Shown: positions 1 to 47,388 of the stretch, in pieces
Position numbering within the stretch: the stretch's first letter is position 1
How the letters are laid out: each line of letters begins with the position of its first letter
DNA from: Saccoglossus kowalevskii
Taxonomy: Eukaryota > Hemichordata > Enteropneusta > Harrimaniidae
Assembly: GCF_000003605.2 (NCBI RefSeq)
Contig: NW_003131860.1
Span: 439,653-487,040, forward strand
Direction of reading: 5' to 3'
Length of the DNA stretch: 47,388 nucleotides
Position numbers and translations under genes: made by a program
Notes under the pieces: generated by a model
What the model was told of the DNA's origin: nothing
What the model saw: the letters and a program-made list of their open reading frames with translations, nothing else
Databases searched by the model: none

Positions 1-247
1 ATTTAAAAAAATATAGGCGATTAGATATCTAGAGGACGATATCATTGGATTTATATTTAACCGCGGTTTATTGCGGCAATCATTATGTGGTGTAAGAGGT
101 TTTACGATCTGCGATACTAAACGACAACGCATCTAATGTTCTGTTCATGACCGTTGTATTCACTTTTCACATAAGTACAATGCACAATATAATTCTCAAT
201 GAAATAATTCAAATAAATTAAAAAATAAAAGTGCTAGTTTGCGTATT

Positions 248-3200
248 TTAGAGTTCATCTTTTGGCTTTAATATCGGCAAATCGTAATTCTTGGTTGGCA
301 TATTTGTCCCTGCGACTGTTACTCGATGTAAAACACGTAAACCAACTTGTTCAATCGAGTATTGGCTGGATGGCGCTGACTCGTGTGCGACAGACAAGTT
401 GTCCGTTATGATATAATCTCCAACTTCCCACTGCAATGAAACAAAGTATTCTCTGTGAGGTTAGTATCAGATTCAATAGCGAATAAACCTCAGGGAATAA
501 TGATCGAGTCATAACCCAAGGAACTGAGCATGCTTATCCACCGTGACAGGTGCAAATTCGATCACAATCTTCAGTTAAAGTGAACTACTTTAAATCTTTA
601 TATATTTCTTTCTTTTTTATATTTCTTTTGGTGTCTAATTATTGACAAGACTTTCCATTACAATATTGTTTCTTAAATTCACAGTTATAATTCCATGTTG
701 AAAATGTCCTCTTATTCCCAGAATTGTTTAGTTCAAACTATTACCTTATGGGAATACTGGAGAGTCTGGTTTTTCGTGAATTCATGCTTTATCTCAGCTA
801 GTAACTCCTTAGTTTCATCAAATCCAGTTTCCCTTTCGTTGTTTGTACCTCTATCCCAGATAAAGCTAGCCGTAGTGCCTAGATGGATGCATATCACCTA
901 TAAGCAAACACACATGTAATGTCTTGATAATATGGCAGTATTGCCTCTCATGCGTCAATCATAGATTATGGAAAGAGTGTTTGATGAATTTTTGTGTAAC
1001 ATTGAAAACAACTGTCTCGCTGCAGATTATGAATTTGTCCATATGTCTATCAATTTTATGACAGCCCCTTGCCAAAATGTGGTCATTGAAACATATCCAA
1101 GATTGGTTCAAACATGCCCTGTGTATGTTTCTATGTTTCAGACATGTGCAAAACATATCTTGCACATTAAAGCTATTTTAATCACTCATATGAGTTGAGT
1201 TTGAAACATAAATGAAAGTTTTTCAATGAAAATCAATATACTAATCCCAGACATGTCCTAACAATCTTAGAGAATTTGTGCACAGTGCTCTCGGAGGAAT
1301 ATCTCACGATATATTTTGTCATGTTGGATATTTACAAAAAAAATTCTTTCTAACTGACAGTTTGAGTCAAGTAATTGTCAGTAAAAATGACTATGACAGG
1401 AAATGATGTGAGTTCAGTTAATGGACATGTACTGTTCGACAAAGGTAAGTACATTGTATATACATATTTGGACGTTATGCTAACATTGATGTTTAATCAG
1501 ATTAACTTGATGAATACAATGTATGGATATGATTTTGAATAATCGTCTGTTTTGACATTTTCGGGATGCTGACGGTTCTATTTTATCAAACTAAAACCAT
1601 GATGCTTGAATTAAAACACCAGTCTACTAGAACGTTGGAGAATTGTTATTTTATACTACACTGAAATTATTGTTATTTCTGATGCCTATGAAGTATCTTT
1701 ATGATCCGTCCTTAGTAATATGTGATGGCACAGTTTAGTTTACCATCCGCCATACGCCAATCCTGCTTTAAAGTTGCACTTTTCATGCTTATTGCCCGAG
1801 CTCTTCCCATGCACCAGAGCGCTACGTGTGAAAAATGATTTTCAATACTAACCAACGTTTCAGACCGCCGTAATAAATAACAAATAATAATGAATATACG
1901 GAAGCAAATTTGTATGATTTATGCATAAACGATCGTCCGCATGTATGGTTTTGTGTACGAGCATAATATACTGGAAATTAAATAGCATGAACACAAAAAC
2001 GAATTCAACGTATTGATTCAAGGTAATGTATTGTGTATAGCACTCTTTTGTGTTTGTGCGTAAAACACAGAAAATACTGTTGCGTATACTGTATAGATCA
2101 AGACCAGGATAACTTGTGGTTTTGCGAGAAGCAGTGTTGATATCAGTTTCGAGTACGTAACGAAAATATCGAAGAGTGTTAAACTTACCACGATAAAGTA
2201 GACGAGTGTGAAACAACAACGCCTAGATATGTGACAGAGGCGGAGAGCACAATTATTGTTGTAGAATACATTAATATTTGATGTTTAGATCTAATTGACG
2301 AGTCTAAAACCGTAGAATCACACACATATCACAGTTGCTCACATGAAGTCGGTTATTTTTGTTTTATGTCCTTTATACCATTATTGCTATTCGAGTTAGA
2401 GTGTATTTATGACATCAAACTGTGGCCAGATGCTGTAAACGCACGAGGCCGAAGTGTTGACAGTGTGAATCCAAGATAGTTAAATATATCACATGCAAAC
2501 ACGTATTTAGGCCCTCGAGTGCCTGTAAACCTGAACGATTTATAACACGGGGAAAACAGAACTTAGAAAATTCGTCGCCTAATTAACGTCAGTGGACTAG
2601 AAATTCACATAAATACAAAAGGTTCGTTCAAATGCGTTGTCATTATTTGAAATAAAAATAGCCCATACATATCGCGTGATGTTTATTCTTCAATTGTAAA
2701 AGTGTTTTCATCAAATTCATTATAGAGTACCCGACTCCCACTTCCGGTGATCTATAGTTGAGAATTTTTTTGCAAATCCGATGAGGTACAATTTATATGG
2801 TTCGTGTGAAACAGCCTAGCAGAAAACTATACACTCGTACAGAGATTGAGGTACCAAAACAATACTAAATGATCTTGGATAGAAGTACTTTGCTGAAGAA
2901 CTGCCATTCCGTTCTAAAATTCCAATTTTTATCAATTAGCCAAGCTGTTTGAGTTTCCCGATTATTCACTAATTTGCATATTAATGCAAGTGTGTGATTT
3001 ACTAATCTCCATATGAACCAAAACTAATGTTACTAATTTGCATATCTAAACAATATTTTAATAATATGCATATGTATAAAAGACCGAGTGTAAATGACAG
3101 TGTTACTAATGAAGGGTCATAACCCTGGCTATTTGAACTACTAGTAGTTATTTGTGACATTAACTATCTAGTATATATTATTATTTTAGCTAGTGTGTGA

Positions 3201-5358
3201 AAGTAAACGTTTTCTGCTAATGACCTCATAAAAATGTGACGGATTTCTACGAATATGTGGGTAACAGGAATCAGACAATCATGATATCGAACCAAATGTT
3301 GACACGGCAGCTTGTGGGAATTTTATTGCAGATTATCTTTAATCTTACCTTCTTTCCAGTGTCTGGATGTGAATATATCAACGGGTGAATAACTTGTGGC
3401 GGCGGATTACTACGAACCCATAATCTTTCCCATCGATCCAGGCGTTCTGTTGATAATCCCTGTACAATCTCATTTAACGGATTATACACTAAAATAAATA
3501 ACAAAATATCGTAGTAAGAATGAGCTGTGTCTCAGTTTTCGAAATCAATATGTTACGTGGTGATTGTTTGTAAGATTACCTCAATTAGGGTATCAACGTT
3601 GAGCCTGAAAAAAAGTTCAGAAATATGAAGAAAAAATGAAATAATGTCAACGCTATGGCCACCTGACACATGCGCGGGTGACGACTCCCTCGCTTTAAAC
3701 TGACGTATTCACCAGTTGACTTCATCTCATTGCTTTATTTTTAAAACGTTGTTACATTTCTGCACATTTCGCTTATTCATCATGTTAAATGTTTAACCAT
3801 TACTGTGAGGAATTGAAGAATTCCATTGTAGTTTCAGACTATGAGCAAAGTTGAAAACAAACTTTCTATAAATCAGTCCAATAGGGTTAACTATAACTGG
3901 CAGAATCAGAATTGAGTTAGAATTGTAAGAACAGAAACGTACTACTTGAGCACAAAATCCAAAAAGAATAAAAAAAATCATTTTTTCTGTTGTACTGTAA
4001 GAAAGCCGAATCAGGTACGAACTAATCCGAGTCAGGTACGAACTAACCCGAGTCAGGTACGAGCTAATCCGCGTAAGGCACGAACTAACCCGAGTAAGGT
4101 ACGAGCTCAACCGAGTCAGATACGAGCTAGCCTTAAAGGAAACATCAATCCAAATAACATAATGACCCCTGAAAAATAAGCTCCTCAAATGTAGGAGAAT
4201 GCAATTTACAGTTTTTTAAACCACTTTTCATTCTATAGATATTCAACATTTCATCAGTATTATCTAGTCAGCCATTTTGTTTTTCAAGTAAAGGATTATG
4301 GGTAAAGTATGACATTATAGAATCTGTTGTCAGAAATTGAGAAAATGATTTTAAAAAAAATGGAAATTGCATTCTCTTACATTTGTGGACCTTTTCCTTC
4401 AGGGGTCATTATGTTGCTTACATTGATGTTTCCTTTATCACATTTCTAGTCTACCCAAGAGTTAGAGTGCATTACACACGCGTTTTAGTGACGTCGTTTA
4501 CTGACACAGATTTTAGAATTTTTGAAAAGGCAGTATTCTTGCACAAAGATTATGAATTAGACTAATCAGAAAATGTATAACATCCAAACAGTAAACAGTA
4601 CTATAGATCATTTTAAAGCCCCAAACAAGCGCTAAAATAATCAGCTGAGTACTCCTTTTAAATTTGCAAGTCTGCTTTTGTGAAATCAGCTGTGTTTTGC
4701 CCAAAAAAGATTGCTTATCCTGGTATTGTTTTTGAAAACGTTTAGAAATACACGCGTGCAATCCCTTTCAACTAGATGACGGGGAATAATATTCACGCTT
4801 TGACACACATTTTTGGTTTGACACAAATTATTTCGATTCAGAAAATACCATATTTGACAACATTTGGTTGACCCCACATCGACCATTGCACTCACCCGTG
4901 TCACCTTCATTTGGCACGTGCACAATTTGATACAAAGTGTGACTGACTGGTTTCATAAAGTGGGAACCGTCAATGTGCCAACCAAATCGGCCTCTATTGA
5001 TCGATCCTTCCGACTTCACATTTGATATTCGGAATATTTCCGGTGACGGCGATTTGGGATGTTTATAAAACATTGACGACTCCAGTTCCCCAAACCAACG
5101 ACCGATCTCCACGTGCCTCTCCGGTGGAATATTGTGCTGGTTTCTGAAAACGAGAATACGATGCTCGGTCACGTCTTTCTTTATTTGTGCTATGACTTTC
5201 TCGGACACCGGTAGGCCAATGTCAATACCATGAACTTCACAACCGATCTTTGCAGGTGTCAACTGATAAAAGTCATGGGTATCAGCAACGATGACGCAAT
5301 AGTTAACTAACGTCAGCGTGAGTGTAAATATATTGACCATATCGACCCGCTGTACCAT
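248..5358 (-). CDS. Gene A: ER-luminal TauD/TfdA-like Fe(II)/2OG dioxygenase (KDEL), four exons
   Basis: Exons on the minus strand are 5358-4896, 3488-3349, 897-745 and 430-248; all junctions are GT-AG (donors g|GTGAGT, AAG|GTAAGA, AAG|GTAATA). The protein is about 312 aa. A hydrophobic signal segment (MVNIFTLTL onward) precedes the TauD N-terminal block (GCEVHGIDIG, RILVFRNQHN, RWFGELESS). Iron ligands are H128 and D130 in WHIDG; the GDT turn follows at the exon 1/2 junction. Exon 2 has HPLIYSHPDTGKK, and exon 4 has WEVGDYIITDN, distal H268, and the Arg pair in LRVLHR, as in E. coli TauD. It ends in KDEL, so an ER-lumen enzyme is inferred. I chose the Met at 5358 because it places the hydrophobic core near the N-terminus; upstream in-frame Mets at 5430 and 5415 would bury it, and the Met at 5340 is also possible. 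It is the most divergent member. A minus-strand AATAAA lies at 67-72. Substrate unknown. Confidence 0.9.
898..3348 (-). other. Intron 2 of gene A
   Basis: This 2.45-kb intron separates exons 2 and 3 of gene A. I see no conserved exon of the dioxygenase family in it and no convincing other gene. Its longer open frames (for example 1860-2219) lack coding character. Near the exon 2 side it holds plus-strand octamers and a TATA-like box, listed separately. Confidence 0.7.
2972..3082 (+). promoter_or_regulatory. Two octamer motifs and a TATA-like box inside gene A intron 2
   Basis: ATTTGCAT occurs at 2972-2979 and 3036-3043, and TATAAAAG lies at 3075-3082 on the plus strand, opposite to gene A. 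The spacing resembles a POU/octamer-TATA promoter. No clear plus-strand gene follows, and chance in AT-rich DNA is quite possible. Confidence 0.2.
4004..4134 (+). repeat. 21-bp minisatellite, about six units
   Basis: Tandem units read roughly as CAGGTACGAACTAATCCGAGT with small changes between copies. The array lies in intron 1 of gene A and keeps both strands open by chance, because the unit length is a multiple of three. It directly abuts the foldback repeat that follows. Confidence 0.85.
4138..4436. repeat. Foldback/MITE-like element with about 70-bp inverted ends
   Basis: The left arm (about 4138-4208) is an imperfect reverse complement of the right arm (about 4363-4436). Shared words include CAGGGGTCATTATGTT and TTGATGTTTC on the right arm and their complements on the left. 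About 150 bp separates the arms. It lies in intron 1 of gene A and carries no coding sequence, so it fits a non-autonomous DNA transposon or foldback element. Confidence 0.6.
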
Positions 5359-5430
5359 TGCACTGAAGACTCTGATAATGGAACGGATCGATCGGAAAGC
5401 GGGCGCTATTGGCATCACGTGATTTCTCAA

Positions 5431-7687
5431 CCACTTACTTATTACTGCTTGTTATTCTATCGGTCCACTGCAATAAATATCATTTGGGCGTTTTGCAGCA
5501 TACCGCCCTCCTTTGGTGAATGTTAGGACTTCTGATTGAATGGCTATCAGATAGGACATAAAGCGAGAATATGTTGTCCATATCAAACACAACGCTACGC
5601 GGTGATTGTGGAACTTTAATCTAGTAGAGAGCGTGTATCAAGTTATGCACACATGTTTGGGCAAAGGAGTCGGTACCATTAATCTTCAATGTGCTAACTT
5701 GCGTCTCGTTTATTCATTTTAATTCCCTGTTTTTCTTTTCTGTAAATGCATGAATCTATTTACCGAGTACGCCTGGAGACTAGAAACACCATCATTCAAA
5801 TAACGACTGTGTGAGGGCGCTAAGCACATTTTTTTTTTCATTTACGGATTTTGTTTACGCATCTACATCGAACCATCGCGACAGGCACAGTAAATTTCGG
5901 GACTAGTGTATTCCCCAATAAAGAAATGGGATAAACCTTCAACGACTCATAGCACTTATTGATGTTGGGTTATCATAGATAAATCTTTCTAATTATGACG
6001 ATAATCTCTTTATTGTTGATACACGTGAGTGGGAGTATCGCATTGCACCATGGGAGTATCGCATTGCATCATGGTATCACCGAAGTGCGCCATGTAAGTA
6101 CCACAGTAATCTATATGAGAACCACAATGCAACATTACAGATAGGTTTTCATTAGAGACAATCATTTTTATTCACATATCATTTATGATTTTCCGTTCAC
6201 TTCGAAATCTCGCGTGACGCGTGAAAGGCGCAATCCGTCTGTCACAGTTACCTCAAAATGTTGACGCAAAGCCGAATTTTAAAGAAGGAATATGCCGTTT
6301 TAGATACCCTCACTTCACCATCAGCAAATGTATATAACACTTTATTGAGCGTGCAAATACCTCTGAAATACTGCCGAAACCCACGACACGTGTTGACGCC
6401 ACAACGGTGCTTGGTGTGACCTGTTTTAATTCGATTTAACGCATAACGCGGGATCTCACAGTGAACAGAACATGGTCTATTGTTCAATATGTTCTTGGAG
6501 CTCAATCACTTGTACACCTGAGCAAACATAATTAGAATGCCGGCTAAAATGCGTGAACAATCAGCAACACACATATCACAGGGAAAGGTTTACATGGGAG
6601 AGATAATGTTAAATTTATAATCAATCTTCATTTGAATATTGTTCATGCCTGGCAGTACAGCTCCCCTTTTAACCGTTAGGGGCGCACGTCATATTCAGTC
6701 AAGCACAGTATTTGCTGAACTAAAATTATTATAAAATCTTCTCAAACAGCAGTACATGTATTGCATATTCGCAGATTACTACGCGTATATGCATGTCCCT
6801 GTCACGACTATTCACAGCAGGCTAGGGTAATATGTCAGAAACTGAACGGACAATACTTAGTATTGTGATGGCCGACGTTGATGATCAGAATCAATAATGC
6901 CGCAGTGAGAGTTGTGAAAGCGCGAAATACATTCTTTGTCACCATTCTCAAAATAAAACCGACACTTTTTGTCGCATTTTTCCAAAAATTTCGATCACTG
7001 TGAGGCTGAATTACGTTCCTATAGTACAAAATTATGAAAGTAAATCACTGAAAATACATAAATATCGGCAAGATGCTGTACTACATTTTGCGGGGGGAAT
7101 GTTGGTGATCAAATGGTTAATCATACATGTCCATTCTACACTGTGTTAGTTGTTTCAGTGGTATGCAATGACCATGAGTTCATATTAACTATTGTCTGAT
7201 CATAGTGTCTAGATGATTTTATTTTGAAAAGTACATGATATATGAAACCATATATGTGCCGATGAGACGGGTTGCTATTACTATGACAACGACAAGTCTG
7301 GACACGATCATTTATACTACAAACTGAATGTGTATCTATTAAGATAATATAATCGACCAGAGTACGATTTAATGTTTCTGTCAAATACTAATATTCGTCA
7401 TATGTTTTTATTGACTTTATACCACGTTATCCAGTGTGTTTAAACAAGAAACAATTTGAGATGTTCTTTGTTTATTGAGATCACAAACATGAGATATGTG
7501 GAGTAATCGCAATGCAAAACTGAATTATGAATCAAATACTAACAGCATTATTGTTTAGAAATTACTTATACCACTGTAATGACGACGAATTGTTAATCAA
7601 GAACAATACGTAATGCTATATACTGATACATAAAGAACGTATTACAACGATGAATTTCGTCAAATACCAACATTACAATAATTGTAA
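5431..7687. other. Intergenic stretch between genes A and B
   Basis: It holds the 5' flank of gene A and the 3' flank of gene B. A short direct duplication (GGGAGTATCGCATTGCA, about 6031-6070) is visible. A minus-strand AATAAA at 7471-7476, about 212 bp past the gene B stop, has a matching site after gene D. I see no other gene. Confidence 0.5.
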
Positions 7688-9963
7688 TCAAAGTTCAGTC
7701 TTTCTTTCTAATGACGGCGAAATGTATTTCTTTTCCGGGGCTTCCTTTCCAGCTACCGTCACTCTGTGTAAAACACGTAAACCAACTTCCGTTCGCGGTT
7801 TTTGAGATGATGGCGACGCGCAATGTGCAACAGCCTGGTTGTCGGATATGATAAAATCGCCAACTTCCCACTGTAATATACAATATAGTAAATATAGTCA
7901 TTGGACATACAGAACACTACTTCATTGACATGCTAGTGGAGTACGATGCACCCAGATACTAATTTCGTAATGTACGAACTGTTACCAAAATTAATCGCAT
8001 ATTTTTCATCTCTGCCTAGTGAGTACATACAACTAAAAAACAACAACAACAACATCAGAAAACAAAAACAAACAATGCTACCTTGTGAATGTATTGCAGA
8101 TCTTTGAGGTGTTCTGTAAACACGTCGTGTATTTCGTTGCGAATCTGAGAGGTTTCTTCTGGTTCAGTAAGACGTCTTGTTTTACTATTTCCTCTGTCCC
8201 ACTCAAAGGCAACAGTGTAGTCAGTAGGTAAAAAGAAAACCTACGAGTTGGTATCAAACATACAATACAGTTGCATGACAATATCTTTTACATTTTCGTC
8301 AATGGTCACCGTGATCTCGTTTAGTGCGAGAGTGCCACGAGACTTGATTTTTGCCACTCAAATAGTTACCCATTTCCTCGTCATCGCGTCCACTGTTCCA
8401 AACAACACGATTACATAGAACGGTGGACACGATGACGGTAGAGAATACATGAAATCTTATCTGAGAAACAGAATCGTAGTATCTCGTGTTTCTCGCTCTT
8501 GCTCTCAGCGAGATATCGGCGGCCATTGGCGATTAATTTATATTGATTTTAACCAAAGTAACCGGATAAGGGTAATTGACCCTTTCTGAGTAATGCAGTA
8601 TGGCGATAGGTGGACATTGAAACTATGGAATATACTGCCCCACAGAATACGTCACATCAAATGCACTGCTACAATAACATGCTTTTGTAAACTACTCACG
8701 CGATGACACATTCTTTGAATTTACCTTTTCATTACTTCCTGGATGTGAATAAATTAAAGGATGAACAACGCGTGTAGTTTGCTGTACAACCATCCACAAC
8801 CTCTCCCATCGATTTCTTTGTTCTTTTGTCAGCCCTTCAACAATTTCAGACAACGGAACGAAAGCTGTTAAGAGATTATGAGATTTCTCAAGGTATTTTA
8901 TTCAACAACAACAAAACAACATTTGTACCATGAATGTGTTATGAGAAAAAATGTGTCCATGGGCGCTTGCAACTCTGGATAAACGTTTCTCCATTTTCTA
9001 TATTTTGACTGCTTAGAAATCACTGTGTTAACTTACGGAGATATACCATAAGATTTTAAAAGGCGATGTAAGAATCTCAGTAATTTACTGACAGTTAAAG
9101 TATGGCTACGAGGACGCTACAGCGGTGGGTAAAACACAACTACATAAGCAAAAACATTCCATTCCATTCTTTCCCGTCATGGCGTCTACTGTGTTATTTG
9201 CTGAGTTATTTTTAGCTGAGTTTCGCCGGCGTTTAAACGGAGACTGTGCTGCTCAATTCAACAGTAGCTGCTTTATACTTGACACGTCAGATGGGACGTT
9301 TATGTTGTAAAATTATAATTAAAAATCGTGTTAATGGTGTATAATTACGTGGGTGGTGATAATGAGAATATGTATCACTCTATGAGCCCTGCGCATTGTG
9401 TTCAAGATATATTAAAATCTAGACTGCTTTTAATACTAATTTAGCTTCAGCATTGTGAATGTTTTGGTGGTGATAAATCTCCATATGCATTGTCACTTAC
9501 CTGACTCGGCCTCTTTAGATCCATTCACCATTTGATAAATACCATGACTGCACACCTTTGGCAAGTACAGGCAATCGGTGTGAAACTCTTCATTTCCCAC
9601 CGGACGTATACCTTCTGACTTATCATTTGATGCGCGGTATATGTCACGTAATGGCGACTTAGGATGTTGCGTGAAAAATGACGACTCCAGATCCCCGAAC
9701 CATCTACTGATTCTCACATGCCTTTTAGGTGAAATTTCATGTTGATCTTTGAAAATCAATATGCGGTGCTCGGTCACGTCTTGTTTTATCTGCTCAATCA
9801 CTCTCATTGGTACCGGATGGCCGATGTCAATACCACGAACTTCACATCCAAGTTTAACAGGTTTCAAATCATAAAACTCGTGCGATGTCACTGTTCTCAT
9901 CACACTGCAACATAAGATGAAAATCACGCACAAGGCACGGAGACTGGACATAGCTTCAATCAA
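7688..9963 (-). CDS. Gene B: ER-luminal TauD/TfdA-like Fe(II)/2OG dioxygenase (KTEL), four exons
   Basis: Exons on the minus strand are 9963-9501, 8864-8725, 8240-8082 and 7870-7688, all with GT-AG junctions and the same phases as gene A (1, 0, 0). Starting at the Met at 9951, which aligns with gene D and gives a compact signal peptide (ALCVIFILCCSVM), the protein is 310 aa. H124 and D126 form the HxD motif in FHTDCLYLP; the distal His is H266 in AVAHCA; Arg282 and Arg286 lie in LRVLHR. Exon 3 has the block FEWDRG. The C-terminus is KTEL, a plausible KDEL variant. Most relatives have Trp before the HxD His; here, as in gene D, it is Phe. Residues just before the motif (PVGNEE) also differ from other members. 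Substrate unknown; ER location inferred. Confidence 0.92.
8296..8533. mobile_element. MITE-like element with TIRs in intron 2 of gene B
   Basis: About 238 bp with imperfect terminal inverted repeats of about 45 bp. The left end begins CGTCAATGGTCACCGTGATC, and the right end read in reverse begins CGCCAATGGCCGCCGATATC; GCGAGAG and CACGAGA words recur inside both ends. No coding capacity. The same element sits at the matching place in gene D (about 45796-46029), so it inserted before the B/D duplication. Confidence 0.65.
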
Positions 9964-10521
9964 TGTAATAATCTAAATGGCGTGCTGGAGTTGTCTGTAC
10001 GCCCAGTACCTGTATATTTCCCATGATTTGCATATTTATATTTACACAAATATTACGAAGATCCCGAGTCTGAATAAAGTACAGCCGTCGCTCTGCGAAT
10101 GACTGGACGTTTTGTTTATCAACAATAATTCTACCCACACTGCACTGTGCTTTTTTTTTCTTTTAAAAAAATCAATAGCGACAAGAATGTTGACGGAAAA
10201 TCAAGATTGAGATTTCAGCCTTGATATGAACAAAGTTGAAGCAGCAAACCGATCGCCATTTTAAGTTTGATAACAATACAATGCATTGAGTGAGAAAATA
10301 AATTACATTGAAAATAAATGAGCATCAGTGTTTCTTACCAGGGTCTGACAAGCGTCGAGTTAAAGATGCAATCCTACAATCTCCGTTTTTCCCGCAACAA
10401 ACGAAAGTGACGTAACTTTGACAATTTCTGACGTTAATTAGTTTATTTACGGCATGATCCAATAAAGACGTAATTTACAAACGAAAACTGTTTCAATAAC
10501 TGAAACAAATAATCACCCAAA
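9964..10521. other. 5' flank of gene B
   Basis: The first 180 bp match the 5' flank of gene D in inverted orientation (shared ATATGCAAATCATG). This probably includes the promoter. No further gene is seen up to the exon-1 relic at 10522. Confidence 0.5.
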
Positions 10522-10686
10522 CACCCAAAATCGTCATCTCAGGATATATTCCTCGTGTCCAATGATGCATCGGAAGGCCAAGTGGGAGTTGGTAACACGG
10601 CATGGCATATTGATGAACAGTACTTGCAAAAGCCGTGTAGTTACTCCATATATCATATGATCAACATAACAACAAATGCGGACACG
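10522..10686 (+). pseudogene. Truncated exon-1 relic of the dioxygenase family
   Basis: Translating from 10522 gives HPKSSSQDIF, then SNDASEG, then TAWHIDEQYL, then CSYSIYHMIN, which line up with the second part of exon 1 in genes A-D and keep the HxD motif. The first hundred or so codons, including the signal peptide, are missing, and the expected g|GTAAG donor is not clear at the end (ACGTGCAA). It lies on the plus strand, opposite to genes A-C. No matching exons 2-4 follow. WHID resembles gene A more than B. Confidence 0.75.
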
Positions 10687-10739
10687 TGCAATTGTCAATC
10701 GTGCTTTCTTCAAGCATTCCGTCATTGTTCATACTAATA

Positions 10740-12700
10740 GAACATTTGGAATTACAATGAATAGATAGGTCAAAGGTCAACGGACGCTTCTACTTGAACA
10801 GTACCAAGTATATACATTTTTCTAACACTTCCACTGTGTATATACATCATCAACTTTTTTTTTATTCTTTTTACCATTGTTTAAGATCATCGATAATTAC
10901 AGAAGACGGCGATGGTCAGTATGTCCACGTCTACTTGTACATGAATATTCACATATACTCGGTTGTTTGTAAATATATATGTCAATGTCCTTTCGTCTTT
11001 GAAAACGCTGACTGCCTCTAATATCGTGTCATTATGATTTTGTATTGTGTGCATGTGTATAGCATGTGTATATTTACTTGTAAAATTCTATTATCATTTC
11101 TTTGGTAGTGATATGGTTTAAATGGGATATTTATTTCATATGTACGTTTCATATATGTTTTGCGCGTGATTCAATTTCAATTATTAAAGTAGTCGTCTTT
11201 GGCGGTATGTAATAACATACGTCATATTTAACGTATATCAAGCCCGTTAATCGGGCGCTGACCAATATATCATCATCTCCAATTCCGATAATTAAATATG
11301 CCGGGCTGATCTCGGAAATATTAGACTGCACAGCGAGACAGTGTAGTGTTTGTTGTACATTCTTGTATAATACAGTTACGAACGAGGTCTGGGCTTATAT
11401 CGATAAGCCATTACAAAGATATGTGTTGAAAACAGCAATTATCAGGGAATGCAAACTTGTTTCCTTTTCAGATGGTCTGTGATGGCAAGCTGTCGCAACG
11501 CATGATACACGGGTACATGCAGGGCAGTCTGAGTGAGGAAGTGAAAACCGTGAAGTGGAATTTTGGACTAAGCCAAAAAGTGCAATACAGAGCAAGTGAA
11601 CAATTGAACATTCTAACAGTCTGGACTTGTTATAGTGTTACGTGTTCGTGACGTTTGACCGGTTGTATTACCATCTTGGAATGCCAGATCGTAGTTTACT
11701 ACTTGTACATATAACACTGTGTTTCACGCATTATTGATAAGCGTGTAGAATGTATAGGACTATACTTTATAATATAACTGTATGCTGTTTTGTGTAATCG
11801 TGACAAATGTTGATTTAACTGTGATAATATAGGATATTTCTGACAGTGTATTTGTCTATTATCGATAGTCGCATAAAAAATACAATACAAACATTCTTAA
11901 ACATAATGCAGCTACAATCAATGTTCATGATGCTCAATCTTTTCAAATACGATTTTGCATTACAAATAAGAATTTTAACTATAAGTTTCTACTTTTAACG
12001 TGTAACCAAAGCTTCTAGACATAGATAGTAGCTATTTCGTTGAGCTTTTAAACTTCTGCATAACGGATAACCTCATTGAAGTAGTGCTTACATTTTCGGA
12101 TATAATGTTCAAGTATATTCGACTTGTTTATGACATTTGTATCACATCCTGTACTAAATTAGTATTCAGGTAATCTACATATTTCAATAATATCGCGTGA
12201 CCTGTACATATATGAAGCATAATCATTGCCATAGAAACTATTCGATGCTTATAACAGTTAAAATTCCAAATATAAAAAAATATTAATTAGCCTAATACTC
12301 GTTTATTACCATAAATATGTTAAAAGTGGCACATGGTGTTTATAACAGCCGGACGTCCTAACGTGCAAATGAATGCATAATAACAATGGTAGATTGACAT
12401 ATTGGGATGAGATGTTAAATTTTATTTCTAGATATTGGACATAATTGAATATGCGTAAGTCTACTATTTTCAGGGAAAAATGCACATGTTTTTCGTTATG
12501 CTATGATGTAATAATGTTCTGTATTATAATTCTATAAAGCTGTGTACTATGTATACTGTGCGAAGGAAGTACGGCTTTTACTTTTGTCTTAGACTATATT
12601 ATCCTTTAACGCACAATAAAACACACATAATTCAATGTCAGTTATATACGAGCGTTCTAATTACGATAAGTTTTAAAATAACCAAGATTAAAAGATGAGT
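10740..12700. other. Mostly non-coding stretch
   Basis: AT-rich DNA between two exon-1 relics. The only exon-like signal is the plus-strand block at 11473-11651, listed separately. I found no relic of family exons 2-4 here. Confidence 0.4.
11473..11651 (+). CDS. Possible terminal exon of an unrecognised plus-strand gene
   Basis: A pyrimidine tract ending TTTCCTTTTCAG immediately precedes an open frame (MVCDGKLSQRMIHGYMQG and on) that closes at 11651. The stretch is less AT-rich than its surroundings, as an exon would be. I do not recognise the product, and no upstream partner exon is evident. It could equally be chance or a piece of a mobile element. Confidence 0.2.
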
Positions 12701-12704
12701 TACC

Positions 12705-13020
12705 TATTTCGGTCTTCTTGGAAACATTAGCCATATGATAAATAGCGTAGCGGCATCATTGTAGCTTACACAGACAATCGCTGTATCAACTATCTTACGT
12801 TGACCTTTCGACGTTATATATGTACTGCGAACGGGAATTTGAATGCTTCTTTAACAGTTCCGAATCCAAATCACCAAATCAACTGCTAACTTCCATATGT
12901 ATCTTTGGTAAAACATTGTGTTGGTTTTAGAATAAATCATCCGTTCTCTATTGTGTAATGACTTCCTGTGTACTGGATTTTCGTCAGTACCCCGTACCTC
13001 ACCAATATAATAATGACTCA
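12705..13020 (-). pseudogene. Decayed exon-1 relic of the dioxygenase family
   Basis: On the minus strand the sequence GAGGTACGGGGTACTGAC matches GAAGTTCGTGGTATTGAC of exon 1 (the EVRGID block). The match continues through the segment encoding TEHRILIFKDQHN and the FGDLESS region to a recognisable end encoding YAIYHMANVSKKTEIG with a g|GTAACT donor. Reading frame is lost in several places. No exons 2-4 were found downstream, so this is a dead first exon. Confidence 0.75.
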
Positions 13021-13689
13021 TTGCAATGTAGATACTGACGAAGAAAAATGAACAGCAGTCCAGATACTATGCCAGCCCTCCTGTAACATGAGTTTCCTGA
13101 CAATAAAGGTGATTTCTATCAAACTCTTAAGGATGCAGTTGTAACAAAAATAATCGGATGCATCACGTTCGACAGCAATATGATAAATCTGCGTTTGTTT
13201 CAGATACAAATCGCGTCAAGAAATACAGCAATGCAAGGTTATGTTACGTAAGGTGTCACAATTGGGGAAAGGTACAGCTTTGCAGCTAAATCAGAGCATA
13301 TACGCAAGACAAAATTTGATACGTCTGACAATTTTTTACCAAACAAGTTGATTGTTCTGACTGTTGGTGTTTGGGTTGGGTAGCCAATGTGGCACAAACT
13401 AGATTTTTGAGGAACTGCTTATTTGATATCAGTATTGAGGAATATATTAAAGATTATTATTAATAATCATTATAAATAATTGGAAACTGTAATTGAAATT
13501 GCTCAGTTTGAAAATTATTGCTACCAATAATTAATGAATCATTAATTGATTATGTTGTATAATAAATATAGGATAAAATTGCAATCTTGTTTTGGCGAAA
13601 ATGTTGTTGATTCTTGTTTTGGCAAAAATGTTGTTGATTTATACCAACAATTAAACAGCTTGTATATTGTCTAGTAAATCTAGTAATAT

Positions 13690-15090
13690 TTGTTTTCTCA
13701 ATATGTGTTAAGTTTGCTGCCATGGGATATACTCTCAAGTGCATCTGACGTTGATGAGTGTGCTGAGTTATTTTATGATTTGTTATATGGCGCCATCAAC
13801 GACAGTATATCGAAAGTAAAGGTAAAGAAGCGTAAGTACCATGTATTGCACAGCAACATAACAAGAAGAACAGGCAAGGCATAGCTATCGTATTTCTGGT
13901 AGTGTAGTTGATTACGCCGAGTACTCCAGCTCGTAGCTTTCTTAGTAGCGTATCACACCTTGATCACAAGACCGACTCCTCTGACGGCATTGCCAATTTA
14001 TTTTGCAGATTATTTACCGACAATGTTTTGAACAGTATAACAATAACGAGTGATCAAGTGTTAAAAGCTATTTATAGCATTGACCAATGAGACTGTTCTT
14101 AACAAATGCGCCGTTGAATTATGTGCCCGTTGTCAATTGTATTCAATGTTTCGGTCAACACAGGACAGTTTCCTTCTATTTTTAAGAAAGCACACATTGT
14201 TCTCGTTTTTAAGTCGGGGTGCCGATCTGATGCATATAACTATTGACCAATATATTTGTTGCCACTTGTCAGCAAAATTTTTGAGAAAATAGTATACAAC
14301 ATACTGTATGGTCACATAAAAAAAACACTATAAATACTAGCCAACATGGATGTATGAAAAGCCGTTCGAATGCAACGAATTTGGTTGAGTAAGTCGACTA
14401 TACCACCAAGGAAATTGATTGTGGTAGACAGGTTAATTCTGCCAATCTCGATTTCTCTAAGGCATTCGACAGTATCAAGCATTCATTGCTGACGTACAAA
14501 TTGCAATATTATGGGATCAGTGGACCTATTCACAATTAGGATATGCTCATATTTATGTAACCGTACACAGCGTGTTGTTATTGGAGGCGCGCAATCTACA
14601 TGGGCAGATATTACATATGGAATGCCACAGGGCTCCATTTTGGGACCAGTACTGTTTATTATGTATGTGAACGACCCCCCCCCCCCACCCGATCACATAA
14701 GTTCATCATAGCGATGGTACTTATGCCAATGATACAACACTTTATAAATCTATCATAAATGTTACAGACCCTCGGTAATGTATAAATAGGCTCCATGATT
14801 GATGCTAGGCTTGGTTTCTCAAGCTAAATTCCCAAAGTATATCAATTATAAGAGCGATGGTTTGCCGATTGAACGTGCCACTCAAGTTAAAGACCTTGGT
14901 GTCATATTGATGGATAACCTTAGTTGGTCCGCTCATGTTGGCACTATTGTGACAAAAGCAGACAAAATGCTAGGTCTAATAAAGCGCACATTATTATATG
15001 TCATATTTATTATTTATATTGCTGGTTCAGTAGACATTTTTACGAGTCTATCTTCTTTTAAGACATCTATTTTAAATGCCATAAGTTGAG
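13690..15090 (+). mobile_element. Decayed non-LTR retrotransposon (CR1/Jockey-like RT)
   Basis: Frame-broken but clear reverse-transcriptase blocks on the plus strand: KVKVKKRKY before the RT, a YRPI..LP..SKIFEKIV block near 14240-14290, YGMPQGSILGPVLFIMYVND at 14622-14681, and a VKDLGVILMDNLSW block near 14890. Frameshifts and stops divide it into several pieces. A large part of the C-terminus is missing. A short C-run (CCCCCCCC) interrupts the end of the RT core. Confidence 0.8.
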
Positions 15091-15362
15091 CTTTCTTTTT
15101 ATTTTAAATTATATTATTTTTGTAAATATTTTTGTATTTGTATTGTATGAGTGCCTGTAATACATATAGGTAGAGCGCTTTTACTACACTTCTATAAATG
15201 TGCAAAGATGAATAGTTCATTCACGTAAATCAATATGTTACTAAATAACATGTGACTTCATCAAGCGACGAAGCGTTTATATAACGTTAAAATAACGCAA
15301 ATTGGTACAAGCAATGCCAGACTAACAACTCTGGTTGAGTAGGCAATCATCGTCTCAAGACA

Positions 15363-15659
15363 ATGTCGCCGCTAAATGGCCTCCCATTTGTTTCACATAA
15401 CGTTTCACTGGGTTGTATTTTAGCTGATTCTTTCTATAGTGACTTTCTTAATAAGCGTCGAAATAAATGTTTTTATATCAGAGCAAATACCTCACTTAAG
15501 AATTGTGAGGATTTTAGTACTAATGATAAGTTATCTTTATTTCGAACGTTCTGTACCAATATGTATTACTCACGGTTATGGTCAGTATACCCTCGTAAAT
15601 ATGTTGATAATCTGACAGGTGGAATACAACAACACATTTTGCTTATTAGTGGGGTTTGA
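15363..15659 (+). mobile_element. C-terminal fragment of a second LINE family
   Basis: The open frame contains LGCILADSFYSDFLNKRRN, then FYIRANTSL, then KLSLFRTFCTNMYYSRLW. This is the arrangement seen after the RT domain in several invertebrate LINEs (YLGC..., LF..YC..LY...LW). It is cut off at both ends and separate from the element just upstream. Confidence 0.6.
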
Positions 15660-17037
15660 ACTGGACTGTATCTGCGAGTGTGGAATGTTTGTAACTCATT
15701 CCACTCCCATATTTGGTGCATTAAGACGGGAATTGTGTTCTTCATTCATTTTCTCTATAACAGTCAGAACTTTGTTATTAATATTTTAAAGTGCTCCGAC
15801 ACTGTTATTTCTAAGATAAGTCTATTGCACAGAAAATTGTTATTTTTCTAAAACGGGTTTGTTTGTAATATTCTACGCTGTGTGTTGTTACGGGATTTCT
15901 CATTTGCTTTTTATAATTGCACGAGGGCGTGACTTATTACACGTTCGTATGTGTACTGATTAACCTCTGCTTACTACATGTTATGCGTATATTATTTATT
16001 TTGAAGTTGCATATAGATAGATAGATAAATTGCATTCTGGGTACAATGTTAGGAATAATTATTAAAAGAATATGCATAAGAATAAGAATAAGAATATGGA
16101 ATTTTAAATTAGAAATATCGGAAAATTACAAAAGACAACGCTCACAGGAAGCAAGTAAGTCGATTTTATTGAGAACCCCCTGGCACAAAGCAATGATAAC
16201 ACCCGTCCTATATAGTTCACGAGCATAAAAACTCGTCAGCGCTGACACAACTAAAAGGAATCTCTACAGGTAGTTTTCAATTGTGAAAGGTAAATTTTCT
16301 GTCGGGGATTTTGTTATTTTTTGTGACACCCGTTTAAATAAAAAAGCTGGTAAAGCACTTACAGTATCTCTGTGGACGAAATTAGCCCCACCTATGCTTT
16401 CCAGAAAGTCATATACACATACATAGTTTTGTACGCAATAGATTCAATGATCTTAGACTGTGGTGGCGGGCTTCACCCCCGTGTAACTTATACCAACGTA
16501 TGCCTCAACGCCGTTATCAATGACCCGAAACGTAGTTTGTGTATATTAATACTCATACGCAGTGAAACGTAAAGCATGTTCGATAATATTTTTTTTAAAT
16601 CTAAGTCTAAATCGAAATCTAAATCTAGCTGCTCACATTTCTACATTTTTACTAAATCGTTGAGAGAAAAACAGCTACAAGACATTTTTTCCCAAACTAT
16701 GTTTGTAACCTTGGTGACCATAGTATCTGAAAAAGTGGATGCGATGACGAAAAGCAGCGTAACACTATTTGAAATCTCGTGGCTCTCGCACTCAACGAGA
16801 GCTTGGCCGCGGCTATTTGTGTTGAAGTAGTATTACTCATCCATACGACGTACGCAAAACAGAATTAAAAACAACTCAACAAAAGCTTTCTACAGAATAT
16901 TGAAGAAAAAACTTTCACTTTACCATTATTACAAACAAATAATTGACACACCATCTAAGATTTTTTTCCCCTACGATATATATTACTAGAATAACAAAAG
17001 AATAAGTGTGTCAATTAGCAGCACAATAACTATTTTA
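15660..17037. other. Non-coding stretch 3' of locus C
   Basis: Contains simple repeats: GATA units near 16014-16026, AAGAAT units near 16060-16095, and an AAATCT-rich run near 16597-16626. A half-copy of the TIR element found in genes B and D lies at about 16730-16815. No gene seen. Confidence 0.5.
16730..16815. mobile_element. Diverged half-copy of the TIR element
   Basis: Shares GTGGATGCGATGACGA, AATCTCGTGGCTCTCGCACT and an AACGAGAG...GGCCGCGG end with the element in gene B intron 2 and gene D intron 2. Only one terminal region is clear. Confidence 0.45.
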
Positions 17038-17862
17038 TTAGAGTTCATCTTTTTCTTTGAATGAATCATATTTTCTTTCTGGGGCTTCCTTTCCAGCTAC
17101 CGTCACTCTGTGTAAAACACGCAAACCAACTTCCGTTCGCGGTTTCTGCGATGATGGCGGCGCCCAATGTGCAACAGCCTGATTGTCGGCTATGATAAAA
17201 TCACCAACTTCCCACTGTAAGAAAATTACACAACATCGTAATCGTATTCATAATGTTTCACTGAATGATCATATGTTTAAACGTACTGTTATAGTTAAGC
17301 AATCCACCATTAAGGAAATGTGCGAATGTTTATCACAAATGAATTATTTGAATTAAAAAACAAACAATTACCATGTGTGGGTACTTGAGATCTTCAAGAC
17401 GCCTTTTCAGCACACTAAGTATTTCATTGCGAATCTCAGTTGAACCTTCCCTATCACTGAGAAACTTGGTACCGTCGCCAGTGTCCCACGCAAAAGCCTT
17501 AACAAAGCCAGTTGGTAGAGATAACACCTACAAGAATATACATCACAAATGCATTACATTTGGTTACACGATAGTGACATTTAAGAACTGGAGACGCTAG
17601 TAATACTGGTTGATTCAAGTTATTTTTTTTTGTTCGCGGCGCTTCATAAAATTAATATTTCTGAATGAAATGTAACAAGGATGATTACGATAAAGGAAAA
17701 AAATAAATGTAGAATTTACCTTTTTATTACTTTCTGGGTGTGAATAAATTAATGGATGGTCAACACGTACTTCTTTTCTGATTACAACTAACCATAGCTT
17801 TTCCCATTTACTTAGTTGGGATTCTGACAATCCTTCAACTATCTCGTTCAAGGGCACAAAAT
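17038..17862 (-). CDS. Locus C constant module: exons 2-4 of a TauD-like dioxygenase (KDEL)
   Basis: Exons on the minus strand are 17862-17720, 17527-17372 and 17214-17038. Exon 2 starts with two bases completing a phase-1 codon (GAT with the final g of exon 1) and reads FVPLNEIVEGLSESQLSKWE, ending at HPESNKK. Exon 3 begins VLSLPTGFVKAFAWDTGDG. Exon 4 reads WEVGDFIIADN, then the distal His in AVAHWAPPSS, then the two Arg residues in LRVLHRVTVAG, and ends in KDEL. There is no exon 1 within 5.9 kb upstream. A LINE (18.0-20.2 kb) sits in that intron. Three intact first exons on the same strand with matching phase lie further upstream, and no other exon 2-4 set was found among them. I infer that the module is shared by all three. 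With exon 1a the protein would be 315 aa, with iron ligands H131, D133 and H273. Confidence 0.88.
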
Positions 17863-17999
17863 CTGTAAGGTAATAACACTTTTAGAAATATCCATGGGAG
17901 AAACTAAAGTACTTGATAATACACTATTTTGTTAATAATTATTTTGCGTATGACGTGAATATAACACACTTATAAAGTATCCAGGGGTCTAGTTAATTC

Positions 18000-20215
18000 A
18001 GCTAGGACTAAAAATAAATTATTTTTTAGTATGAAAAACAACCCCACAAATGCTGATATCAAAGCTAAATACAAGCAATATCGAAACATTCTGACAAAAC
18101 TGTTAAAATTGGCAAAAAAACGTTATTTTAAATATAAATTTATTTCCGCAAATGGGAATACGAGTAAGACTTGGATAACAATTAACAGCATTTTAAATAA
18201 ATGCAATAATATGACCACCCCTCAAAGACTTAAATCACGTGATGCTCCCGATAAAGTTTTGACAGGAAGTTGCGATATTGCAAATGAATTCAATAATTTC
18301 TTTGCAAATATTGGCCCTGAGCTAGCTAGAAAAATTCACTCATCTGTAAATTTTAATCACTATCTCACAGGGAATTTCCCGTCGTCCTTTTTCCTTCAAG
18401 CAGTCACAGAACGGGATGTTATGAAATGTATTTGCCGATTAGACCCCAACAAAGCAATGGGACATGATCACGTGCATCCTAAACTTGTAATTGATGCTGT
18501 AAAGTAGATTTCTAAACCTCTAGCGCACATTCTTAACTGTTCTATAGCTCAAGGAATTTTTGCTGACTCTCTCAAACTCGCCACAATCACACCAGTATAT
18601 AAAAAGGGATCTATATCTATTCTATCTGTATTCAGTAAAATATTTGAATCAGCTGTAAATCATCAGCTACTTGGTTTCCTAAATAAGTTCAACATACTCT
18701 TGTCCTCACAATATGGTTTTCGGAAAAAATACAGTACCGCTCTTGCCCTAGTTAACCTTGTTTCTGATATCACTGCCAACATGGGCAACGGTTTTGTTAC
18801 ATTTGGGGGGGGGTGTTCATTGACTTAAAAAAGTATTCGATACTATTGACCACAATATTCTCCTCTAAAAACTTGCTTATTATGGGATAAGGGGTCTCCC
18901 GCTTTCGTGGTTCCGAAGCTACCTAACTAATAGACACCAAACAGTAAACATTGACGGAACTGCATCCACATCCAGACAGATTCAATACGGGGTGCCCCGG
19001 GGATCAATATTAGGGCCTTCACTTTTTCTTCTCTACATACATATTAACCACTCTACTGATGCTTTCAATTTCCGCCTCTTTGCGGATGATACAAATTTAT
19101 TTAAATTCCTGCAAACTAACTCTATTGATCTTTTTAATATTAACAATGATTTTGAAAATGTTGTACAGTAATGCAATACTAATAAATTAACAATTAATAT
19201 AGAAAAAACAAACTATATGATCCTGAAAACCACGCAAAGAAAAGTAAAAGTGGAGGGACAGCTCGCAATCATTGATACGTTGAAAGAGGGCGTGTCAAAA
19301 GCAACTTATCTGGGAGTAACCATTGACCCATGCCAAAATTGGAATTCTCATATTGAAAAGTCTTTGAAAACCATTAGTCCCAAAGTGGGCATTATATCTC
19401 GCATTCGTCATTATGTTCCCAGATCAATTCTCATCCTACTTAACAACACACTTATTCTCCCACACTTAATGTACAGTATTGAAATTCCAGGGTAACACAT
19501 ACCCAACACTTCCTGAACTAGTTCTGCTCTTACAGAAAAAAAGTTGTGCACCTTATCACCTTCTCGCACTTTAAAGAACATTCTGCTCATCTTTTTATCC
19601 AATTACGCATACTTGATATTCACAAACTTTGTAAATTACAAACCTGCCTATTTATCTTCGACCTTAAACACAACAGATATGCACATAGCCTCAATAAGTA
19701 TGTTAATGATTACCCACATTGCTATCCCACAAGTTCAGTATCTAGCGGTAACTTGTCAATTCATGTTGCGCAACTTACAGTTTCACAACATCATTTTAAA
19801 TTTGCTGCAGTAAAACACTGGAATTCACTTCCAGACTCCCTCAAAAACAGCAACAACAGACACAAATTTAAATATGAAATGAAACATTATTTGCTTTGTT
19901 AAATTCCTCGATTACCTCCCATTTCTCTGCATTTTTTTTCTTCTGCATATAAATTCGTTGTACCAGTAGTTCGTTTATATTATTATTACACATAATATTT
20001 TAGTCATTTTGATATCTAAATCATATAGATTACCTTTTAATTTTCGTTACGTAAATTGTAAATTTCTACTTGACAGTCTGGGCCTGGACTGGACTAGTCC
20101 AAATGGACTATTTCCATGGTTCACACCGGAATTACTACTATTGTATTTTGTTTATAAGTTCTGTTATAATGGTCATTCTTGTGAAATAAATAAATAATAA
20201 TAATAAAAAATATTA
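18000..20215 (+). mobile_element. 5'-truncated LINE in the long intron of locus C
   Basis: Blocks in order on the plus strand: a linker (KLAKKRYFKYKF, NEFNNFFANIG), RT motifs with QYGFRKKYST near 18708-18740, a GVPRGSILGPS-like block near 18990-19020, FRLFADDTNLF near 19070-19105, VTIDPCQNWNSH at 19317-19352, and a C-terminus ending KHWNSLPDSLKNS near 19860. Several frameshifts and stops break it. An AATAATAATAA tail closes it near 20190-20215. CR1/Jockey-like by motif. It is antisense to locus C. Confidence 0.85.
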
Positions 20216-23200
20216 AGACCGACAGCGAAAGCCAGCGGTTTTGCGTTAACAAACGCACAATCTACGCTTTTTTTCGCAGATTTTACGTTCGAGATCGAAA
20301 CACTTTGGGCAATCCGTAACGAAATTTGATTCGGGCCAATTGTGCACAAGAACAACAACTGATTCGATCAATAAGGGGCACAAGAAACAGTGACTGGTAT
20401 GCACAAAATCCGCCAAATATCCGTTAATAACTAATCTGATTTCAATGTTATCTTGTATGTACGTGATGCAAAGTGGGGTCTTAAAGATTTGCTTTACCTT
20501 AGCCTCGTTCCCCCACACTGCAAAATTAATAGCCGCGTACGATATGTTATATCTTATACTTTGCAATGGTTACCAAGAAATCAAATAATTCATGGTTTAA
20601 TTCATGAATTCAAACGGAGTGCCTTCAAAAATTCATTCAAACATTCATTTTAGGCACGATCCACTGGAATCACAACCGCAACCACTGACACAGCTAATCG
20701 TTATACTTCAGAATTAGCTATGTCTCATACAAACACAAAGTTCCTTGCTTTCAAATCTCAGGTTCGCGAAATCATGTGCTTTCAACTTTCACCATATGTT
20801 TTGTATCTCCTAACTCTCGTGTTTGGCTACATGACCGTACAATCTTACAATGTATTCACGATAAAAGCATAGAAATATAATATCGTTTCTAAAATAAGGC
20901 GACTTACAAAACTAGTTCGAACATCCATGAACTTCGATTAAAATGAAATAATAACTAGATACTAGGCAAAACATCGGATGTTTATACAAAAATCATGTTA
21001 TGACTGCATGCCAGTTAAACACACAAATAAGTTGTTTTTCTATCGTTATGTCTTATTTTTTCGAGCATCTCTCCGGCAAATCTGTATCCTTACATACAAG
21101 ACGTTTAGGATTCTGGGATATTCATTCGCAAATAGGGTTTAATGTCCCTGTACTTGGAATTGGTATCTTGTTTGCACAGGTTTGCTCCAATTCGAGTGTC
21201 TAATGGAAACAGCCTATACATCATCTCTCGGAGTATAGATATACACAAACACGTCATTGCACATATAAGCCTCCCAATGTTGATCACGGAGATCACGTGA
21301 CGGCCAATGTCGCTATTGTCATTTTTGTTTGAAACTGTTCAACACTTTATCATTAATGCACACAAGCTGTGAATTGCACAGGCTGTTCGTACCGCTATGG
21401 GCTGCAAGACTGCTTTTAAAATTTGTTCTGTATCTGACTTTGTTTTGCTAGCACATTAAGCACAGCTTTATAGAGACGGAGTTTTCTGCACAAAAGTAAT
21501 AAAAATAACAACAAACGATAATCTGGAATTAAGGAAAACCTAACAACTCTACAACTCGTAAAACCACCATTACATTCCTTCGATCTATGCAACTGGTTGT
21601 CAGAGAAATCAAAATTTGGTATAGTATACGCATGCGTTCAAAGTCAGGCGCTTTGCATTCTGGGCATATATATTAATATGGCCGCAATCCGTCTCTTGAG
21701 GGTCAAAAACAACGCTAATGATATGCACGCTAATCTGCAGGTGTGAATCATTTATTTACCCGTGAAGAGCACTGTTTTAAAGAAATATGGTCCGTTTCCA
21801 GCCTGGTCTATAGAGGGGCTGTGATGAAAGTAATATATACAGACACACTGCGAACATCATGATATAAACAGAAAGTAGTCGGCTTCTATTAAAACAGACC
21901 ATCAGTAATATATTGGTGTTTTTTGCACACTGTTATTTCACAAAATTCAACATGGTCACTAAACGTCATTTTTCGCACAAACGACATTCATTTTGAGCTA
22001 TTTACCATTGCTTCTAGATCATATCTAATAAAATCATACCCAACATTTTATTTATAACATTTTATTTTACATATAGTGAACAAATCATACGATTAAATAT
22101 TAACCTAATTATGCTTGTGTATAATCATATAGACTGGTAGCTCAACTGGTGAACGTGATGTTACAATATATATGTATGAGATGTTAATGACATTTTGATG
22201 ATGAAACACTAACAATAACTATTTATCAAAGAACAATTCACATACTCTAATGAAAGGTATACATTTATAACGGATTGAGTGCCAGATATTATCCCCGCAC
22301 AAAATTGAGGGCAACTTCTCATATTCAGAATTAAATTCGAACTCGCATGTAGAAAAAACATGCCACGTTACTATAAGCAGACACGCACCACATTTAGCCA
22401 CATCGCCCGGACACTAAATAGTTACTCTATGTTGTCCTCAAGTTGCCCCATACAAACAGATTCAGATATTACTTTTAATTTTTGATTAAAAGGTTTGTCA
22501 ATTTTGATTAACATTTCATGTGGGGAAGAGCAGACTGTAGAAAATCATATTGTAGATGCTATCAACAGTTGACAATGGAGCGCAAATAGTTAAACCGGAT
22601 TAATGCTTCATTTCAGGTTTAACCTAATACGATAGATTTGGGCATTCAAGAACATATTATGTAAATGCTTCTGTACGCCGATGCTATTTGTCCATTAACC
22701 CGTGATATCTACCGGCTATTTAATTCTTTTTAATCAAAGTATGTAGTTTATCTGCATAAATGAACTATTATATCATCATTAATTGTTTATATGAACATAT
22801 GTATGCAGTAACTTTTGATAACGTCCAACTTAAACATAACCACAATATTGATTAACCCTTGACTTCAAATACATTGATCATTTTTTGAAATTAAAACGGC
22901 GCAACTGTACAATCTGTAAATATACTATTATCAAGAATCAATATTTCCCAGCTATATAGATGTGATAAAGTCATGAGTGATTTCCTTGGCAACTGCATGC
23001 CCGAACATGCAGATCACAGCCACAGATTATTAGGTGAATTGTTTATAGAATTTAATTGCAATTTGCTATGTCATACAATAACAAATATAATATGTTTTCC
23101 ATTGTTTGTTTTCCACATCACATCGGTTGTTTAAGTCCATGTTTATGGAGACGAGCATATATCAACAATTACATATGCATTCATGTAAAAATATATGACG

Positions 23201-23796
23201 CAACGTCGTTGCATCGAAGGACAAGGGTTTCCACTAACTTTCTCATAGCAAGTTTGTTTACTTTCAGTTGATATTTCGTACTCCAAATAAGAAAAACGGA
23301 CATAACATTTCTCTGTATTTGATGGATATAATACTGCAGACAATTCCGATGTTAAAATATATTTCACATCAAAAATGATGAATGATTTCCATGGCAACTG
23401 CATGTCCGAACATTGACATATGCTGTGTGTTATTATATTTAGTGTACAGTTAAAAAGAGTGTGTCTTTATAAATTTACCATGCCACGTGATAAGGAATAA
23501 TTGGTGTTACGGTTTTAAAAATCATGGCAGTCATTTAAACTCTCGATTGTGTTAATATTGACAGTATTGGTAATGAACAACACATTGTATAGAAACATTA
23601 TTATATTCAAAATGACTGGGGAAAAGGGGTCTGAATATTTCGTCTCAATTGAAATTATTGGTTTCTTTCGTTCTAATATATAAATTTATCCACTAGAAAA
23701 AAACACTGAGAGGAGAAACATATTGATATGCGTCAAGAACAAGAAAAATCGAAAAAATGATCAAAAAGTTTCATTTTTTTAACTTGTGTTGGTTAC
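20216..23796. other. Intron between the LINE and exon 1a
   Basis: From about 21300 onward this is the first part of segmental unit U1, with a partner at about 28900-30360. A minus-strand open frame at 20246-20566 has paired cysteines (CFLC, CPKC), but I recognise no family. No dioxygenase exon was found here. Confidence 0.5.
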
Positions 23797-24268
23797 CTGT
23801 TTCAGCCTCTTTAGAAACGTTTATAACATGGAAGATTGAATAACTGCATAAATTTGGCAAATACAAGCAATCACTATGCCATGCTCCAGTTCCCACTGCA
23901 CGTAAACCTTCCGAGTCATCATTCGACACGCGGTATACGTCACGTAATGGCGACTTAGGATGTTGCGTGAAAAATGACGACTCCAGATCTCCGAACCACC
24001 TGCCGATTCCAACATGCCTGTTCGGTGAAATATTATGTTGATCTTTGAAAATCAACAGACGGTGTTCGGTCACGTCTTTTTTAATTTGTTCGATCACTTC
24101 TTCAGCTAGATGATTTCCAATGTCAATGCCACGAACTTCACATCCCAACTTGACAGGTGTCAAGTCATAAAACTCACGTGAATGCACCATGTTCACCATA
24201 GTACAACAAATGATGACGAATGTTATGCAGAATGCACGGAGACAGATCGTACTTCGAGGTTGACTCAT
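23797..24268 (-). CDS. Locus C alternative first exon 1a
   Basis: Open from ATG at 24268 to donor g|GTAACC at 23796, coding 157 codons plus one base, identical in length and phase to exons 1b and 1c. The signal peptide region is MSQPRSTICLRAFCITFVII onward. It is followed by GCEVRGIDIG, RLLIFKDQHN, WFGDLESSFF and the iron motif H131-S-D133 in GAWHSDCLYL. The exon ends SKEAET, so splicing to 17862 would give SKEAETDFVPLN, a good match to the TauD pattern at this point. It is the first exon nearest to the constant module. Against exon 1b it differs at 15 of 127 mature residues. Its own conserved upstream box lies at 24333-24341. No stop or frameshift is present. Confidence 0.85.
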
Positions 24269-24332
24269 GTTAACGATGTACTGGAGTGCTCATAGAACTT
24301 GATGCGGTTAATAAATATATAGATAACACGTA

Positions 24333-24341
24333 TGAGGGCGT
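24333..24341 (-). promoter_or_regulatory. Conserved upstream box of exon 1a
   Basis: Plus-strand TGAGGGCGT (ACGCCCTCA on the gene strand), 65 bp upstream of the ATG. The same word sits 65-75 bp upstream of exons 1b and 1c and of the 36.47-kb relic. It may mark a core promoter or 5' UTR element. Confidence 0.5.
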
Positions 24342-24342
24342 A

Positions 24343-26842
24343 TTATACTAAGTATATACATTCATTATAAATAATGCTGCTAAAACTAATAGCGTCACTA
24401 TGTATTAAAAAATAAAAATGTTTTCCTGTGTTTTTTGAAATTAGATATTCTTTGTTATCAGTTATATTGCAGGTCAAGTGAATATAATGTACTGTGTGAA
24501 AGGAACGGAAATAAAAGTGACGTAAATGCAACTGAATGAACGTGTTTCTGTGATGCGGTTTTACCATATTGAAATATTATATATTGTGGATAATAATACA
24601 GTATCATGTATGTGGATTTTCCGCAGTTAAAAAATGAGCTGAATCACGTCAGGTTAAATTATTTTGAAAAAAAGTCTCATTTGTTTGGCACATTCGTTTG
24701 TTAGTATGAGAACACATTTTGTTCAGACGTCATGCAACAGAACCCGCCAATGAAATACAGTATTTCAGAGCCTACACGTGGCAAAAAAGTAACAATTTTG
24801 CAAAATGCACATAACCATTAAAATGTATCTAAATAACTAAATATTAGTGTTACGAGTTAGAGAATGTTTAATATTCTCATGAACTTATTGCTTGTTATAT
24901 TTTATACTATGTTACCGTGTCATATCATATCCAATGTAAATATTATATGATACATTTAAATAAATAAAAACTTTCAGACATTTAATTTCACATGGTATAG
25001 TAAATACATCCTGCTCTAATATATATCAGTCGTAGTCAAATAGGCATTGTTAGGAATCTATGAACTATACTAGATAAGTAACACTGATACTTTCTGTGAC
25101 CTATTGTGTTGGGTAATTGTCTATAAATCACGAGTTCTTAAAACTGTTTGAGATATATAAAAAAAATCACTGCCACACGGTCTGAATGAGCCTCTGCTAA
25201 AACAACAACAATAAATATGTGATAACAATATAATTGAGCAACCATTATTTCATATATATTTCTTATTCATTAACTAATTAATTAACACCTACAGAATAGT
25301 ATTCTCCGGACGTTTCTATGCTCTAGAACTTGATCACTGTTGCCCATAGACTTCTGAAATGCTTCTGAAAGCATATTGGGGACAATGAGAACTGACGCAC
25401 CTCACTTTCATATTTTTGATTCGTCGGTTAGTTTTGCGGCCATCTTTCATTGAAGTTTAATAGAAGTGGCCACATTGATTTTTTCTGAGGGTCTAGCATT
25501 CCATATTTGGTTAATTTGTCCAATATGACATATGGGCTACCTATTTCACGAATAAAAACGTAACTGATCACGTCAATTTTACCTTCAATATTTTTCTCCG
25601 AATATGGCTGCTCATTAAAGGTTGCAGAACTCTTTATGATTGATCTCGTGTTTATTATAAACAAAAAGTAGTTTTATTACAGATTTATTCAATTATTTAA
25701 AATATTGTTACATCTTTATACTGAACTTCTTCAGAATCTAAACAAATAATTCGGAACAATCTCATGATTTTTCAGCTATCTTGGATTTTGCTAAAAATGG
25801 ACGAAATGTGAGGCATTTATTTTTAAATACCACTTTAACTAGTCAACTTGACGTTTGGCATGTATATGGCCATAGCTTCTTACGGAAAAAAATAAATAAT
25901 ATTGATCAGTCACGTGTTTCGCACAAAATACCACAATCTTGGGCATTTGTTTCTTATGAGTGTTTTAACCAGTCATCATGATATTTTGCCTGTAGCATTT
26001 ATGGCTGAAGTTTACAATAAAAATATCAGTCTTGGATTTGTGGGAAAATGTCCATAATTTGGGCCATTTGTGTCTAAAGAATGCTTCAACTTGCAAGTAT
26101 TATCAAAACATCTTTTAAGAAAAACAACATATATCATTGGGTACATTTTATGACATTATCGGTTGATTATTTCATAAAATGTATCTAATGGGCTCGATTT
26201 GGACCCGACAAAGGCTTTAATATCCAACATACATCACACGTTATCACACAAGCAAAGTATTGACGTTCAAAACCATGTTAGCTATTAGCTTTTAATTTAA
26301 CTTAATATAATTTGGCGTACTCAATTAGAGTTCCAGTTATGTGCGTACTATAAGGCCCAATGGCATCGACTGCATTTTTCGAAATTAGTTTCTTAATTTT
26401 CAAGTTTACTTCACATATATTACTGAAAACATTTAAAAATGAATGATGTACCATATGTCAACATGATGAAAAATTTCCTATGGCAACATACCCGTATTAC
26501 GGCCTTTATTATACCCAGTGAACAGACAGTTATTATAACAGTTAACAGCTTTGTTTTAAAACCCATGTTGATATGTTAAGCTCGAGTTTATGTTGATAGC
26601 ATTAAATTCGATAACACATTGTTTGGAAACGAAATTTTCTTTCTTTATTTAATGTTAATGTTTTATTTTTTTCTGATTCATTTTGTTGAATTATACAAAT
26701 ATATCCAGTTGAAAAACTTCCAAAAAGAGATATTGTTATGTGTCAAGACAAATCGTTATACATGATGAACGCCTAAGAAAAAGACGATGATGTAAAAAGA
26801 GAATCTTATTAGAAATCCCTATTTATTAAATGTGTCAGTTAC
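24343..26842. other. Spacer between exons 1a and 1b
   Basis: Holds the right part of U1, including a minus-strand LINE tail at about 25430-25590 (REIGSPYVILD matches CEIGSKYIMLQ in U2). The rest is AT-rich and without gene signals. No exons 2-4 seen. Confidence 0.5.
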
Positions 26843-27314
26843 CTGTTTCAGCTTCTTTAGAAACATTTATAACATGGAAGATTGAATAACTGCAAAACTT
26901 TGGCAAATACAGGCAATCACTATGCCATGATGTGGTCCCTATTGCACGTAAACCTTCTGAACCGTCATTCGACACGCGGTATATGTCACGTAATGGCGAC
27001 TTAGGATGTTGTGTGAAAAATGACGACTCCAGATCCCCGAACCATCTGCCGATTCTCACATGTCCATTCGGTGAAATATTATGTTGATCTTTGAAAATTA
27101 ACAGACGGTGTTCGGTCACGTCCTTTTTTATTTGTTCGATCACTTCCTCGGGTATAGGATTTCCAATGTCAATGCCACGAATTTCACACCCCAACTTGAC
27201 AGGTTTCAAGTCATAAAATTCATGCGATTGCACCATGTTCACCACAGCACAACAAATGATGATGAATTTTCGACACATTGCATGACGACAGAACATACTA
27301 CGAAGTGAACCCAT
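26843..27314 (-). CDS. Locus C alternative first exon 1b
   Basis: Open from ATG at 27314 to donor g|GTAACT at 26842; 472 nt, phase 1. A signal peptide (MGSLRSMFCR start, KFIIICCAVV core) is followed by HEFYDLKPVK, GCEIRGIDIG, RLLIFKDQHN, WFGDLESSFF, iron motif H131-S-D133 in TSWHSDCLYL, and ends SKEAET. It has no downstream exons of its own before exon 1a, so use of the module at 17038-17862 is inferred (intron about 9 kb, skipping exon 1a). It could instead be an orphan duplicate, but an intact frame, donor and upstream box argue for function. Confidence 0.8.
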
Positions 27315-27388
27315 GTCAACAATATACCGGAATGCCAGTAGATCTTGATGCGTTCAACGAATATTGATAACTTGTGAATAATAAATAT

Positions 27389-27397
27389 TGAGGGCGT
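27389..27397 (-). promoter_or_regulatory. Conserved upstream box of exon 1b
   Basis: Plus-strand TGAGGGCGT, 75 bp upstream of the exon 1b ATG, in a region otherwise only partly alike between the exon-1 copies. Confidence 0.5.
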
Positions 27398-27399
27398 TT

Positions 27400-28880
27400 T
27401 TTATGTGAGTGATTTATTCAATATAAAACAATGACTTCAAATACAGCTTTTCAGATATATGTTGATATGTATCGTATCATGTCTGTATCATTTCTCTTTT
27501 ACTATATTATCTAACATGCTATGCATGTGACAACGTGAGTAATGTTTTGTTTTAAAGCTTTACAGATTTTACAAATTAAAAATATTGCGCGGTTCACCAG
27601 CCCAATTTAACAATAACACACAATACATATAGTAGCGACTCGTAAAACTAGTTTTATTTTTATTACTTCGATTTTCCAGTTGATAATTCTGACTTCACAT
27701 GAAGACATATGCTTTACATTTCTCTGTATTGTATGTATACACTAGGCTAACAATTAGACATTTTTAAATATAATGTTCTTAAAAATGAATTTTACCTTGT
27801 CAAAAATATGAATGATTTCCATGGAAGCTGCGTGTCTGATCATGACTATATGCAGTCAGTTTATGCAGCCAATTAGTGAATTCAGTGAATAATTAAACAA
27901 ACATGTATTTATAAATTTGTCATGTCATGATAAATAATAATTGGTGACCCTTTATTTGTTTTCAACGTCATTTCGATGAATCAAGCTCTTGATGGTAAAC
28001 CATGCTTCTGTTTCCTGTCAAAATTGGTTTGTGGGTACATCTGTTTACTATGTAGAAAGCGCCGTCTTGAAAACTGTCTACCAGTTGTCAATTTTGCAGG
28101 GCAGCAGCTCAAATTTCACTACTTCAAGTTTATGCATAAATTAACACCCAGGCTAGTTGTCTGTACGATTGTTGTAACACTGTTCAACCAAAAACAATGC
28201 CCCGACGGCGTTTTGAAGATAAATACATTGTCAATCATTTGTGAAAATTTCAAAACAAAAGGTCAAAGCGTCTAGGAGCTATTTTTTAAGAGTTCTGGGA
28301 TGTGCACTAAAAAGAAGCTGAGATAATTGCTAATTTGTATAAAAATTCACTCAATAAGAAGTTTGCTAATGCTCATAATTAAAATGGCTGTAACAGTTCC
28401 AAATTTAAATCTATTATCGTTTTGTTAAAAGTTAAATATAGTGCATAATATGGAGATCCCGTTATTTCTTTTTTTCACCATGTTTCTTTTTTATTATTTA
28501 TGTACAGCCTTGCTAAATCTTGCTAAGCATTCAAAAATGAAAATGTTTGCACTTGTTATCTATATTTTAAAATCGTTTTTTGAGTATGTTCCACTATTCA
28601 CAATTCTACAAAATTTTAACAGTCTATAGCCAAGACTGTTTGGATAATAAAAAGCAAAAAACGAAATTCACTCCCAAGTGCCCACAAACATGCATCTCTA
28701 CCTTAACCGGAATCTAAAAGTTAGAAGCAAGTAATCCTTCAGTCGGATACCCCAGTCAGACTGAATAAAGACTTCCCTACCCTATCGACAATTCCCCTTA
28801 ATTCTACCACCAATATTAGAGAGTAAACACGGTTGGAGAGATGAGGTTAGTTGTAATTATGTGTTATTAAATTATTAAGA
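27400..28880. other. 5' flank of exon 1b
   Basis: Related to the flanks of exon 1c (38580-38760) and of the relic (36540-37080). Shared words include ACATATGC, ACATTTCTCTGTATT, ATGAATGATTTCCATGG and TATTAGAGAGTAAACA. Open frames at 27976-28275 and 28441-28629 (plus) look like chance. No gene called. Confidence 0.5.
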
Positions 28881-31800
28881 AAAAATCAACTGTCTTCAAG
28901 TTGTTATTGTCATTTTAGACTGAAACTGTTTTCAACACTTCACTTCACGTGAATGACATTGAACAGAACGATCGTAACGTAGCAGGCTGCAAGACTACGT
29001 ATAGATAGTGAAACTACTAAAAAACAATAAAAAACAGCAACAAACAATACTTGAGATAAACCGGGAACAACACAATTTGTAAAACCACTATTATCTTCCT
29101 TCGACCTGTGCAATATGCAGTATCGTATTCATCCATATCTAAGCATTCAAAAAGACATGCAAGCGGAATTCCCCTATATGACGTGACAGAAAACAAACAG
29201 AGTAAATGTTTGCAGACAAAAAGGCGGCGTTACATCATAGTTATAACGCTCCATGAATGTCTACTAGCAGTGACAAAGTGAAAGTAATATATACATACAC
29301 TCTGCGAACTATAAGGTGGTCGGCTACCGTCGGATTCTATTAATTCCTACAGTGTGGTGTTCACAAAATCCAACATGGTTACCGAACGACATTTCGTACA
29401 AACCATTCATTGTGGAGCTATTTCGGATAAAATGCTATTATCTAATAAAATGATGTTATCATTTTATTTATATGTATGCGTATTGAATAATATTTGGATG
29501 ATGAAACAGCAGCAATAACTAGTTATTCAAGAATAGTATACATAGTCTCGTGAGTGCAAAAACAATTCTATACGTTTGAGTGCAAAAGAACAGTCACTGA
29601 ATTTTGTCATCAAGTTTGAACATACAAACAGTTTCGGATATTGCTTTTAGTTTTTGGATTAAAAGGTTTGTCAATTTCCATCATTTTTTTGTGAGGAAGA
29701 GCATGCTGTAAAAAAATCATTTAGTAGAAGCTGTTAACACTTGACAAAGGCGCGCAAAGAGTTATACCGGATTAGGTTTAACATAACACTATAGATTTGC
29801 ATATTAACGAAAAAATTATTATAAGTTTTTCTCTACCTCGATAACATTTGACCTTTAACCTATGATATCTACTACTCTTTAATGTTCAAAATCAAAGACT
29901 GTAGTTTGCCTGCATAACTGAACAATTATTTCACCATTACGTGGATGTACAAGAACATAAGTATGCAGTAACTTGTCAATAAATATTGATAACTTTTTCC
30001 TTAAACATAACCGCAATATTTATTGACCTTTGACTTCAAATACATTAATAATTTTGTTGTATTATTATTGAAATTGAAACGGCACAAATGTACAATATCC
30101 AAATATATTATTGTTAACAAATCAGTATTTCCTAGCTATATACATGTGACAATGCCATGCGTGATTTCCATGGCAACTGCAAGCCCGAACATGCAGCTCA
30201 TACCGACAGATTATTAGGTAAATGGTTCAAAGAATTTATATGTTATTTGCCATGTCATACAATAAAAAATTAGAGGTGTTCCATTGTATGTTTTCAACAT
30301 CGACGCGATAGTTTAATTCAATGTCTATGGAGAAGAGTGGCAGGAATGAGTGACGGACTGAACAGAAACTTCACTCTATGGATGTAATTATATTTTACTA
30401 TATTCACCCTGCCTGAACAAAATGACCTGAAAATGTCTATTTTGTTTCCGTTAAAATTAAAATTTTCCCGTGCTTTTAAAAATTAGATATACCTTGTTAT
30501 CAGTGATATTGCAGGTCAAGTGAGTATAATCTAGTGTATAAATAGAACGGAAATAAAAGTGACCTGAATGCAATTGAATGAACGTGTTTCTGCGATGCGG
30601 TTTTAACATATTCAAATTTTATATATTGTGTATAATAATAATATATATATATTGTATGTGCATTTCTCGTTATAAATAAATGAGATGAATCATGTCAGGA
30701 TTTTGAAAAAAGTTTGGCACACTCGTTTGTTTGTATGAGCCAGTGACTGTGAACACTATATTGTAATCATCAAAGACAATTAATATACCACGTGATGAAG
30801 TGATTGTAGCTTTATTTACTGCATAAACAATTGATATACCACGTGATGAAGTGATCGTACTTTTATTTTTTGCATATATAATGGTATACCACGTGATAAA
30901 GTGATTGTACTTTTATTTTCTGCATATATAATTGATATACCACGTGATGAAGTGATTGTACTTTTATTTACTGCATATATAATTGATATACCACGTGATG
31001 AAGTGATTGTAGCTTTATTTACTGCATAAACAATTGATATACCACGTGATGAAGTGATTGTACTTTTATTTTCTGCATATATAATTGATATACCACGTGA
31101 TGAAGTGATTGTACATTTATTTTATGCATATATAATTGATATACCACGTGGCGAAGTGATTGTACATTTATTTTATTTTATGCATATATAATTGATATAC
31201 CACGTGATGAAATGATTGTATTTTTATTTACTGCATATATAATGGATATACCACGTGATGAAGTGATTGTCCATTTATTTTCTGCATATATAATTGATAT
31301 ACCACGTGACGAAGTGATTGTACTTTTATTTTCTGCATATATAATTGATATACCACGTGATGAAGTGATTGCATTTTTTTCTGCATATATAATTGATATA
31401 CCACGTGATGGCATGATTGTAAATGTATTTACTGCATAAACTTTTGATATACCACGTGATGAAGTGATTGTAGATTTATTTACTGCATATATAATTGATA
31501 TATAATAAATCATCAAAAACCCGCCAATAAACTAGTAGTTCAAAACCTGCACGTGGAAATAAAACAAATGTAACAATCTTACAAATATTTCATTACAATA
31601 AATGAACATAAGAACAAAATGACAGTTTCATAAGTCGGAGAATATTGTCATATTCCCATGAACCTAAGCCTTTACTTTCGGTATGTTAACATCTCATACC
31701 ACATGCATTTATAAATACTAGGATACATTTCAAATGTTTGTTTCTTATGTTAAATGTTTAAAATACGAGAAAACACATCCTGCTCTACATTATATCAGCC

Positions 31801-32370
31801 ATGATCAAACAAGTCTTTTTAAAAGTTATGAACTACTTTAGATAAGTAACACTGATACCTTCTGAGATCTATTGTGTTACGTGATTGTTTACAAAGCATG
31901 AGTTCTGAAAATTGATGGACATTTTGAGATACATCGCTCTCCATGAAAACATAATTTAATAGTTTGAAAGAAAGAAGAACACGGCCGCACGGTCTGATTG
32001 AACCGCTGCTAAAACAACAACAATAGATATGTGATAACAATATAATCAAGCAACCATCTTTGTATATATATTTTTTATTAAGTAATTATTTAACACCTAC
32101 ATAGTAGTATCCTTCCAACGTTTTTTGTCTTCCTAAAACTTGATCATCGTTGCCCATCGACATTTAAAACTCCCGAAAGCATATTGGGAACTATGCGATC
32201 TGATGCGATCTGATGATCTAACTTTATTAAATTTGATTTGTTGACTGGTTTTGCAGCCATCATGGATTGACGTTACATGAGAAGTGAACTTTTTTTGAGG
32301 GTCTAGGCATTATTTACTTTGTTGTAGCATTATATATTTGCTACCTATTTCACAAATACAAACGTTAGTG
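28880..32370. repeat. Segmental duplication unit U2 (exon 1 lost)
   Basis: Partner of U1. Homology runs to about 30360 and resumes at about 30460 with sequence that lies beyond exon 1 in U1, so the exon-1 part has been deleted. U2 also carries a 51-bp satellite absent from U1. Confidence 0.7.
30770..31506. repeat. 51-bp satellite, about 14 units, one CACGTG per unit
   Basis: Units contain ATACCACGTGATGAAGTGAT followed by a T-rich part and TGCATATATAA. CACGTG starts at 30789, 30840, 30890, 30941, 30992, 31043, 31094, 31145, 31201, 31252, 31303, 31354, 31402 and 31453; spacing is 51 bp except for 50, 56 and 48. As 51 is divisible by three, both strands stay open over long spans without being genes. 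Confidence 0.95.
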
Positions 32371-32666
32371 GTCACGACACACGTAGATTTAGACTTATTT
32401 GAGTTGTAGATATTAATGTCATGCTTGTCAGCGTAAAACTCACGAATATGTACAATTTTGCGCAAACCTTTAATAGAGGGCGCAATTACACACATACCAT
32501 CTGCGTAGCTCAAACTGTTTATAACATTGTCACCAATAAAACTACCACATGGCATGCTATTGAGTGTTACACTGAGATTATCCATATAAACACAAAACAG
32601 TCCTGGAAACATTACTCCTCCCTGTCGAACTCCAATGAAAACATTGTAAGATGGTACTTCCCTCAT
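32310..32666 (-). mobile_element. LINE reverse-transcriptase fragment
   Basis: The minus-strand frame has FIGVRQGGVMFPGLFCVYMD, then INSLSYADGMCVIAPS, which are RT motifs B and C; the catalytic YADD reads YADG, so it is dead. The motif style (GVRQGG, VYMD) differs from the GxPQGS type at 14.6 and 19.0 kb. Only part of the RT is present. It lies at the edge of U2, and its tail is shared with U1. Confidence 0.8.
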
Positions 32667-32669
32667 CTA

Positions 32670-33827
32670 ACACAGTAGACGCCTGTTTGTAAACAACGAC
32701 ACGCTATGGCCATTTGACGCAAGCGCAGGTGACAACACCTCCGCTTGAAAGATGATTGGCTAGTTTGTCTACAGTCATACAAGAATGTCCTGGGTAACAC
32801 TACCATACTGGCACACCATAAACCCATACACACACTGGTAATCAGAGTGTAATACCGTTGCCACGAGTACACGGATCTCAAGATTTATTAACAAATCTGT
32901 GGAGTAACTACGTATACATAGATGAAGGAAATTGAAAACTAGTAACAATAGTACATAGAATAGTGAAAACTGCGATCCCTGTAAGCGGTACACAAGCCGT
33001 ACAAAAAAAAAACAGAAATAAAAAGCCGAATAATGACGGGATTAAAAACATTTGGAAATCTGCACACGCCGCATGCTCGAATGCATCTGAGAGAAGATGG
33101 CGGGTTTCACCCCACGCTATGCATGCAATGGTACATATACGTATATGTTTTTTCTTGTTTGTATTTAAATATTTTTTTTTTATTTCGTTTCAATAATATG
33201 AACATACAACACACAAAACATTACATTACATTTTGATCTGGTATAACAATTATTATGTACGAGTATGCTCACTGCAATAAAACAAATAATGTTGTTACTC
33301 TGCCTAATAGCTACCTCGGATATTAAACTTAATGAAAGGAGTGAAAGAACACAAAGCTGCTAAATGCTACGTGGCAACGCGTAGACTGAAGAAACTACTG
33401 TATGTCCAATTACACGCAAGCCACCGCGGTATGCGGGGAGCGCCCTCTAGGAACCATGTAAACATCCCTTTCCTGCTATCCTCTGGTCGGACATCCGGGC
33501 ATTGTCACCGGTTGGCAACCCTCGCGGTGAAAACAAAGGCCGAAAACTCGCAGAAAACGGTACTTAGTGATGGTTGTTGAGACTCCCCTGAACAGTGCAA
33601 CAAGATTAGCCCTACGTGTGTAACATATATAAATTTGGTTGTTCAGGATTACTTCAAAGTTGAGTTTGTATTGTTTTCTCGAATTTTCACCGGCTCGACC
33701 GGTGTTCCACAGCAGCGCGGGCGCGCACAGAGCCCATAGAAATGCATGGTACAGTGGTGCGCATCTTAGCAACGTGGAACGTCTGTGACGTAGCTCCGCC
33801 CCTAGACTGGCGCAGTCGGGGCGATTA
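32670..33827. other. Non-coding stretch before the assembly gap
   Basis: A segment at about 32697-32755 (ACGCTATGGCCATTTGACGC and on) resembles one at about 3652-3705 in gene A intron 1, so it is a dispersed repeat. From about 33320 the DNA is clearly less AT-rich, with several CpGs. No gene identified. Confidence 0.4.
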
Positions 33828-34132
33828 NNNNNNNNNNNNNNNNNNNNNNNNNNNNNNNNNNNNNNNNNNNNNNNNNNNNNNNNNNNNNNNNNNNNNNNNN
33901 NNNNNNNNNNNNNNNNNNNNNNNNNNNNNNNNNNNNNNNNNNNNNNNNNNNNNNNNNNNNNNNNNNNNNNNNNNNNNNNNNNNNNNNNNNNNNNNNNNNN
34001 NNNNNNNNNNNNNNNNNNNNNNNNNNNNNNNNNNNNNNNNNNNNNNNNNNNNNNNNNNNNNNNNNNNNNNNNNNNNNNNNNNNNNNNNNNNNNNNNNNNN
34101 NNNNNNNNNNNNNNNNNNNNNNNNNNNNNNNN
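33828..34132. other. Assembly gap (305 N)
   Basis: A run of N. Frames that cross it are meaningless. The flanking bases are GC-rich (CTCCGCCCC on the left, CCCCCGAG on the right), which may explain the sequencing failure. Confidence 1.
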
Positions 34133-34700
34133 CCCCCGAGAATACTGCGTACCGAAGGAAATGTCATATTTGCAGTTGCGCGGGGTGTACTTGAATTTGG
34201 CCCTCGCCGACTTCATCGTATCATGAACAGCGCCCCCACTTGGATTGCCAGCAAGATGTCACAATCAAAAACACTCACGTGCAAAGTTGTGCACATTCTT
34301 AACAATGTCATTCCATCCGGGGACAGGTTTGAAAGACGCAAAAGCCTTCTTGTGCACGAATGTTAAGTCCGTCGCTTTTTTTTAAGAGAGTTGACAATAT
34401 TCTCGTAATAATCATGAATATTGCTTTCATGGACATTATTTTGACAGTTAACATGTGCACATGTGTAATGGTTTATTTGTACCATTGTGATTTTAGACCA
34501 GTCAACACGCATAGATCGCTTCTTGCAATTCCCATTAATTAAAGCGCGGTGGTCGTCGCGCTGCGCATGTGCGACATTTGTGTTGATAAACGTTGATTTT
34601 CCCACAATCCAATACGCTCTTGAAATGGAAAGTATGAGGTTTGACCTGGGCGCGACTTTCACTGATTACTGCCGGTGATTCCTTCGATACCTTCCAATCA
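34133..34700. other. GC-richer stretch after the gap
   Basis: Continuation of the CpG-containing block that flanks the gap. Small open frames on both strands lack recognisable motifs. It could be a promoter-like island or an old repeat. Confidence 0.3.
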
Positions 34701-36240
34701 CCTAAAAATACCTAATTAAAGCTTGGAAACGTCTCAGTTTGTACTCGTCGATCTGCGCAACAGTCGAAGTCGCCATCTTTGTTATATGAGACCCATATAT
34801 CTCGCGCATACGTGGCGCGACAACTACCGCCCTTTAAGTTGCATGATTTCAAGCTACTACACTGGTAGGTAATGATCATAGGCATATGATATGATGTAAC
34901 ATAATAATAAGAAATGTTAATATCAATGATTGCACAATATGCAGTATTAGAAGCAATGCAGTGATCTAGCCATGAGGTCGTATGATGTGCTTCACTCACA
35001 TATGTAAAGTTGTCACCCGAATTGTCTAGCATTTCAATGTCCGCGATTCGCAATTCGACAGTATTACAGAAATCACGCAACCCGTTATCGAAATAGAACT
35101 GCGAACGGGGATCAGTATTTCAATTGCCAATAAAAAGAATATTTGGCGTACTACTTTCCTGAATGACAGCGTTAAGATTATTCATTGGAAGATAAACACA
35201 CAAAATAAAGAGCCTATTGTTGTCCTCTGAAGCTATATCCAAACTAAGCAATCTCTGGTCAATAAATGTTCTGATTTTCCATAAGATAACTGTTCCTTCA
35301 TGGGGCAACCAACAAGTATACAACTGCTTATATCAATGGCCGAAACATCAAATTCATATCACTTTGAATCGTAGATTAGTATCAAAGGTTGCCATTTGTT
35401 AGTCAATATTTCTGAATGAGGCAAATATCACAGTCATTACATAGTTTATTGGCAATTGGTCTACTAGACTTTATAGCCCTAGAGTTATACGTTAGAATGT
35501 TAAAGTGCTGCAATAGTTACGACGAGGAATGTACTTGCCAATACTCCTTCTAGTCAGGCACTCGTTTTTATGATTGTATGAAAATTAGGCACTGTAGTTG
35601 TGATACAATGTGAATAGTATGTACTAAACTTAGTATTAAGACGTTCATATTGGTTGATATATATGTATCTAGCATTTCAGCTGTAGTATCAGGACCCAGT
35701 CTGGACACGAAAACACTCATTCTTTTATGCACCTCAGTCGTCTGGTCGGTGGATTTTCGAGTAGCAATCAAAATGTTATGATCACCTTTCATGGTAGCGA
35801 GAATTTCATACTGACACTCAGGATGTTGCGAATTCGGATTGGTGGACACTGACAGACACGGCTTGTTTTTAAGGTCACGAATATCTTTAAAACATCCATT
35901 AAACACATGTTCATCACACCTACACGGTCATAAACGCCTAAATGTCACATTTCGATTGGCTATTGTCCTTCAGCAACAACATGAATTTTGAGAAGTCTCT
36001 AGCAGCAAAACATGGAACCGATTTCCTGGAGCAATACGATGATATCTTGTACATTGTTAAGTAATTTCTTAGCACCCCGTCGCTTGATCAAACGACGAGA
36101 GCTATAGTATCCAAAATGTTCAAAGAAAAGGCAAGGCAAGTTTACAATAACATCATTTGGCAGGATATCATAAAAGGAGTATTTGCTGTCGTGACTCGAT
36201 CTAATTGCATCCGAATCTAGGGCGGAGTCAACCATTGTCT
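34700..36240 (-). mobile_element. Decayed LINE: ORF1 and endonuclease parts
   Basis: Minus strand, in element order. An ORF1-like part at 36235-35568 includes SVFVSRLGPDTTAEMLDTYI. It is followed by an APE-type endonuclease at 35323-34712: GTVILW, LFILCVYLP, LFIGN, then DNSGDNFTYVSEAHHTTSWL followed by DHCIAS, typical of LINE endonucleases. Stops divide it. The RT is not attached; the RT fragment at 32310-32666 on the same strand could be a remnant of it. Confidence 0.7.
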
Positions 36241-36424
36241 TTGGAGCTACTCATGGTCGATATAGTTTCAAATATTTTGTTTCTAAAACGTTCAAATCAA
36301 TCAAGTTCACTTTGAAAAAGAGATACGCCATTAAATGTTCCACAATCACATCAGGGAAGGTCATTCATTGTAGACCAAATCGAGTACAAGATTGGTTACG
36401 ACACGTCCTACCAACATGCGTTGA

Positions 36425-36540
36425 CAACTTTTATCGGCGACATATCATACTTCGAGGTGGATCCATATCAGCGATGTACTGGAATGCCAGTAGTTCTTAA
36501 TGAATTCAACTAATATAACCTAATATAATATTGAGGGCGT
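36425..36540 (-). pseudogene. Solo 5'-end relic of a locus C first exon
   Basis: On the minus strand, ATG at 36466 opens MDPPRSMICRR, matching MGPPRSMICRH of exon 1c, then hits a stop at once and homology is lost. The upstream box TGAGGGCGT is kept at 36532-36540, and the flank beyond it resembles that of exons 1b and 1c. So the promoter and start survived while most of the exon is gone. Confidence 0.75.
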
Positions 36541-37990
36541 AGTCTTACTATCTTTCATCACATCAGTAATTGTCCTTATATTTTATTTTATTCAATATAA
36601 AACAGCAAATTCAATGATAGGTTTGTTATCAGTGTATATGTATCGTATCATGGAAGTATCTCTGTTCTTTGTCATTTTATGCATTGAATGTGATTAGAGC
36701 TTTGTTTGAAGTTTATACTCAGTTTTGTGTAACTAGTTTTCATTATTTTGTACTTCCAATTGATATTCCTGACTCCACATGAATACATATGCTTCACATT
36801 TCTCATGTACACATTACGCTATCATATAATTTTATAAATTTATTGCTTTCAAACATTTACCATGTAAAATATATGATGAATGATTTCCATGGTAGTTACA
36901 TGTCTGATTGCATGACCATATGGAGCAAGTTAGTAGAATCAGTGAATAGGTAAACAGAACATGTGGGATCTGCTTGCCTGACTGCATAAGAACTTTTCTA
37001 TCAATTTTCCTAAAATTTACCCTTATTATTAGAGAGTAAACATGGTTGGAAAGATGGGTAAGTTGTAAGTATATGTTATTAAATCTTGCTAATAAGAAAA
37101 AAAAAACAATTGTATAAAGTTCTATAATCGCGAGTCATAAGGCCGTCATATACTTACAACTAAGCAATATTTTAATGTGAATACTAGTAGTTGAAATAGC
37201 GTTCCATTTAGAAGAAAATTGTCATTTTCAACACAGTAACCACAAAACATTGAGATTTAAATAATATTCATTCCAAAGTCAGGTAAACAAAATAACCTAA
37301 AACCTAATTATATACATTTTAAATAAAACCTGCTGAAAGCCAAATTCTGTCCCCAGAATGTGATCTAAGGGAGATTCGTCAAGAAAACATAAAGTGTAGC
37401 TCACCCACGGGATTAAATGCAAATGCGCAATTTGAGAACATCAGTATTACGAGAGATTGTTACATGAACAATTTCAATCAATTATAAAAAAAAATAGTAT
37501 GCACAAATAAATGCAACATACATGAAAATTGAACAATCGAAATGATGACTATGCTGTGCAATGTCAAGTGTAATATTCATCAGTCGTTTTAAGAAGGCAC
37601 CATTTCAGCCGCACATAGCCATGTGCAACATAACGATAACATTATATAATGCAACCAACACATGTGCACTAATCAGCATCCTTCATATAGAGTTGCTTTA
37701 TTTTAAATAAAACGATGATTATATATTAAGCTCTAGTGTATGTTGATTTAATTGTATTAAATTGGATAACATGTTTTTGGGAACGAAATTTTCTTCGGAT
37801 ATGGGGTAGAAGAATCTGTAGATTTTTACTTTGTCTACTTTGTCATTGTTTTCTGATTCATTTCGTGGAATGATACACATGAGATAGTGTTATGTGTCAC
37901 GAAAAATCAGTAATACACAATCAACGCCAAACAATTGTTGTAAAAATATGATGTTATAAAAAATCTTCATCTATTAAATGTGTCACTTAC
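36541..37990. other. Spacer between the relic and exon 1c
   Basis: The left half is related to the 5' flank of exon 1b (27400-28880), the right part to the DNA just 3' of exon 1b (26600-26840). No exons 2-4 and no other gene seen. Confidence 0.5.
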
Positions 37991-38462
37991 CTGTTTCAGC
38001 TTCTTTAGAAACATTTATCATATGAAATAATGTATAACTGCAAATCGTTGACATATACAAGCAATCACTATGCCATGCCAGGGTTCCTGTTCCACGTTGG
38101 CCTTCTGAACCGTCATTCGACACGCGGTATATGTCTCGTAATGGCGACTTAGGATGTGGCGTGAAAGTCGACGACTCCAAATCCCCGAACCATCTGCTGA
38201 ATCTCACATGCCTTTCCGGTGAAATATTATGTTGATCTTTGAAAATTAACAGACGGTGCTCGATCACGTCCTTTTTTATTTGTTCCATCACTTCCTCAGG
38301 TATAGAATTTCCAATGTCAATGCCACGAACTTCACATCCCAACTTGACAGGTTTCAAGTCATAAAATTCATGCGATTGCACCATGTTCACCACAGCAAAA
38401 CAAATGATGATGAATGTGAGACACAATGCATGGCGACAGATCATACTTCGAGGTGGACCCAT
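37991..38462 (-). CDS. Locus C alternative first exon 1c
   Basis: Open from ATG at 38462 to donor g|GTAAGT at 37990; 472 nt, phase 1. A signal peptide (MGPPRSMICR start, LTFIIICFAVV core) is followed by HEFYDLKPVK, GCEVRGIDIG, RLLIFKDQHN and WFGDLESSTF. The iron motif is H131-S-D133 in LAWHSDCLYM, and the exon ends SKEAET. Against exon 1b there are 22 differences in 127 mature residues; 12 of them fall in the 30 residues 121-150 around the HxD motif, against 10 in the other 97. Reaching the constant module needs an intron of about 20 kb. No nearer exons 2-4 on this strand were found. An intact frame after this much divergence suggests selection, but an orphan exon cannot be excluded. Confidence 0.78.
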
Positions 38463-38529
38463 GTCAACAATGTACTAGAATGGCGGTATATCTTGGTGAG
38501 TCCGACGAATATAGATAACATGGTAACAT

Positions 38530-38538
38530 TGAGGGCGT
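38530..38538 (-). promoter_or_regulatory. Conserved upstream box of exon 1c
   Basis: Plus-strand TGAGGGCGT, 68 bp upstream of the exon 1c ATG, followed by AATCTTACTATCTTTCATCA. Nearly the same text follows the box at the 36.53-kb relic. Confidence 0.5.
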
Positions 38539-38749
38539 AATCTTACTATCTTTCATCACAATACAGTAGTTGTCATTTTATTACAGTGATTTATTCAATA
38601 TAAAACAGCAAATTCAACTCAGTTTCGTATAACTAATTTTCTCTTTTTTTTTTTTACTTCTGATATTTCTGAATCCACATGAAGACATATGCCCTTACAT
38701 TTCTCTGTATTTATGAATACATTACGCTAACAATATAATTTCAAAAGGC

Positions 38750-39004
38750 GCATTAACATATTTAGTAAGAGTGCCAGGGAATAATAAACGATTTGTTCAT
38801 TTTGATTACCTCATTCCTGATGACTGTCAAAATGACAAATTTGAACAAAATCAGCAGTCAGAACAGTACTCTGATCAGCGTTACCGATGGAGTGAACACC
38901 TTATACCAAGTAGTGTTATGTCCTCAGACACTGAGCAGCTACTAAATAGAGATGAAATATCTATTTCTCATCCTAACTCAATTGTTATTGCAAAGGTAAA
39001 TTAA
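38750..39004 (+). mobile_element. Possible LTR-retrotransposon integrase tail (fossil)
   Basis: A short plus-strand frame begins LVRVPGNNKRFVHFDYLIPD, which resembles the C-terminal end of integrases of LTR elements. Only a fragment is present. The family is uncertain (Ty3-like or BEL-like), and it is clearly old and broken. Confidence 0.3.
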
Positions 39005-41640
39005 ACCAGGTTCCAACAACCCAAACACTTGTTGTCACACGTTCAGGTAGAATAAGCCAGCCTCTATCTAGTTTTGAGCCATTATGTTCCATGTAATTAT
39101 TATTAGTTTTACATACAATGTATATTTCATGTTTTTTCTGTATTTTGCAAACATAACCTGTACGGACTTGTGACGACAACTGTATTTGATGGAGTAGCTT
39201 GCACTGTATGTTTTTTTAAAGGTTTCCCTTTCCATATAATTGTAATGTCATTCCCTAGTGGGAAGGAATGTAATTTCTCTGACTTTGCTTTATCATTATT
39301 GTAGTTTTGAATGTATCTCTAAGTATTCGTGTAGTTTTATTTATTGAGTTAGAGTTACCCAATCACGCATCATGGCCGTGATCGCGTGTTTCGTAATCAA
39401 CGTCACTTCAACGTTGGCTTTGAACCGGAGAAGTCGACATGTCAAAATAATGTAATAACTATAGATACAAATCACGGTAAGTTTTCACAAAAGAATAAAC
39501 AATAATGAAGAATTCTTTCAGAATAATATGAATCGTTATAATAAACCCCTCCTCCTAATCGGAATATCATGTGATGTGTGTATACAATGTATTTTGTTTT
39601 TTTCAGCTATTCTTCTTTATTGCATACAATAAGAATTAGGTTACAGCACAATGTCAATATACAACAAATGCCACAGCTATTATAACCCATACAAAATAAA
39701 CACTGCATACCCGTTACCAGTTAGGTGTGGGAACCCGTTAACAATAAAAATCTCCCCCACTTGTACGGGAAAATGGACATTGAGATGCTGACTCAACAAC
39801 ATTTTTGCATTTTGTAGTGTTATGTAGTGTTAGGTGGTACTTTCCGCTACTGACATGAACCTGCTACTAACTTGGCCTGGCTTAGTGATAGACACTGCAA
39901 ACAGTAACACATCAATGAACTAACTAGCTTTTCAAGTTGAGGCTGATAGATTAGCTTTTATTTCAGGGAAGTTAATAAGGTATTTTAATGCTTCAATCCC
40001 AATGAATTTGACCATTATGATTCTGTATGTCTACCGTTTAAATGGCTGAACAACCAGACTCTTTCACAATTAGAGGCTCGTCAAATACAACTGCATATTG
40101 ACAATTTATCAGGTTCTACGGGAGCATTCACTGCCGATGTAAACACACAAATAAGTGGCAGCAACTACTTTTTATCTAGCTCACAGGTTCAATTTAGGGA
40201 TTTAGAAACTTTGCCATGACTTGGCACGTCTATTGCACTAATTCCATTGGTTCATTTCCTGTTATCAACACACGACGACCACTTGATATTTTGACGCTTG
40301 AGTTTAGAGCTGGTAGCGAGCTCGAAATTGGTTCTGTTCAATCTTTAGAATTGGATAATCGTTCATGAATTTGCTTGGAAGGTACTTTGCTTAGTTAAGA
40401 ATCAATGTTCTTTACAGCAGAACTGATATTTTACAAACTCCAACACACAAACAATTTTCTGCTGCCAAAGCGTGTTGTGTTTAAAATTCAAAAACCTTGC
40501 CATCAATTCCATCAATATTATAACAACACCGTACAGTAGTTATTCACTTCAATGTCAGCTTCAGAATGCTTACACAAAGATAATGTTAAAATTGTCATTT
40601 AATTGTCATTGGCCAAGTTCTGCTCAGCCTGGAGTTTTGCTCATGTAGTTTCGTTGAATCAGCACTAATGAATAATATTCGAACTTGAACAGTTTTTCAG
40701 TTGCATGACGATGCTGTTGATCACGAAACGAAATTGGTTTATGTAAAATGTTGACGCTCTGAGCGTGGTGGTGATGTTTTAAATTCATCAAGGGAACTTA
40801 AACGCCCGGGTTAGGAAATGTAGTTAAGAGACAACTCACCCCTAGTCTCTTCTGTATTAGTTTATACCGGACATTGCAACAATTTTGAGTTATTCCAACT
40901 TTTTTCAACCTTTATGTCAAGGTCTTGTGACTTGAGCCTTTCAGTTTGTACTGTTATTGGCTGTTTACTGGATGTTTTTGTTCAATTATGTAAAACGTTG
41001 GGCTACAACTACCTTTCCGTTGGTCACTATTGGGATGAACAATGTGTAATCAATCTCAAATTGGTGTGAGAAGCGGACTCTTCCCGCTGTATAGCAAGAC
41101 TTATTGAAAATTTGTTGATTTCTGTCATGTAAATAAATGTTATCGCCAATTTATCAATAAATTGGTAAAGTCTGGATTCTCGCCTCTTAATGAAAATCTC
41201 ACCGTCACTGCAAAATGTGTCAGTTTCTTGCTTCAGAGACTCGTTCAGTGACTCAAAACAATTCATTCATTTCAGAGTATAAATCTTCTACAGGCAATCT
41301 TCCTGTACATTTTATTTCTACCACCAATTCATGTACAAGTCAATAAATTAACTTGCATACACCATTACTGGACAATTTTATTTACAACTGTGATTTAACG
41401 AATTTGATTTGTTTTCATTCCAGCAAATATGTACTCTTGCTGCTGCATCTTTCCAAATAAGGTGTTTTCAGCCATCGACTAACTGATGTTGAGGCTTTAA
41501 CTTTACACCAAATACTGGGCATAATTAACTGGATTTTTGAGATGTGCAAATTATTAAAGCCTTGCTATATGAGTTAAATATGACTGAGCCTAGTATTGAA
41601 GTTTTAAAGAGAATTAACAAGCAAATTTTTGTTTTTTTGT
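39005..41640. other. Decayed, partly coding-like stretch of unknown origin
   Basis: Around 39960-40250 the plus strand still reads as protein-like (LSQLEARQIQLHIDNLSGST), but I recognise no family and frames do not last. It is most likely debris of one or more mobile elements. No dioxygenase exon was found. Confidence 0.35.
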
Positions 41641-41654
41641 GAGGAGATCCTGAT

Positions 41655-42368
41655 ATGATTATCAGTGGGACAGCAATTGGTGGTATTGGAAAAGGAACAA
41701 CCCTTAAGCCACTATTTATTCTACAAAAACGAGTTGTGAGGCTAATTTATTGGTCAATTTTTTATGATCATTTCAAACCACTCTTTAAAAACATAGGTAT
41801 ATTAAATATATATGATTTTTGTAAATTACAAACAGGAATGTTAATTTTTTATCTGAAAAATAATAATCATGCGAGATGTGTGCTAGATTATTTTCAACCA
41901 ATTCAGCACTCGCACAGTACAAGATCTGTGCAAAACACAAACTTTTTTGTAGAAAGGAAACGTTTAACTCAAAGTCAACACAGTGTAATTTATAGTAGTA
42001 CCTTATTCTGGAACTCATTGCCAGTGTCATTAAAAACTATCACCTCTCGATACACATTTAAACAAGGTCTTAAACAGTATCTCTGTAATAAATAACCCAG
42101 TATTGACTTATGTAACAATTGTCACTCTATTGACTTTTATGACATATTTTTGACCAGTTTTAAGTATTCTCATATACATTTGCATATTTGTAAGAATATT
42201 TCTGATAATTTGACTAGTTTATAATTAGGGTAGGGACATGATGTTTTACTAGCTCTTATTGAGCTATTTGTCATGTTCCACACCATAATGACAAAGCATT
42301 ATGTATTTAGCAAGTACCCTATTGTATTTACTTTATGGTGAAATAAAATATACAATACAATACAATGT
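41655..42368 (+). mobile_element. LINE C-terminal fragment with 3' tail
   Basis: An open frame to 42095 reads LQKRVVRLIYWSIFYDHFKP, then FKNIGILNIYDFCKLQTGML, then FWNSLPVSLKTITSRYTFKQ, the usual C-terminus of CR1/Jockey-like LINEs. About 250 bp of 3' UTR follow, then an AATAC-repeat tail at about 42347-42368. The 5' part is missing. Same broad type as the LINE at 18.0-20.2 kb. Confidence 0.85.
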
Positions 42369-42542
42369 TCAAATGTCCCAGATGTGTTTTCCATTCATGA
42401 CGCTCAGCGAATAAACTGAATGCGCCGCTATTTTGATGAAACCTTAAATCATCCGTGGTTTTTGAAATGTAGTTTGGTTAAAGTTGGAAATATAGAAAAG
42501 TGATTTTGACATTAGAATGTTGCCACTAAAACTTAACACAGT

Positions 42543-43320
42543 ATGCTGAAAACCTGGCAGTCGGTGACAGACTACTCCCCAAAAGTGCATCTCGTGAATC
42601 AAATAATATGGAATAACAAAAATCTCTTGATTGCTGATGAAAGTGTTTATTACAATGAATTTGATGATGTGGGGATTCACTATGTGGGACAACTTTTCAA
42701 TAACAGGGGTTTTATGTTAAATCAATGTACAGCAAAACAAGTTGTTAAAGCTATTGTTTCACAAAGTTTTATTCCCCCACGCTCGGAGGAGGTCATTTCA
42801 GAATTGCTGGGAGAGAGAGTACATGGCTGGGAAACTATCTACAAATTACCGTTCAAAATAACAATAGACACTAAATTGAGAGAATTTCAATGAAAAATGA
42901 ACTATAATTTAATAATGACAAATGTAAAACTATAATTATGCACCTTAATATACGTTGTTGTCCTCTTGTTCAGTCGTTTTGGGAGACATTTTCTGAGGAA
43001 TGGGGAAAACATAAATGGTTGAGAAATACTCTTTCTCATGAAACAATGCGCTAATGTTGCGTATTTTATTATTATTAGTAGCTAAGGGTTTCATTTATGC
43101 AAATGTATTGGAAAAATTCATATTTCATACACCTTTTATTCAAGACTGAATACGTTATTGCCAACAAAAAGGGATAATTAAATGCACATACCAAGAAATG
43201 GGGTAAATTTTAGACTATTTTGACTATGTAAAGGTATTTCATATGATTGTTAAGTACAATTGAAATGTATGTTTTAAGGGACTTGACTCAATAAAAAATA
43301 TTCTAAATAAAAAACAAAAC
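42543..43320 (+). mobile_element. L1/Tx1-like LINE C-terminal fragment
   Basis: The frame reads NQIIWNNKNLLIADESVYYN, then a stretch ending WETIYKLPFKITIDTKLREF, a pattern typical of the C-terminal region of L1/Tx1-clade elements. After a frame break near 42893, HLNIRCCPLVQSFWETF follows at about 42940-42990. It ends in an A-rich tail around 43290-43330. Truncated and broken. Confidence 0.75.
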
Positions 43321-43628
43321 AAAAAAATACAGAACTATATAGCATTTCTTGATTAAATTGTTTGAGGGCACGATATATTGACATGGATTGACACGTGCGT
43401 AACTGTATGTGTCGTGTATGTTATCACATTTCTGTGACGAAAAACGTAGCTGAATCTAGTGTCTTTTTTTTTGAGTTTAAGATCTCGTTTATTAACAATC
43501 AAGATGACCCAATTTGGACACAACGACCGGGTTCTGAATACCAGTGTAGCTATTTATGCATTTAAATATGCAAATCATGAGAAGTATACAGTTACTGGGT
43601 ACATGGACAACTCCTGCGCGCCATCGCA

Positions 43629-46600
43629 ATGGCATTTGTCGAATTTATGTTCAGTGTTCGCGACTTTTGGGTGATGTTCATCTTATGTTGCAGTGTGATG
43701 AAAACAGTGACATCGCACGAATTTTATGATTTGAAACCTGTTAAACTTGGATGTGAAGTTCGTGGTATTGACATCGGCCATCCGGTACCAAGGAGAGTGA
43801 CCGAACAGATAAAAAAAGACGTGACCGAACACCGCATATTGATTTTCAAAGATCAACATAATATTTCACCGAAAAGGCATGTGAGAATCAGCAGATGGTT
43901 CGGGGATCTAGAGTCGTCATTTTTCACGCAACATCCTAAGTCGCCATTACGTGACATATACCGCGTGTCGAACGATAAATCTGAAGGTTTACGCGCGGTG
44001 GGAACTGCAGCGTTTCACACCGATTGCCTCTATTTGCCAAGGTTATGCAGTCATGCTATTTATCACATGGTGAATGTCTCTAAAGAGGCTGAGACAGGTA
44101 AGTGACAATGCAAATGTACACAAATGTATCATACAAACACAAACAAGTGACGTGTTCGGTTTAAATAACGCATATATTATTGTCGTGGTGAGTGTATGCA
44201 TAAACAATGCTGAAGCTAAAATACTATTACAATCGCATAGTACATTGTAGTTGGATAGCTAAAAAATATCCCATGACACAAAAATATGAACCAGGGTCAA
44301 ATGGCTAAATATTAATGTATGTAAATATATTACAATAATAATCCGTTCAGAGCACAGTGCGCATAGCTCACAGAGTGATACATATTTTTAGTATCATCAT
44401 TCAAATTAGTATACACCTTTAACACGATTTTGAAATATAGTTTTACAATATAAACGCCCCATGTAACGTGTCAAGTATAAAACAGCTACTGTTGAAAGTG
44501 TGCAGGACAAGCACACAAATATGCTATGGTTAAACCTCGGTTTAAAGGTGAAATACCATCCACTCCCTCGAAATGCTAAAAATAATCTATCAACTAACAC
44601 AAGCTACTTATAATCCATTAAGACCACGCCCATCACTATACCGTGGTATGTGACGCAGCATCGAACAACCATTCAATATTTCCAATTATATGCATGTGAC
44701 TTTGAGATCATCTCCCAACATCATCTGTTAAAGTGCCGGGTTTTTTTTCAAATTCTTATTAATGGTGACTTCGATTCTGTGTATAAATGTATTGATATTG
44801 CTGTTATGATTATACTAGTGGTATTTTAAATTAACATGTAATGCGCAGAATCATACAATATAAATATTATTCAGATGACTTATAAAAACTATTCAGATAC
44901 AATATTTTCATATCACCAACGTAATATTATATCTCCGTGAATTTGTGAGTTAAAATAATAAATCTTGGACACACATAACCGCTGAGATCTCGTTGGCTCT
45001 TAAATAATGTCCAATTCTCGTCCGTCATCGCCTCCATTGTTCCAAATTCCAAATGCTTGCATGACTCAGTAGAACAGTACGCCATGAAGGGAAAGAATGG
45101 ACAAATATTTGAAATAGAAAAAAAGAGGTCGCGTGGTCTTCTCACTTTCAACTACATTTACGTTCAGGGCATCTATGTTCAAGACAGCACATGAGAAGAA
45201 AAAGTTTATTCATTTATTTATCACAAAATAAAATGATATAATTTCAAAGAAAAATACAATGTTTGGAAATAACCGATAATTGATATATTAATAAGAAATG
45301 GTAGTACGCTAACTGTTTGTGGGAAATACAATTGTCTGACATCGGTCCACAAAATGTTTGTCAAATAATTTTATGAAAGGCTTATTATAAACACATTTGT
45401 TCGCATAATACAATCATGTTTTTTTAAAGAAATACCTTCATAATATCATAATCTCTTAACAGCTTTCGTTCCGTTGTCTGAAATTCTTAAAGGGCTGACA
45501 AAAAAACAAAGAAATCGATGGGAGAGGTTGTGGATGATCGTACAGCGAACTACACGCGTTGTTCATCCTTTAATTTATTCACATCCAGGAAGTAATGAAA
45601 AGGTAAATTCAAAGAATGTGTCATCGCGTGAGTAATTTACAAAAGCATGTTATTGTAGCAGTGCATTTGATGAGACGTATTCTGTGGGGCAGTATATTCC
45701 ATAGTTTCAATGCTCACCTATCGCCATACTGCATTACTCAGAAAGGGTCAATTACCCTTATCCGGTTACTTTGGTTGCAATAAATATAAATTTATCGCCA
45801 ATGGCCGCCGATATCTCGCTGAGAGCGAGAGCGTGAACCACGAGATACTGCGTTTCTGTTTCTGAGATTCCATGTACTATCTACCGTCATCGTGTCTACC
45901 GTTCTATGTAATCGTGTTATTTGGAACAGTGGACGCGATGACGAGGAAATGGGTAACTACTTATTTGATTGGCGAAAAACAGTCTCGTAGTTCTCTCGCT
46001 CTAAACGAGATCTCGGCGACCATTGACGAATATGTAAAGTATCTTGTCATGCAACTGTATTATATGTTTGGTACCAACTCGTAGGTTTTCTTTTTACCTA
46101 CTGCCTACACTGTTGCCTTTGAGTGGGACAGAGGAAAGAGTAAAACAAGACGTCTAACTGAACCAAAAGAAACTTCGCAGATTCGTAAAGAAATATACGA
46201 CGTGTTAACAGAACGCCTCAAAGACCTACAATACATTCACAAGGTAGCATTGTTTGTTTTTGTTTTCTGATGTTGTTGTTGTTGTTTTGTAGTTGTATGC
46301 ACTCATTGGGCAGAGATGACAAATATGCGATAAGTTTTAGTAACAGTTCGTACATTACGAAATTAGTATCTTGGTGCATCGTATTCCACTAGCATACCAT
46401 AGTGAAGTAGTGTTCTGTATGTCCAATGACTATATTTACTATATTGTATATTACAGTGGGAAGTTGGTGATTTTATCATATCCGACAACCAGGCTGTTGC
46501 ACATTGGGCGCCGCCATCATCTCAAAAACCCCGTAGACATATCGGTCTACGAGTTTTGCACAGAGTGACAGTAGCTGGAAAGGAAGCCCCAGAAAAGAAA

Positions 46601-46639
46601 TACATTCCGCCATCATTAAAAAGAAAGACTGAACTTTGA
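43629..46639 (+). CDS. Gene D: ER-luminal TauD/TfdA-like Fe(II)/2OG dioxygenase (KTEL), four exons
   Basis: Exons are 43629-44097, 45463-45602, 46085-46243 and 46457-46639; all are GT-AG with phases 1, 0, 0. From the first ATG the protein is 316 aa; starting at the next Met (43647) gives 310 aa, matching gene B. The signal core is WVMFILCCSVM. Motifs by 316-aa numbering: GCEVRGIDIG, RILIFKDQHN, WFGDLESSFF, iron ligands H130 and D132 in AFHTDCLYLP, distal H272 in AVAHWAPPSS, R288 and R292 in LRVLHR, and C-terminal KTEL. Exon 2 has HPLIYSHPGSNEK, and exon 3 has FEWDRGKSKTRR. It is closest to gene B and all key residues are kept. AATAAA lies at 46827-46832, in the same place as in gene B. ER location is inferred; the substrate is unknown. 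Confidence 0.92.
44985..45120. mobile_element. Diverged partial TIR element in gene D intron 1
   Basis: Contains GAGATCTCGTTGGCTCT and CTCGTCCGTCATCGCCTCCATTG-type words (compare CTCGTCATCGCGTCCACTG in the gene B intron 2 element). The match is weaker, and only one half is clear. Confidence 0.35.
45796..46029. mobile_element. TIR element in intron 2 of gene D
   Basis: Inverted counterpart of the element at 8296-8533. Ends read CGCCAATGGCCGCCGATATC and, in reverse, CGTCAATGGTCGCCGAGATC. The element occupies the same intron position as in gene B, so it was already present before the duplication. Confidence 0.65.
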
Positions 46640-47388
46640 TTTATTGCTATGTTGTTATTTGACGTGATTTTTTTCATCGTTGTAATATTTTTTTGTATCA
46701 GTATATAGCATTACGTATTGTTGCTGATTAACAATTCGTCGTCATTACAGTGGTATAAGTAATTTCTGAACAATACTGCTGTTAGTATTTGATTCATATT
46801 TCACAGATCACATGTGGTGTCATCTCAATAAAGAACATTCCAAATTGTTTCATTTTTTAAACACACTGGATAAGTGGTATAAAGTCAATAAAAACATATG
46901 ACGAATATTAGTATTTGACATAAACATGAAATCGTAGTCTGTGTATCTATATATAATATAATCGACCATTTGTAGTATAAATGATCGTGTTCAGACTTAT
47001 CGTTGTCACAGTAATAGCAAGCCATCTCATCGGCACATATATAGTTTTATGGCGTGAACATGTCATGTACTTTTCAAAATAAAAACATCTAGACACTCTG
47101 ATCGGAAAACAGTAATATTAACTCAAGGTCTTCGCATATAAATGAAATACTGACTGAAGGTAGCGAGACTATTATTTGTGTTGAAAATTATGATTTTCAC
47201 ATTTATTTTTTATTTGGTGAAATGCACTACAAACTTTCATCTGATAAAGTCAACGTAACCTAGAATGTCATGTAAGTTGGTTAAAATGTAGATTTTCTGA
47301 AGGGAAGCAATGTAGCTTCAGTCGTGTTTTCCAAAATTAACAACACAGGTTTAATCTGTGTGCCTATAAGTTTCAAAGATAAACTCAA
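46640..47388. other. 3' flank of gene D
   Basis: Homologous in reverse to the gene B 3' flank up to about 47150; the rest is unmatched. It contains the poly(A) signal of gene D and no further gene. Confidence 0.6.

Follow-up and report, generated by a model that had tools for sequence, protein, structure and literature searches.

The window (the whole stretch of 47,388 nucleotides of the acorn worm Saccoglossus kowalevskii analyzed here, an origin to which the order of the mitochondrial genes also points) contains a cluster of TauD/TfdA-family genes. Complete four-exon paralogues lie on both sides of gene C: gene A (248..5415, minus strand, exon 1 at 5415-4896, with KDEL) and gene B (7688..9951, minus strand, exon 1 at 9951-9501, with KTEL) on one side, and gene D (43629..46639, plus strand, inverted with respect to B, exon 1 at 43629-44097, with KTEL) on the other. 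Gene E, also complete, is located just beyond the window. Gene C itself has a single set of exons 2-4 on the minus strand (17862-17038), and 5' of this set lie three intact first exons of 472 nt, namely 1a (23797..24268), 1b (26843..27314) and 1c (37991..38462), all on the same strand. The shared set comprises exon 2 (17720..17862), with the acceptor TTACAG/AT in phase 1 (the slash marks the splice site), exon 3 (17372..17527), in phase 0 at both ends, and exon 4 (17038..17214), which carries the distal His, the RxxxR pair, the KDEL and a stop codon overlapped by an AATAAA (17039). It spans 825 bp and is the smallest such set in the cluster.

Each of the three first exons consists of 157 codons plus one nucleotide and encodes a hydrophobic leader (mean Kyte-Doolittle values of the 11-mers, 2.85-3.17) together with the HxD motif in the form HSD. 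Their donors, ACAG/GTAACC in 1a, ACAG/GTAACT in 1b and ACAG/GTAAGT in 1c, share the start ACAG/GTAA and are all in phase 1, matching the acceptor of the shared exon 2. Exons 1b and 1c contain no stops, frameshifts or indels, and any of the three, when joined to exons 2-4, gives an open frame of 315 amino acids. The preliminary description of this DNA, which had reported three intact exon 1 copies each with a leader, an HxD motif, a phase-1 donor and an upstream box, is thus confirmed on these features, but its inventory was incomplete, having missed the first exons of A, B and D, which possess their own exons 2-4 and bring the number of intact exon 1s in the window to six.

With that of gene E, the cluster totals seven intact exon 1s, against which exon 2 and exon 4 are each present five times. 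Protein searches of the whole assembly with exons 2 and 4 as queries retrieved at least five copies of exon 2 and at least five of exon 4, every one of them inside the cluster and assigned to one of the five complete genes A to E, with 1a counted as the first exon of C; 1b and 1c are therefore two surplus first exons. No further exon 2-4 set was detected by these searches, by tblastn over 187 kb (rows with E<2) or by profile searches at the nucleotide level with exons 2, 3 and 4, covering the window and the adjoining 80 kb on the right, which upholds the earlier statement that no other set lies between the first exons and extends it to other contigs for exons 2 and 4, neither of which was found in a spare or unplaced copy in the assembly. 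Relics of exons 2-4 were likewise absent from the interval 17.9-43.6 kb, where the best other nucleotide-profile match had E=1.2. Another exon 1, on C3943, was considered as a further orphan; no exons 2-4 were found near it in 582001-612000 (30 kb), but the candidate was dropped because the 10.5 kb directly downstream of it are N.

The regions 5' of the three first exons are similar in sequence and have in common the octamer CGCCCTCA, located on the minus strand at 24333..24340 for 1a, 27389..27396 for 1b and 38530..38537 for 1c, with respective distances of 72, 82 and 75 nt to the ATG downstream. Exact copies of this box are absent upstream of the complete genes B and D, and its presence in 1a, 1b and 1c may reflect shared descent only; a sigma-70 promoter scan was uninformative, its consensus being bacterial. 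The box recurs at 36539 in a truncated fourth cassette, relic 1d (36436..36837, minus strand, profile match of only E=1.3), which retains the upstream region and the start of the leader and then continues into unrelated sequence. Exon-1 fragments are also found at 10518-10686 (plus strand) and 13002-12708 (minus strand). Moreover, the segment 29020..32379 is a diverged copy of the block around 1a (21492-25575), in which the stretch with exon 1a (23155..24409) is represented by only 116 bp (30337..30453). The truncated 1d and this copy lacking exon 1 show that first-exon cassettes have arisen and been lost here, the birth-and-death pattern known from the UGT1 cluster.

The three joined proteins score 84.7 (1a), 83.5 (1b) and 90.5 bits (1c) with PF02668 (cut-off 27), and 1c also has the highest TauD score when exon 1 is scored by itself (44.0 bits, against 38.6 and 37.2 for the other two). 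Matches in the PDB include 3swt, 1oij and 1gqw, with which the HxD...H iron triad and the 2-oxoglutarate arginine can be aligned, exon 1 supplying the HxD and exon 4 the His and the two Arg. On the basis of leader, KDEL and PF02668 domain, the joined products are predicted to be taurine-dioxygenase-like enzymes of the secretory pathway. Of the proposed constant half, the distal His, the Arg pair and the KDEL are all located in the shared exon 4. The companion proposal, that the alternative halves carry the substrate side of the pocket, is too broad: in TauD the second arginine of the pair binds the sulfonate, and this residue lies in the shared exon 4, which places part of the substrate side outside exon 1. 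Nor do the halves differ significantly more at the pocket: within a region around its expected position, picked after the alignment was seen, 1a, 1b and 1c show differences at 10 of 29 sites, vs 18 of 96 elsewhere (p=0.067), with control comparisons giving p=0.13 (B-D), 0.69 (A-X), 0.67 (1a-D) and 0.64 (E-A).

The surplus first exons could be silent or decaying partial duplicates, made by copying of the cassette but not of exons 2-4, with frames kept open by recency in 1b and by luck in 1c. The omega of 1c, 0.74, lies above that of the family (2ΔlnL 15.0) and is not distinguishable from 1 (2ΔlnL 0.42), neutral simulations leave a sequence without stops with a probability of 0.20 for 1c and 0.44 for 1b, and dead exon-1 relics (1d and the two fragments) are common in the cluster. 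Against this explanation, the 471 exon bases show no indels in any of the three pairs, whereas the first 100 bases of the neighboring intron show 3-6, both 1b and 1c keep intact donors, and 1c has the top TauD score of the three. Furthermore, 1c spares family-invariant sites, with 2 changes vs 7.5 expected (P=0.008; joint P 0.0005); a simpler version of the test gives P=0.036, 0.0038 or 0.081 under different definitions of a derived change. The omega of 1b is family-like at 0.22, a value that with limited power differs from 1 by a 2ΔlnL of only 2.86, and the orphan clade as a whole (1b, 1c and their stem) has an omega of 0.48, below 1 with a 2ΔlnL of 4.32. Single measures in the neutral simulations discriminate modestly, as seen also for replacements (P 0.07 for 1c and 0.06 for 1b) and for indels in 1c (2.6 expected, P of none 0.07). 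The sequences show partial constraint, and we regard silent duplication as unlikely, while giving it real weight.

Constraint on 1b and 1c could, however, be older than the loss of their own exons 2-4, for these tests are blind to the distinction between past and present use; the two would then be young pseudogenes of formerly complete genes, a history with which the raised omega of 1c would agree. Yet this requires two independent clean deletions that left no remnant of exons 2-4, and 1b and 1c are sisters in the tree (support 0.92), so that a single shared orphan ancestor is the simpler account and separate deletion appears very improbable. A different concern is the assembly, a draft of 4830 pieces in which exons 2-4 of 1b, 1c or both might have been lost, collapsed or hidden in the gap of 305 N between 1c and 1b (33828..34132), with further N runs close by (5.4 kb between genes D and E, and that on C3943). 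The sequence from 1b to exon 2 is nevertheless continuous and free of N, even the smallest exon 2-4 set exceeds the gap as written, whose true size may differ, and the whole-assembly searches brought up neither exon 2 nor exon 4 as an unplaced copy; we thus judge assembly error improbable. The idea that 1b is a complete gene with unseen exons is rejected on the same searches and the same continuity, and its orphan status is firmer than that of 1c, the count for which is subject to the gap.

The surplus first exons, their matching phase, the upstream boxes, the lack of exon 2-4 relics and the turnover of cassettes together fit a variable-first-exon gene, which is the best reading of gene C and probably the correct one. 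The preliminary description had each first exon splicing to the shared module; the features just listed and the open frames favor this, but an omega not distinguishable from 1 makes the claim weaker for 1c than first stated, and it is firmer for 1b. Under this variable-first-exon reading, a small cassette consisting of upstream region, first exon and start of intron 1 would have been duplicated inside the gene, giving three intact first exons, in the transcription order 1c, 1b, 1a, before one exon 2-4 set. Transcription would start from each exon's own upstream region, and since a first exon has a donor and no known acceptor, the donor of 1c, 1b or 1a would be spliced to the next acceptor of the family, exon 2 at 17862, with 1b or 1a skipped as intron. 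The three predicted 2-oxoglutarate-dependent dioxygenases of 315 amino acids would enter the ER and be retained by KDEL, having in common the C-terminal half with its distal His and Arg pair and varying in the leader and N-terminal half, including the HxD side. The fuller proposal, of one gene producing three ER-retained TauD-type dioxygenases via promoter-linked first exons, with an exchangeable N-terminal half in UGT1 style but of independent origin, in an invertebrate deuterostome and on an unrelated enzyme fold, and with 1c evolving in the direction of a different substrate or cell type, is advanced tentatively, as a little short of probable.

Bacterial TauD and the alkylsulfatase AtsK belong to the same family, PF02668, and their HxD, distal His and RxxxR align with those of gene C, whose protein is, unlike theirs, divided over four exons; these bacterial enzymes are not known to have a signal peptide or KDEL. 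The likeness between the acorn-worm genes and those of cnidarians is the animal TauD domain. Cnidarian TauD-domain genes are expressed in larval apical cells, with taurine as a proposed, unproven substrate, and the parts of these reports available to us describe no multi-first-exon arrangement (PMC12225738, PMC4300403). A literature search on first exons and dioxygenases also returned no match.

The closest parallel is the vertebrate UGT1 (UGT1A) cluster, which encodes an ER enzyme, the location predicted also for the products of gene C, and, according to the accessible sections of its description, shows birth and death of first exons with relics (PMC1885805). It has about a dozen intact first exons against the three of gene C, its product differs in fold and chemistry and is membrane-anchored, that of gene C being predicted soluble with KDEL, and, unlike UGT1, gene C is flanked by complete paralogues and its splicing is predicted from sequence. 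The same sections term the layouts of UGT1, GCNT2 and UGT2A vertebrate-specific, and report that variable first exons are spliced to constant exons also in the clustered protocadherins, which, in contrast to gene C, are cell-surface adhesion proteins, not enzymes, with more than a dozen variable exons (PMC1885805). The variable/constant layout is thus known from vertebrates, whereas the enzyme class and the host would be new. If the splicing is real, a UGT1-type layout arose independently outside vertebrates, in an iron/2-oxoglutarate oxygenase, with one half of the active site constant and the other swapped, and first-exon duplication would look like a general and cheap path to isozymes. For animal TauD-like enzymes, whose substrates have yet to be established and whose cnidarian members are described, in the portions of the literature at hand, as markers of larval apical cells, the three forms of gene C would then constitute natural chimeras for the part of exon 1 in substrate choice.

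Gene C, which combines first exon 1a with the shared exons 2-4 at 17862-17038, is best read as what is probably a variable-first-exon gene of the TauD/TfdA-type (PF02668) dioxygenase family, as proposed in the preliminary description. Tblastn searches with the four exons as queries, covering 187 kb and considering rows with E<2, identified five complete four-exon genes, located also by nucleotide profiles: A (248-5415, minus strand), B (7688-9951, minus), C (17038-24268, minus), D (43629-46639, plus) and, beyond the window, E (57669-61085, minus). Gene C has the smallest exon 2-4 set (span 825 bp), and two further intact first exons found by tblastn, 1b (26843-27314, minus) and 1c (37991-38462, minus), lie upstream of it without partner exons. 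In the window and its right flank, profiles made from the nucleotide sequences of exons 2-4 detected no sixth set (best E=0.59 beyond the five sets), the best match between 17.9 and 43.6 kb having E=1.2. Across the assembly (572,110,611 bases in 4830 contigs, the window being G000:C2347:439653-487040), exons 1b, 2 and 4 were used as queries, and the counts are lower bounds: exon 2 and exon 4 each gave at least five matches, those listed all being in this cluster, and exon 1b gave at least ten (seven intact in the cluster, one intact on contig C3943 and two relics). The sole N run from 1c to exons 2-4 comprises 305 N at 33828-34132, and the stretch from 1b to exon 2 is free of N. From these searches and the check for N runs it follows that the assembly contains no separate exon 2-4 set for 1b, and very probably none for 1c. 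The preliminary description had correctly seen three first exons upstream of a single exon 2-4 set, with no other set found between them, subject for 1c to the 305-N gap; its census, right in taking 1a, 1b and 1c as intact, was too low, since the window holds six intact exon 1s (those of A, B and D in addition) and the cluster seven, including that of gene E.

The eighth intact exon 1, X (G000:C3943:597253-597711, minus), is 55% identical to exon 1b and has gene A as its nearest relative in the tree; no exons 2-4 were found nearby, and a 10.5 kb N run lies directly downstream. On G000:C2894, three successive matches to TauD-domain exons (minus; 8679-8861, 13346-13501 and 20366-20497), two of them with an internal stop, are perhaps another tandem cluster. 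On the mitochondrial contig C4830, 14,900 of 17,037 bases (cox1 by profile, other genes by eye from translations) gave the order atp6-cox3-nd3-nd4L-nd4-nd5-cob, nd6 on the opposite strand, then trnF, trnL-nd2-trnL-nd1, with cox1 inverted. This order fits published descriptions of Saccoglossus kowalevskii, in which COX1 is inverted and ND1 or ND2 transposed with respect to Balanoglossus (PMC3121625) and nd5 adjoins cob (PMC2697986). The DNA is accordingly assigned to this acorn worm or to one closely related to it.

Each of 1a, 1b and 1c consists of 157 codons plus one base, with donors ACAG/GTAACC, ACAG/GTAACT and ACAG/GTAAGT, respectively; the acceptor of gene C exon 2 is TTACAG/AT, the exon 2/3 and 3/4 junctions are in phase 0 and AATAAA overlaps the stop codon. 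Joined to exons 2-4, all three give open frames of 315 aa ending in KDEL (the paralogues end in KDEL in A, KTEL in B and D, KKEL in E), with PF02668 scores of 84.7 (1a), 83.5 (1b) and 90.5 bits (1c) against a cut-off of 27. The 1a-C protein matches 33 distinct sequences of PDB chains at E<=0.01 (best 2.1e-10), and in the three PDB alignments examined its HxD, distal His and RxxxR align with those of a TauD (3swt) and AtsK. Exon 1 holds the HxD and a His opposite AtsK H81 (position counted by hand), whereas exon 4 holds the distal His and both Arg. Sites that vary among 1a, 1b and 1c are not significantly enriched around the expected substrate pocket. Provided that the cassettes are transcribed, the next family acceptor met by an RNA from 1b or 1c would be that of exon 2 (17862); ordinary splicing would then lead to shared use of exons 2-4, across introns of about 6 kb (1a), 9 kb (1b) and 20 kb (1c). 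From the sequence we infer transcription, splicing, ER location and activity of the joined products.

The conserved box described upstream of each first exon was recovered as the octamer CGCCCTCA, 72 nt (1a), 82 nt (1b) and 75 nt (1c) before the ATG. A truncated fourth cassette, 1d (36837-36436, minus), retains this box, 73 nt ahead of what is left of the ATG, together with the leader start; unrelated sequence follows, and the exon profile barely detects this cassette (E=1.3). Other copies in the first 62 kb occur only at 5819 (minus) and twice near 61.8 kb (plus), and no exact copy was found upstream of B or D; the octamer could be a promoter element, or reflect shared descent only. Self-comparison revealed 1d and showed that 1a, 1b and 1c each sit in a related cassette running from the upstream region through the first exon into the early part of the intron. 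A diverged copy of the 1a-bearing block 21492-25575 lies at 29020-32379; only 116 bp of it (30337..30453) correspond to 23155..24409, so the cassette was inserted into one block copy or deleted from the other. Exon searches found exon-1 relics at 10518-10686 (plus) and, with stops, at 13002-12708 (minus), and nucleotide profiles found no exon 2-4 relics in the window and right flank; first-exon cassettes here undergo birth and death. Other repeats of the region include the inverted duplicate pair of genes B and D (7136-10052 and 43551-47163, with ~87% identity across exon 1 and a further 1.8 kb), a tandem array between 1c and 1b (30776-31502; 51-bp unit, 14.2 copies, 260-bp higher-order period), broken frames with an FADD motif resembling, by eye, a non-LTR retrotransposon reverse transcriptase antisense in gene C intron 1 (17965-19902, plus), and short frames resembling reverse-transcriptase fragments (by eye; 32310-32666, minus, and 41643-42095, plus).

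The exon-1 tree, built on a 125-codon core of 1a, 1b, 1c, A, B, D, E and X, has the topology ((1b,1c),1a),(B,D),(E,(A,X)), with support of 0.92 for 1b+1c. Under a purpose-written codon model (GY94 type, F3x4), omega is 0.164 for the family, 0.257 for 1a (2dlnL 4.04 vs 1), 0.217 for 1b (2.86 vs 1) and 0.478 for 1b+1c with their stem (4.32 vs 1). Plain decay of 1c would agree with its raised omega of 0.739 (2dlnL 15.0 vs the family, only 0.42 vs 1) and with the modest P of each single measure under neutral simulation (20,000 runs, 34 changes each): 0.20 for an intact frame, 0.07 for replacements (20 observed, 24.2 expected) and 0.008 for changes at 49 family-invariant sites (2 vs 7.5). Taken together, the simulated measures (joint P 0.0005) argue against such decay, as do the highest TauD score of the three and the lack of indels in 471 nt of exon in every 1a/1b/1c pair, compared with 3-6 within the adjoining 100 bases of intron. 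For 1b the corresponding simulations gave P 0.44 (intact frame), 0.06 (9 replacements vs 12.3) and 0.07 (1 invariant-site change vs 3.8). On account of the branch omega estimates, 1b looks like a working exon, within limited power, and 1c is either relaxed or diverging.

These tests gauge constraint, not use, and the same pattern would be expected if 1b and 1c had retained their own exons 2-4 until recently. Given, though, that 1b and 1c form a sister pair and that neither has a set, a common ancestor already without exons 2-4 is the simpler reading. The variable-first-exon interpretation of gene C is stronger for 1b than for 1c.

TauD-domain genes are described in PMC12225738 and PMC4300403 as markers of cnidarian larval apical cells, with taurine as a proposed but unproven substrate. 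No multi-first-exon gene of the TauD fold was found in the literature searched (mostly titles and abstract beginnings, with few subscription papers covered). PMC1885805 regards the UGT1, GCNT2 and UGT2A layouts as specific to vertebrates and names birth and death as their driving force. The layout of gene C matches that of the vertebrate UGT1 cluster described there; if expressed, gene C would work like UGT1, as a candidate member of this class.
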